This document shows positions 1 through 45,562 of a stretch of 45,562 bases of DNA, one piece after another; positions within the stretch are counted from its first letter, which is position 1; every line of letters starts with the position of its first letter. The notes beneath the pieces were generated by a model that saw only the letters and a program-made list of their open reading frames with translations, had not been told where the DNA came from and did not search any database. Origin of the DNA: Bacteroidota bacterium. GTDB taxonomy: Bacteria; Bacteroidota; Bacteroidia; Bacteroidales; FEN-979. Location: the NCBI GenBank assembly GCA_026391715.1, contig JAPLDO010000019.1:1-45562 (forward strand). The letters are read 5' to 3'. The position numbers were made by a program, and so were the translations under genes.

Positions 1-482
1 GCGTAGGCTGTGTTCCAGTTGGCAATATTACCGGAAGTAATTCCACTGGCAGGGTGAGCGCCAAAAATCGGATCGGTTTCGGTGAAACTTTTCAAATACC
101 CAGCCGTTGCATGGTTTCCCCAGCTAAAAGCGGTATTCCAGTTGATGATATTACCCGTTGTAATTCCACTTGCAGGATGAACTCCAAAAATTGGGTCGGT
201 TTCAGTAAAACTGAATTCGTTGAACCGTTTCCAGGTTGATCCGTCAAACCAATACAAAGAGTTAACCGAGATGTTGTAAACAAGAAGTCCTTCGTGGGGT
301 GAAATAATGTTGTTCATCTGTTCGGCGGTCATCCGGGGCGGCAAAAACCCTTTGGCAGTTGATTTTACTTCAAGCATCGCCGAGGAATCCGGCTGGGAGC
401 CATCCGAATTGATGCTCACCTGCGCCATGAGTTGCGCCGCAACAATAAACATGGCGGCAAATAATAGTAATCGTTTTTTCAT
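1..482 (-). CDS. Secreted fibre-like repeat protein, N-terminal part (cut by window edge)
   Basis: The start codon is ATG at 482-480 and about 160 codons are visible before the gene runs off the left edge. Residues 1-21 form a signal peptide (MKKRLLLFAAMFIVAAQLMA). Next comes a short region of the kind found at the head of Bacteroidota tail-fibre-like surface proteins (SSAMLEVKSTAKGFLPPRM, then GLLVYN and LYWFDGSTWK). After that a 41-residue repeat begins, with the words FTETDPIFG, HPASGIT, GNIxNWNTA and WGNHATAGYLKS; the DNA period is 123 bp. Such proteins are exported and may be adhesins or structural surface proteins. The function is not known and the C-terminus cannot be seen. The gene stands alone, with a large palindrome upstream. 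Confidence 0.7.
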   Translation of the reverse strand, partial: MKKRLLLFAAMFIVAAQLMAQVSINSDGSQPDSSAMLEVKSTAKGFLPPRMTAEQMNNIISPHEGLLVYNISVNSLYWFDGSTWKRFNEFSFTETDPIFGVHPASGITTGNIINWNTAFSWGNHATAGYLKSFTETDPIFGAHPASGITSGNIANWNTAY

Positions 483-542
483 AAGTCAATTGATTTTAGG
501 GTGGATAAAATAAAAAAGGGCATGAACCTCTGCTTATATCAG

Positions 543-660
543 CTAACTGAGGTACCGCCAAGCACCCGTAAACAACCGAAATAGCAAAAGGAACACACCC
601 GTCGGGTGCGTCCGCAAAAACTATTTCCCTGTTTACTAAAACTTGGCGGTTTTCAGTTAG
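543..660. repeat. 118-bp imperfect inverted repeat
   Basis: The outer arms ctaactga (543-550) and tcagttag (653-660) pair and continue inward through accgccaag / cttggcggt. A second paired block is gtaaaca...gaaatag (568-584) with ctatttcc..tgtttac (621-636). The centre holds a short hairpin, CACCCG-T-CGGGTG (596-608). The element lies between two minus-strand genes. It could be a miniature mobile or REP-like element, or a folded RNA; no coding capacity is seen. Confidence 0.75.
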
Positions 661-852
661 AGAAATATTAGCAACGCAATATTAATATATGTTTAAGAAC
701 GTTTTCTGGTCAAAACGGGTTGCCGTTACATATCGTACAAAACGATATTTCGGGCTAACCTGTTTTTTTCCTTAACAAACATACGACAGTTTTTTGAAAC
801 TGCATGATTTTCAGAAAAATATTTCAATGAAACCGAAATAAAACCGAGCATT

Positions 853-895
853 TAAAAATTCCAAGCCCCAAATTCCAGGTTCCAGGTTCCAAGTT
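853..895. repeat. Word-like intergenic repeat (aattccaggttccaagtt type)
   Basis: This stretch repeats short blocks such as aattcca, ccaggttcc and gttccaag. Related wording, in either orientation, occurs in other gaps of this window (about 3248, 20217, 38065, 44420 and 44513). Read on the minus strand it ends in ggaatttttaaatg, a tail that resembles the end of the copy near 20255. Confidence 0.6.
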
Positions 896-896
896 T

Positions 897-1048
897 GAGT
901 CCACTCCGAAAAGTGGGTAAAAAAAAATTTGGCTAAAGCCAGGTATATCAGCAACATGAATTGCCACGACCTTAAGGTCGTGGCAATTGATAATCAGCAT
1001 CTTAGTTGGCTTTAGCCAAATTTTTCTTAGTTTTCGGAGTGGGCTCAA
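897..1048. repeat. 152-bp inverted repeat centred on a perfect 30-bp palindrome
   Basis: The centre, 959-988, is a perfect palindrome (aattgccacgacctt and its complement). Outside it, aaatttggctaaagcca (925-941) pairs with 1007-1023, and ccactccgaaaa (901-912) pairs with ttttcggagtgg (1031-1042). A diverged copy of the 30-bp core lies at 34734-34763. The element sits just downstream of the DUF2235 gene on that gene's strand, so it could act as a terminator, but it is much larger than one and looks like a dispersed palindromic element. Confidence 0.85.
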
Positions 1049-1094
1049 GTTTCAAGTTCCAAATTACACAGTTTCCAGGATGTGTTTTTTATGG

Positions 1095-2120
1095 CTATTG
1101 TTCAAGATAACGAACCAGGTTTTCCGGGCGGTAAGTGGGATCTTTTTTATATCTTTCAAGTACAGAAGGATGCAATTTTTCATTCGTGGCGCCGACGCCG
1201 GGAATTTTTAATCCGATGGGGCGGTAGAGTTTAGCCCCCAGTTTGTACAATCCTTTCATGGTTTCATGTTTCAGTCCCATCGGGTCGGGGTGCAGCTCAA
1301 TGGCATTAAATGTCAGATTGCAACTCATGGCTTTTTCCATAATCCATTGCAACGGAATATCTGACAATCCAGAATCAGGATATCCGCCTCCCACATCGGA
1401 GTGGACGCCCACGAACCACACCTGTTCCAGAACCTGTTCGCCGGAATTCGGTTGCTGATGCCATAATGCAGCCTGGAAATTCTTCCTTTTCTCATCAATG
1501 GCGAGCGCATGAAAAGCGTTTTCAATTTTCGATGATAATTCGGTATCGTGAAACTCATTCCGGGCGCTTACAATTCCCTTTAGAAACAGGGGATTTCCCA
1601 GTGAGCCCACAGTATCCCAAACCCCAATGAATTTTATATTGGTCGCCTCTTCAACAGCATAAGTCTTTCTGAAAAGGGTGGCTTCTTGCGATTTCGGATG
1701 GTAAGCGGGATTCCGGGAGCGATATAATTCGTAAGCCTTTTCGATTTTATCAGCATATTTTACATCGAGAATTCCCGAATTTCTGATCAATCCCGATAAA
1801 CTTCGAACAGTAAAAGCGCCTCGGCTGAATCCGAACAGGAAAAGTTCATCTCCCGGTTCATAATAATTCATTACAAAAATGTATGCTTCAATAATGTTTT
1901 TTGAGATGCCCGCGCCGGTGGCGCCTTCAAAAATTGTTTTTATTTGGTTGCCTTCTGCGCCGATGCCAACATCGTAATATAGTTTTTGAAGGACTCCATC
2001 GGCTGATTTGACGCTAAGTGCATTAGCGAGTTTAACTACATTGGTCTGGCAGGATTTACCATTTTCCTGTTTATCCGGCGTGTTCCAGGTTCCGTCGCAA
2101 AAGAGCGCTATTCTTTTCAT
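1095..2120 (-). CDS. DUF2235 (Tle1-like) alpha/beta hydrolase, putative phospholipase
   Basis: The 341-residue protein has the features of the DUF2235 family, whose members include the catalytic part of Tle1-type T6SS phospholipases. It opens with the family's typical KRIALFCDGTWN. A nucleophile elbow GFSRGA puts Ser at residue 99, WDTVGS (168-173) supplies a likely acidic residue, and GVHSDVGGGY supplies His 240. This is a complete Ser-Asp-His set for lipid ester hydrolysis. No signal peptide or membrane segment is seen. No T6SS gene, VgrG/PAAR adaptor or immunity gene lies next to it, so an effector role is not supported here; a housekeeping or stand-alone hydrolase is equally possible. The gene is monocistronic, with 81 bp to the next gene upstream. 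Confidence 0.85.
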   Translation of the reverse strand: MKRIALFCDGTWNTPDKQENGKSCQTNVVKLANALSVKSADGVLQKLYYDVGIGAEGNQIKTIFEGATGAGISKNIIEAYIFVMNYYEPGDELFLFGFSRGAFTVRSLSGLIRNSGILDVKYADKIEKAYELYRSRNPAYHPKSQEATLFRKTYAVEEATNIKFIGVWDTVGSLGNPLFLKGIVSARNEFHDTELSSKIENAFHALAIDEKRKNFQAALWHQQPNSGEQVLEQVWFVGVHSDVGGGYPDSGLSDIPLQWIMEKAMSCNLTFNAIELHPDPMGLKHETMKGLYKLGAKLYRPIGLKIPGVGATNEKLHPSVLERYKKDPTYRPENLVRYLEQ

Positions 2121-2201
2121 AAGTTTTGCAATATATCTGTCTTGATGTTCATAAATTCATTAAAAGTCCCTTTACAAAAACATGAATACCTATCTGAAAA
2201 A

Positions 2202-3155
2202 CTACTGTAAATCCAACTTTTTACTAACCTCTCTGAGCATCACTTCCGTCATCTTTGTCAAATTGTACTCATAGTTTAGACCCCAGTCTTTTTTTGCAAC
2301 GCTGTCGTTGATGCAGGCGGGCCATGAATCGGCAATAGCCTGGCGGAAGTCGGGTTTGTAGGTGATTTCGAATTCGGGAATGTGCTTTTTGATCTCGGCA
2401 GCCAGTTCAGTTGGGGTGAAGCAGATTCCTGCCACGTTATAACTTGAGCGCAATGAAAATTTCGAAGCGTCGGCTTCCATTACATCAATGGTTGCCTTGA
2501 TGGCGTCGGGCATGAACATCATCGGAAGGGCTGATTCCTGTCCGAGAAAGCATTCGTATTTTTTGTGCTTAATAGCTTCGTAGAAAATTTCCACAGCATA
2601 ATCGGTAGTACCTCCTCCAGCTTCGGTTTTATAGCTGATTAGTCCGGGGTACCGCAAACTGCGGGTATCTACGCCATATTTATTGAAGTAATACTCAATC
2701 CACCGTTCGCCCGCCAACTTACTGATACCATACACAGTGTTGGGTTCCATGATGGTAAATTGCGGAGTGTCCATGCGCGGAGTTGTAGGACCAAAAACTG
2801 CGATTGACGAGGGCCAGAAAAGTTTTTGGATTTTCAGCTCACGGGCAAGTTCGAGTACATTGATTAGGCTGCGCATATTGATATCCCATGAGGCAAGCGG
2901 ACGTTTTTCTGCATTCCCTGAGAGAATTGCAGCAAGATGATAGATTTGAGTGATCTTTTCATGTTCAAGGATTAACTGAAGTTTGGAAGCATCCAGTACA
3001 TCGAGAATTTCAAAAGGTCCTGAGCCGGCAACTTCTGGCGGCGCAGGACGAATATCAGTTGCAATTACTTTTGAATCTCCATAGATTTTGCGAAGTTCGA
3101 GAGTGAGTTCTGAGCCGATTTGACCGGCGCATCCGATTACCAGTATTTTTTCCAT
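2202..3155 (-). CDS. tdh: SDR-type L-threonine 3-dehydrogenase
   Basis: The 317-residue NAD-dependent enzyme is predicted to oxidise L-threonine to 2-amino-3-ketobutyrate in the cytoplasm, the first step of threonine breakdown to glycine. The N-terminal Rossmann motif is GCAGQIG (8-14). Ser 116/117 and Y142-x3-K146 (YGISK) form the short-chain dehydrogenase active site. WPSSIAVFGPTTP, RYPGLISY, GGGTTDYAVEIFYEA and SWPACINDS are words typical of the Bacteroidota and archaeal SDR-type threonine dehydrogenases rather than sugar epimerases. The start was set at ATG 3155-3153, because the upstream extension of the open frame (to 3260) adds 35 residues before the Rossmann strand that do not fit the family. 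A sugar-nucleotide epimerase is the alternative. Confidence 0.85.
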   Translation of the reverse strand: MEKILVIGCAGQIGSELTLELRKIYGDSKVIATDIRPAPPEVAGSGPFEILDVLDASKLQLILEHEKITQIYHLAAILSGNAEKRPLASWDINMRSLINVLELARELKIQKLFWPSSIAVFGPTTPRMDTPQFTIMEPNTVYGISKLAGERWIEYYFNKYGVDTRSLRYPGLISYKTEAGGGTTDYAVEIFYEAIKHKKYECFLGQESALPMMFMPDAIKATIDVMEADASKFSLRSSYNVAGICFTPTELAAEIKKHIPEFEITYKPDFRQAIADSWPACINDSVAKKDWGLNYEYNLTKMTEVMLREVSKKLDLQ

Positions 3156-3469
3156 GATTATGCTGAGTTTTAGAGTTTCGGCAAAATTAGAAAGTTTTAT
3201 TGTGAAAAATATAGCAGATTGAACCCGGGTGAGAAATTTATACTTTATTAGAAATTCCAAATTCCCGAAATTTTAAATTCCAAAATCCAAAACAAAATAT
3301 ACAGACTAAGTCAGCGTTTAAAAGTTTCCGTCAGGGACGCAATAGTTATGGTTAATTAACATAGCATCTGCGATAAAATTGAACATTAGAAATTTGATTT
3401 ATGTATGTTCATGCCTTTTGACGCGCCAGATTTACCCAGATCATCCATGATCTAAAAAACTATGTTTTT
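3156..3469. other. Intergenic stretch without a gene
   Basis: This gap lies between the threonine dehydrogenase start and the end of the glycosyltransferase operon. It contains a short word-like repeat at about 3248-3298 (aattccaaattcccgaaatt and similar) and AT-rich sequence. A small hairpin gatcat-cc-atgatc lies near 3440. No convincing reading frame, RNA gene or strong terminator was seen. Confidence 0.5.
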
Positions 3470-4369
3470 CTATTCTTTCTTCTGCGAATTTCTCCGGGAA
3501 ATTTTTTCCTGAACTTCATCGTTCACATCATGCCATGCTTTATAAAAAGAGATGAAAGCGGGGTCGGTTGAACGGTCGTTCATTTTTGAATCAGGTTCCC
3601 ATGGTTTATAATTGCCGGTAAAATGCAGGACTTTGATGTCGGGTAGATTGATCTTTTTTCCCGAAAGGAATTCAGGCCATTTGCTAACGATCATGTTATA
3701 CGCGAATGGCAGGATACTGGCCACTCCGTCAAAAAAAAGGTTCAGAACCACCTGATCGGTGTTGTGTGTCCGGATGTTCCGGAAAATGTTGATGTGAATC
3801 AGATCTTTTAACCCATTGTATGTGTTTTGATTCAGGAGTTTTTTACCGACAACAAAAAAGCCTGCGTTGAAAGTTTTCAAAAGCATGGTAGAAACATCTG
3901 TAACTTCAGATCTCAAAATTCGTTTGAAAGATTTTCTGCTGCGGACTTTTCCAACATGGCGGTTCGGTTGATCTGAACAGGCAAGCAGCGGCGCCGGATG
4001 CGAAAGCGCCTCCGAAATATCCCCCATGACCAGCATGTCGCTGTCGAAAAAGAGCAAACGGTCGTAATCGCCAAGGTTAAAGATTTCGATCGAATAAAAC
4101 CGGCGGCGTTTCGCGATGAGTTCCGGCAAGGCATTGCAAAGATGCCCGATACGTAAAAGAAGGTCGTCGCCGGGGTTGTAAAATTTCACTCTCGGGAATA
4201 TTGCAAAAAGCTCTTCCTGACCCGGTTCAAGTCCGTCGGATATAATCACGATGTCGCCGGCGAACCAGGGATTGTGTTTCAAAAACGAATGAATCAGCGC
4301 CATAGTCCCCGGAACAAAATCAGGGCTTGTAACCGTACACATACATAAACTTTCCTGTTTTACCTGCAT
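3470..4369 (-). CDS. GT8-like glycosyltransferase (copy 1)
   Basis: The 299-residue protein has a GT-A fold signature. CTVTSPDFVPGTMALIHSF begins the nucleotide-sugar binding half, LLFFDSDMLV carries the metal-binding DSD at 109-111, NAGFFV lies at 168-173, and HFTGNYKPW (249-257) matches the H-x-x-G-x-x-K-P-W motif of family GT8. It should transfer a sugar from a UDP-sugar in the cytoplasm; the acceptor is unknown. It is the last gene of the minus-strand operon, 100 bp after a sulfotransferase, and is a paralogue of the genes at 6022 and 7722. The repeated pairing of this family with sulfotransferases suggests a sulfated glycan or a glycosylated and sulfated product. Confidence 0.8.
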   Translation of the reverse strand: MQVKQESLCMCTVTSPDFVPGTMALIHSFLKHNPWFAGDIVIISDGLEPGQEELFAIFPRVKFYNPGDDLLLRIGHLCNALPELIAKRRRFYSIEIFNLGDYDRLLFFDSDMLVMGDISEALSHPAPLLACSDQPNRHVGKVRSRKSFKRILRSEVTDVSTMLLKTFNAGFFVVGKKLLNQNTYNGLKDLIHINIFRNIRTHNTDQVVLNLFFDGVASILPFAYNMIVSKWPEFLSGKKINLPDIKVLHFTGNYKPWEPDSKMNDRSTDPAFISFYKAWHDVNDEVQEKISRRNSQKKE

Positions 4370-4375
4370 TTTCTA

Positions 4376-4425
4376 ATTTCTTTGTGCGCCTTTGTGCATC
4401 CTTTCACGCCTTTGTGGTTAATTTT
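4376..4425. repeat. Word-like repeat (cctttgtg type)
   Basis: The word ctttgtg recurs three times (tttctttgtgcgcctttgtg, then cgcctttgtggttaa) within about 50 bp, between a sulfotransferase and the last glycosyltransferase of the operon. The same kind of phrase is common in intergenic DNA of Bacteroidota. No coding or structural role is evident. Confidence 0.5.
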
Positions 4426-4469
4426 TAAACTGTTTGGTCAACGCCCCATGAGCGAAGTAAACCAAAACT

Positions 4470-5231
4470 CTACCCCCAACCGAAATCACGTCCCGTTAAT
4501 TCATATAACTGCTGGTTAAATGGTTTGAAATATTCAGCCAACAGCTCCCTTGTTTCCTGTTTCATGGGCGGATAACCGGAACTGTGATGTTCTTTTGCCA
4601 GTAAGATGTCCGCCGCAGGAAGACTCAAAAAATTGAAAACCTCCTGGAAGGTTTCCCCGCTGTTTGAAAAATAATCTTCGCTGCGGATAATGAGTATCTG
4701 CCCGAGTGGAAAATATTTAAGCCATTCCGAAAGCTGCTCTGCATATCGGCTGCGCGACAAAAAGGAAAACCGGCGGTACATCAAATCCGAATGATTTTCA
4801 TCCTCGTAAAAAGCCTCTTTCCTACCTTTAAGAATGTCCTTTTCCAACCGTATGCAGTGTTCAAACGACAACGATATCCTGCCCTTTCGTTGCATGTGAT
4901 AGTACTGCGAGTAGGCGCGGTTTACCGGGTTGCGAAGCAGTAAAATGAGTTTTATACCGGGGAATGTTTCAAAAATCCGGACAGGCGCCAGCGGATGGAA
5001 AAAATAATAGGGCGACGCCTCCCCCGAACATACGGAAATTTTACCCTCCTTTCTGTTAAAACAGTTAAGGTACCAGGCCATGCCCATGGAATAATTATCA
5101 TCGAAAAAATGAAGCTCTTTCTTTCTGGGCATAAAAATATCAGGATGCTTTCTGATGTGATTGAACAATGTGGATGTACCGCATTTCTGGGCGCCGATGA
5201 TGATGAAATTTGGTTGCTTGCTCATTTTCAC
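4470..5231 (-). CDS. PAPS-dependent sulfotransferase (heparan-sulfotransferase type)
   Basis: The 253-residue protein is predicted to move sulfate from PAPS to an acceptor. IGAQKCGTSTL (12-22) is the 5'-phosphosulfate loop, KKELHFFD (37-44) is the usual second block of the NDST/HS-type sulfotransferases, and LLLRNPVNRAYSQYYH carries the 3'-phosphate binding Arg 100 and Ser 108. The length suits a soluble single-domain bacterial enzyme. It follows the second sulfotransferase after only 9 bp. Glycans are the usual acceptors of this subfamily, but the true substrate cannot be read from the sequence. Confidence 0.85.
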   Translation of the reverse strand: MKMSKQPNFIIIGAQKCGTSTLFNHIRKHPDIFMPRKKELHFFDDNYSMGMAWYLNCFNRKEGKISVCSGEASPYYFFHPLAPVRIFETFPGIKLILLLRNPVNRAYSQYYHMQRKGRISLSFEHCIRLEKDILKGRKEAFYEDENHSDLMYRRFSFLSRSRYAEQLSEWLKYFPLGQILIIRSEDYFSNSGETFQEVFNFLSLPAADILLAKEHHSSGYPPMKQETRELLAEYFKPFNQQLYELTGRDFGWG

Positions 5232-5240
5232 AGGGTTTTA

Positions 5241-6032
5241 TCAGGAATGGTATGAATAAGAGGAAAAATGCACAAAAGGCGCCAACGCTTGCGAAACAAA
5301 TATGATGTCAGCTTCATTCCATGTCACATCAAAACGGCTTTTATGAGGGGATGGATAGATGACTTTTTTACAATTTTCAATAAACCCGTCAGGTACCCCT
5401 AATCCAAGAAAGCTAAAGAGGGTGGTTATGGATTCATTCGGGAAAGACAAAAACTGCTCGTGATAAACATCATGCCAATCCAAGGGATCAATGGTTTTCT
5501 TTAATTCAGAAGTCCGTTCAATGCGTTTAATAAACTTGTCAACAGCGATTCTTATATTGTCGGTTTTTGGATTTTGAGTTTTTTTGAAAAATGTGCTGAT
5601 CATGTCGAACGGGTTCCGCATAACATGAATATATTTTATTGGCAACCCCAGGCTTGTTCCGATGGAATCGAGAATTTCGGGCTTATTCGTAAAAACTTTT
5701 GAACTGCCGCCACCCTTTTTATCGCCGATCACCCGCAGTGTTGTATATCGTCCGTTCCATTCGCCCGGAATGAGGTATGAATAATTATTCCATGTCCTGC
5801 CTTCCAGGGCGAACTTGAATGAATTTAACAGGATCATCGAAAAAATCCGTTCTTTCGGGTAGCCCCTTTTCAACAATTTACCGACATGAAGTTCATGAGA
5901 AATAGCGGTATTCGGATGCGCGTCAATGATGGAGCCAATTAAGCTGTGCCCGCTATAGGGATAGCCGATAAACATGCAAAAATACTTTAGGTTGGATAAC
6001 AGCTTACTATCCAGGTTAATGTCATTCATCAA
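5241..6032 (-). CDS. Sulfotransferase-family protein (divergent)
   Basis: The 263-residue protein has a P-loop-like 5'-phosphosulfate motif, IGYPYSGHSLIGSII (22-36), and a 3'-phosphate motif, HVMRNPFDMIS (Arg 139, Ser 146), which place it in the sulfotransferase superfamily. The first motif uses GYPYSGHS instead of GAxKSGTT, so it belongs to a different branch from the genes at 4470 and 6974. The start overlaps the end of the upstream glycosyltransferase by 11 bp, which points to translational coupling. A second Met directly follows the first, so the start may be one codon later. The acceptor is unknown. Confidence 0.7.
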   Translation of the reverse strand: MMNDINLDSKLLSNLKYFCMFIGYPYSGHSLIGSIIDAHPNTAISHELHVGKLLKRGYPKERIFSMILLNSFKFALEGRTWNNYSYLIPGEWNGRYTTLRVIGDKKGGGSSKVFTNKPEILDSIGTSLGLPIKYIHVMRNPFDMISTFFKKTQNPKTDNIRIAVDKFIKRIERTSELKKTIDPLDWHDVYHEQFLSFPNESITTLFSFLGLGVPDGFIENCKKVIYPSPHKSRFDVTWNEADIIFVSQALAPFVHFSSYSYHS

Positions 6033-6939
6033 TGCGGATTTTTGTTTGTTTAAACGCTGATAATTTCTTTTGCAGATGGTAGAATGTCAAAAAACTGATG
6101 TACGACTGATACCATAATTGATATGCTTTTATCCAGTTCAGGTTATTGGCTGAGGATGCAAGAACTTCGGAAAAGATCCAGGGTTTGAACTTTGAATAGT
6201 AGTGGATTATTTTAGCGTCTTCGATTGAAATGTCTTCTTTCTCCCTGATCATCCGCGCTGCCCTTGCCCTGTAGTTATATCGGGCATCCAGCAAACTGAT
6301 TGTGTTTTTGAAATATTGATTTATTATACGTTCATCGGTGTAGGTCAGGCTGTTATTTTGCCATTTTTCAGGATCAATAAGGTTCAGCAATCCGGCAAAA
6401 TGGTTGTTGTTCAGTATGTTGCCATCAATAAGCATGCAGCCTGTATTGACTGGAGTATTTAGAAAACCTTCCTGGCTTTCAGTTGTATTAAACCCGGCAA
6501 TGAAACTTGCCTCATTTCTTCCCTTGCCTTTGTACCAGCACAATTCAGCGCTGGCATAAAACGAACCGGGAAGAGTGAACAGCTCTTCGATTGTTTTTAC
6601 CACAATCATATCGCTGTCTAAAAAAAGCGTCTTTTCGTAGCCGGAAAACCTGAAAATTTCAAGGGAATAAAATCTGGCTATTTTATTTGCGAATGTCGGC
6701 ATTGCTTTCACAAAATCTGCCAGCTTTTCCATTAATTCCGATGATGGCTCGATAAGTTTGACATTGCTGAACATCTTCAGTCCGTCTGCCATTTCTTCTG
6801 GCAGGTTGTTGCAGATCACAGCAATATCTCCTGTAAACCAAGGATTTGAGCTGACAAAAGAGTGCAGCATGGTCATCGTCCACTGAAAATAATTTTCAGT
6901 GGTCACCGTCGCCAGGCAATATCGCTGATCATTCTTCAT
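6022..6939 (-). CDS. GT8-like glycosyltransferase (copy 2)
   Basis: The 305-residue protein is a paralogue of the genes at 3470 and 7722. It shows LATVTTENYFQWTMTMLHSF at the N-terminus, TLFLDSDMIVV with the metal-binding DSD at 108-110, a PVNTGCMLI block near 163-171, and HYYSKFKPW (246-254) as the GT8-type C-terminal motif. It is closer to copy 3: both have SAELCWYKGKGR or the related SAESCWYQGKGR block after the DSD motif. The start codon lies within a 14-bp direct repeat (6937-6964). The predicted role is transfer of a sugar from a nucleotide sugar to an unknown acceptor, coupled with the overlapping sulfotransferase downstream. Confidence 0.8.
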   Translation of the reverse strand: MKNDQRYCLATVTTENYFQWTMTMLHSFVSSNPWFTGDIAVICNNLPEEMADGLKMFSNVKLIEPSSELMEKLADFVKAMPTFANKIARFYSLEIFRFSGYEKTLFLDSDMIVVKTIEELFTLPGSFYASAELCWYKGKGRNEASFIAGFNTTESQEGFLNTPVNTGCMLIDGNILNNNHFAGLLNLIDPEKWQNNSLTYTDERIINQYFKNTISLLDARYNYRARAARMIREKEDISIEDAKIIHYYSKFKPWIFSEVLASSANNLNWIKAYQLWYQSYISFLTFYHLQKKLSAFKQTKIRIDE

Positions 6940-6964
6940 TCTTTATTCTTCATTCTTTATTCTT
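6931..6964. repeat. 14-bp tandem repeat at a gene start
   Basis: Two perfect copies of cattctttattctt (6937-6950 and 6951-6964) are preceded by a partial copy. The first cat is the start codon of the glycosyltransferase gene read on the minus strand, so the repeat forms most of the 34-bp gap between two operon genes. Confidence 0.7.
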
Positions 6965-6973
6965 AATTTCAGA

Positions 6974-7741
6974 TTAAGTCCTCCATTCTTCAATTTCGCC
7001 CCCTAAAAATTCAAAAAGCCGTTCATTGAAGGGTTTGTAAAAATTCCGGATTTGCCTGACCACCGCTTCATCAAGTTTTACAGGATATTCTGTTTTCCGC
7101 TTCCAGGCATGACAGTTTTCAGGAAAATCACCGATATTTAAAAACCGGCTGACTTTCCTCAATGTTTCTGCCGGATGATTAAAATAGCGTTCGGAAATTA
7201 ATATCAGCAATTGCTCAGAAGGAAAAATCCCTCGCAAATGCTGAATTTGATCAATATACATACCTCTCTCAAAAATGTCGAGAGGTTCCTCTCTCTTTAT
7301 TGTTGCCGATGGGCATGAAACGTAATAGTTAAACAGATGTGAAAATCCGATATTTTCGATTTTGGGTTGGTTTCTGCCGTTAAACAGATGGGCTTGTTTT
7401 AACAACCGGCTTTGGTTATACCGCATCGTCCAATTCGAAAAGGCGCGCTTGAATGGTTCCCTCAGCAGAATGATCAGTTTAATGCCAGGGTTATGGTCGA
7501 AAATCCGCTGATGGCAACTGGTTTCATATAAATAGGAGGTGGATTTTTCTCCCTGAACCTTTTCAGGATGCAGGAACTGTGAAGAATACCATTTAACCCC
7601 TTTGTTATAAAAATGGGAAAAATAGTTTAGTTCAACACCCGGCGTATAAATATCGGGATGCTGTTTCAGTCCGGCAATCAGCGAAGTTGTTCCCGACTTG
7701 GCAGCGCCAACGATCAGAAAGTCAGGTATGACTTGGTTCAT
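6974..7741 (-). CDS. PAPS-dependent sulfotransferase
   Basis: The 255-residue protein carries the 5'-phosphosulfate loop VGAAKSGTTSL (11-21), the block GVELNYFSHFY (35-45), and LIILLREPFKRAFSNW with Arg 94 and Ser 102 for 3'-phosphate binding. This is the heparan-sulfotransferase-like type, related to the gene at 4470. The start overlaps the upstream glycosyltransferase by 20 bp, so the two are probably translated together. The repeated glycosyltransferase-sulfotransferase arrangement in this operon suggests that one adds a sugar and the other sulfates it, but no substrate can be identified. Confidence 0.85.
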   Translation of the reverse strand: MNQVIPDFLIVGAAKSGTTSLIAGLKQHPDIYTPGVELNYFSHFYNKGVKWYSSQFLHPEKVQGEKSTSYLYETSCHQRIFDHNPGIKLIILLREPFKRAFSNWTMRYNQSRLLKQAHLFNGRNQPKIENIGFSHLFNYYVSCPSATIKREEPLDIFERGMYIDQIQHLRGIFPSEQLLILISERYFNHPAETLRKVSRFLNIGDFPENCHAWKRKTEYPVKLDEAVVRQIRNFYKPFNERLFEFLGGEIEEWRT

Positions 7742-8660
7742 TGTCCTTCAGCAGGTTAATTTTTTGTTGCAAATGATTATATTTCAGGAATTCAACATAG
7801 TATGTGTACCATAACCGGAAGGCTTTGATATGTACGACATCGTGTTGCGATAATTCGAATACCTGATCAAAATTCCAGGGTTTATACTGACGGAAATAAT
7901 GGATAACCTTCGCATCTTCAAATCCTACGCCATCCTTTGCCAGGATATCGCTTGAGTTTGTGGGACGGTAGTTATAACGCGCATCGACAAGTGTTATCTG
8001 ATCCTTGAAAAAAAGGTTGATGATAAGCTGATCGGCATGTAGCGTGTTTTTATTGCCCCAAAGACCTGGTTCGATTAATGTTACAAGGCTATCGTAATTC
8101 TCCTGGCAGATCATTGTTTCATTGAGCATCATAAATCCTGAGTTTACCGGATTTTTTATAAACAACCCGGGAATTAGACAGTTTTCAACGCCTTCGTATG
8201 TATCCGCTCTTCTTCCCTTTCCCTGGTACCAGCACGATTCGGCACAAGCGCTGAAAGGTTCGGTAAAATCAAACGCCTCCTTTATTGATTTAACAACAAG
8301 CATGTCGCTGTCGAGGAACAGTGTTTTTGTGTATCCTGACAAGTTGAACGTTTCCAGTGAAAAAAACATGGGTGACAATCGGGAAAACCCCGGAATTGCC
8401 CGGCATAGCTCATCCACCCGCTCTACAAGTCGGGCGGAAGGAGCGATAAACCGTATCCGCGGAAAAATATCAAATCTGGTTTTATCCTCCGATGTTAAAT
8501 CGTTGCATATTACGATCACATCGCCCTTAAACCAGTCATTTGATTGCAGAAATGAAAATAGCATGATCATCGTCCACTGGATATAATTTGCAGTAGTGAC
8601 GGTTACCACGCATGGATGAAAATCTGAAGTTTCCTCACGGATATTTCCATTTATTGTCAT
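7722..8660 (-). CDS. GT8-like glycosyltransferase (copy 3)
   Basis: The 312-residue protein has the same plan as the genes at 3470 and 6022: VVTVTTANYIQWTMIMLFSF, then TLFLDSDMLVV with DSD at 117-119, then PVNSGFMML, and HYFRQYKPW near residue 260. The family uses a nucleotide sugar and a divalent metal. Its start overlaps the stop of the upstream gene as ATGA (8657-8660), and its end overlaps the following sulfotransferase by 20 bp, so it sits in a tightly coupled three-gene unit. The acceptor is unknown. Confidence 0.8.
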   Translation of the reverse strand: MTINGNIREETSDFHPCVVTVTTANYIQWTMIMLFSFLQSNDWFKGDVIVICNDLTSEDKTRFDIFPRIRFIAPSARLVERVDELCRAIPGFSRLSPMFFSLETFNLSGYTKTLFLDSDMLVVKSIKEAFDFTEPFSACAESCWYQGKGRRADTYEGVENCLIPGLFIKNPVNSGFMMLNETMICQENYDSLVTLIEPGLWGNKNTLHADQLIINLFFKDQITLVDARYNYRPTNSSDILAKDGVGFEDAKVIHYFRQYKPWNFDQVFELSQHDVVHIKAFRLWYTYYVEFLKYNHLQQKINLLKDNEPSHT

Positions 8661-9526
8661 TCTGAATTTGATTTCAGGTATTTGGCAAAAAGTTTTGTAG
8701 GAATAAGCTTGAAATTTGAAAATCCCATTTGATGAAATTTCTCAACATTGAAAAAATAGAAGGCATATTCAAGCATCCCAAGTTCCTGTTTTTTGCAGCG
8801 GATTTTGTCTGTTTTTGCCTGGTTGAATTTTGAAATCTCGGGATAGCATATTCTGGATGGGCAACTGTATGCGCAGGCGGCGTTGGCAAAAAGCATCATC
8901 CGGCTCTTTTCGGGAAGATTTTCCAGAAAATCATCGTCATCGTTCAAATCCATCGGAATCACGACATCATCGTATAGATCAAGGGATTTTTTGACTTTTT
9001 CAATGGTGTTCAGATTTTTAATGATACTCGCCCTGATGTTGTAAAGAGGGAAATCTTTCCTGATCCTGCGAGCCAGATCGTCTGAAGTACATATTATGAT
9101 ATTCCCCGTGCGGTGATATTTTTCAAGGAAGGATAGGTTTTGCTGATAAAGTTCATCAGAGTAAAAGTGGTTCGTCAGGGTGAGCGCAAGATTTATTTTA
9201 CGGCGATAAAGTGTGTTCAAATGATTTTCGGTAAGTGATTTGGCTGCCTCGTAAATCCTGCCGCCATAAAATCCTGAAGGCTCCGTTGTACTGCCGAAAA
9301 CGGAGGATATTTGAGAAAAATCAATGTAAACAAAGAAGAACTGAAGATATTTGACAATGTTGGTCCGTTGATTGATCCATCTTCCGGAAACGGAGTAGGA
9401 AAAAGCAGGATTTTTAAAAATTTCGTGGCTGGTTTTGAGGTCAACATTATTTTTGAACAGCTCTTTCATCTCCTGTGCTTGTTTCTTATTGAGATTGTAA
9501 AAATAGTTTTTTATTGCAATCGGCAA
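8657..9526 (-). CDS. TIM-barrel-like protein with four cysteines (U32-peptidase-like?)
   Basis: The protein has 289 residues if the TTG at 9526-9524 is used; the first ATG, at 9469, would give 270. No ATG lies upstream in frame before the stop. The middle has alternating strand and helix blocks (INLALTLTNHFYS, GNIIICTSDDLARRIRKDFP, IRASIIKN, DVVIPMDLND) and then ANAACAYSCPSRICY. Cys 218, 222, 227 and 244 are spaced C-x3-C-x4-C-x16-C. This plan recalls the U32 peptidase / UbiU-UbiV families, where four cysteines hold an iron-sulfur cluster; the match is by pattern only. It leads the minus-strand glycosyltransferase-sulfotransferase operon and diverges from the lasso kinase gene 72 bp away. The function is unknown. 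Confidence 0.5.
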   Translation of the reverse strand: MPIAIKNYFYNLNKKQAQEMKELFKNNVDLKTSHEIFKNPAFSYSVSGRWINQRTNIVKYLQFFFVYIDFSQISSVFGSTTEPSGFYGGRIYEAAKSLTENHLNTLYRRKINLALTLTNHFYSDELYQQNLSFLEKYHRTGNIIICTSDDLARRIRKDFPLYNIRASIIKNLNTIEKVKKSLDLYDDVVIPMDLNDDDDFLENLPEKSRMMLFANAACAYSCPSRICYPEISKFNQAKTDKIRCKKQELGMLEYAFYFFNVEKFHQMGFSNFKLIPTKLFAKYLKSNSE

Positions 9527-9552
9527 ACCTAAAATATCAATCAGAATAAATT

Positions 9553-9560
9553 TAAATTTG
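9553..9560 (+). promoter_or_regulatory. Possible -7 box for the kinase-sulfotransferase genes
   Basis: TAAATTTG fits the Bacteroidota TAnnTTTG consensus and lies 38 bp before the kinase start. No clear TTTG box was found at the normal 19-21 bp spacing upstream, so the call is weak. Confidence 0.35.
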
Positions 9561-9598
9561 CGCTGATTTTGGTCGCGAAATAGTTAGATAAATCCTTA

Positions 9599-10543
9599 AT
9601 GAATCAGCAATACTACTATTACAAAGCGTTTGGACTTGTTTTTAAATCTTGCATTGAACATCCTGATTTTATTGCCGAAGCGGCAATTTCCGAGCCCGAT
9701 TGCCTGATCTCCTTTGGTTCGGTGCCGCATAAGCTGAACAAACCAGACGCTTTAGGAGGGGTTTACCAATTGCAGGGGCGGCAGTTTTTTTTGCGAATTG
9801 AAAACGTTGGACGGTATCTTATCGAAAATGGGGATAAAATAACCATCGAAAGGCTACCCGGCGCAACCGACCGGGAAATTATTGTGTTCCTGTGGGCATC
9901 AGCCGTCGCGGCATTGCTTCATCAGCGGGGAAAACTCATTGTACACGGGAGTTCGATAATGAAAGGGGAAAATGCCATCATCTTTTCAGGCCCATCCGGG
10001 AGCGGCAAATCAACCATTGCCTCAATATTCGCAACACGCAAAGGCGCCATGATTATTTCTGACGACATTTCTGCCATTTCTTATGATCCTTTGTCGGAGG
10101 TTCCATTTGTGCTGCCAGGTTATCCTCTGATGAAACTTTGGCGCGATTCATCCGACAAATTAGGATTGGAATGGGATGATTCGAGATTGATCCGTGATCG
10201 GGTTAACAAGATGATGGTCAACATCAATGATAAGTTTGTGAACCATTCCGTTCCTCTGCGCCAGTTTTATCTCCTCTCCTATATAAATAAAGGTCCGGGC
10301 GCTATTCGCGAAGTCAATGGATATAAAAAACTGGAATTGCTGACAGGAAAGATATTCAGAAAGAATTACCTGAAAAAGCAGGAATCCGGTACGATTGACA
10401 TTTTTACCGAGGCGTCGAAAATATTGCCGAAGATCAGGATATGCACCCTCCAGCGGCTGCTGGGAATTGGTCATTTGGACGAAACAATCGAAATGATCGA
10501 ACAGGATCTTATGCAATCAGGCATCATCAGCGGTATTCAATGA
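9599..10543 (+). CDS. HprK-like lasso-peptide kinase (putative)
   Basis: The 314-residue protein has the fold signature of the HPr kinase C-terminal domain. LIVHGSSIMK (113-122) precedes the Walker A motif GPSGSGKST (131-139), and ISDDISAI (153-160) carries the paired Asp residues. The N-terminal 100 residues are not the HprK sensor domain. No HPr or PTS gene is nearby. Instead the gene sits upstream of PqqD-like, B2 and cyclase genes, the setting of lasso-peptide kinases such as PadeK and ThcoK, which phosphorylate the C-terminal Ser of their precursor. The precursor here does end in Ser. The stop overlaps the next start as ATGA. Another peptide-tailoring kinase role is possible; a role in carbon catabolite control is unlikely. 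Confidence 0.75.
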   Translation: MNQQYYYYKAFGLVFKSCIEHPDFIAEAAISEPDCLISFGSVPHKLNKPDALGGVYQLQGRQFFLRIENVGRYLIENGDKITIERLPGATDREIIVFLWASAVAALLHQRGKLIVHGSSIMKGENAIIFSGPSGSGKSTIASIFATRKGAMIISDDISAISYDPLSEVPFVLPGYPLMKLWRDSSDKLGLEWDDSRLIRDRVNKMMVNINDKFVNHSVPLRQFYLLSYINKGPGAIREVNGYKKLELLTGKIFRKNYLKKQESGTIDIFTEASKILPKIRICTLQRLLGIGHLDETIEMIEQDLMQSGIISGIQ

Positions 10544-11382
10544 AAAACCTTGTTTGGCTTGCATCCTATCCCCGGTCGGGAAATACCTGGTTTCGGTTAT
10601 TTTTATCCTCAATCCTGTCAGGGAACAGCAGGAAAGATCTGAACCAGATCGAAGTTGACCTGCTTTCAAACTCGCGGCGCATGTTTGACGAACTTGCCGG
10701 AATTACTTCATCCGAGTTGGCAAATGACGAAATCAACAACCTTAAACCTGCCGTTTTCCAGCTTCTTTCATGCGAATCAACGGATCATCAGTACTTGAAA
10801 ACGCACGACCGGTTTTTTCTAAATTCGGCAGGCTATCCGGTTTTCCCGCAGGAGTATTCTTTTGGGTGCGTTTACATCATCAGAAACCCGTTGGATGTCG
10901 CCGTATCCAATGCCCACTATTTCAGCAAACCGGTGGATGAAGTTATTGCCATTATGAACAATCGCGGTTACGCGCTCAATGTTTCAATAGATTGTTTATA
11001 CCCATTGCTGGAAGAATGGATTGGCGACTGGAGCGGACATGCAACGAGCTGGCTCAATTCAGGCGTCAGGGTTCATGTAATCCGGTATGAAGACATGATC
11101 AGTTTTCCGGTTGAAACTTTTTCAAAAGCGCTCAAGTTCCTGAAAATTAAATTTACAGAAGAGCGGGTCAGTATTGCCCTTTCAGAAACATCGTTTGAAA
11201 CCATTAAAAAATCGGAGGAACAGTTTGGTTTTAAAGAAAAACTTCAGAGCTGCAATTCCTTCTTCAGGCAAGGAAAAGCAGGCGGATGGAAAACTTTTTT
11301 AACCGAATTACAAATTAGAAAAATAGCAGGGGATCACCGTGAGGTGATGGAAAGGTTCGGATATCTCGAACCCGGTTTTTAA
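10540..11382 (+). CDS. Cytosolic-type sulfotransferase in lasso cluster
   Basis: The 280-residue protein has the classic small-molecule sulfotransferase motifs. LASYPRSGNTWFR (7-19) binds the 5'-phosphosulfate, YLKTHD places Lys 87 and a probable catalytic His 89, and YIIRNPLDVAVSN (113-125) binds the 3'-phosphate with Arg 115 and Ser 123. The C-terminal part GKAGGWKTFL matches the RxGxxGdWK PAPS-binding block. This branch differs from the heparan-type enzymes in the divergent operon. The start was set at ATG 10540, which overlaps the kinase stop as ATGA; the longer open frame reaching back to 10441 lies inside the kinase gene. The coupling implies that the sulfotransferase works on the same product as the kinase, perhaps a Tyr, Ser or Thr of the precursor or a sugar on it. 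Confidence 0.8.
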   Translation: MKNLVWLASYPRSGNTWFRLFLSSILSGNSRKDLNQIEVDLLSNSRRMFDELAGITSSELANDEINNLKPAVFQLLSCESTDHQYLKTHDRFFLNSAGYPVFPQEYSFGCVYIIRNPLDVAVSNAHYFSKPVDEVIAIMNNRGYALNVSIDCLYPLLEEWIGDWSGHATSWLNSGVRVHVIRYEDMISFPVETFSKALKFLKIKFTEERVSIALSETSFETIKKSEEQFGFKEKLQSCNSFFRQGKAGGWKTFLTELQIRKIAGDHREVMERFGYLEPGF

Positions 11383-11404
11383 AGAAGAACAAGAATCCAG
11401 CCAC

Positions 11405-11501
11405 CAGCCCTGAAAGGGCGTAATATGTCAACGATGGGTGCAGCCCATCGAATACAGCCCTGAATGGGGCATAATGCACTAACGATGGGTGCAGCCCATC
11501 G
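11405..11501. repeat. Two direct copies of a double-hairpin element, 50-bp period
   Basis: Each copy has a hairpin GCCCT-gaa-AGGGC (or a close variant), a short AT spacer, and a 7-bp hairpin CGATGGG-tgcag-CCCATCG. Copy 1 is 11405-11450 and copy 2 is 11455-11501. The array lies between the sulfotransferase stop and the promoter of the B1-B2-C genes, where it could stop or slow transcription. It looks like a dispersed Bacteroidota palindrome rather than a simple terminator, as no T-run follows. Confidence 0.8.
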
Positions 11502-11514
11502 CAGAAAAATGTAA

Positions 11515-11546
11515 TTTGTAGGGAATTACAAAAATGAATACTTTTG
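11515..11546 (+). promoter_or_regulatory. Bacteroidota-type promoter for B1-B2-C
   Basis: TTTG (11515-11518), a 20-bp spacer and TACTTTTG (11539-11546) fit the TTTG / TAnnTTTG pattern well. The 5' untranslated leader to the B1 start at 11625 would be about 70 bp. Confidence 0.6.
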
Positions 11547-11624
11547 CCCGTTCAATTGCGGCAGAAGACATATACAGTAATTTAAGTTTAAGCAACTGAT
11601 TTTAAACCATAACAGAATTCAACA

Positions 11625-11906
11625 ATGGCGATCAATCTACTTTCGGTCATTTCTAAAAATCCGGCGATCATCTCAAGTAAAATGGACGATGAAGTCGTGA
11701 TGATGAGCATTGAAAAAGGCAATTATTATGGATTAAACCCGGTTGCGGCGGAAATCTGGGAAATGTTAGCCGCGCCTATGACGGTCCAGGCTATTTGCGA
11801 CCGGTTGATGGAGGAATTTGATGTAGATCAGGAAAAGTGTTACAATGAAGTGCTTGTCTATGTTGAAAAACTCGGAAATGAAGGATTGATTGTGGTAAAC
11901 AGTTAA
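11625..11906 (+). CDS. PqqD-like RiPP recognition protein (lasso B1)
   Basis: The 93-residue protein is a PqqD-family RiPP recognition element. The family pattern is visible: VVMMSIEKGNYYGLNPVAAE in strands 2-3 and helix 1, then IWEML, MTVQAICDRLMEEFDVD, and a last helix EVLVYVEKLGNEGLI. In lasso clusters the separate B1 protein binds the leader peptide and delivers it to the B2 protease. It is the first gene after the promoter at 11515 and lies 20 bp before B2, consistent with a split B protein. PqqD homologues also serve other RiPP types, but the neighbours here point to the lasso type. Confidence 0.9.
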   Translation: MAINLLSVISKNPAIISSKMDDEVVMMSIEKGNYYGLNPVAAEIWEMLAAPMTVQAICDRLMEEFDVDQEKCYNEVLVYVEKLGNEGLIVVNS

Positions 11907-11926
11907 CCCTTAAACCGCCCCAATGA

Positions 11927-12337
11927 ATGGTTCCGAATAAGATTGGCATCTCCGACGTCTGGTATTTTATTGCAGCCTCTGTTTTACTCTATGTGTGCCA
12001 ATTCCTGGTTTTCTTTATTCCTTTTCGCTGGTACATTCCTCTTTTTACAGACCATGGAAAAAACAGCCGTGAAAAAATTACCGTTGCCAAAACGCTGATT
12101 GTCCGCAAAGCGTTGCTGCGCGGGCTCCATTATCTCCCATGGAAGGGGAAATGCCTGGTTCAGGCGCTGACAGGTAAAGTATTGCTGAAGATGGTTCATA
12201 TACCAGGCGTCATCTTTTTGGGAGTTGCCAAAGAGGACGACCGGTTGAAAGCTCATGCATGGCTTAAATCGGGAAATCAGTTTATATGCGGACAGGAAGG
12301 ACATAAGAGCTACACTATTGTCAAGGAGATTTCATAA
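11927..12337 (+). CDS. Lasso-peptide leader protease (B2, transglutaminase-like)
   Basis: The 136-residue protein matches the lasso B2 family of cysteine proteases. LPWKGKCLVQALTGKVLL carries the catalytic Cys 76, and LKAHAWLKSG carries His 110; the 34-residue spacing is normal. The usual third residue, an Asp, is not obvious in the short tail after the His. One membrane-spanning segment is likely at about 11-32 (VWYFIAASVLLYVCQFLVFF), which would place maturation at the inner membrane beside the exporter. The start is ATG 11927; an ATG 4 bp earlier runs into a stop after five codons. The role is to cut the precursor between leader and core so that the cyclase can use the new N-terminus. Confidence 0.88.
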   Translation: MVPNKIGISDVWYFIAASVLLYVCQFLVFFIPFRWYIPLFTDHGKNSREKITVAKTLIVRKALLRGLHYLPWKGKCLVQALTGKVLLKMVHIPGVIFLGVAKEDDRLKAHAWLKSGNQFICGQEGHKSYTIVKEIS

Positions 12338-12348
12338 CGACAATCCTT

Positions 12349-14259
12349 ATGAGTACAATCTTTGGAATCATTGATAAATCAGGGGAGGGATTCGACCGGC
12401 AATGGCTGGAACTAATGAATGCCGACCTGGCGCATGGAGCTCCTGATCGTTCGGGATTGTGGCAAAACGAAAATGCGGGGCTTGGCAATTTGCAGGTGTT
12501 TAATACACCTGAATCATTGGCAGAAATCCTGCCAATGGAGAGCCTTGAACGAGTCCTTACAATTTGCAGCGATTCGAGGATTGATAACCGGGATCAGATA
12601 GCCGGTCGTTTATCCATTAGCCCGCATGATCTGAAAACGACGCCCGACAGCTCCCTTATCCTCAAGGCATATCAAAAATGGGGAACTGCATGTTGCACCT
12701 ATCTGCGCGGGGATTTTGCATTCGGGATTTATGATGTTCGTAACCGGCAATTTATCCTTGCGCGCGATCATTTTGGGATGCGCCCGATCTTTTATTTCGA
12801 TCATCCCCGGTTTTTCATCTTCTCATCCGAGCTGCGCGGGATACTTGCTTTGCCGTTTTTTGAAAAGGAGCTGAACAGCGTTTGGTTTCTTGATTATCTG
12901 ATCAATGTGGAGCGGGAAGAAAATGATACCTTTTACCAGGGAATTTTTTCCCTGCCGCCAGGCAATCAAATAGTTGTGAAATCAGGTATAATGACGATCC
13001 AAAAGTACTGGGAATTGTCAATTCCTGATAGAATCGTCTTGAAAAATGATGGTGAATATATTGAAGGTTACAAGGCTTTGTTTGAAAATTCTGTGAAAAA
13101 CCGTACCCGGTCGGCTTTCCCGGTAGGAGCGGAGTTGAGCGGTGGACTGGATTCCTCTTCAATTGCCGCCATCGCTCAAAAAAAATTGACAGCGCAAGGC
13201 AATCAACTTCATGTTTTTGCAAGAGTACTGCCTGAACAGGTCAACTCGGCGCTGGATGACGACGGAAAGGATGAGACTGCTGAAATCGAAATGGTTTGCA
13301 ACTTTTGCGGGATTCAAAATATTCACCAGATCACTCTTGAAGATGAGAAAATTGTAGAAAATATTGGACAGAATATCGAGGTGGTGCGATCTCCTTTTTA
13401 TAGCAACTATGCCGTATATAATCTGAATGCCCATCACGTGGCAAAATCTATAGGGGTGCGAACCATGTTATCAGGTCATGGCGGCGATCAGATGGTTACC
13501 AATCCTGCTCATTTTGTTTACCAGGATTACATGAGAAAATTCAGATATTTAAAACTTTTCCGCGACATCAGGGCAAAAGATACCATGCATGACCTTGAGT
13601 TTGTAAAATCTTTGAGGTATTTTTTTAATCTCCGCAGGAATAAAAATGATTTTATTAATAAGAGGAGGGAGATTAAAAAACTCTTTAAGTTTGGAATTAA
13701 TCCCGATTTCCTGGTTCAAAACCATCTTGAGGAACGCTATTTGCAAAACAGGCAACATGCGATGCTATTGCCCGAAAATGGCTCCGATCTGATCCTGAAA
13801 ATCACCCATCGTCACATGAACGATCGGATCGAAGCTACCTCCATCATGGCAGGGCATGATGGGATCGAATTCAGATATCCCATGTACGATGTTGACCTGA
13901 TTGAATATTATCTTGCAGTTCCGGATGAAATCAAACGAAAATTTCGTTCCGGACGCTATCTTCACAGAATGGCAATGCAGGATGAACTGCCACCGCCAAT
14001 TCAATGGAGAAGAGACAAGAATGGCACCATTAACCCTGGACTTGCAAGAATTTTTACCAACGAAGCATTAAAAGTAAAGTCAGACCTGAGCAGGTACAGC
14101 GAGGCACATCAGAATTCGACCGCTCTGATTTTCGATCCGACAATGATCGGATATCTCGTTGCTGATGACAGCAATAATCTCTATAAATACAAATCGTTGA
14201 TCAATAAATTCTTTCAGTTGCAAAATTTCGAAAAAATAATTGAAAAAAAATTTGGCTAA
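12349..14259 (+). CDS. Lasso-peptide macrolactam synthetase (C, asparagine-synthetase-like)
   Basis: The 636-residue protein has an N-terminal class II amidotransferase-like half and a C-terminal asparagine-synthetase half. SGGLDSS (264-270) is the PPi loop that activates a carboxylate with ATP, and LSGHGGDQMV is the second conserved block. The protein starts Met-Ser-Thr, so the Cys 2 nucleophile needed to release ammonia from glutamine is missing. This fits a cyclase that uses the peptide's own N-terminal amine to make the ring amide to a Glu or Asp side chain. A plain asparagine synthetase is unlikely given the missing Cys and the flanking B1, B2 and precursor genes. It starts 11 bp after B2. 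Confidence 0.88.
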   Translation: MSTIFGIIDKSGEGFDRQWLELMNADLAHGAPDRSGLWQNENAGLGNLQVFNTPESLAEILPMESLERVLTICSDSRIDNRDQIAGRLSISPHDLKTTPDSSLILKAYQKWGTACCTYLRGDFAFGIYDVRNRQFILARDHFGMRPIFYFDHPRFFIFSSELRGILALPFFEKELNSVWFLDYLINVEREENDTFYQGIFSLPPGNQIVVKSGIMTIQKYWELSIPDRIVLKNDGEYIEGYKALFENSVKNRTRSAFPVGAELSGGLDSSSIAAIAQKKLTAQGNQLHVFARVLPEQVNSALDDDGKDETAEIEMVCNFCGIQNIHQITLEDEKIVENIGQNIEVVRSPFYSNYAVYNLNAHHVAKSIGVRTMLSGHGGDQMVTNPAHFVYQDYMRKFRYLKLFRDIRAKDTMHDLEFVKSLRYFFNLRRNKNDFINKRREIKKLFKFGINPDFLVQNHLEERYLQNRQHAMLLPENGSDLILKITHRHMNDRIEATSIMAGHDGIEFRYPMYDVDLIEYYLAVPDEIKRKFRSGRYLHRMAMQDELPPPIQWRRDKNGTINPGLARIFTNEALKVKSDLSRYSEAHQNSTALIFDPTMIGYLVADDSNNLYKYKSLINKFFQLQNFEKIIEKKFG

Positions 14260-14327
14260 TTGGGTTAAGATGTTTATTATTGTATTCTCGATTGCACACG
14301 GAATGTTAACTAAATAAAATATGTATT

Positions 14328-14462
14328 ATGGAAAATGTTACCAAAACCAAAAAAGTTTGGCAATCTCCTGAGATTGAGGTTATTAATTCTAAGATGACTA
14401 GTAGCGGGGGTCATCCTTGGTATAAAGAAGATGCTCATTATACTGACCCCTACCTTTCTTAA
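14328..14462 (+). CDS. Lasso-peptide precursor (A), 44 residues
   Basis: ATG 14328 to TAA 14462 encodes 44 residues. The leader has KKVWQSPEIEVI (8-19), matching the [YW]-x-x-P leader motif that B1 proteins bind. Thr 24 would be the conserved penultimate leader residue if cleavage follows Ser 25. The core would then be 19 residues starting SGGHPWYKE, with Glu 9 as ring acceptor (9-residue ring). Cleavage one residue later would give an 18-residue core with Gly 1 and Glu 8. The tail ends TDPYLS, with the C-terminal Ser that lasso kinases modify. Placement directly after the cyclase and before the exporter supports the call; most lasso clusters put A first. The exact cleavage site and ring residue are inferred. 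Confidence 0.85.
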   Translation: MENVTKTKKVWQSPEIEVINSKMTSSGGHPWYKEDAHYTDPYLS

Positions 14463-14507
14463 CTTTTATGTTTGCAATTATAATCTAAAATTAGCGCCAA
14501 AATTTAA

Positions 14508-14566
14508 CCATTGTTGAATAGAATGGTTTTCAAGCAGCAGGGTCATATCCTGCTGTTTTTGTTTTT
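14508..14566 (+). terminator. Hairpin and rho-independent terminator after the precursor gene
   Basis: A first hairpin pairs AACCATT with AATGGTT around 14508-14529. Right after it, CAGCAGG (14535-14541) pairs with CCTGCTG (14549-14555) over a 7-base loop, followed by TTTTTGTTTTT. It would end or weaken transcription between precursor and exporter, giving more precursor than exporter message. Confidence 0.8.
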
Positions 14567-14593
14567 AAATAAGGGTAGTGGCTCAAGAAAAAG

Positions 14594-16321
14594 ATGAAAC
14601 TTCAGCATAAGGATCGAAAATTTTTAATCCGCCTTTCCAAAGACCTTTTCAATTTTTCAGGAAAGAAGGTGATTCTCTCATTTGTCCTTCAGATTCTGAC
14701 GGGTTTTACCCAGGGTATTGGAATTCTCTTGCTAATCCCCTTGCTGAGCCTTGTCGGAATTTTTGACAAACAGGGAAAATCTTCCGTTTTTACCGTGAAG
14801 GTGGTATCATTTCTCCATAAAACCGGTATCCCCGGAGGAATCATGACCATCCTGCTGTTTTACATTGTCATTGTTGCTTTAAGCGCATCGCTCAACAACT
14901 ACCAGAGTATTGTCAATGCAAAGATCCAGCAACGGTTTGTCAGGTTTCTGAAAGATAAATTATACATTTCGCTGGGTCATAGCCAATGGCTTTTTGCCTC
15001 CCAGTTGCGGATGTCGGATGTGGCGCATGTAATTACTTCCGAAGTTCAACGGGCAGGTCAGGTCATTTTCCAGGTTTTGAGGTCGAGCAGCGCCCTGATT
15101 ACCATGATGGTATATCTTGCCGTTGCCTTTCTGATGTCCCCGGCTATGGCGTCATTGTCCCTTTTCGGCGCGGTCATTCTTTTGATCATCGGGCAGCAGA
15201 AAAACAGGGCGGCTTCCCAGTTGGGAAAATCCTCGCAACACTCTGCCAAAAAAGTATATCAGGTTGTGCTGGAACATCTTTCGGGGATGAAAGTTGCCAA
15301 AAGTTTTGCCGAGGAAGACCGGTATATTGACGAGTTTATCATGCATACCGAAGATCTTGAAAAACGGAAAATTGATTACGCGAGGCTGGCTGCGCGTACT
15401 TCATTCATGTTTTCCCTGGGAACGGTGGTCATTCTAAGCCTTTATGTTTACCTTGCCATTGAAATCCTGGAGATTCATGCCTCAACATTATTGGTATTGA
15501 TCTATCTCTTTTCAAGGCTGCTGCCAAAGGTAGCCTCCGTGCAGTCGTCGTATCAATCCATTCTTCAATCAATCCCGGCATTTACGGCGGTAATGGAGCT
15601 TCAGAAGGAGTGTGACCTGCATGGTGAAAATTTAACACGTAACGACAATATGGTTCATTTGGGAGGATCCGTCGAATTCAGGGATGTCTCGTTCAGTTAT
15701 AGCGCTCAAGTACTTTTCGAGCATTTATCACTTTCAATGCCGGTAAATGGAATAACCTGCATCACCGGTAAATCCGGCAGCGGTAAAACGACCCTTGCCG
15801 ATTTGATCCTTGGGCTGTTAAAACCTGCCGCAGGCGAAATCCTTGTGGATAACCAGCCTCTGAACGAATCCATTATTTACCAATGGCGAAAAAGCATCGG
15901 CTATGTCACCCAGGAATCGTTTCTGTTCAACGACACCATCCGGAACAACCTGATATGGACAAAACCCGACGCCACCGAAGACGAACTTTGGGAGGCGCTG
16001 CAAAAAGCGTCTGCCGATGAAATGGTGCGAAATTTTGAGTCGGGGCTTGAAACTATCGTTGGCGACCGCGGCGCACAACTTTCAGGAGGAGAGCGTCAGC
16101 GGCTGGCGCTTGCCAGGGCATTGGTTCGAAAGCCAACCATGCTGCTTCTCGACGAGGCGACCAACGCCTTAGATCCGGGCAACGAAATGAAAATCATTGA
16201 AGCGCTGGAAAAGTTAAAGGGAACAATTACCATGGTTATCATCTCGCACAGCAGGGAGATCCACCGGATTGCCGACCAGGTTATCCGGCTCGAAAACGGG
16301 AGAATCAGCCATGCAGGATAA
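14594..16321 (+). CDS. ABC exporter, fused membrane and ATPase domains (lasso D)
   Basis: The 575-residue half transporter has an N-terminal membrane domain with about six segments (about 25-310) and a C-terminal ATPase. Walker A is GKSGSGKTT (392-400), the Q-loop is VTQESFLFND (438-447), the signature is LSGGERQR (496-503), Walker B is MLLLDEAT (516-523), and the H-loop His is in ISHSREI (550-556). It lacks the C39 peptidase domain of bacteriocin exporters, as expected because B2 already removes the leader. It should dimerise and export the mature peptide across the inner membrane, which also gives self-protection. It follows the precursor terminator by 28 bp and overlaps the next gene by 11 bp. 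A lipid or glycan exporter is the alternative, given the glycosyltransferases behind it. Confidence 0.82.
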   Translation: MKLQHKDRKFLIRLSKDLFNFSGKKVILSFVLQILTGFTQGIGILLLIPLLSLVGIFDKQGKSSVFTVKVVSFLHKTGIPGGIMTILLFYIVIVALSASLNNYQSIVNAKIQQRFVRFLKDKLYISLGHSQWLFASQLRMSDVAHVITSEVQRAGQVIFQVLRSSSALITMMVYLAVAFLMSPAMASLSLFGAVILLIIGQQKNRAASQLGKSSQHSAKKVYQVVLEHLSGMKVAKSFAEEDRYIDEFIMHTEDLEKRKIDYARLAARTSFMFSLGTVVILSLYVYLAIEILEIHASTLLVLIYLFSRLLPKVASVQSSYQSILQSIPAFTAVMELQKECDLHGENLTRNDNMVHLGGSVEFRDVSFSYSAQVLFEHLSLSMPVNGITCITGKSGSGKTTLADLILGLLKPAAGEILVDNQPLNESIIYQWRKSIGYVTQESFLFNDTIRNNLIWTKPDATEDELWEALQKASADEMVRNFESGLETIVGDRGAQLSGGERQRLALARALVRKPTMLLLDEATNALDPGNEMKIIEALEKLKGTITMVIISHSREIHRIADQVIRLENGRISHAG

Positions 16322-17174
16322 ACCCGTCGCCGATATTTCGCTGGTTGTTCCAAACTACAACAATGGCAGGTTTCTTTCAGATTTTTTTCAAAGTGTAATT
16401 AATTCCACCGTACATCCAAAGGAGCTGATCCTCGTTGACGATGGGTCAACCGATGTGTCTGAAACGCTGATAGAGCAGTTTAAACACCTTGAATTTCTGA
16501 AGATTATTAAGTTCCCTGAGAACAGAGGCATGTCGGAGGCGCTCAATGCAGGGCTGTCCGCAGCCGCAGGTAAGTATATTATGCGGGCAGATCCAGATGA
16601 TATTCTCCATCCCGATCGAATCAGAATTCAATACCAATACATGGAAGCACATCCTGAAACAAGCGTTCTGGGATGTAATGTTGTTTATTTCCATCACCCC
16701 GCCGGCAAAAACATTAACGTTTCCAATTTCCCAACGGGGCATGATGAAATAATCGGGGCATACAAACAAGGAGTAAATGGAATTCAGCATCCGACTGCCA
16801 TCGTCAGGGGTGCAATTCTTAAGAGTTACAGATATGAAAAGGTCTCTCCCGGCGAGGATTATGAGATTTTTTCAAGGATTGCCCGCGATGGGTTCCGATT
16901 TGCCAATCTTCCTGAGCCATTATACCGGATGCGTGTTCATGGGGCAAGCTCAACAAGTAATCTCACAATTGCTTCAGTGCAAAATATTTTCTCGGCGAGG
17001 GACAGAATTTGGGGTACGAAAACAGCGAAAATGCAGGTTTTTCTGTACTTTTATTATATCAGGTTTTACCGGAAATACCAGATGTCAACTAATGGCTTTG
17101 TTCGTCATTGGTATCTGTTTGTGTCTGGAATTTGTTTTCCTTCCAGAATTTTTAAACGATTAATCAGGACATGA
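16311..17174 (+). CDS. GT2-family glycosyltransferase
   Basis: The 287-residue protein shows the GT2 plan: ISLVVPNYNNGRFLSDFF at the start, LVDDGSTD with the nucleotide-binding Asp pair (43-48), RADPDDILHPDR with the metal-binding DxD-like acidic patch (92-103), and GEDYEIFSRI with the catalytic-base region ED (182-183). The start was taken as ATG 16311, overlapping the exporter stop by 11 bp; the open frame from 16269 adds 14 residues unrelated to the family. It overlaps the following gene as ATGA. Whether it decorates the lasso peptide or belongs to a surface-glycan pathway cannot be decided from the sequence. Confidence 0.85.
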   Translation: MQDKPVADISLVVPNYNNGRFLSDFFQSVINSTVHPKELILVDDGSTDVSETLIEQFKHLEFLKIIKFPENRGMSEALNAGLSAAAGKYIMRADPDDILHPDRIRIQYQYMEAHPETSVLGCNVVYFHHPAGKNINVSNFPTGHDEIIGAYKQGVNGIQHPTAIVRGAILKSYRYEKVSPGEDYEIFSRIARDGFRFANLPEPLYRMRVHGASSTSNLTIASVQNIFSARDRIWGTKTAKMQVFLYFYYIRFYRKYQMSTNGFVRHWYLFVSGICFPSRIFKRLIRT

Positions 17175-18262
17175 AAGTTGGAATACTGGGTACCCGCGGC
17201 ATCCCGAATAATTACGGCGGGTTTGAGCAGTTTGCGGAATGTTTTTCAAAGCGGCTGGCAAAGCGCGGGATTGATGTATGGGTGTATAATTCCCACAATC
17301 ATCCTTACCAGAAACCGGAATGGAACGGAGTAACCATAGTTCATTGTTTCGATCCTGAATATCTCATTGGCGCAGCAGGACCTTTCATTTATGACCTCAA
17401 CTGTATCCTCGACAGCCGGAAACGCGGTTTTGACATTATTTTACAATTGGGTTATGCAAGCGCTTCGGTTTGGCGAAGGTTTCTCCCTGCGAAGGCAAAA
17501 ATCGTTACCAATGTTGATGGGATGGAATGGTCGAGGTCGAAATATAGCCGGATAGTCAGGTCATTTATTCGTTTGGCTGAGCATATCGCAGTTAAAAGCA
17601 GTGATTTGCTGGTTGCTGATTCGCCGCAGATCAAAGCATACTTTCAAACTGCGTATAACAAAGCCTGCGTATATATTCCTTATGGAGCTGACGTTCTGGA
17701 AAATCCGGATGCTACAAAGCTAAAAAGCCTTAACCTGAAACCCGATTCCTATTTTCTGGCAATTTCAAGAATTCAGAGCGACAACAATACAGAGGTGATC
17801 ATCAGAGGATATCTTGAGTCGGGATCGCCCCTGCAATTATTGCTTATCGGCAGTATTAACCATAAATATGCAAGGTATTTAAAGAAAAGGTACAATGCCC
17901 CTGGCATCAGGTTCCTCGGAAGCATTTTTGACATTGATCTTTTAAACCAGCTTCGTTACCATGCTCATTTATATTTCCACGGACATTCTTCGGGAGGAAC
18001 AAATCCTTCCCTTCTGGAGGCGATGGCGTCGCAGGCGTTGATATGTGCCCATGATAACCGCTTTAATCGTTTGATACTTGGTTCAGACGCCTTCTATTTC
18101 AATAATGCGCGCCAGATTGCTGATATAATCCGATATGATCCCGCCAAAGCTGAACATTCCCATTTTTTCAGGAATAATTTAAAGAAAATCAAAGATAACT
18201 ATCAATGGGATATAATCACTGATTCATATAGTGAAGCATTCGTGGATCTCCTGAAGAAATGA
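17171..18262 (+). CDS. GT4-family glycosyltransferase with DUF1972 N-terminus
   Basis: The 363-residue protein has the DUF1972-type N-terminus (VGILGTRGIPNNYGGFEQFA), common in rhamnosyl- and other deoxyhexosyl-transferases. The GT-B C-terminal domain has HSSGGTNPSLLEAMASQ (272-288) in the place of the GT4 E-x7-E motif and would bind the nucleotide sugar. The start overlaps the previous stop as ATGA (17171-17174), so translation is coupled to the GT2 gene. It ends the plus-strand cluster that begins with the lasso kinase. Acceptor and sugar are unknown. Confidence 0.85.
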   Translation: MKVGILGTRGIPNNYGGFEQFAECFSKRLAKRGIDVWVYNSHNHPYQKPEWNGVTIVHCFDPEYLIGAAGPFIYDLNCILDSRKRGFDIILQLGYASASVWRRFLPAKAKIVTNVDGMEWSRSKYSRIVRSFIRLAEHIAVKSSDLLVADSPQIKAYFQTAYNKACVYIPYGADVLENPDATKLKSLNLKPDSYFLAISRIQSDNNTEVIIRGYLESGSPLQLLLIGSINHKYARYLKKRYNAPGIRFLGSIFDIDLLNQLRYHAHLYFHGHSSGGTNPSLLEAMASQALICAHDNRFNRLILGSDAFYFNNARQIADIIRYDPAKAEHSHFFRNNLKKIKDNYQWDIITDSYSEAFVDLLKK

Positions 18263-18270
18263 AAACCCAC

Positions 18271-18290
18271 TCCCCCTGCGGGGAAATTTT
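18271..18290 (+). terminator. Weak terminator after the lasso-glycosyltransferase cluster
   Basis: TCCCC (18271-18275) pairs with GGGGA (18280-18284) over a 4-base loop and is followed by AATTTT. The stem is short. Confidence 0.4.
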
Positions 18291-18394
18291 ACAAATGGAA
18301 CGCGCTTGAAAAGAACTTTTTTTGCAATCAGGTTTTATTTCCCTGAAAAACCCGGCAGGAGGCATAGCTATAGCTGGCGCATTTAGTCGAGTAC

Positions 18395-18625
18395 TTAGGA
18401 TTTGGTTTTTTTTGCGTAGAAATTAACCCTGTTATCTTTTCGCAATTCATACTTTTCTCTGGTTTCGGATTCTTTGCTTTCATCCGAAATAAAAATGGTC
18501 GTTCTGCCTCCATCAAGGACTACAGGAAATTTACCTTTTGTTGATCCTGTTAATAATTTTGAATCGGGAATTTTTAAACGATTGTGTTCCAGCATCATTC
18601 TGTATTCCAGGGTGTCTTTTTTCAT
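18395..18625 (-). CDS. Small hypothetical protein, 76 residues
   Basis: The 76-residue frame starts at ATG 18625-18623, right after an AT-rich stretch; the open frame extends 15 codons further upstream but that part looks non-coding. The protein is charged and soluble, with KIPDSKLLTGSTKGKFPVV, then an ordered stretch VVLDGGRTTIFISDESKES and a basic tail ending KKTKS. I recognise no family. Its start context and composition look like a real short Bacteroidota gene. It stands alone between the lasso cluster and an SDR gene on the opposite strand. Confidence 0.5.
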   Translation of the reverse strand: MKKDTLEYRMMLEHNRLKIPDSKLLTGSTKGKFPVVLDGGRTTIFISDESKESETREKYELRKDNRVNFYAKKTKS

Positions 18626-18777
18626 TATTATTTTTTTTATTAAAACCGATAATCTGTGATATTGGTACAAGGTACGGAAAATATTTGTGATTTGCCGAAT
18701 TTATTACAAACAACGCGATAATTTGTTATTTTTATGGTTTATAATTATTTCACTAAGGGTACAAGGATGATAATATT

Positions 18778-19797
18778 ATGATACTTCTCACCGGCGGAAC
18801 CGGACTCCTGGGTTCTCACCTGCTTTTCGACCTTTTGAAATCAGGCAGGGAGGTTCGGGCAATAAAACGAACCGCAGGCAACGTGGAAACGGTGCGCAGG
18901 GTTTTTTCCTATTATATTGATAATTCAGATGAACTAATGGGAAAAATTGAATGGGTAAATGCAGATCTGATGGATAATGGAGCAATTGAAGATGCTATGG
19001 ATGGTATTTCCGAGGTGTATCATGCAGGCGCAATGGTCTCTTTTTTTCCGAAAGACCACAAGGAGATGCTGAAAGTTAACATCGAAGGAACTGCTAACCT
19101 CGTGAACCAGGCTATCGAAAGCGGAGTGTCGAAGTTCTGTTATGTTAGTTCTGTAGCCACTCTCGGCAGGGCTGAAAACGATGAAGTTTCAAACGAAGAG
19201 ACCTACTGGGTTCCTTCAAAGAAAAATTCGGTTTACGGCGTCTCCAAGTATGGCGGCGAGCGCGAGGTGTGGCGGGGAATAGAGGAGGGGCTCAACGCGG
19301 TTATTATAAATCCTTCGGTGATACTTGGTCCTGGATTCTGGAAGAAAAATTCAGGACTTTTCCGTTTGGTTTTTGAAGGACTGAAATTTTACACTCGCGG
19401 CGTGAATGGCTACGTTGGAGTTCGGGATGTTTCCCGCGCCATGATCGGACTTATGGATGGGAACCACTTTGGCAAGCGGTTTATCTGCTCGGCGGAAAAC
19501 CTTTCTTATCAGGAACTCTTTATTTTGATGGCGAAACACCTCGGAAAACCCGCGCCGTTTTTCAATGTTCCCCCGGCAATGACTTCCATCGCATGGAGGG
19601 TGGAGGCGGTTCGCGCTTTTCTCACCGGATCAAAGCCCGAAGTTACCCGCGAAATGGCTACAACTACCGCACAGGTATATACTTATTCAACCGAAAAACT
19701 CCGCAACGCGCTCGGCTTTCAATTTCAGCCGGTTGAGGAGATAATTCGCGAGGTTTGTGAGGTTTACAGGAGGGAAAGAGTAGTAAGTAGTAAGTAG
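18778..19797 (+). CDS. NAD(P)-dependent SDR, dihydroflavonol-reductase-like
   Basis: The 339-residue extended short-chain dehydrogenase has GGTGLLGSH (6-14) for the dinucleotide, Ser 124/125 in YVSSVATLG and Y153-x3-K157 (YGVSK) as the catalytic set. INPSVILGPGFW fits the dihydroflavonol-4-reductase / 3-beta-HSD-like subfamily, whose bacterial members reduce diverse carbonyls; the substrate is unknown. The last residues (VVSSK) and the stop codon are encoded by a 7-bp tandem repeat, so the C-terminus has probably been replaced or extended by repeat growth. It is followed after 54 bp by a TfoX-N gene. Confidence 0.8.
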   Translation: MILLTGGTGLLGSHLLFDLLKSGREVRAIKRTAGNVETVRRVFSYYIDNSDELMGKIEWVNADLMDNGAIEDAMDGISEVYHAGAMVSFFPKDHKEMLKVNIEGTANLVNQAIESGVSKFCYVSSVATLGRAENDEVSNEETYWVPSKKNSVYGVSKYGGEREVWRGIEEGLNAVIINPSVILGPGFWKKNSGLFRLVFEGLKFYTRGVNGYVGVRDVSRAMIGLMDGNHFGKRFICSAENLSYQELFILMAKHLGKPAPFFNVPPAMTSIAWRVEAVRAFLTGSKPEVTREMATTTAQVYTYSTEKLRNALGFQFQPVEEIIREVCEVYRRERVVSSK

Positions 19798-19827
19798 TAA
19801 GTAGTAAGTAGTAAGTAGTAAGTAGTA
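19781..19827. repeat. Heptanucleotide tandem repeat (tagtaag), 6.7 copies
   Basis: Six perfect copies of tagtaag plus five more bases run without interruption across the stop codon of the SDR gene (19795-19797). The array supplies the final residues of that protein and most of the gap to the next gene. Confidence 0.9.
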
Positions 19828-19851
19828 TTAATAAACTTTGATAGATTATAT

Positions 19852-20193
19852 ATGGCATACGATGAATTTCTTGCCGACCGGATTCGGCATAAGTTTCGGG
19901 AACTTGACATTCCCTGGGTGGATAAAAAAATGATGGGCGGTCTGTGTTTTATGGTGGATGATAAGATGTGCGTGGGTATTGTGAAGGAACAGATGATGGC
20001 GCGCATTGATCCCGACAGAATGGCTGAAGCGTTTAAAAAAACCGGCTGCCGTGAGATGGATTTTACCCGGCGACCTATGAAAGGTTTTATTTTTGTTGAA
20101 CCCGAAGGCATTGACCGTGACGAGGATCTCGAATATTTCGTTAAACTGGCGCTCGAATTCAATCCAAAAGCCAAATCGGGAAAGCGTAAGTAG
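19852..20193 (+). CDS. TfoX N-terminal domain protein
   Basis: The 113-residue protein fits the TfoX_N family: a start helix (DEFLADRIRHKF), then KKMMGGLCFMVDDKMCVGIV with the typical MxGGxxFM word, then MMARIDPDRMAEAF and a MKGFIFVEPEGID block. Stand-alone TfoX_N proteins are common in Bacteroidota and their role is not established; only some full-length TfoX/Sxy proteins control competence. The protein has no C-terminal TfoX domain. It starts 24 bp after the heptanucleotide repeat. Confidence 0.8.
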   Translation: MAYDEFLADRIRHKFRELDIPWVDKKMMGGLCFMVDDKMCVGIVKEQMMARIDPDRMAEAFKKTGCREMDFTRRPMKGFIFVEPEGIDRDEDLEYFVKLALEFNPKAKSGKRK

Positions 20194-20216
20194 CGTTGAT
20201 TGTTAAAGAGGTTCAG

Positions 20217-20258
20217 TTGGAATTTGGAGCTTGGAATTTGAACCCTGGAATTTTCTAA
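20217..20258. repeat. Word-like intergenic repeat (ttggaatttggagcttgg type)
   Basis: Short blocks ttggaattt, ggagcttgg and ccctggaatttt recur here. The tail after it (ctaaatgtgcgctttta) resembles the minus-strand tail of the copy near 853, which suggests that the repeat has a fixed end. Confidence 0.5.
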
Positions 20259-20298
20259 ATGTGCGCTTTTATCCCGTTTCGAATATATAATGAACGCA

Positions 20299-22716
20299 TC
20301 ACCTGTCCATCCCATTATCAAATTCAAATTTCGACTCCTTTTCCTTTTTGCCGGTTGAGCCAAAATTAAAAACAAACCCGCCGTAAATAACCCTGCCGTC
20401 GCGCTGGCGTATTGTTTCCTGCACCAGTTCGGGGGTGTTAATGCGGTTTGTCATTTTCTGGGATTTGAAAAGATCGGAAACAGTAGCTACGATTGATATT
20501 TTTTTCTTCCATAGATCCTGCCGGAAGCCGAGGTTTACAACCCACGAAGGGCTGCGCATACCCTGGGCTGTGAGCATTTCCGAGCGGTATTGCCCGTTGA
20601 ACTGAAAGATCGTAGTACGTGTAATGTTGAGAGACGCATTTAATTTGGCATTCCACGAAAAGGTTGATTTATTGGCGGAATACCCAATGTTGGAAGCGTC
20701 AATCTCGCTGTAAAAACCAGATGAGCTGAAGTTGAGGTTCAATATCTTCACCGGACGCCAACTGCCGCTGAAGTCAATTCCGGCAGACTGATCTTTTGCA
20801 AGGTTATCAATAGTTGTAACCAGTACGGAATCAATTCTGTTATAAGTAACTATTGTAAATCCATTAACTTTCCGGCGGTAGAAGAGTGTCGGCACCAGCG
20901 TCAGATTATCGGTTTTCACTGAATAACCAAATTCAATAGAATGGATATCTTCCGGTTTCAGATTTGGGTTTCCAACAAAGATATTTCTCGGATCGCGGTA
21001 TTCGGGAACCGGATTCATGTCTTCGCCATCGGGGCGGTTCACGCGCCTGCTGTAGTTCAACTGCCATTCATTTTTTCCCGACGATAAAGCCAGGTGAAGG
21101 GTTGGATAAAGGGCGAAATAATTGGTTCGGGTATTTGTATCAAGGGAAATAAAATCGAGAGCCACAAGCGCCTCTTCCGCGCGTAATCCACCCATCACGC
21201 TGAATACTCCGAACTGGCAGGTGACAGTAGTGAAAAGTGCATGAACGGTTTGATTTGAGCTAAAAACATTCGCCTGTTCCGGATCGGTAATCCAACGCGC
21301 CGAATCGGGGTCGAAATGCTGTACCTGCTGATTCTGGTCGGAGATGGCGATGTTCCCCTCATAACCAACTTCCAACTCCGAATTTTCCCATAAAGGACGG
21401 TTATATGTCGCCGCCAGGTTATATTCCTGCGAACTGTTAACCCGATGCGTCTGGTCGTTTGTATCGGGACGAGCGGGCAATGTATATATGGTAGTGTAGT
21501 TGTCGTCTTCAGTTTCGCTGTCGCGCTGGTATTCAAAGTCGGCTCTGAGTTTGCTGTCGGTTTCCTTGTCAAAGATATGCTCGTAATAGCTATTCAGTCC
21601 AAGGCTGTTTTCGGTCTCTTTGCCTGACATACTTCGCGTAAAATCATCATAAGGCGTCAGTGAATCATTTCTGTAAAGGTTGTCCGCTACGTCAGTGCGC
21701 TTTACCTGCCGGAAATTATAGGTTCCCGAAACGCCGGCGGCATTGGAAACGTCAGGCGTCCAGTCGAGTCCCAGCCTTACGAGATGCGACAGGTTACGCG
21801 CCGAACCTTCAGAATTCTGATCGAGGTAATCAGATTGGTTTTTTGCCGTATCAATGGTTTGGGATTTCAAATCGCTTGTGCGCATGCGGAAATCCTGCCT
21901 GAAGCCGTAGCTTCCGAAAAGGTTCAGCTTGCCGGTGTTCCTGTTCAGTTGCACTGTGGCATTATAGCGGTCGCTGTTGCCTGCATTTGCGCTCACACTG
22001 CCGTTGAAACCCGCTTTGCGCTCCTTCTTCAGGATAATGTTGATGATTCCCGCAGTGCCGTCGGGTTTGTATTTTGCCGAAGGATTGGTAATCACTTCAA
22101 TTTTCTCGATCATTGACGCCGGCATTTGCTCAAGGTTTGCCGATGTTCCCATCACCGAAGGTCTGCCGTTAATGAGGATCGTCACATTCCCCGAACCTCG
22201 GAGGCTCACATTGCCGTCCATATCCACAGAAACAGAAGGGATCGTTTGCAGGATGTCGGTGACAGTTCCGGTTTGGGCAAGAATATCTTTCTGCACATTA
22301 AAAATTTTCCGATCAATCCGGGAGATCATCATGTTCTTTTCGCCGGTGATGTTAACCTCTTTCATGTTTATTGCCGATGGCGTCAGATCAAGATTCCCCA
22401 GGTTGACAATGAGTTTTTTCCGGTTGACCGAAAACATTTTGCTCCTTTGTTTTTCATATCCGATGAAACTGTACTCGATATAATAATTTCCAAAGGCAAC
22501 CTTTTCCAGGCGAAAATTTCCGTTGCTGTCGCTCACTATGCCAGATACCATTTTCCGGCTGGCAGAATCCATCAGAGCTACATTGGCGTATTCAACAGGA
22601 ACTCGATTCTGGTTGTCAAAGATTTTTCCGGCTATGGTTCCGGCGTTGCGTGATTGGGCGAGAAGAAATAGAGGGAAAAGCGTGACAAATGCAATAAGCA
22701 GGGAGAATTGACGCAT
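20299..22716 (-). CDS. TonB-dependent outer-membrane receptor with carboxypeptidase-like N-terminal domain
   Basis: The 805-residue protein has a signal peptide (MRQFSLLIAFVTLFPLFLLA). A carboxypeptidase-regulatory-like domain follows (about 27-110: GTIAGKIFDNQNRVPVEYAN, YSFIGYEKQ), then a plug domain (VTDILQTIPSVSVDMDGNVS, GSGNVTILINGRPS, MIEKIEVITNPSAKY) and a long beta-barrel of the outer-membrane-family (OMP_b-brl) kind. It should sit in the outer membrane and take up an unknown ligand with TonB energy, or act as a barrel without import. The start is ATG 22716, right before the signal peptide; the longer open frame to 22902 has no signal peptide at its start. No SusD partner is present. 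Confidence 0.85.
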   Translation of the reverse strand: MRQFSLLIAFVTLFPLFLLAQSRNAGTIAGKIFDNQNRVPVEYANVALMDSASRKMVSGIVSDSNGNFRLEKVAFGNYYIEYSFIGYEKQRSKMFSVNRKKLIVNLGNLDLTPSAINMKEVNITGEKNMMISRIDRKIFNVQKDILAQTGTVTDILQTIPSVSVDMDGNVSLRGSGNVTILINGRPSVMGTSANLEQMPASMIEKIEVITNPSAKYKPDGTAGIINIILKKERKAGFNGSVSANAGNSDRYNATVQLNRNTGKLNLFGSYGFRQDFRMRTSDLKSQTIDTAKNQSDYLDQNSEGSARNLSHLVRLGLDWTPDVSNAAGVSGTYNFRQVKRTDVADNLYRNDSLTPYDDFTRSMSGKETENSLGLNSYYEHIFDKETDSKLRADFEYQRDSETEDDNYTTIYTLPARPDTNDQTHRVNSSQEYNLAATYNRPLWENSELEVGYEGNIAISDQNQQVQHFDPDSARWITDPEQANVFSSNQTVHALFTTVTCQFGVFSVMGGLRAEEALVALDFISLDTNTRTNYFALYPTLHLALSSGKNEWQLNYSRRVNRPDGEDMNPVPEYRDPRNIFVGNPNLKPEDIHSIEFGYSVKTDNLTLVPTLFYRRKVNGFTIVTYNRIDSVLVTTIDNLAKDQSAGIDFSGSWRPVKILNLNFSSSGFYSEIDASNIGYSANKSTFSWNAKLNASLNITRTTIFQFNGQYRSEMLTAQGMRSPSWVVNLGFRQDLWKKKISIVATVSDLFKSQKMTNRINTPELVQETIRQRDGRVIYGGFVFNFGSTGKKEKESKFEFDNGMDR

Positions 22717-22748
22717 ACAGGTATTGAAAAGCAGGATGAAATCGGACG

Positions 22749-22756
22749 CAAAGGTA
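22749..22756 (-). promoter_or_regulatory. -7 box for the outer-membrane receptor gene
   Basis: On the minus strand TACCTTTG fits TAnnTTTG and lies 32 bp upstream of the ATG at 22716. The -33 element is not clear. Confidence 0.4.
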
Positions 22757-22779
22757 GGAATTTTGCAACAACCGGTTTC

Positions 22780-22810
22780 TTTCGGGATACCTGCGGTTTC
22801 ATTATATTTG
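22780..22810 (+). promoter_or_regulatory. Promoter of the toxin-antitoxin pair
   Basis: TTTC (22780-22783), a 19-bp spacer and TATATTTG (22803-22810) fit the Bacteroidota promoter pattern. The ATG of the antitoxin lies 21 bp downstream. The divergent receptor promoter is 24 bp away, so the two may influence each other. Confidence 0.55.
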
Positions 22811-22831
22811 CAAAGATTAATTCTTTTTGAC

Positions 22832-23032
22832 ATGAACACACAATTCATCAGCGACGAACAGGGAAATAAAATCTCAATTGTAATTCCAATTCGGGAATAC
22901 AACCTTATGATGGAAGAGCTTGAAGAATTTCATGATATAAAATTATATGATGAAGTGAAAGGTCTCAATGAAAAATCTCTCCTCCTTGCCGATTATATGA
23001 AGAAGAGAAAAAAAACCCAAAAACATGCCTGA
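22832..23032 (+). CDS. Antitoxin of a RelE-type module
   Basis: The 66-residue acidic protein begins MNTQFISDEQGNKISIVIPI, a start shared with small Bacteroidota antitoxins placed before RelE/ParE toxins, followed by a helix (REYNLMMEELEEFHDIKLYDE) and a basic tail (KKRKKTQKHA). It should bind and neutralise the toxin encoded next, and may repress its own promoter. The start at ATG 22832 follows the promoter boxes; the open frame from 22724 lies across the promoter and is rejected. It overlaps the toxin gene by 8 bp. Confidence 0.75.
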   Translation: MNTQFISDEQGNKISIVIPIREYNLMMEELEEFHDIKLYDEVKGLNEKSLLLADYMKKRKKTQKHA

Positions 23033-23282
23033 ATATACGGTCAAACTGTCCAAAACTGTCCAAAAACAATTGGATTTAATTCAGGGAGCAGCATTTGATA
23101 AAATTATTGAATCCATTGAACATTTAGCTCACAATCCACGCCCGTCAGGTTATATAAAACTGAAAGGTCGCGAGGGCTGCCGTATTCGGGTTGGAAATTA
23201 CCGAATTATTTATGACATATACGATAACGTTTTGGTAATTGAAGTATTAGCAATTGGCTACAGAAAAGACATTTACCGGTAA
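23025..23282 (+). CDS. RelE/ParE-family toxin
   Basis: The 85-residue protein fits the RelE/ParE superfamily: YTVKLSKTVQKQLDLI in the first strand and helix, then HNPRPSGYIKLKGREGCRIR, then VGNYRIIYDIYDNVLVIEVLAIGYRKDIYR in the last strands. RelE-type proteins cut mRNA on the ribosome. The RVGNYRIIYDI and GYRKDIYR words are the usual RelE core. It overlaps the antitoxin gene by 8 bp, which is typical. No transposon is next to it. Confidence 0.88.
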   Translation: MPEYTVKLSKTVQKQLDLIQGAAFDKIIESIEHLAHNPRPSGYIKLKGREGCRIRVGNYRIIYDIYDNVLVIEVLAIGYRKDIYR

Positions 23283-23303
23283 CTGCCTGTCGGATCCTCC
23301 TAC

Positions 23304-23525
23304 TCATCTTTCGATAAGAATTTTCTTTCCACTAAATACATTTGAGATCATCCCGGAAATTGTTCCAACCACGGTAGATAGCCGATGAAAGAGCGCCTGA
23401 ACCCACGGCAATTCAGTCTGCGGCAATTTAACCGGGGGGAAGAAATTTTCAGGAGCGGCATATTTTCCCGAAGCCGAATCTTTCAGAATTAATACAAAAT
23501 GACTGATAACCGTTTTTTTAATGGT
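23304..23525 (-). pseudogene. Possible C-terminal gene remnant, 73 open codons
   Basis: A minus-strand frame of 73 codons is open but has no start codon near its upstream end. The translation has protein-like composition (for example HFVLILKDSASGKYAAPENF and ELPWVQALFHRLSTVVGTIS) and ends in a normal stop. It may be the tail of a deleted gene. I recognise no family, and a chance frame cannot be excluded. The rest of the 415-bp gap (23283-23697) holds only the promoter region of the next gene. Confidence 0.25.
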
Positions 23526-23553
23526 TTATGTTGTGATATGATGTTTTATTGTT

Positions 23554-23561
23554 TATTTTTG
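23554..23561 (+). promoter_or_regulatory. -7 box for the secreted propeller gene
   Basis: TATTTTTG fits TAnnTTTG. A TTG (23531-23533) lies 20 bp upstream. The leader to the ATG at 23698 would be about 130 bp. Confidence 0.4.
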
Positions 23562-23697
23562 AAAGTCGTAACCTATCCACTCCATGAGCTTCTGTTGGTA
23601 CGGAATAAGAGGAGTGGGTGATAAATTTTCATTATGAAAAATCAAAAAATTTTAAATTTTAGTCCAATCATTTTATTACAAATCTAATTTCCCACCA

Positions 23698-25899
23698 ATG
23701 AAACTAAAAATGTTTTTAGGATTTGCACTCGTTTATATCATCGGATATCAAACGTATGCACAGTACAAAATGGATGATCCCAACCTGGATCAGATTCCGC
23801 AATACCTTCGGGAAAGCGCATCATCGCAATCCGACGCTTCCTTATCTTCGGTGACAACAATCGGGAACTGGGATAATTTCAGTCTCGGCGTTGATTTTGC
23901 CGAGAACAACATGGCAATGAACCCCAAGCAGCCTACGTGGTTCTTCACTGCCTATAATACCAATTCAACGCATCATACCGAAAACGGAAGCGATTGGGCA
24001 ATTAACAATCCTGCCTTCGGCGCCTCAATGGCGGGCGACCCGGTGGTTGCTTACGACAGCCTCGGAAATCTGTTTTATGAAAATATGTATGGTTCAGTTC
24101 TGGGTTGTAAGGTAATTTCTTCGGTTACAAATGGCGCAACCTGGGGAGTTTCGGTTACCGCAATCGCCGGAAATGACAAAAACTGGCTTGCCTGCGACCA
24201 AACTTCGGGTCCTTATGCAAACTATGTTTATACAACCATGACAAACAACAGCGCTGGTAATTTTGCCCGCAGCATGGATCACGGCGCAACCTTTACATCA
24301 ACATTTGCACCATCCACCCAAACCTTGCCGGGAATGATGGTTTGTGTTGGTCCGCAAGGGAATGTGCAGGGAGGCGCTGTTTATGTTGTCACCAATAGCG
24401 GAAGTTCTTTTAGTTCAGTCTATACTTTTTATCTTTCAAATAATGGAGGAGCTTCCTTTACTCAAAAATCTTCGCAACAGTGGAGCAATACCGTAGGAAG
24501 TCAGGTTGGCGGCAGAAATTCGGTTGAGAATATGCGTACCCGTCCCTACCCGATGATTGCCGCCGATAACAGTTATGGCGCCAATCGCGGTAAACTTTAT
24601 TGCGTTTACGCCAGCAATGATCCTCCCGGAGCTTTAAGTAAACCTGATATTTTCTGCAGAACATCATCTGATGGCGGAACTACCTGGGGCGCTGCCGTTA
24701 AGGTGAATGACGACCCGAACACTCAAAACAACCATCAATGGCATCCGGGAATCTGGTGCGACAAGGAGACTGGCAAGCTCTACGTGATGTGGATGGACAC
24801 CCGCGATACGCCAACCAGCGACAGCGCTTACATCTACGCAAGTTATTCAACAAATGGCGGCGGCAGCTTTGTTGCGAATCAGCGAATTTCAAATGCAAAA
24901 ATGAAAATAGACTGCTCCACTTGCGGCGGCGGAGGAACCCCGCGGTATGAGGGCGATTACAATGGCGTTGTATCAAACAAAAAAGTTTCGATGGTTGGAT
25001 GGACAGATTTCAGACTTGGAAACTTTCAGAGTATGACCGGGTACTTTCCCGATTTTGCCCTCGCAATTGACCATACTTCCGATACCTTGTATTCTCCCAC
25101 CGACAACACTGTTTTCCAGGTTTCAATTCCACAGGTGAAACTCTATTCCGATACTGTGATTTTGTCGGCAAGTATTACTCCAGCGCCTACAACCGGCACA
25201 ATTACTTTTGAATACCCAGGCGGCAATGTTATTACAACCTATCCAAATACAAAGGCAGTGAGGCTGGTTCTCAGCGGCAATGTGCCAAATGGTTCGTATT
25301 CTGTTACCTTTATTGCATCAGGACCCAACGGTACGCCGGTTCATAAAAGAGGCGCCACAATCCTGGTCCTCACGGGAACTCCTTCATACACCCAGAATAT
25401 TGCTTTGAATGCAGGCTGGAACCTGATGTCGTTCAATGTTCAGCCGGTTAATACGAATTTCCTGACTATTCTCCAACCGCTTATTACCGCCGGTACGCTG
25501 ATAAAGGTGATTGATGAAGCGGGAAATATCATTCAGTATTTTCCATGGGGCTGGACGAACAACATCGGGAATATGGCTTTGACAGAGGGTTATTACATCA
25601 AAGTAACTGCTCCGTGCACATTAAGTCTGACCGGCGTTGCCGCCGCCTCTCCTTATACAATACCTTTGATTAACGGCTGGAATATTATGGGCTACCCATG
25701 CCAGAATCCGCAGAATGCGTTAACCGGATTACAACCTCTGATTACTTCAGGCGCATTATTAAAAGTATTTGATGAAGCGGGCAATATTATTCAAAATTTT
25801 CCCTGGGGATGGGTGAACAACATCGGAAACCTGAAAGCCGGCGAAGGATACTATATAAAAGTTAATGTTGCCTGTTCGATTACGCTAAGCAATCCATAA
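23698..25899 (+). CDS. Secreted sialidase-like beta-propeller protein with two GWN repeats
   Basis: The 733-residue protein has a signal peptide (about 1-21, MKLKMFLGFALVYIIGYQTYA). Residues 50-450 show several Asp-box-like words (SMDHGATF, SNNGGASF, SSDGGTTWG, STNGGGSF), as in BNR/sialidase-type propellers. No sialidase Arg triad or FRIP word was recognised, so enzyme activity is not claimed. After an Ig-like stretch come two about 80-residue repeats (569-733), each with GWNxMxF/Y, LQPLI, DEAGNIIQ, FPWGW and NNIGN, then GYYIKV. The same tandem pair occurs in the next gene product. It ends at the second repeat with no T9SS sorting domain, unlike its neighbours. It is presumably a cell-surface or extracellular protein. 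Confidence 0.7.
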   Translation: MKLKMFLGFALVYIIGYQTYAQYKMDDPNLDQIPQYLRESASSQSDASLSSVTTIGNWDNFSLGVDFAENNMAMNPKQPTWFFTAYNTNSTHHTENGSDWAINNPAFGASMAGDPVVAYDSLGNLFYENMYGSVLGCKVISSVTNGATWGVSVTAIAGNDKNWLACDQTSGPYANYVYTTMTNNSAGNFARSMDHGATFTSTFAPSTQTLPGMMVCVGPQGNVQGGAVYVVTNSGSSFSSVYTFYLSNNGGASFTQKSSQQWSNTVGSQVGGRNSVENMRTRPYPMIAADNSYGANRGKLYCVYASNDPPGALSKPDIFCRTSSDGGTTWGAAVKVNDDPNTQNNHQWHPGIWCDKETGKLYVMWMDTRDTPTSDSAYIYASYSTNGGGSFVANQRISNAKMKIDCSTCGGGGTPRYEGDYNGVVSNKKVSMVGWTDFRLGNFQSMTGYFPDFALAIDHTSDTLYSPTDNTVFQVSIPQVKLYSDTVILSASITPAPTTGTITFEYPGGNVITTYPNTKAVRLVLSGNVPNGSYSVTFIASGPNGTPVHKRGATILVLTGTPSYTQNIALNAGWNLMSFNVQPVNTNFLTILQPLITAGTLIKVIDEAGNIIQYFPWGWTNNIGNMALTEGYYIKVTAPCTLSLTGVAAASPYTIPLINGWNIMGYPCQNPQNALTGLQPLITSGALLKVFDEAGNIIQNFPWGWVNNIGNLKAGEGYYIKVNVACSITLSNP

Positions 25900-25971
25900 T
25901 TAAAATCAGATAACCATTAATTTATTTAGGGACTTTAAATCAATTCAGTTAAACCCATTAAATCAATTCAC

Positions 25972-28900
25972 ATGAAAAACTTTATCAGACACTTTAAAAG
26001 TGCAATCGTGATTTTCATTTTTTTACTGATTGCGAATGGTTTTGTATCAATTGGTTTCGCCCAGCAAACTGTGCTGATGACCGAGAGTTTCGAGGCGGGA
26101 AATGGTGCAGTCCCTCCGCCGGGATGGGTCATCCAACAGGTTACAGGTACGGTACTGGGGATCAGCTTTATGACTTCGAGTACGTATCCGACTATCTCAA
26201 CGGCTTATGATGGAACCAGGTTTGTCAAGTACAACTCGTTCAACATCACCGCAGGCTCCACCCGTTTGAAGAGTACAACTGCCTTATCAACCGTAAACAA
26301 ATCTTTTGTGATGGTTGATTTTGCCTGGTATGAAGACCCCGGCTATCCAACGAGCGCCGATAGGGTTGAGGTACAATGGTCAACAAACGACACTACATGG
26401 ACCACGGCTGGAACTTTTAACCGCTATAATGCAGTAGCGGGATGGAAGATCAAAAATGTTATTCTTCCAACCGGCGCCAATAATCAGACTGCTCTGTATG
26501 TTGCTTTTCTGTTTACTTCAGCTTATGGCAATAATTGCGACATTGATTTGGTGCATGTAACCGCCGGACCGGCAGCGCCGCCATCCTTTGTAACTATTGG
26601 AACAGGAACAACTTCATCGAACTATCCATATACCACCTATTGGATGGGTGGTCGCACCCAGGCGCTATATACAGCCGCTGAACTTATCGCAGCCGGCGCT
26701 ACTACAGGAAACCTTTTTTCTGTTGGTTTCAATGTAATTACCAATTCAACCCAGTTGATGAATGGCTTCAACGTAAAGATGGGGCTTACCACTGCAACAA
26801 CTATTACAGCCTATGTTAATGGTCTTACCTCTTATTACGCCACGCCTTACGCTGTTCCCGGAACAGGTTGGCAGGATATCACACTTACCACGCCTTTTGC
26901 ATGGAACGGTACATCTAATGTGATTGTTGAAATTTGTTTTGCAAATACAAGCTATACAACTTATTCTTATGTAAATGCTCATGCGGCAACCTCCAATATC
27001 CAGGGACACTATGCCGACACTCAGACTGAATGTGCCGTAGCAACTATGAATAACCCTACCCTTCGCCCCAACATCCGTTTTGGCGCTCCTCCAATTACAC
27101 CGGGCGCTTTAATAGGTTATGTACGGGATGTAAATACCCTGGCGCCCATTGCAGGAGCCATAGTAATTGTAGGAGACAAACGCGACACCTCAAAATCCAA
27201 TGGGTCATACATAATTTATAACCTTCTTCCAGGCGCGGTAACAGCCAACTGCATTGCCTCAGGATACCTCGGCGGAAGCGGTAATGCCACGATTGTATCA
27301 GGCACAACTACTTCGCTTGACATATTTTTATCGCCCGGACCCCGGGTAGGCGGCATTATTACCGACGCTTCAACAGGCGCTCCGATAGTAGGAGCAACGG
27401 TAACAGTTGCCGGTAGTTATCAAACAATGTCTGTTTCAGGCGGCGCATATCTTACGCCACCTCTTTCAATATCGGGAACGCAGTCGGTTATGATTGGCAA
27501 AACCGGATATGAAACTTTTATCGCAACTGCAACCCTTGTTCCGAATACAACTACAACGTTGGATGCAGCCCTTTTACCCACGGCTGTTCAACCAGGTTCC
27601 TTAACTGCCGCATTGAACGGAACTCCGGCAACTGCCGTTTACCTAAACTGGATTGTTCCGCAGGGAATGTACCAGGTTATATATGACGATGGCATCCAGG
27701 ATAACTTTGCAATCTGGGCTGTTGCCAATAACCTCAATGCAGTGAAATTTACGCCGGCAGGATTGCCTTCAAAACTGATTGGCGGTAAAGTAAATCTGGG
27801 CATTGCAGCAAATTACCCATCCAATGCATTGCCGTTGACGGCATTCACAATGCTTGCCTGCAAAGCCGATGGCGCAGGAGGTTTGCCGGGAACCATTATT
27901 GACAGCGTTATGGTAACTCCATCCGGATTTGGCTGGGCTGATTTCTCATTTGCTTCTCCGATAACGATCAACTCCGGCGATTTCTACCTCGTTATGAAAC
28001 AGGGTGGAAGTCCTCCACATGCAGCAGGTATTGGGGTCGACCTAACCACAAACAAGTTTCGCAGTTACTCCTGTTTCGTTACCGGCGGAGCGCCCTGGGT
28101 TCCTGAATCGGGAAATTTTATGATTCGCGCAATCATACAAGGCACAGGAGGACCTCTTTTGGGCGACAATTCAACTGCCAACAAAGAATTAATAACTGCT
28201 TCGTCGGTTGAAGGTTTGATTTATCAATCGCCGGTGGCTACGGTTTCAGGATATGAAGGCGTTGCGCGCACCGAGCCTTTCGACTGGTCGGCAATGCAGA
28301 ATACAAATTTCGCTCCTCAGATTACCGCGCCTGTTGTCGCAAAGCAGCCTGCAACAGATGAAGGCGTTGGCTCAAATATAGTTGGCGTGGTTATTCCCAC
28401 CGAGGCTCCGGTTTCTGTCCTTTATGACAATGGTCCTATGATTACAAGTACTGGCACAGGTTTTGGCGGCGCAGATGAGAGTATGGTACAGGCGCCGCTT
28501 ACTGGTTTTGGAATGAATTTTAACCATGCAACCTATATACGGGTTGCCGATGATTTCAGCTTATCCGGAAATTCATATAATGTTACTTCAATTGAATTCT
28601 ACGGCTATCAAACCGGTTCTACAACAACATCAACTTTTACTGCCGCTTATTGTCGTATTCTGAATGGAAATCCAAGTCTGCCAGGATCAACCGTGGTTTG
28701 GGGCGATACCACAACCAACAGGTTATCGAGTACATCTTTCACCAACATTTACCGCGTTAGCGTTACGCTGAATAACCAGCGACCAATTATGAAGATCGTT
28801 ATCAATACCCCTGGTTTAACTCTTCCTGCCGGTAACTATTGGATTGAATTTGCAACATTAGGATCGCTTGCTTCAGGACCATGGTGTCCTTATGTAACCA

Positions 28901-31900
28901 TTAATAATACTCCAACAACTGGTAATGCTTTGTATTATGGTGGAACAACAGCGGGGTATTCTGCCATCACAAGTGGCACTCCGACTGCATACGCTCAGGG
29001 TATTCCTTTCATAATAAACGGAACCCAGGCAAGCCCAAGCAACATTAGCTATCAGGTTTGGAGGTTAATGCAAGGTCTGGAGGGCATACCTACTGGCTGG
29101 ACGTCAATCTGGACAGGTAACGCAACTTCCACAGTTGACAATACCTGGCATGTATTACCGAGCGGCGCATACCGCTGGGCAGTAAAAGCAATCTATTCAC
29201 CGCCGGGACAGCGTCCATCGGCGCCTACATTTTCCAACGTAATCGGAAAAGACTGGCTTGCCAATGTAACCGTAAATGTTTCGCTAAACTGCGCAGATGA
29301 TCCTTTGATCGGATCCGTTGTCAAACTTGTTAACAATAACTACCCCGACACTGCTTATATGGCAACAACCGACGCAAGTGGAAAGGCGATATTCACCCAG
29401 GTATGGAAAGGGAATTATACGCTGAGTGTATTTAGGCTCAACTACAACAGTTACTCGCAGGCGCTGGATATTATGGGAAGTTTGATTGTCACCCCAAATC
29501 CGATTATTTTGCTGCAAACAAATAACCCTCCAACTAATCTGAGTGTTAATAATCAAAATTTGAAAGCCACATGGAATCCGGCAAAGTCGGATTTTTACCA
29601 GCTTGACGAAAACTTCGATGGCGGTTTTACCACAAACGAATGGGTTGTTTCGGGAGGCGCGAACTGGCAAATATCAACTACTCTCGGTAATCCTGCACCT
29701 TCGGCTATGTTTAGCTATACCCCGGCAGTAACCGATTACCACCAATATTTAACAAGCAAATCGCTTGCCGGCGTTCATGCCCCGCAAATGAAGCTTATTT
29801 ATGACATTTACCTCGACAACTTTGGAACCACTACCCTTAACGAACTGGCAGTTGAATTATGGAACGGCGCTACATGGACTGCGCTGAAAACCTATAATAA
29901 CATGGGCGGAAACATTCCCTGGACAACAGAAGCGATCGATATCACTGCACAAACCCATAATCCGGCTTTCAAGATTCGCTTCCATGCAAGCGGCGGTAAT
30001 TCGGTTGATCTTATAAACTGGAACATTGACAACGTTAAGGTAATCAGTAGTAATGAACCAGGCGGAGGAAATTCCTGTCTTAACGGGTATGGCGTATTTT
30101 TAAACAATATTCAGATTGGATTCACAATGGATACTAATTATCAGATTCAGCCAAATCAGGTTGTTTATGGACAACCATACAATTTTTGCATCAAGGCAGC
30201 ATACCAAAGCGGTTACAGTTTGCCAATCTGCGTGAATTTCAGTTCAAATTTTCTGTACCCTCCAACCTCGCTGGTTGCCACTGCAATTCAATCAACAGCC
30301 TACTTAACATGGAATAAACCTCAAATAATGGGCGATGCGCCACAGATTCTGAGTATCACTCCGAAAGCTGTGGATCCAAACAGCATTGCCGACATAGCTC
30401 CCTACGATATTGTTACTACAAAACCAGCCAATGTTGATAATGCCGACGCTTTGTGGGATCTCAAATTCTCATGGGCTGCTGCAACAAACCAGGAAACCGG
30501 CGTTGTTTGCATCGGCGATTTCATCTATACAAGCAGTTGGTCGCTAAGCGGCGGCGGCACAAACTGGTTCCATAAGTATAGTAAAACAACTGGCGCTATG
30601 ATCGAACAATTCGACATTCCAGGGCTAACAACATGCCGCGACTTCGCCTTCGATGGCGTAAATGCTTATGCAACGGGATATACAAACACAATCAGCAAGC
30701 TTAACCTGGGGGCGCATACCGTTGTTTCAACACTCGTTACATCAGGAGTCGGAAACATCCGTCATATTGCGTATGATCCAGTGAACAATGGATTCTGGGT
30801 AGGCGATTGGACAACAATTTCCCTGGTTGACGCCACTACCGGCGCTGTAGTTGCCACAGGACCTGCTTTGTTGAACGCTTATGGTAGCGCTTATGATCCC
30901 GATCCTGCTGGACCATTTATTTGGGTACATGCTCAGAACGGAACCCCATTGGATGAATTACAGCAATTCAAAATTACCGGAACTACACTTACAGCTACCG
31001 GAGTTGTGATGAATGTGGGTACGCTGGCAGGCTTCCCGTCGGGCGGTAGCGCGGGTGGTTTGGAAACTGTTACACAGGCGGGCAAATTCTGCCTTCTCGG
31101 CGCAGTCCAGAACCTGAACTGGATTTTTGCAGTTGAATTGCGCGACAGTATCGGTGAAACGCCTCCGGGACTAATCGGTTACAATATCTATCGCGACAAC
31201 ACACTGATAAGCTCCAGACCTCATCCCGATTCTACTACTTTTTACGATTATACTTTAAACCCTGGAATTTACAGATATGATGTATCGGCAATATACGACC
31301 TTACGATTTATGGATTTCCCGGTCAGATTGGAGAATCGGCAAAAGATGGACCAGATACTTTGATTATTGGACTTAAAACGCAACAAATTGCTATTACCGA
31401 GGGATGGAATATGATCTCTTTCAATGTTGTTCCAGATACTCTTGATCTCCTGAATATCCTCCAACCATTAGTAAATTCCAATAATCTTGTCAAAGTAATT
31501 GATGAAGCTGGAAATATTATACAATATTTTCCGTGGGGATGGGTAAACAATATCGGAGATATGGCAATAACCGACGGGTATTATATCAAAGTGAATAGCG
31601 ATGATACACTTGCCGTTTCAGGCTTTACAGCCTATACGCCCTGTATTATTCCATTGATTGCCGGTTGGAATATTATTGGATATCCTCCGTATTTGCAACA
31701 GGATGCTCTCGTGGCGGTGCAGCAATTGATTTCTTCGGGAGAATTGGTAAAAGTTATAGACGAATCGGGAAACATTATCCAGAATCTCCCGTGGGGCTGG
31801 GTAAATAACATTGGAAACTTCAAGCCCGGAGAAGGTTATTATATTAATGTAAGCGCTGCCTGCACACTAACTTTGAATAATACTTCATCGAAATTGCCAA

Positions 31901-32595
31901 TCGTCATTCCTGCCAAAATTTCAGAACCCACCCATTTTGCCAATTGTTTTACACGGAATCCATATATGCCGATGGCTTTTGGAATTGTTGTCGGATTATC
32001 GGATAACGAGGGAATTGAACCGGGCGATGAGTTTGCGGTTTTTGATGGCGCTATCTGCGTCGGCAGCATTGTGGTGACAAAAGATATGGGCAACCATGTG
32101 ATGATTGCAGGATCGGCTGATGATCCCACAACAATAAACATTGATGGCTTTACCGAAGGCGACAAAATAACCTTCCGTTTCTGGGATCGAAGCCGGAATA
32201 TTGAATATGAAAACTGTGCTGTAAATTATATCGAAGGAAACCAAACGTTTGCACAAAAAGGAACATACATCGGAGAAATTGACCTGTTTACCGGCGCTGA
32301 CGAAACTTTATCATCGGCGAATACTTACCTCCTGCAAAACACTCCCAATCCATTTAATGGTTTCACCGAAATAAAATATGGAATTGGTCGCGATGGAAAA
32401 GTGAAATTGACCATATTCAATGCGATGGGAATACTGATGAATACTATTATTGATGAATTTCAAAAGAAGGGAGATCATCTGGTAACTTTCAATTCCGCCG
32501 ATTTGCCTTCAGGAATTTACTATTATCAACTGGAGGTATCCGGATATGAAAACCGTATTGTGAAAACAGAAAAAATGATTGTAACAAAATACTAA
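25972..32595 (+). CDS. Giant T9SS-exported multidomain surface protein, 2207 residues
   Basis: The signal peptide is at about 1-31. A jelly-roll cleaved-adhesin-like domain (about 36-200, TESFEAGNGAVPPPGW) comes first, then two carboxypeptidase-regulatory-like domains (about 378-540; IGYVRDVNTLAPIAGAIV and ITDASTGAPIVGATVTVAG), Ig/adhesin-like modules, and a second adhesin-like domain near 1210-1360 (DENFDGGFTTNEW). A propeller-like stretch (about 1480-1720), two GWN repeats (about 1807-1970) and an EGDEF / FDGAICVG domain (about 1980-2090) follow. Residues 2119-2207 are a type A T9SS sorting domain (LQNTPNPFNGFTEIKY, then LPSGIYYYQLEVSG and a basic end KMIVTKY). It should be exported by T9SS and fixed to the surface or released. 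Function is unknown; adhesion is likely. Confidence 0.8.
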   Translation: MKNFIRHFKSAIVIFIFLLIANGFVSIGFAQQTVLMTESFEAGNGAVPPPGWVIQQVTGTVLGISFMTSSTYPTISTAYDGTRFVKYNSFNITAGSTRLKSTTALSTVNKSFVMVDFAWYEDPGYPTSADRVEVQWSTNDTTWTTAGTFNRYNAVAGWKIKNVILPTGANNQTALYVAFLFTSAYGNNCDIDLVHVTAGPAAPPSFVTIGTGTTSSNYPYTTYWMGGRTQALYTAAELIAAGATTGNLFSVGFNVITNSTQLMNGFNVKMGLTTATTITAYVNGLTSYYATPYAVPGTGWQDITLTTPFAWNGTSNVIVEICFANTSYTTYSYVNAHAATSNIQGHYADTQTECAVATMNNPTLRPNIRFGAPPITPGALIGYVRDVNTLAPIAGAIVIVGDKRDTSKSNGSYIIYNLLPGAVTANCIASGYLGGSGNATIVSGTTTSLDIFLSPGPRVGGIITDASTGAPIVGATVTVAGSYQTMSVSGGAYLTPPLSISGTQSVMIGKTGYETFIATATLVPNTTTTLDAALLPTAVQPGSLTAALNGTPATAVYLNWIVPQGMYQVIYDDGIQDNFAIWAVANNLNAVKFTPAGLPSKLIGGKVNLGIAANYPSNALPLTAFTMLACKADGAGGLPGTIIDSVMVTPSGFGWADFSFASPITINSGDFYLVMKQGGSPPHAAGIGVDLTTNKFRSYSCFVTGGAPWVPESGNFMIRAIIQGTGGPLLGDNSTANKELITASSVEGLIYQSPVATVSGYEGVARTEPFDWSAMQNTNFAPQITAPVVAKQPATDEGVGSNIVGVVIPTEAPVSVLYDNGPMITSTGTGFGGADESMVQAPLTGFGMNFNHATYIRVADDFSLSGNSYNVTSIEFYGYQTGSTTTSTFTAAYCRILNGNPSLPGSTVVWGDTTTNRLSSTSFTNIYRVSVTLNNQRPIMKIVINTPGLTLPAGNYWIEFATLGSLASGPWCPYVTINNTPTTGNALYYGGTTAGYSAITSGTPTAYAQGIPFIINGTQASPSNISYQVWRLMQGLEGIPTGWTSIWTGNATSTVDNTWHVLPSGAYRWAVKAIYSPPGQRPSAPTFSNVIGKDWLANVTVNVSLNCADDPLIGSVVKLVNNNYPDTAYMATTDASGKAIFTQVWKGNYTLSVFRLNYNSYSQALDIMGSLIVTPNPIILLQTNNPPTNLSVNNQNLKATWNPAKSDFYQLDENFDGGFTTNEWVVSGGANWQISTTLGNPAPSAMFSYTPAVTDYHQYLTSKSLAGVHAPQMKLIYDIYLDNFGTTTLNELAVELWNGATWTALKTYNNMGGNIPWTTEAIDITAQTHNPAFKIRFHASGGNSVDLINWNIDNVKVISSNEPGGGNSCLNGYGVFLNNIQIGFTMDTNYQIQPNQVVYGQPYNFCIKAAYQSGYSLPICVNFSSNFLYPPTSLVATAIQSTAYLTWNKPQIMGDAPQILSITPKAVDPNSIADIAPYDIVTTKPANVDNADALWDLKFSWAAATNQETGVVCIGDFIYTSSWSLSGGGTNWFHKYSKTTGAMIEQFDIPGLTTCRDFAFDGVNAYATGYTNTISKLNLGAHTVVSTLVTSGVGNIRHIAYDPVNNGFWVGDWTTISLVDATTGAVVATGPALLNAYGSAYDPDPAGPFIWVHAQNGTPLDELQQFKITGTTLTATGVVMNVGTLAGFPSGGSAGGLETVTQAGKFCLLGAVQNLNWIFAVELRDSIGETPPGLIGYNIYRDNTLISSRPHPDSTTFYDYTLNPGIYRYDVSAIYDLTIYGFPGQIGESAKDGPDTLIIGLKTQQIAITEGWNMISFNVVPDTLDLLNILQPLVNSNNLVKVIDEAGNIIQYFPWGWVNNIGDMAITDGYYIKVNSDDTLAVSGFTAYTPCIIPLIAGWNIIGYPPYLQQDALVAVQQLISSGELVKVIDESGNIIQNLPWGWVNNIGNFKPGEGYYINVSAACTLTLNNTSSKLPIVIPAKISEPTHFANCFTRNPYMPMAFGIVVGLSDNEGIEPGDEFAVFDGAICVGSIVVTKDMGNHVMIAGSADDPTTINIDGFTEGDKITFRFWDRSRNIEYENCAVNYIEGNQTFAQKGTYIGEIDLFTGADETLSSANTYLLQNTPNPFNGFTEIKYGIGRDGKVKLTIFNAMGILMNTIIDEFQKKGDHLVTFNSADLPSGIYYYQLEVSGYENRIVKTEKMIVTKY

Positions 32596-32599
32596 AGCC

Positions 32600-34729
32600 A
32601 TGAAAAAAAGTTTTCTTATCAGGATGACCATGATCCAATGTTTCGTTGGGTTGGTTTGTATTTCAACTCTTAATGCCGCACATTTCATTCCCGTATGGAG
32701 CGGCAATCCGTTAAATCCAATGACGATTGGCGTTACCGAGGCAAAACTTGACGGGGTAAATTTATCAACCGGCGATGAGATTGGTATTTTTGACGGTACA
32801 TATTGCGTTGGTGTGGGAATTCTTCTTCAACCAATAAATCCTTCCAACAGTTCAACATATATTTACATCGCATGTTCAAAGGATGATGCGGGAACCACAG
32901 TGATTGACGGCTACACCGAAGGTCATGCTATTGTTTACAAATTCTGGAAACAAAGTACAGAAAGCGAAATCAGTAACATAACCCACAACTTCCCTTACGC
33001 TCCGTTATTCGCGTATGAAACATTTACACAAAATGAAACAGCCGTTGTAACTCTTTCCGGTTTAGTCGGCATGTACATAACGAATGTTGTTTATACCAAT
33101 TTTACCTGTAATAACTCCAACAACGGAACAATTGTAATTACAGCTTCGGGCGGCGTCACGCCATTTCAGTATTCCATAAACAACGGCGCCACATGGCAAC
33201 CTTCAAATTTGTTTGCACCTTTATTAGCCGGAGCCTATATTCTGATGGCAAAGGATAATAACAATATCGTGGTTTCATATGTCGGCAACCCTGTAATAAT
33301 TACAAATCCGGCGCCCCTTGATATCTCGTCGGTTACGGTGACCAATGTTACAAATTGCACCGGAGGCGGTAACGGAAGCATCGTAATTGCAGCGTCGGGC
33401 GGAACAGGAACGCTTTCATATTCGATTGACGATGGAATAAGCTGGGTTGAAAACGGAGGAAACTTTTCAAATCTCGCAGCCGGCGCGTATCAGATTAATG
33501 TTAAGGACGTCAATCAATGTTTCGTTATCTATTCGGGTAATCCGGCTGTTATAACTCAGCCGGCGGGAGTTACAATAAACAGTGTTACCGTTACCAAGGT
33601 AACCACCGTCAGGAATAACAACGGGAAAATTGTTATTTCCGCCTCCGGCGGTAGCGGAACAATACTGTACTCGATAAATAACGGCGTAAGCTATCAGGCA
33701 GGCAATGTTTTCGCAGGATTGGCAACTGGGAATTATATGATAAAAGTGAGGGATAATTCATTCTGCGAAAGCGCCTATTCCGGAAATCCGGTTTCCGTTC
33801 CATATTCACATTTTTTAACTGTCTATGGCGGTAATCCTTTATATCCGATGACAATAAGTGCGACCGAGGCTAAGTTTGACGGAGTTGATCTTGTGGCAGG
33901 CGATGAGATTGGCATTTTTGACGGAGTATATTGTGTTGGAATGACAGTTCTCACACAAACCATAAATCCGGCGAACAGTTCAACCTATCCATATATTTCC
34001 TGTTCCAAAGATGATCCTGAAACTACCACCATTGAAGGTTACACTGAAGGACATACTATTTCTTACAAAATCTGGAAACAATCCGGCTACATTGAATCAG
34101 GTTCAGTTTCGTACGTTTTTCCTTACGCGCCATTGTATGCGTTTGAAACATTTGTGCAAAATGAAACCTCGATTGTAAAGCTCTTTGGCTCTGTTATTCC
34201 TGCATCGAAAATCATTCAAAATGACACCGTCTATTCGGGGCAGACAAAGTGCTACAACGCATTGCAAACAATTACTGTCGCAGGAAATGGAACAAATTTC
34301 ATTGTTCAGACCGGAGGAAACGCAAAGATGATAGCAGGACAGAATATTCGTTTTCTCTTTGGAACCAGTGTCAATAATGGCGGTTATTTGTGGGGTTACA
34401 TTGCCCCGAATGGACCGTATTGCATATTGCCTTCAATGCCGTCGGTTTTGAATAGTGAAGAGGAGATTCCGGTAAGTTTCGAGCTATCGTCTTTTAGAAT
34501 TTATCCCAATCCAACCACTGGAAACTTCATCCTTGAGTTAAAAGGTGAAGCGCGGGAAGCTAAAATAATGGTTGACATTTACGGAACGCGAGGCGAAAAG
34601 ATTCATTCTGCGGAACTTTCCGGCTCGCTAACTTATCAATTATCGCTTGAAGGAAAGCCTTCGGGGGTTTATTTTATCCGCGTGATCTCAGGGAATAAAT
34701 CTGAAACTACAAAGATTATCAAGCGATAA
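32600..34729 (+). CDS. T9SS-exported protein with SprB-like repeats and a duplicated outer domain
   Basis: The 709-residue protein has a signal peptide (about 1-25). A domain with GDEIGIFDGTYCVG, ACSKDD, IDGYTEGHAI and KFWKQS (about 30-155) is present twice; the second copy begins near residue 403 and is closely similar. Between them lie three SprB-like repeats (SNNGTIVITASGGVTPFQYS, GNGSIVIAASGGTGTLSYSI, NNGKIVISASGGSGTILYSI). Residues about 632-709 form a type A T9SS sorting domain (FRIYPNPTTGNFILEL, then PSGVYFIRVISG, ending TKIIKR). It starts 4 bp after the 2207-residue gene, so the two are co-transcribed. The FDG domain also occurs near the end of that protein. Confidence 0.82.
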   Translation: MKKSFLIRMTMIQCFVGLVCISTLNAAHFIPVWSGNPLNPMTIGVTEAKLDGVNLSTGDEIGIFDGTYCVGVGILLQPINPSNSSTYIYIACSKDDAGTTVIDGYTEGHAIVYKFWKQSTESEISNITHNFPYAPLFAYETFTQNETAVVTLSGLVGMYITNVVYTNFTCNNSNNGTIVITASGGVTPFQYSINNGATWQPSNLFAPLLAGAYILMAKDNNNIVVSYVGNPVIITNPAPLDISSVTVTNVTNCTGGGNGSIVIAASGGTGTLSYSIDDGISWVENGGNFSNLAAGAYQINVKDVNQCFVIYSGNPAVITQPAGVTINSVTVTKVTTVRNNNGKIVISASGGSGTILYSINNGVSYQAGNVFAGLATGNYMIKVRDNSFCESAYSGNPVSVPYSHFLTVYGGNPLYPMTISATEAKFDGVDLVAGDEIGIFDGVYCVGMTVLTQTINPANSSTYPYISCSKDDPETTTIEGYTEGHTISYKIWKQSGYIESGSVSYVFPYAPLYAFETFVQNETSIVKLFGSVIPASKIIQNDTVYSGQTKCYNALQTITVAGNGTNFIVQTGGNAKMIAGQNIRFLFGTSVNNGGYLWGYIAPNGPYCILPSMPSVLNSEEEIPVSFELSSFRIYPNPTTGNFILELKGEAREAKIMVDIYGTRGEKIHSAELSGSLTYQLSLEGKPSGVYFIRVISGNKSETTKIIKR

Positions 34730-34733
34730 AATC

Positions 34734-34763
34734 AATTGCCATGACCTCAGGGTAGTTGCAATT
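34734..34763. repeat. Diverged copy of the 30-bp palindrome
   Basis: This 30-bp stretch starts aattgcca and ends gcaatt and matches the perfect palindrome at 959-988 at 25 of 30 positions. It lies 4 bp after the stop of the T9SS gene. The flanking arms of the larger element are absent. Confidence 0.6.
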
Positions 34764-34776
34764 CTTTCTGAGGATA

Positions 34777-34806
34777 AAAAAAGCAGGTGAAATCCCTGCT
34801 TTTTTT
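34777..34806 (+). terminator. Rho-independent terminator of the secreted-protein operon
   Basis: AAAAAAGCAGG pairs with CCTGCTTTTTT over the 7-base loop tgaaatc. The run of T after the stem and the run of A before it could make it work in both directions. Confidence 0.9.
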
Positions 34807-34908
34807 GTGCTTTCCGGAAGTCCATAAAGGATTACTTTTTTATCCTTTCGCCAAAATGACGTTTTTTTTCGATGAAATCCCCAAAATATTCGTTATAAAA
34901 TTAAATAT

Positions 34909-34943
34909 TTAGTTGCAAAACTAATTTATTAGTTGTATCTTTG
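34909..34943 (+). promoter_or_regulatory. Promoter and BlaI-type operator of the blaI-M56-TPR operon
   Basis: A 16-bp inverted repeat TTAGTTGCAAAACTAA (34909-34924) covers the TTG at 34913-34915. After a 20-bp spacer comes TATCTTTG (34936-34943), the TAnnTTTG box. A half site ttagttg follows at 34929-34935. Repression by the BlaI-type protein encoded 43 bp downstream is the natural reading. Confidence 0.65.
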
Positions 34944-34985
34944 TTTCTGCAATTCTGGCGCCTCGCTACCTGAAAAACCCACGCC

Positions 34986-35399
34986 ATGTCAACCCGAAAA
35001 AATACCGCCGATTTCCCCGCCCCTCTTACCCGCGCCGAGGAAGAGATAATGCAAATCCTCTGGGAAATTGAAAAGGGCATGGTACACGACCTGCTTGATA
35101 AATTTCCCGAACCCAAGCCAGCCTATAATACAGTATCAACCATAATCCGCATCCTTGAACAGAAAGGGTTTGTTGAACACAAAGCTTATGGTCGCACTCA
35201 CGAGTATTTCCCTGTGATCAGTAAAAAAGACTACACCAAATCCTCTTTCCGCGGCTTCATGACCAACTATTTCGGCAACTCTTACAAATCGCTGGCATCG
35301 TTTTTCACTACGGAAGGAAAGCTGAGCATAATGGAACTTGAGGATATCCAGAATACCATTGATGAGGAAATCAGAAAACAGAAGGAGGAAAACACATGA
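34986..35399 (+). CDS. BlaI/MecI/CopY-family transcriptional repressor
   Basis: The 137-residue protein has the winged-helix start of the family: LTRAEEEIMQILWEIEKGMV (14-33), then AYNTVSTIIRILEQKGFVEH with the recognition helix (46-65), then GRTHEYFPVISKKDY. The C-terminal half is helical and would dimerise. It overlaps the M56 gene as ATGA. By analogy with BlaI-BlaR1 it is cleaved or released when the membrane protein signals, and it probably represses its own operon through the inverted repeat at 34909. No beta-lactamase gene is nearby, so the signal is more likely envelope stress than antibiotic. Confidence 0.9.
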   Translation: MSTRKNTADFPAPLTRAEEEIMQILWEIEKGMVHDLLDKFPEPKPAYNTVSTIIRILEQKGFVEHKAYGRTHEYFPVISKKDYTKSSFRGFMTNYFGNSYKSLASFFTTEGKLSIMELEDIQNTIDEEIRKQKEENT

Positions 35400-36742
35400 A
35401 CGCACTACTATTATATCTGTTTGAAACCACTCTTTGCCTTTCGGTATTGTATGCCGTTTACTGGTTTTTCCTGAGACGGGATACCTTTTTCCAGGTAAAC
35501 CGGTTTTACCTGCTTGCTATGTCTCTCTTTTCAACGCTGCTTCCTTTGCTACCGCTCCGCTGGACGCTCTCAGGTGCTTCAGCTTCGATGGTTGTTCTTC
35601 TTGAACCAGTGATTATCACTCCTGCCAGTGTAGAGCATACCATACAGGCGCATCTCCAATGGATTGAAATAGCAGCAGTTGTTTATTTCACCGGGGCTTT
35701 GATTTTCCTTCTTCGTTTCGCTTTGCAGCTTATCCAGATTTACCGTATCACCCGGCGTTTCGGAATCATGGAGCGTAATGGTCAGCAGGTGGTTTTTGTT
35801 GACCGGGGCTTTTCGCCATTCTCTTTCTTTAACATTGTTTATATCAACGAGGAGGCGGTTCCGTCCAACAGTTTGCCTGCCATCCTTGAACATGAGCGGG
35901 TACACATCAGGCAGGGTCATAGTCTCGACAATATTCTGATCGAACTATCCACAATACTCCAATGGTTCAACCCTGTAATCTGGCTTGCAGCCCGCGAATT
36001 AAAAAGCATTCATGAATACCTCGCTGATGAAGGCGTTCTGCAGAACGGAATCATCCGCTCCCAATACCAGCAAATGATCCTGGACGAATCCATTGGCGTC
36101 CGCGTGAATAACCTGACAAATAATTTTAATGTTTCATTATTAAAAAAACGTATAGCCATGATGACTAAATCGAAATCAAAAACATGGGCGAAAAGTAAAG
36201 CGCTTATTGCCCTGCCCGCGCTTCTGGCGCTGCTGTTAGTTCTTACAGCCCGTTCATACAGTAACTCTGATGCAGTGAATGTTTCAGCCAGCCCGGTATT
36301 TACTCCGGCAATTGCGCTATCTGATCCTGTTGCGGTAATTCAGGATAATCCAAAGCAAAAGTCGCAGGTTAAATTTGTTGCGCCTGTGGTAAAAGACAAA
36401 GAAGTATATACGGTTGTCGAAAAGAAACCCACATATCAGGGTGGACAGGAAGGCTACCAGAAGTTTCTGGTCGAAAACATCAAATACCCGGAAGCGGCGA
36501 TAAAGAACTCTGTAACAGGTACTGTATATGTCACTTTCGTGATAGAAAAGGATGGAGCGGTTACAGATGTGAAAGTATTGAAGGGAGTTGGTTCAGGATG
36601 TGATGAAGAGGCTGTCCGCGTCGTAAAAATGATGCCCAAATGGATTCCGGGCGAAGACAAAGGCAAACCTGTAGCCGTTCAATTTAATCTTCCGATCAAA
36701 TTTAACCTGGACTGTGATAAAAAAGAGAAACCCAAAAAGTAA
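35396..36742 (+). CDS. M56 (BlaR1-like) membrane metallopeptidase fused to a TonB C-terminal domain
   Basis: The 448-residue protein has membrane segments at about 5-25, 37-57, 88-112 and 267-287. A cytoplasmic loop carries the zinc motif HERVH (166-170) with downstream ELKSIHEYLADE (201-212) supplying a likely third ligand. The part outside the membrane lacks a penicillin-binding sensor domain. Instead it ends in a TonB C-terminal domain (about 355-437: GYQKFLVENIKYPEAAI, GTVYVTFVIEKDG, EAVRVVKMMPKWIPG). This M56-TonB fusion is common in Bacteroidota. It probably senses an envelope signal and cleaves the BlaI-type repressor. Confidence 0.88.
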   Translation: MNALLLYLFETTLCLSVLYAVYWFFLRRDTFFQVNRFYLLAMSLFSTLLPLLPLRWTLSGASASMVVLLEPVIITPASVEHTIQAHLQWIEIAAVVYFTGALIFLLRFALQLIQIYRITRRFGIMERNGQQVVFVDRGFSPFSFFNIVYINEEAVPSNSLPAILEHERVHIRQGHSLDNILIELSTILQWFNPVIWLAARELKSIHEYLADEGVLQNGIIRSQYQQMILDESIGVRVNNLTNNFNVSLLKKRIAMMTKSKSKTWAKSKALIALPALLALLLVLTARSYSNSDAVNVSASPVFTPAIALSDPVAVIQDNPKQKSQVKFVAPVVKDKEVYTVVEKKPTYQGGQEGYQKFLVENIKYPEAAIKNSVTGTVYVTFVIEKDGAVTDVKVLKGVGSGCDEEAVRVVKMMPKWIPGEDKGKPVAVQFNLPIKFNLDCDKKEKPKK

Positions 36743-36746
36743 GGCA

Positions 36747-38048
36747 ATGGTTAAAACTCCTGGGATCCTTGTTATTATGCTTCTGTTTTTCCCCGGAATT
36801 TCAAAAGCGCAGGAGCGTGAACCAATCGAACAGATTAAATCTTTGATGGAATCGTGCCAGTTCAGCCAGGCTGTTAGTCTGGCTGAACTGTTATTGTTGC
36901 AAGACAGCTCCCGCATTGACCTTCTTCTGATAAAAGGACGCGCTCAGGCGGCTGGGTTCGAGTACCCGGAAGCCATTGTAACACTCAGAAAAGCGCTCTG
37001 GTACGACAGTACAAACATCAAAGCGCTGAATGAACTCGTTAATGTTTACAGGCAGTCCGGAGATCCAAACAAGGCTATTGCAACCATCCTCAAGATTTCC
37101 AGCCTGGTTCCCGATAACCGGTATTTTCAGCTTCAGCTTGCCAGCCTTTATTATGCGGAAAATGATTTCCAAAAAGCGGTTCAAATACTTTTGCCGCTTT
37201 ACAAAACGGATTCTTCATCCTTTTTCGTCGCCAAACAGTTGGGGAATTGTTTCAATGAACTAAAGCAGTCCGACCCGGCAATTTATTTTTACCGGCGGGC
37301 ATTGAAGATTATTCCCTTCGATCCTTATGTTACGGGTAAACTTGTCAATATCTATCTCCGTGAGGACGATGTTGCTTTGGCGCTTTACTTTACCCAGGTA
37401 TTCCTGGCGCAGGATTCGGTAAATATTCCCATCCTGAAACAAAGCGGCTATTGTTATTACCTTCTTATTGATTTTAAAGAGGCGGCAAAGCGCCTCCTCA
37501 CATGCGCCCGGCTTGGCGATTCGTCGAAATTCACCATGAAATACCTCGGATTATCGTATTACAAACAGGAAAAGTATGATACTGCCGCGCCATTTTTCCT
37601 GAAGGCTTTCAGTATTGACACAACCGATGCGGAGGTGTGCTTTTATTACGGCGTTTCTGCTTTCCGTTCACTCAATATTGACACAGGGTTGGTTTACCTT
37701 AACCGGACGATGAGGTTGCTTATGCCGTCGGGACAGTTTCTTTCGACACTTTATATGGAACTCGCCGCCGCCAACACTTCAACCGGACATTCCGATACGG
37801 CTATTGTCCTTCTAACGAAAGCTCTTGAGGCGAACCCTGGAAATAATACCATCCGGTTTAAGATCGCCTACCAGTATGATTATTATCTCAGGGAACTGCA
37901 AAAAGCATTATCCTGGTATCAGGAGTTTCTCAAAAATGACCGCGAACCGAAAGAATCCACAGGAACAGATCCTCAGCAGGTTTCAATGTCGGATTATGTA
38001 AAAAAACGCATCCCGCAGATTACCGGGAAAAGCCCCAAAAAAAAGTAA
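36747..38048 (+). CDS. Exported tetratricopeptide-repeat protein
   Basis: The 433-residue protein has a signal peptide (MVKTPGILVIMLLFFPGISKAQ) and then about ten TPR-like helix pairs across the whole length (for example YPEAIVTLRKALWYDSTNIK, DPAIYFYRRALKIIPFDPY, TAAPFFLKAFSIDTTDAEV). It is likely periplasmic and binds partner proteins. The start at ATG 36747 is 4 bp after the M56 stop and directly precedes the signal peptide; the open frame from 36714 overlaps the M56 gene. It is probably part of the same regulated operon. Confidence 0.82.
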   Translation: MVKTPGILVIMLLFFPGISKAQEREPIEQIKSLMESCQFSQAVSLAELLLLQDSSRIDLLLIKGRAQAAGFEYPEAIVTLRKALWYDSTNIKALNELVNVYRQSGDPNKAIATILKISSLVPDNRYFQLQLASLYYAENDFQKAVQILLPLYKTDSSSFFVAKQLGNCFNELKQSDPAIYFYRRALKIIPFDPYVTGKLVNIYLREDDVALALYFTQVFLAQDSVNIPILKQSGYCYYLLIDFKEAAKRLLTCARLGDSSKFTMKYLGLSYYKQEKYDTAAPFFLKAFSIDTTDAEVCFYYGVSAFRSLNIDTGLVYLNRTMRLLMPSGQFLSTLYMELAAANTSTGHSDTAIVLLTKALEANPGNNTIRFKIAYQYDYYLRELQKALSWYQEFLKNDREPKESTGTDPQQVSMSDYVKKRIPQITGKSPKKK

Positions 38049-38061
38049 CCTCAAAAATTTC

Positions 38062-38098
38062 GATGAACCTGGAACTTGGAACCTGAAACCTGGAAGTT
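38062..38098. repeat. Word-like intergenic repeat (ggaacttggaacctg type)
   Basis: The words gaacctggaacttgg and gaacctgaaacctgg recur between the convergent TPR and hydrolase genes. The following tttttccaatgcgcgcc resembles tails after other copies. Confidence 0.55.
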
Positions 38099-38130
38099 TT
38101 TCCAATGCGCGCCGTTAACCCGTTTGGAGT

Positions 38131-39072
38131 TTAATATCGGTTCAGAAATCCCACGAGTAGTGAGTTGAAAATATCCGGGTGGGTCTCCATTGGGTCGTGT
38201 CCAGCAGCGTGTATCACAACAAGTTGAGCATGTGGAACATGTTTGACAAGGCGCTTTCCAGTTTTTAGATAGATAGTGCGATCATGCTTCCCCCAGACAA
38301 CGAGAACCGGAATGTTTTTAAGCCCATCGGCATATAACTCCGTTATTTCCTTTGCATTAGCCCAAACGTTCAGAATGCTTCCCGCAGTTCCCTCACGAAG
38401 AAGCGGAGTAAGGTAGTTCATCACAACTGTTGAATCAGGCATATAACGGTAGTTCTTTTTTATGGCATTTCTAACGGATTTGTATGTAATCAGCCTTTTT
38501 TTCATGTATGACAACATGATTTTTTTATAGTGCTTTTGCCGCGCCAGAATTGTAAACTGCGCCTCATGGTTTGAGTTGTGGATAAAAATCATTCCATCAA
38601 CAATGGTAAGGGTTTTTGTTTTTTCAGGATGCAGCAGAGCCATAGCTTCGGCAGTTCCTCCTCCCATTGAATGACCGCAGATATTCCACCTGGTGGTATC
38701 GCCCCCGTCAAGTGAATCGAGAAGATGCCATAAAAGCTTACCGCGACTGCTCTGCGACTGATTAAAAGAGAGTGAGCGCACGGAATAACCAAAGGAAGGC
38801 AGGTCAACCGCCACGACCTTATATCCTGCCGCCGCCAAAGCGTCAACATTCATCCGCCAGCAATAGGTTGATCCGATAAACCCATGAATAAACAACACTT
38901 TTCCCCTTGCCGGAGAAATGTTTTCGTTCCATGTCCTGAAATGCAGTTCAAGTGAATCAATAGTAAGAAAATGGCTGTTTGAATATGGTTTTTGAGAATT
39001 CTGTGAGTACGCAGCTTCCTTTGATAAGATTAAAATAAACAGGAAAAACAGTAATTTTCTGAAGTTTGACAT
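38131..39072 (-). CDS. Exported alpha/beta hydrolase
   Basis: The 313-residue protein has a signal peptide (about 1-23, MSNFRKLLFFLFILILSKEA). LFIHGFIGSTYCW (60-72) is the oxyanion-hole region, ICGHSMGGG puts the nucleophile Ser at 135, VVWGKHDRTI gives Asp 264 and IHAAGHDPMETHP gives His 292. The triad is complete. The substrate cannot be read; esterase, lipase or C-C hydrolase activity is possible. The start at ATG 39072 precedes the signal peptide; the open frame to 39192 overlaps the divergent S41 gene start and is rejected. It is divergent from the protease with 98 bp between. Confidence 0.85.
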   Translation of the reverse strand: MSNFRKLLFFLFILILSKEAAYSQNSQKPYSNSHFLTIDSLELHFRTWNENISPARGKVLFIHGFIGSTYCWRMNVDALAAAGYKVVAVDLPSFGYSVRSLSFNQSQSSRGKLLWHLLDSLDGGDTTRWNICGHSMGGGTAEAMALLHPEKTKTLTIVDGMIFIHNSNHEAQFTILARQKHYKKIMLSYMKKRLITYKSVRNAIKKNYRYMPDSTVVMNYLTPLLREGTAGSILNVWANAKEITELYADGLKNIPVLVVWGKHDRTIYLKTGKRLVKHVPHAQLVVIHAAGHDPMETHPDIFNSLLVGFLNRY

Positions 39073-39170
39073 AAACGATGAGTTTTTACAAAAATCGGCA
39101 ATTTTCACACGCCACAAGGCAACAATCTCTAAATTGAGTCCGTTAGTATTATTTACAATATCTTTGCGGA

Positions 39171-40772
39171 ATGGAAAGAAAGAATAACCCATATATGCCT
39201 ATATGGTTCGCGCTTGTTTTAACCGCTGGACTTATACTGGGGCTTTTCCTCGGTAACAGATCCGGATCATTTTTTGGGGCGAGGTCTGCCGGTGGCAAAT
39301 TACCGGATATTTTCAGGTATGTTCAAAAGAATTATGTTGACACGATAAGTTATAGCAAGCTGGAAGAAAAGGCTATAAACGGGTTTCTCGAAAAGCTTGA
39401 TCCACATTCTGTTTATATCTCCGCCGAGGAATTTCACGCGGCAAACGATCCGTTGCTTGGTAGCTTTGAAGGAATCGGCGTCCAGTTCAGGGTTGAAAAC
39501 GACACTGTTACCGTAATCAATCCGGTATCGGGCGGTCCGTCGGAAAAACTTGGCGTCAGAGCCGGCGACAGAATAGTTAAAGTTGATGGGAAAAATATTG
39601 CCGGGATTAAAATTCCAACCAATGACGTAATGCGGAAACTGAAGGGACCGAAAGGCTCTAAAGTCGCCGTTTCAATTTTCCGGAGAGGCACAAAAGGACT
39701 CGTTGATTACACCATTACCCGCGATGTTATTCCTACATACAGTCTTGACGTCGCTTACATTGCCGCCCCGGGAATCGGTTATATCCGGCTTAACAATTTC
39801 TCGGCAACAACTCATGACGAGGTTCATCAGGCATTGGAAAAACTTGTTGCGAGGGGGATGAAAAAACTGATTCTTGACCTGCGCGGTAATGGCGGAGGTT
39901 ACCTGAAAGCTGCCATTGATGTTTCAGATGAATTTCTGCCTGAAGGGAAACTCATTGTTTATACCAAAGGGATACATCACGATCGTGAAGTTGCCGACGC
40001 AACCGCCGATGGGCTGTTTGAAAATGGCGCTCTGATAGTATTGGTTGACGAAGGAACCGCTTCAGCCGCCGAAATTGTTGCAGGCGCAATCCAGGATCAG
40101 GACAGGGGAGTGATTGTAGGGCGGAGATCATTCGGAAAGGGGCTTGTTCAGGAACAACTTGATTTCAAGGATGGCAGCGCTTTACGACTTACCGTGGCGC
40201 GCTATTATACTCCTACCGGACGCTGCATCCAGAAGCCTTACAAAGATGGAGTAGAAATATATAACGAAGAATTTTACCACCGGTTTATGAATGGCGAACT
40301 CGAACATCCTGATTCGATAAAATTTCCCGATTCATTGAAATATAGAACTCCCAAAGGGAAAATCGTTTATGGCGGCGGTGGAATCATGCCGGATATCTTC
40401 GTTCCGATTGAAAAAGATTCAGGACTTTTTTACTATAACCAGTGCATCAACAAAGGAATTGTTTATCAGTTCGCCTTTGACTATACCGATCAGAACCGAC
40501 AGCAATTGGCGCGATTTAAAAATGTAACTCAGTTTGAAAATGGGTTCATTATCAATGACGCCATTTTCAACGGATTTATTAAATATGCCGAAACAAAAGG
40601 GGTGAAACGCCCGGGAAAAGATCTTTCCAAATCCGACCGTTACATCCGAACAATGCTTAAAGCCTACATTGGACGAAACCTTCTCGACAATGATGGATTT
40701 TTTCCGATTCTTAACAGCATTGATCCAGGGTACCTTAAGGCTGTGGAGACGCTGAAAAAAGAACAAAAGTAA
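39171..40772 (+). CDS. C-terminal processing peptidase, family S41
   Basis: The 533-residue protein has one N-terminal membrane anchor (about 11-28), a PDZ domain (about 97-185, GIGVQFRVENDTVTVINPVS) and the S41 catalytic core. DEGTASAAEI puts the nucleophile Ser at 298 and RSFGKGLVQ the general base Lys at 323; LDLRGNGGGYL is the conserved substrate strand. It is expected in the periplasm, trimming C-termini of envelope proteins. A TATCTTTG box at 39159-39166 lies only 4 bp before this ATG, so the message may start within the first codons; Met 9 (39195) is then the likely true start. The stop lies at the edge of the first copy of a 37-bp repeat. Confidence 0.88.
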   Translation: MERKNNPYMPIWFALVLTAGLILGLFLGNRSGSFFGARSAGGKLPDIFRYVQKNYVDTISYSKLEEKAINGFLEKLDPHSVYISAEEFHAANDPLLGSFEGIGVQFRVENDTVTVINPVSGGPSEKLGVRAGDRIVKVDGKNIAGIKIPTNDVMRKLKGPKGSKVAVSIFRRGTKGLVDYTITRDVIPTYSLDVAYIAAPGIGYIRLNNFSATTHDEVHQALEKLVARGMKKLILDLRGNGGGYLKAAIDVSDEFLPEGKLIVYTKGIHHDREVADATADGLFENGALIVLVDEGTASAAEIVAGAIQDQDRGVIVGRRSFGKGLVQEQLDFKDGSALRLTVARYYTPTGRCIQKPYKDGVEIYNEEFYHRFMNGELEHPDSIKFPDSLKYRTPKGKIVYGGGGIMPDIFVPIEKDSGLFYYNQCINKGIVYQFAFDYTDQNRQQLARFKNVTQFENGFIINDAIFNGFIKYAETKGVKRPGKDLSKSDRYIRTMLKAYIGRNLLDNDGFFPILNSIDPGYLKAVETLKKEQK

Positions 40773-40876
40773 AGACGCAATGCATTGCGTCTCAACCGAA
40801 AGATAGTAAAGACGCAATGCATTGCGTCTCAACCGAAAGATAGTAAAGACGCAATGCATTGCGTCTCAACCGAATA
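40771..40876. repeat. Three direct copies of a 37-bp unit with a perfect 20-bp palindrome
   Basis: The palindrome agacgcaatgcattgcgtct occurs at 40773-40792, 40810-40829 and 40847-40866. Each is followed by caaccgaa and, in the first two copies, agatagta. Copies are identical, so the array is recent or kept uniform. The first copy contains the stop codon of the S41 gene. Confidence 0.95.
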
Positions 40877-40901
40877 ATATAAACCTTTAACTAAACATAA
40901 T

Positions 40902-41477
40902 ATGACACACGAACTCCCAAAACTTCCTTTTGCATTGGATGCACTGGAACCGTATATTTCAAAAAGAACAATTGAGTACCACTATGGCAAACATCATCAG
41001 GCGTATATAAACAACCTGAATAAACTGATTGTTGGTACAGAATTTGAAAACGCCTCGCTTGACGACATCGTTAAAAGAGCGGGTGGCGGCATTTTCAACA
41101 ATGGCGCCCAGGTATGGAACCATACTTTTTATTGGAATTGCATGAAGCCGCAGGGTGGAAGCGAACCCGTAGGTTTATTGGCTGATTCCATTGTGAAAAA
41201 CTTTGGTTCGTTCGCCGAATTCAAAGAAAAATTCTCTGCCGCCGCAGCAACACTTTTTGGCTCAGGATGGGCTTGGTTGATCAAGAAGGATGATGGCAAA
41301 CTTGAAATTGTTCAGGAGAGCAATGCCGGTAACCCCATGAAACATGGAGCCGCGCCCCTTTTAACATGCGATGTTTGGGAACATGCCTATTATCTCGATA
41401 AACAGAATGTTCGTCCCGATTATATTGCCGATTTCTGGAAGTTGATTGACTGGGATGCTGTTGCAGGCAGATTGTAG
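40902..41477 (+). CDS. sodB: Fe/Mn superoxide dismutase
   Basis: The 191-residue enzyme converts superoxide to oxygen and hydrogen peroxide in the cytoplasm. The four metal ligands are in place: His 27 (EYHYGKHHQ), His 74 (WNHTFYW), Asp 157 and His 161 (DVWEHAYYLD). FNNGAQVWNHTFYWNCM and LFGSGWAWL are typical of the iron-type enzymes of Bacteroidota, some of which accept either metal. The length is normal and there is no signal peptide. It lies after the 37-bp palindrome array, which may separate its transcript from that of the protease. Confidence 0.95.
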   Translation: MTHELPKLPFALDALEPYISKRTIEYHYGKHHQAYINNLNKLIVGTEFENASLDDIVKRAGGGIFNNGAQVWNHTFYWNCMKPQGGSEPVGLLADSIVKNFGSFAEFKEKFSAAAATLFGSGWAWLIKKDDGKLEIVQESNAGNPMKHGAAPLLTCDVWEHAYYLDKQNVRPDYIADFWKLIDWDAVAGRL

Positions 41478-41479
41478 AA

Positions 41480-41513
41480 AGCTGGTAAGCTGGTAAGTTG
41501 GTAAGCTGGTAAG
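41480..41513. repeat. 8-bp tandem repeat (agctggta), four copies
   Basis: Four copies of agctggta, the third with one change (agttggta), start 3 bp after the superoxide dismutase stop. Confidence 0.8.
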
Positions 41514-41566
41514 TGAGTTCTATACTTAAACTGTATGCTGCGGGATACCTCCACGACCTCAATTGT

Positions 41567-41734
41567 TTACTGAACGGCAATGGCTAAACCGGCGACTACT
41601 GGAGCGTTATGCATTACGGTGGTGGGGCGTTCATTTGGCGCCTTTACTTCATCGGCATCATCAGCGTCGTTGATTTCGCTTCCAAGCCGGATGACAATAC
41701 CCTCCGTTGTCTCAGAGAATGAATCCGGTTGAAT
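41567..41734 (-). pseudogene. Possible gene remnant, 55 open codons
   Basis: A minus-strand frame of 55 codons without a start at its upstream end has protein-like composition (SETTEGIVIRLGSEIN, then APNERPTTVMHNAPVVAGLA) and ends in a stop. It may be the tail of a deleted gene beside the decayed restriction-modification locus. I recognise no family. Apart from this and the 8-bp repeat, the 329-bp gap 41478-41806 shows nothing else. Confidence 0.25.
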
Positions 41735-41806
41735 TTATTCACCGGGGAAGTCTGTGTAAATATATTTTCGGTTTGGTGAAATGCAGGAATGTAAGCCCCG
41801 ATACTT

Positions 41807-43118
41807 ATGAAATTGACGCTTTTATCCCCCCGGAAATCACTTAATAAAGCCTATCTCAGGATCAAACCATTCAGGACTGAGATTGACCTTTTCAAAAGGA
41901 ATCTTATCAAACTCCTTGATGGTTTGGATGAAACCGAATCGGAAGAGCATTTAAAAAATGACCTGAACGATTTTCTCAGGGATACGTTCTATCAAAAGTT
42001 TTATATCAACACAAAAAGCCGCAACGACCTTGTAATCCATATTGGCGCCGATGCAAAAAGCTTCGCGGGCGTTTTAATCGAAGCCAAGAAACCTTCGAAT
42101 AAAACCGGGATGATCCGTCCGGATAACCTCAATGCTAAAGCTTTTCATGAACTTATCCTCTATGCCGCTCTTTTTGAAAATGTGTTCGCTCAGAATACAG
42201 CGCTTGTAAAACAGTTTACCGATTTTGAAGAAAGCCGGCTGTCGGGAAATACCACCGACTTCTTCTACAAGCAAATTGCCGAACCATTCATTGCCGGGTT
42301 GACTTCCGAAATTTGCTTTACCTGGTTCGATTTCAGGGAATACAAGAAACTATTGCGGAATGGCGATAAAACAGATGATTCAAAACTCATCGCGCTTTAT
42401 AAGCTGCTCTCGCCTGAGCATTTACTGAAGCTTCCTTTTACCAACGACAGCAACAGCCTTGATAAAGGATTTTATTTTGACGCTCTCGATAGTCTGTTTT
42501 TTCGGGTTCTTGCCAGAAAGACAACGGAACGCGACCCTGCCGCGGCTAAGATTTTTGATAAGGTACCTTACCTGAATAGCTCTCTTTTTGAACCGACAGA
42601 ACTGGAGCGCGACACTATTTTTATCAGCAACCTCCAGAATGATTGCCTCATTTCGGTTCATCCGGCAACGGTTTTGAAAAATAATACCGGAAACCGGTTC
42701 ACAGGAAATTTGAAGGGATTGGATTACCTCTATTGAGAACGCTTTTGAGTGGCGATATGAATTTCCGGAAGTTCTGAATGATGAAGGCGATTTTATTGGG
42801 TTTGATTTGGTAATTGGGAATCCGCCGTATATCAGAGCAGAAGATTTAGGAAATATCAAGGAGTACCTGAAAAGTATATGTGTTGTAAGAAATGGCGGAT
42901 TTATCGAAGTTAAACCGCAATATTTTGAACAGATTCCAATTCCGGCAACATCAAATGATGAGAAAGCGGTATTGACAGATAAAGTAAATCAAATTCTCGC
43001 CGCCAAAAAATCCAACTCCACCATTGATACCGGCGCTTTGGAAAACGAAATTGACCAACTGGTTTATCAGTTGTATGGCTTGACGAAGGTGGAGATAATT
43101 ATTGAAGAAAATTTATAA
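41807..43118 (+). pseudogene. Decayed type IIG restriction-methyltransferase (Eco57I-like)
   Basis: Two pieces of a gene that is normally about 1000 or more residues remain. The first (41807-42736, 309 residues) is the N-terminal nuclease-side part (SPRKSLNKAYLRIKP, LIEAKKPSN, FYFDALDSLFFRVLA) and stops right after HPATVLKNNTGNRFTGNLKG. The second lies in another frame (about 42735-43118). It begins ENAFEWRYEFPEVLNDEGDF and carries the methylase motif NPPYI, then jumps after about 15 residues to the C-terminal target-recognition tail FIEVKPQYFEQIPIP. Missing are the SAM-binding DPACGSG region and most of the recognition domain. At least two internal deletions and a frameshift have inactivated it. 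Confidence 0.88.
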
Positions 43119-43146
43119 ACCTACACATCAAATTTTATTTGAAATA

Positions 43147-43944
43147 ATGGACAATATTGACCTCCGGACTGAACATCGCGACTGTATGGCAGAGCTTACA
43201 GTACAGAAAGAATTGTATCTGACGCTTGTATTGAAATTGCAGGAGCTGACTGGTACAATCAAACCCAATCTCGAAGCGTTGTACGCAGTGAAGATCGGAC
43301 ATAAAGAACTCGAACTCTTACAAAAACGAGCGGAAGTTGCAGGGTTGAAGTATCAGATGGAATTGATGGTCGCCTGCATCAATAAAAAGGAAAAAATTGA
43401 CCGGGAGAAGATTAGACAGATTGTTCAAGAAATGCTGGAAGACTACTATGACAAAATAAATCGGGAAGCTGAACGTATAGATAATGCACAAAATCGCCTG
43501 GCACATCTCATGCTGCCTGCTGATTCTTTCGCCATGAAAAAGCTTTATTATGAAGCGGCTAAACTACTTCATCCCGATGTGAATCCAAACTTGTCGGATG
43601 AACAAAAACAATTGTGGAATGTCATTTCCGAAGCATACAAATATGGAGACCTTCAAACGGTAAGGAATGTTACTGCCGCAATTGAAAGCATGGCAGGTAC
43701 TCCGAAAGAAATTTACGAATACGATTCGCTAAAAACTCAGGTTGAGTTATTCAAAGAGAGGAATAAGGTTTTGCTGTACCAGATAACTACAGTTCAGGCA
43801 GATTTTCCTTTTACGTTCAGCGAAAAACTTCATAATGAAGAATGGTTGAAATCAGAATACCTTATAAGCGATTGTAAAATGCAGGAACTGAATGAAACAG
43901 CTAAGAAATACCTTGATTTTATTGATCTAATCACAAACAATTAA
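43147..43944 (+). CDS. J-domain-like coiled-coil protein
   Basis: The 265-residue protein (from ATG 43147; a TTG at 43102 would add 15 residues and overlap the pseudogene end) is largely helical. Residues 1-120 look like a coiled coil (KELYLTLVLKLQELTGT, REKIRQIVQEMLEDYYDKIN). Then MKKLYYEAAKLLHPDVNPNL has the HPD tripeptide (142-144) between two helices, as in J domains, followed by QLWNVISEAYKYGDLQTV. J domains recruit DnaK; the position at the C-terminal third differs from DnaJ itself. It is 1 bp before a HIRAN gene, so the two form a pair. The function is unknown. Confidence 0.7.
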   Translation: MDNIDLRTEHRDCMAELTVQKELYLTLVLKLQELTGTIKPNLEALYAVKIGHKELELLQKRAEVAGLKYQMELMVACINKKEKIDREKIRQIVQEMLEDYYDKINREAERIDNAQNRLAHLMLPADSFAMKKLYYEAAKLLHPDVNPNLSDEQKQLWNVISEAYKYGDLQTVRNVTAAIESMAGTPKEIYEYDSLKTQVELFKERNKVLLYQITTVQADFPFTFSEKLHNEEWLKSEYLISDCKMQELNETAKKYLDFIDLITNN

Positions 43945-43945
43945 C

Positions 43946-44332
43946 ATGAGTGAAGGATTAACCAAACTGACCCCGGGTTTACTGAAACTGGTTGCGGGAA
44001 ATAACAATATTCCAATACCTTTTCAGCGAGATATCCTGATTCTGGAAATTCATATTGCTGGAACCAGTTACCGGGAAAACATTGCTCAGATTGAACCATT
44101 ATTGGAAATCGGTCAGATGTTCCAAATGATTCGGGAACCCGAAAATAAGTATGATAGCTGGGCAATTGCCATTTACCTTAATGATTACAAACTGGGCTAT
44201 GTTCCTCGCGCGCAGAATGAAATCATTGCCCGGCTTATGGATGCAGGAAAATTGTTTTACAGTAAACTGATCGGCAAGCAATGGAAAGATGATTGGTTAT
44301 GCCTTGAAACCGACATTTATCTGAAAGATTGA
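43946..44332 (+). CDS. HIRAN-domain protein
   Basis: The 128-residue protein is a stand-alone HIRAN domain: ILEIHIAGTSYRENI (32-46), LEIGQMFQMIREPENKYDSWAIAIY with REPENKYD (63-70), LGYVPRAQNEIIARLMDAG (83-101) and a last strand. HIRAN domains bind DNA ends or stalled replication forks, as in the helicase HLTF, and occur in bacteria beside DNA-processing genes. It directly follows the J-domain-like gene and lies next to a decayed restriction gene, so a role in DNA repair or defence is a fair guess without proof. Confidence 0.85.
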   Translation: MSEGLTKLTPGLLKLVAGNNNIPIPFQRDILILEIHIAGTSYRENIAQIEPLLEIGQMFQMIREPENKYDSWAIAIYLNDYKLGYVPRAQNEIIARLMDAGKLFYSKLIGKQWKDDWLCLETDIYLKD

Positions 44333-44356
44333 GGTTAAAAGTGAATTTGAATGTCA

Positions 44357-44381
44357 ACCAAACGGGGATATCCGGTTTGGT
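44357..44381 (+). terminator. Hairpin after the HIRAN gene
   Basis: ACCAAAC (44357-44363) pairs with GTTTGGT (44375-44381) around an inner GGATATCC palindrome. Only a short T stretch follows, so termination is uncertain. Confidence 0.4.
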
Positions 44382-44419
44382 ATTTACTGCAAATGGGCTA
44401 AATTATGACATTTTGACCG

Positions 44420-44546
44420 CAAATTCCAAGTCCCAAATTTCAAGTCCCAAACTCCAAATCATCGCATTCAATGGTTGTTAAACTTTGACTCACTCTCGTT
44501 TTTCCTTTGATATTTGGAACCTGGAACCTGGAACCTGGAATTTTGA
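44420..44546. repeat. Two word-like intergenic repeats
   Basis: At 44420-44459 the words aattccaagtcccaaa and tttcaagtcccaaac recur; at 44513-44546 ggaacct is repeated three times in tandem with 8-bp spacing. The two are in opposite orientations. They fill most of the gap between the convergent HIRAN and membrane-protein genes. Confidence 0.6.
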
Positions 44547-44561
44547 AACTGCGCAGACAAA

Positions 44562-45101
44562 TCAATTCCCTGTTTGTCGTAATATTTCCATCGGAATCTT
44601 TTTCAGACGAATGGTATCATTTAGATTTATCTGGAGCTTATCATAATCAATGGTAAAACCATTTTCTTTAAACGTGTGCTTAATTGGGATGAAGTTTTCA
44701 TGCTGAAAAGAAATAGTCACTTCCTTTATCTTTTTTGATTTAAACCCTACGCCCATAAGAGTATAACCGCCATCTTTTTCCGACAGAATATGAGAAACAG
44801 GCGGCAACTCTTCAATGTATGTGCCATCGTGATAAAAGCACGAGTCAAGTAAAACAGTTCCACTGATATTGAATCGTTTCGTGGTATAAATATATTTTTC
44901 AAGCCATGAATCCGAAAAATAGAACGCCATTGAAAAGATAAGGATAAAACCGGCAATAGCCCCGCCGGCTCTCCATTCAGCTTTTATTATAGTCGCACTC
45001 GATTTAAGAAACCGAAACAAAACAAAGGTTGCAATCAAACTTAGTACAAAATCGGCTATCAAAATAACGAGTGGATGACTGAAAAAGGATTCCCAATTCA
45101 T
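44562..45101 (-). CDS. Hypothetical membrane protein, 179 residues
   Basis: The protein has two likely membrane segments (about 11-30, VILIADFVLSLIATFVLFRF; and about 46-62, GAIAGFILIFSMAFYF). A soluble C-terminal part of about 110 residues rich in beta strands follows (FNISGTVLLDSCFYHDGTYI, GGYTLMGVGFKSKKIKEVTI). The ISGTVLLD start and the GGYTLMGVG word resemble carboxypeptidase-regulatory-like Ig folds, but the match is weak. No function can be given. It lies 39 bp downstream of the SatP gene on the same strand. Confidence 0.6.
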   Translation of the reverse strand: MNWESFFSHPLVILIADFVLSLIATFVLFRFLKSSATIIKAEWRAGGAIAGFILIFSMAFYFSDSWLEKYIYTTKRFNISGTVLLDSCFYHDGTYIEELPPVSHILSEKDGGYTLMGVGFKSKKIKEVTISFQHENFIPIKHTFKENGFTIDYDKLQINLNDTIRLKKIPMEILRQTGN

Positions 45102-45140
45102 AACAAACGGTATTAATAGTGATTAGAAAAACTTTGCGCA

Positions 45141-45562
45141 TTAATACGGCAGGATTTTCTTCCCCCTTGTTTCTTCAAGAACTTCCGCCATGGCAAGATA
45201 GATTGCCGAAAGTCCGCAGATGATTCCTTCCCAGCCGGCAATGCGTCCGATTACGCTTGATCCGCTCCAGTTGCGCGCAGCGAGAAGGAAAAAGAGTATC
45301 CACAGCGAAAGAAATACAAACTGAAGCACCTTGTTTTTATTAAAAGTTCCAATCCACATCATTAAGGTGAAAAATCCCCAGAGAAAGAGATACCAGCCCA
45401 TGAAGTTGTTGTCGGTTCGGAAACCTTTGCCTGCGCCAAGATCGGGCAGGACAAAGATTGCCACAAGGGTTATCCAGAAAAGTCCGTAAGATGTAAACGC
45501 AGTCATTCCAAAGGTGTTTCCTTTTTTAAATTCCATGATTCCTGCAATTACCTGTGCAATGC
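45141..45562 (-). CDS. satP: SatP/YaaH-type acetate transporter, C-terminal part (cut by window edge)
   Basis: The reading frame stays open to the right edge, so the first ATG in view (45536) is internal: upstream codons give IAQVIAGIM, the usual sequence before EFKKGNTFGMTAFTSYGLFW. About 140 residues are seen, with four likely membrane segments and the family words GNTFGMTAFTSYG and WEGIICGLSAIYLAMAEVL. Members of the GPR1/FUN34/YaaH family carry acetate and succinate across the inner membrane. The N-terminus with the NPAPLGL signature lies outside the window. Confidence 0.85.
   Translation of the reverse strand, partial: IAQVIAGIMEFKKGNTFGMTAFTSYGLFWITLVAIFVLPDLGAGKGFRTDNNFMGWYLFLWGFFTLMMWIGTFNKNKVLQFVFLSLWILFFLLAARNWSGSSVIGRIAGWEGIICGLSAIYLAMAEVLEETRGKKILPY

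Follow-up and report, generated by a model that had tools for sequence, protein, structure and literature searches.

Does this locus of a Bacteroidales genome encode a lasso peptide that is phosphorylated, sulfated and also glycosylated? A sequence-only reading of the window, by which we mean the whole stretch of 45,562 nucleotides that was analysed, had placed such a cluster on one strand within 8.7 kb. All nine genes were confirmed on the plus strand between 9599 and 18262, the likely start of the sulfotransferase gene being corrected to 10540.

9599 to 10543, plus strand: K, HprK-like peptide kinase (invariant kinase residues; PDB profile match)
10540 to 11382, plus strand: ST, lasso-clade sulfotransferase (PF00685, 4e-27; PAPS-type motifs)
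11625 to 11906, plus strand: B1, PqqD-like RiPP recognition element (Pfam PqqD, 4.7e-22; NF033536, 89.5 against a cut-off of 80)
11927 to 12337, plus strand: B2, leader peptidase (Transglut_core3, 2.7e-16; NF033537, 72.2 against a cut-off of 33)
12349 to 14259, plus strand: C, Asn-synthetase-like macrolactam synthetase without Cys2 (Asn_synthase PF00733, 1.2e-41)
14328 to 14462, plus strand: A, lasso precursor of 44 amino acids (WQSP leader motif; NF033524 below cut-off)
14594 to 16321, plus strand: D, ABC exporter (ABC_tran, 4.8e-34)
16311 to 17174, plus strand: GT2-family glycosyltransferase (PF00535 Glycos_transf_2, 1.4e-28; after D in 4/4 full blocks)
17171 to 18262, plus strand: GT1, DUF1972 glycosyltransferase (DUF1972, 1.2e-21; nearest NCBIfam model Cps2T rhamnosyltransferase, 211 against a cut-off of 500)

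Overlaps of 4 nt join K to ST and GT2 to GT1; with ATG 16311 as the start of GT2, D and GT2 overlap by 11 nt.

Lasso genes, kinase and sulfotransferase

By its gene set the locus is a lasso cluster, and the earlier assignment of B1, B2, C, A and D to the known lasso genes is borne out. B1 and B2 pass their NCBIfam cut-offs, C is an Asn_synthase protein without Cys2 (it begins MSTIFG, the other AsnB-like protein of the genome reading MCGICG), and A is a lasso-type precursor. C reaches 400 against 525 bits on the lasso cyclase model NF033535 and A 21.7 against 27 on the PadeA model NF033524 (E 1.2e-4), both under the cut-off; such sub-cut-off matches also occur in control genomes for the cyclase model (6 of 14), the B1 model (1 of 14) and the PadeA model (1 of 14). 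The cyclase profile score of locus L018 is inflated, as this protein is part of the profile's training set; it has Cys2 and was taken as an ordinary AsnB. Three B1-like loci with weak matches (L015 to L017, E 6e-9 to 1e-8) were excluded from the tallies.

The precursor has a WQSP leader, Thr at -2 (KMT-S), the predicted core SGGHPWYKEDAHYTDPYLS with a predicted ring from S1 to E9, and a C-terminal Ser; it agrees with the pattern of a [W/Y]xxP leader, Thr(-2) and Asp or Glu at core positions 7-9. Precursors were detected at 21 of the 46 order-level B1 loci, using patterns that demanded [W/Y/F/H/L]xxP and miss other kinds of leader; two candidates (one in L069, a second one in L014) were counted apart. 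The WxxP leader is present in 28/28 precursors (30/30 with these two), and 22 of the 27 precursors of K loci end in Ser (23/29). These leaders contrast with the view of a 2026 paper, the available part of which assigns the WxxP form to Bacillota and regards paeninodins as confined to that phylum (PMC13381572).

K has the conserved H, the P-loop K-S and the D-D of such kinases (motif compared with PMC10368454), and H116, G131, G134, G136, K137, S138, D155 and D156 are invariant in 11 aligned kinases. Pfam gives K no name and no NCBIfam model exceeds its cut-off, the best being HprK-related kinase A (29.1 against 200). The family profile, searched against the PDB, found HPr kinase/phosphorylase as its top match (E 2.5e-7). 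Since BsfK phosphorylates Ser3 of the ring (PMC10368454), the C-terminal Ser is not the sole possible site for K.

ST scores 95.6 bits on PF00685 against a gathering score of 22, and its PAPS-type motifs YPRSGNTW and RNPLDVAVS are largely invariant across 12 alignment rows. It was found in 36 of 393 genomes of the order, all 36 among the 46 with a lasso B1; 33 of its 39 copies lie at most 2.1 kb from B1 and the remaining six adjoin K. By these comparisons ST is a member of a lasso-linked clade, confined to K/B1 loci in the order sampled. Homologous clusters that never carry the accessory genes, which would speak against the sequence-only reading, are not what we found: K and ST are both present in 28 of the 46 fetched B1 loci, and the two glycosyltransferases follow D in four full clusters of the genus. 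Outside the genus, however, this pair is not kept. Tyr was ruled out as a universal sulfation site, being present in 17/24 and absent from 7/24 precursors of ST loci (19/26 and 7/26 with the two extra candidates).

TEG12, Teg14 and StaL, which are among the nearest solved relatives of ST, sulfate glycopeptide antibiotics, whereas the substrate of ST would be a ribosomal peptide. As a separate observation, locus L065, which comes from a genome outside the family, has 86.6% DNA identity across 1178 nt; this may reflect horizontal transfer or a misbinned 3.4-kb contig.

The divergent glycosyltransferase and sulfotransferase operon

The extent of 8.7 kb proved too small, although its genes stand. 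A seven-gene operon at 3470-9526, overlooked earlier, runs divergently from K and goes along with the lasso genes, so that the conserved block covers about 14.8 kb (3470-18262) with 16 genes in a bidirectional arrangement.

3470 to 4369, minus strand: GT8a, GT8-family glycosyltransferase (PF01501, 2.8e-17; orthologues in L011, L012 and L101, not L013)
4470 to 5231, minus strand: ST1a, sulfotransferase, likely ATG 5225 (PF00685, 1.5e-19; orthologues in L011, L012, L013 and L101)
5241 to 6032, minus strand: ST3, sulfotransferase (PF13469, 1.7e-8; orthologues in L011, L012, L013 and L101)
6022 to 6939, minus strand: GT8b, GT8-family glycosyltransferase (PF01501, 2.6e-18; orthologues in L011, L012 and L101, not L013)
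6974 to 7741, minus strand: ST1b, sulfotransferase (PF00685, 4.9e-11; orthologues in L011, L012, L013 and L101)
7722 to 8660, minus strand: GT8c, GT8-family glycosyltransferase (PF01501, 5.8e-16; orthologues in L011 and L012; two copies each in L013 and L101)
8657 to 9469, minus strand: U, U32-like protein with four invariant Cys (alignments, model and fold search, genome distribution)

Together the block probably encodes four sulfate-adding and five sugar-adding enzymes. In all five contigs that show the junction (the window, L011, L012, L013 and L101) the operon diverges from K. Comparison across the sampled family, based like most of the evidence on MAG contigs, shows that it co-occurs with the lasso genes. 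The block recurs in another three species of the genus, with outer genes unlike those of the window; the genomes G012, G022 and G016 have their outer genes in common, hence its borders were drawn by setting the window against these three genomes. Neither L014, which belongs to the same genus, nor any B1 locus among the 46 of the order was found to have the operon (some of these contigs are short, and that of L065 begins within K). Thus, it is not needed for a lasso peptide made with K and ST.

All full blocks (4/4) keep GT2 and GT1, with identities to the window of 61-76%. Homologues at the 46 B1 loci of the order amount to one GT1 (L081) and one weak GT2 (L082, 29 bits), with weak GT2 matches also in L017. 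A PF14907 nucleotidyltransferase, an enzyme that might initiate a sugar linked through phosphate, was considered as part of the window's block and ruled out, as it sits on another contig (C197) of the same genome, G000. Such a gene occurs in nine of 19 genomes of the genus, with and without the block. PsmN of the pseudomycoidin system presumably belongs to PF14907. Pseudomycoidin (PsmK, PsmN) shares with our block the kinase and the idea of a sugar on phospho-Ser (PMC9266682), and PF14907 genes adjoin the block in three relatives; the window, in contrast, has GT8, GT2 and DUF1972 enzymes and sulfotransferases in place of a nucleotidyltransferase.

As far as the available descriptions go, paeninodin-type clusters (PadeK, ThcoK) share an HprK-like kinase with identical catalytic residues, separate B1 and B2, a WxxP leader, a C-terminal Ser and an ABC exporter. 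They differ from our locus in its gene order K-ST-B1-B2-C-A-D, its added ST and glycosyltransferases, its precursor under the PadeA cut-off and its genus, in which the named relatives carry Bacteroidales or Bacteroidetes MAG titles. The pairing of kinase and sulfotransferase is not new in itself, having been noted in 2014, where the available passages place an HPr kinase and a sulfotransferase in certain lasso clusters from anaerobes (PMC4289311). A sulfotransferase is likewise mentioned for Firmicutes lasso clusters (PMC8498205) and glycosyltransferases for ruminal ones (PMC7533575), again in the parts available. The accessible text of PMC4289311 and PMC8498205 gives no product or family, whereas for ST the sampled order shows a clade limited to K/B1 loci, to which our locus adds the GT8/ST/U operon. 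The old remark thus becomes a defined, testable family, and what is new is the sulfotransferase-rich and glycosyltransferase-rich layout with U. No report of a sulfated lasso peptide was found in the accessible text of open-licence PMC papers.

Protein U

The open reading frame of U opens at TTG 9526, and the homologues in L011, L013, L100 and L101 align from ATG 9469. U was found in four of 43 genomes of the family, exactly those that carry the block in full. Placing U in a known Pfam or NCBIfam family was tried and rejected, as neither collection gave a significant match; the Pfam U32 domain had no match at E up to 10 for four U sequences, and a sequence search of the PDB returned a single chance-level match (E 1). 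A model built on four sequences had a poor pLDDT of 40.5; the fold search used one from 12 sequences, which predicts a U32-like barrel, its nearest fold being the U32 protein 5d88.

We suggest that U may be a U32-like partner of sulfation, possibly a hydroxylase independent of O2 that makes the hydroxyl for a sulfotransferase; some U32 proteins do hydroxylate without O2. U shares with the oxidases UbiU, UbiV and RlhA the predicted fold nearest 5d88 and four invariant Cys, but differs from them in lacking a Pfam U32 match, in Cys spacing and in its genetic link to sulfotransferases, which is apparent from gene neighbourhoods. Locus L103, from a MAG whose title (Desulforapulum) names a species outside the phylum, encodes U as a fusion with a sulfotransferase, next to K, ST, C, B1 and a precursor and in one operon with K, ST and C; homologues of B2 and D were looked for there and neither was found. 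The contig scan for U, seeded by two short motifs, missed homologues found later, so its six loci are a lower bound. The fusion and the neighbourhoods make U a candidate for oxygen-independent hydroxylation tied to sulfation.

There is a serious chance, somewhat below even, that U is no hydroxylase and instead acts as a peptidase or as a structural adaptor for sulfotransferases. The fold match 5d88 is named a U32 peptidase, the spacing C-x3-C-x4-C-x16-C does not fit the usual CX6CX15CX3/4C of characterised U32 oxidases, and the fusion would also suit an adaptor. However, the four Cys are invariant in 12/12 aligned sequences, as they are in eight of the ten U32 families surveyed in the available part of PMC6747719, and the role of leader peptidase is already filled by B2.

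The proposed product

We favour, at a probability of roughly 0.55, a single lasso peptide for export, to which the 16-gene cluster would add phosphate, sulfate and probably sugar, with U in the role suggested above. B1 would bind the WxxP leader and present the precursor to K, which would phosphorylate the C-terminal Ser, and to ST, which would move sulfate from PAPS onto another hydroxyl, probably a Tyr of the tail. Leader cleavage by B2 would follow Thr(-2)-Ser(-1), and C would close the S1-E9 ring. A sulfated glycan may be assembled by the GT8/ST/U operon together with GT2 and GT1, in the simplest case on the phosphorylated tail, and D would export the product. This scheme draws on comparison of the lasso gene set, the catalytic motifs and the restriction of ST to K/B1 loci of the order sampled; all substrates and sites, as well as the sequence of the steps, we infer from the genes.

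Such an assembly suggests decoration of a lasso peptide with phosphate, sulfate and sugar, and the operon suggests that lasso peptides can accept sulfated sugars. A bolder version, in which the phosphorylated C-terminal Ser bears a multiply sulfated oligosaccharide and U makes O2-independent hydroxyls for dedicated sulfotransferases, appears unlikely. If true, U would define a general anaerobic module that hydroxylates and then sulfates, working with lasso genes both in Bacteroidota and in a MAG titled as Thermodesulfobacteriota, and adjoining sulfate-activation genes and giant repeat proteins outside lasso clusters.

A less probable but still tangible alternative is that two pathways are inherited together: K-ST-B1-B2-C-A-D would make a phospho-sulfo lasso peptide, and the operon, perhaps with GT2 and GT1, a sulfated glycan of the cell surface as a product of its own. 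Clusters for surface glycans often contain GT8 and DUF1972 proteins, K-ST lasso loci elsewhere lack the operon, and its far end is flanked in G012, G022 and G016 by a PF14907 gene together with one for Wzy_C, an O-antigen ligase (Pfam identified Wzy_C in L106 and L118, BLAST in the others). On the other hand, the block's Pfam hits include no lipid-carrier initiating transferase, Wzx or Wza, U was found only in the lasso-block genomes among those of the family, the divergent junction is constant, and L103 has U in an operon with lasso genes.

We consider it improbable that the peptide is only phosphorylated and sulfated, with GT2, GT1 and the operon as passengers; the rarity of GT2/GT1 homologues at other B1 loci would agree with this, but the pair overlaps D and each other and is conserved in every full block. 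Least credible is a linear product with phosphate and sulfate in the manner of the LPP RiPPs, the linear polyphosphorylated peptides, which are defined by having no macrolactam cyclase: ST/B1 loci for which neither B2 nor C was called in the roughly 9.7 kb to either side do exist (L053 with K, L054, L062), yet the present cluster contains C as well as B2, and its precursor has Thr(-2) and Glu9.

Lasso core genes and the bidirectional block

All nine genes named by the sequence-only reading were found in the region: the HprK-like kinase (K), the sulfotransferase (ST), the recognition element B1, the leader peptidase B2, the macrolactam synthetase C, the precursor, the ABC exporter D and the glycosyltransferases GT2 and GT1. 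B1 and B2 score above their NCBIfam cut-offs. C contains an Asn_synthase domain, lacks Cys2 and stays below the cut-off of its model (400 against 525); since matches of this model below the cut-off also occur in 6 of 14 control genomes, the assignment leans also on context. The other AsnB-like protein of the genome reads MCGICG and was taken as an ordinary enzyme. The precursor, likewise below its cut-off (21.7 against 27), shows the hallmarks of a lasso peptide, namely a WQSP leader motif, Thr at position -2, Glu9 in the predicted core SGGHPWYKEDAHYTDPYLS and Ser at the C-terminus. Within the gap between ST and B1, a 35-nt unit is present twice at 11405-11501; the copies share 83% identity and are 51 nt apart, and their exact 20-nt core has just these two occurrences in the genome.

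The cluster had been placed at 9599-18262. Its nine genes stand, but it is larger and includes a divergent operon upstream of K, in which Pfam identified, on the minus strand, GT8, sulfotransferase, sulfotransferase, GT8, sulfotransferase and GT8. The last of these upstream genes encodes a protein without Pfam match, U. The row from K to GT1 and the operon are also found together in three congeneric species (G012, G022 and G016); the genes outside are unlike those flanking the window's block, and some are common to the three. Because row and operon are conserved together while the outer genes differ, the putative block was taken as 3470-18262. All five loci (the window and the relatives' loci L011, L012, L013 and L101) have the three operon sulfotransferases. 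Their number of GT8 genes varies: L013 has two, L101 four, and each of the remaining loci three. In this one relative, L101, a PF14397 sugar-transfer-associated ATP-grasp protein (9504-10802) adjoins GT8a, a GT8 gene of the operon. Other features of the window are:

1095-2120: T6SS Tle1-like phospholipase catalytic domain (PF09994, 2.3e-84), beyond the conserved block
25972-34729: giant CarboxypepD_reg protein (2207 aa) and SprB-repeat protein with Por secretion tail; giants resembling the latter adjoin GT1 in G012 and G022 (L108, L109)
41807-42736: protein matching DUF7149 and DUF7814

The combination of kinase and sulfotransferase in lasso clusters was already mentioned in a 2014 article (PMC4289311). 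Excerpts of later articles place a sulfotransferase with lasso clusters (2021 review, PMC8498205) and glycosyltransferases near lasso genes (2020, PMC7533575), and a section of a recent review gives glycosylated, phosphorylated and acylated lasso peptides. No sulfated or sulfonated lasso peptide product was found in the open-licence papers searched. New are an ST clade that, among the order genomes sampled, is limited to K/B1 loci, a bidirectional block rich in sulfotransferases and glycosyltransferases, and U with its sulfotransferase fusion.

The ST clade across the order

Of the 393 order genomes, 46 had a match to the lasso B1 model at E 1e-12, 28 of them above the cut-off. The 46 B1 loci, the window's own excluded, were fetched, and genes were called with profiles of the window proteins and their hits. 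Among these loci, several of which are cut by contig ends, 28 carry both K and ST, four only ST, seven only K and seven neither; B2 was called in 38 and C in 24. K and ST lie at most 120 nt apart in 27 of the 28 loci having both. The contigs of the window and of the named relatives come from MAGs, and their ends affect counts of absence; for the window genome, MAG status is deduced from the number of its contigs (256) and from its relatives.

The reverse search from ST to B1 is a stronger test than this tally. The ST profile (alignment A2, 12 rows, eight from the B1 loci) was run at E <=1e-25 with no more than six candidates scored in each genome. Its matches fell in 36 of the 393 genomes, all within the 46 that bear B1, and in none of the 347 without a B1 match, among the genomes listed. 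Both searches used equal-sized draws (393), and the listed genomes agree. B1 lies no more than 2.1 kb from the start of 33 of the 39 ST copies. The remaining six all adjoin K; C is also close to two of them (L137, L139), and a precursor is close to one (L138). Thus, in the order genomes sampled, the ST clade is confined to K/B1 loci.

Two loci show the arrangement K-ST-K-B1, with ST between two K genes (L067, 7252-10233; L069, 7207-10207), which suggests two phosphorylation steps. A 3.4-kb contig in a genome from another family (L065) holds a K-ST fragment whose DNA is 86.6% identical to the window, which may reflect transfer or misbinning.

Likely sites of phosphate and sulfate

The window K retains the residues needed by other lasso kinases, as set out in a passage of PMC10368454. 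A C-terminal Ser, the site of the kinases PadeK, ThcoK and PsmK according to an excerpt of PMC9266682, is present in 22 of 27 precursors of K-bearing loci (23 of 29 with two further candidates). BsfK, which phosphorylates Ser3, is a counter-example (PMC10368454, same passage).

The closest solved relatives of ST are the sulfotransferases TEG12, Teg14 and SULT1. Because their substrates include phenols, Tyr would be the first guess for the sulfated residue. Tyr13 and a Tyr close to the C-terminal end are kept in all four full-block cores. In the predicted lasso of the window, phosphate would be expected on Ser19 and sulfate on Tyr13 or Tyr17; the calculated monoisotopic mass is 2203.960 for the unmodified lasso, 2283.926 for the phosphorylated, 2283.917 for the sulfated and 2363.883 for the doubly modified form. 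Tyr is absent from 7 of 24 precursors of ST loci (7 of 26 with two added candidates), and therefore Ser or Thr must be the acceptor in some. The two APS kinases of the window genome show that the organism can make PAPS, a capacity that is common (8 of 14 control genomes).

In three ST/B1 loci (L053, also with K; L054; L062), no B2 or C was called within about 9.7 kb on either side. Their products are possibly linear sulfated RiPPs, and such loci suggest that ST can act on a linear peptide.

Possible glycosylation and protein U

The block encodes three GT8, one GT2 and one DUF1972 glycosyltransferase, and no initiating lipid transferase, Wzx-type flippase or polymerase was among the Pfam hits within it. 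A PF14907 nucleotidyltransferase gene, a family to which PsmN presumably belongs, stands with a Wzy_C gene at the operon's far end, beside GT8a in G012 and G022 and beside the sulfotransferase gene ST1a in G016; in L101 the PF14907 gene lies one gene further out. In the window genome the pair lies on contig C197, where its neighbour is a homologue of the same giant gene. Of 19 genus genomes, nine carry PF14907, both block-bearing and block-free ones. A phosphate-linked sugar on Ser19, dependent in the window genome on a gene in trans, is plausible.

No other operon gene is as conserved as U, which has 74-80% identity to the window protein (alignment A1). Of 43 genomes of the family, U was found in four, the same four that carry the full block (Fisher p 8e-6, uncorrected for kinship). 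The B1 model matched seven of these 43, four above the cut-off; another B1-matched genome, G019, has K-ST-B1 and a precursor, and the U operon is absent on its 8.4-kb contig.

Homologues of U at six other loci (L127-L132), where lasso genes are absent, have as neighbours genes for sulfotransferases or sulfate activation and for giant proteins (by Pfam for L127, L130 and L132 only). In L103, a locus with a U-sulfotransferase fusion from a MAG titled Desulforapulum, a GT41 protein with TPRs, similar to O-GlcNAc transferase, is encoded at 6473-8227, immediately upstream of K, ST and the fusion.
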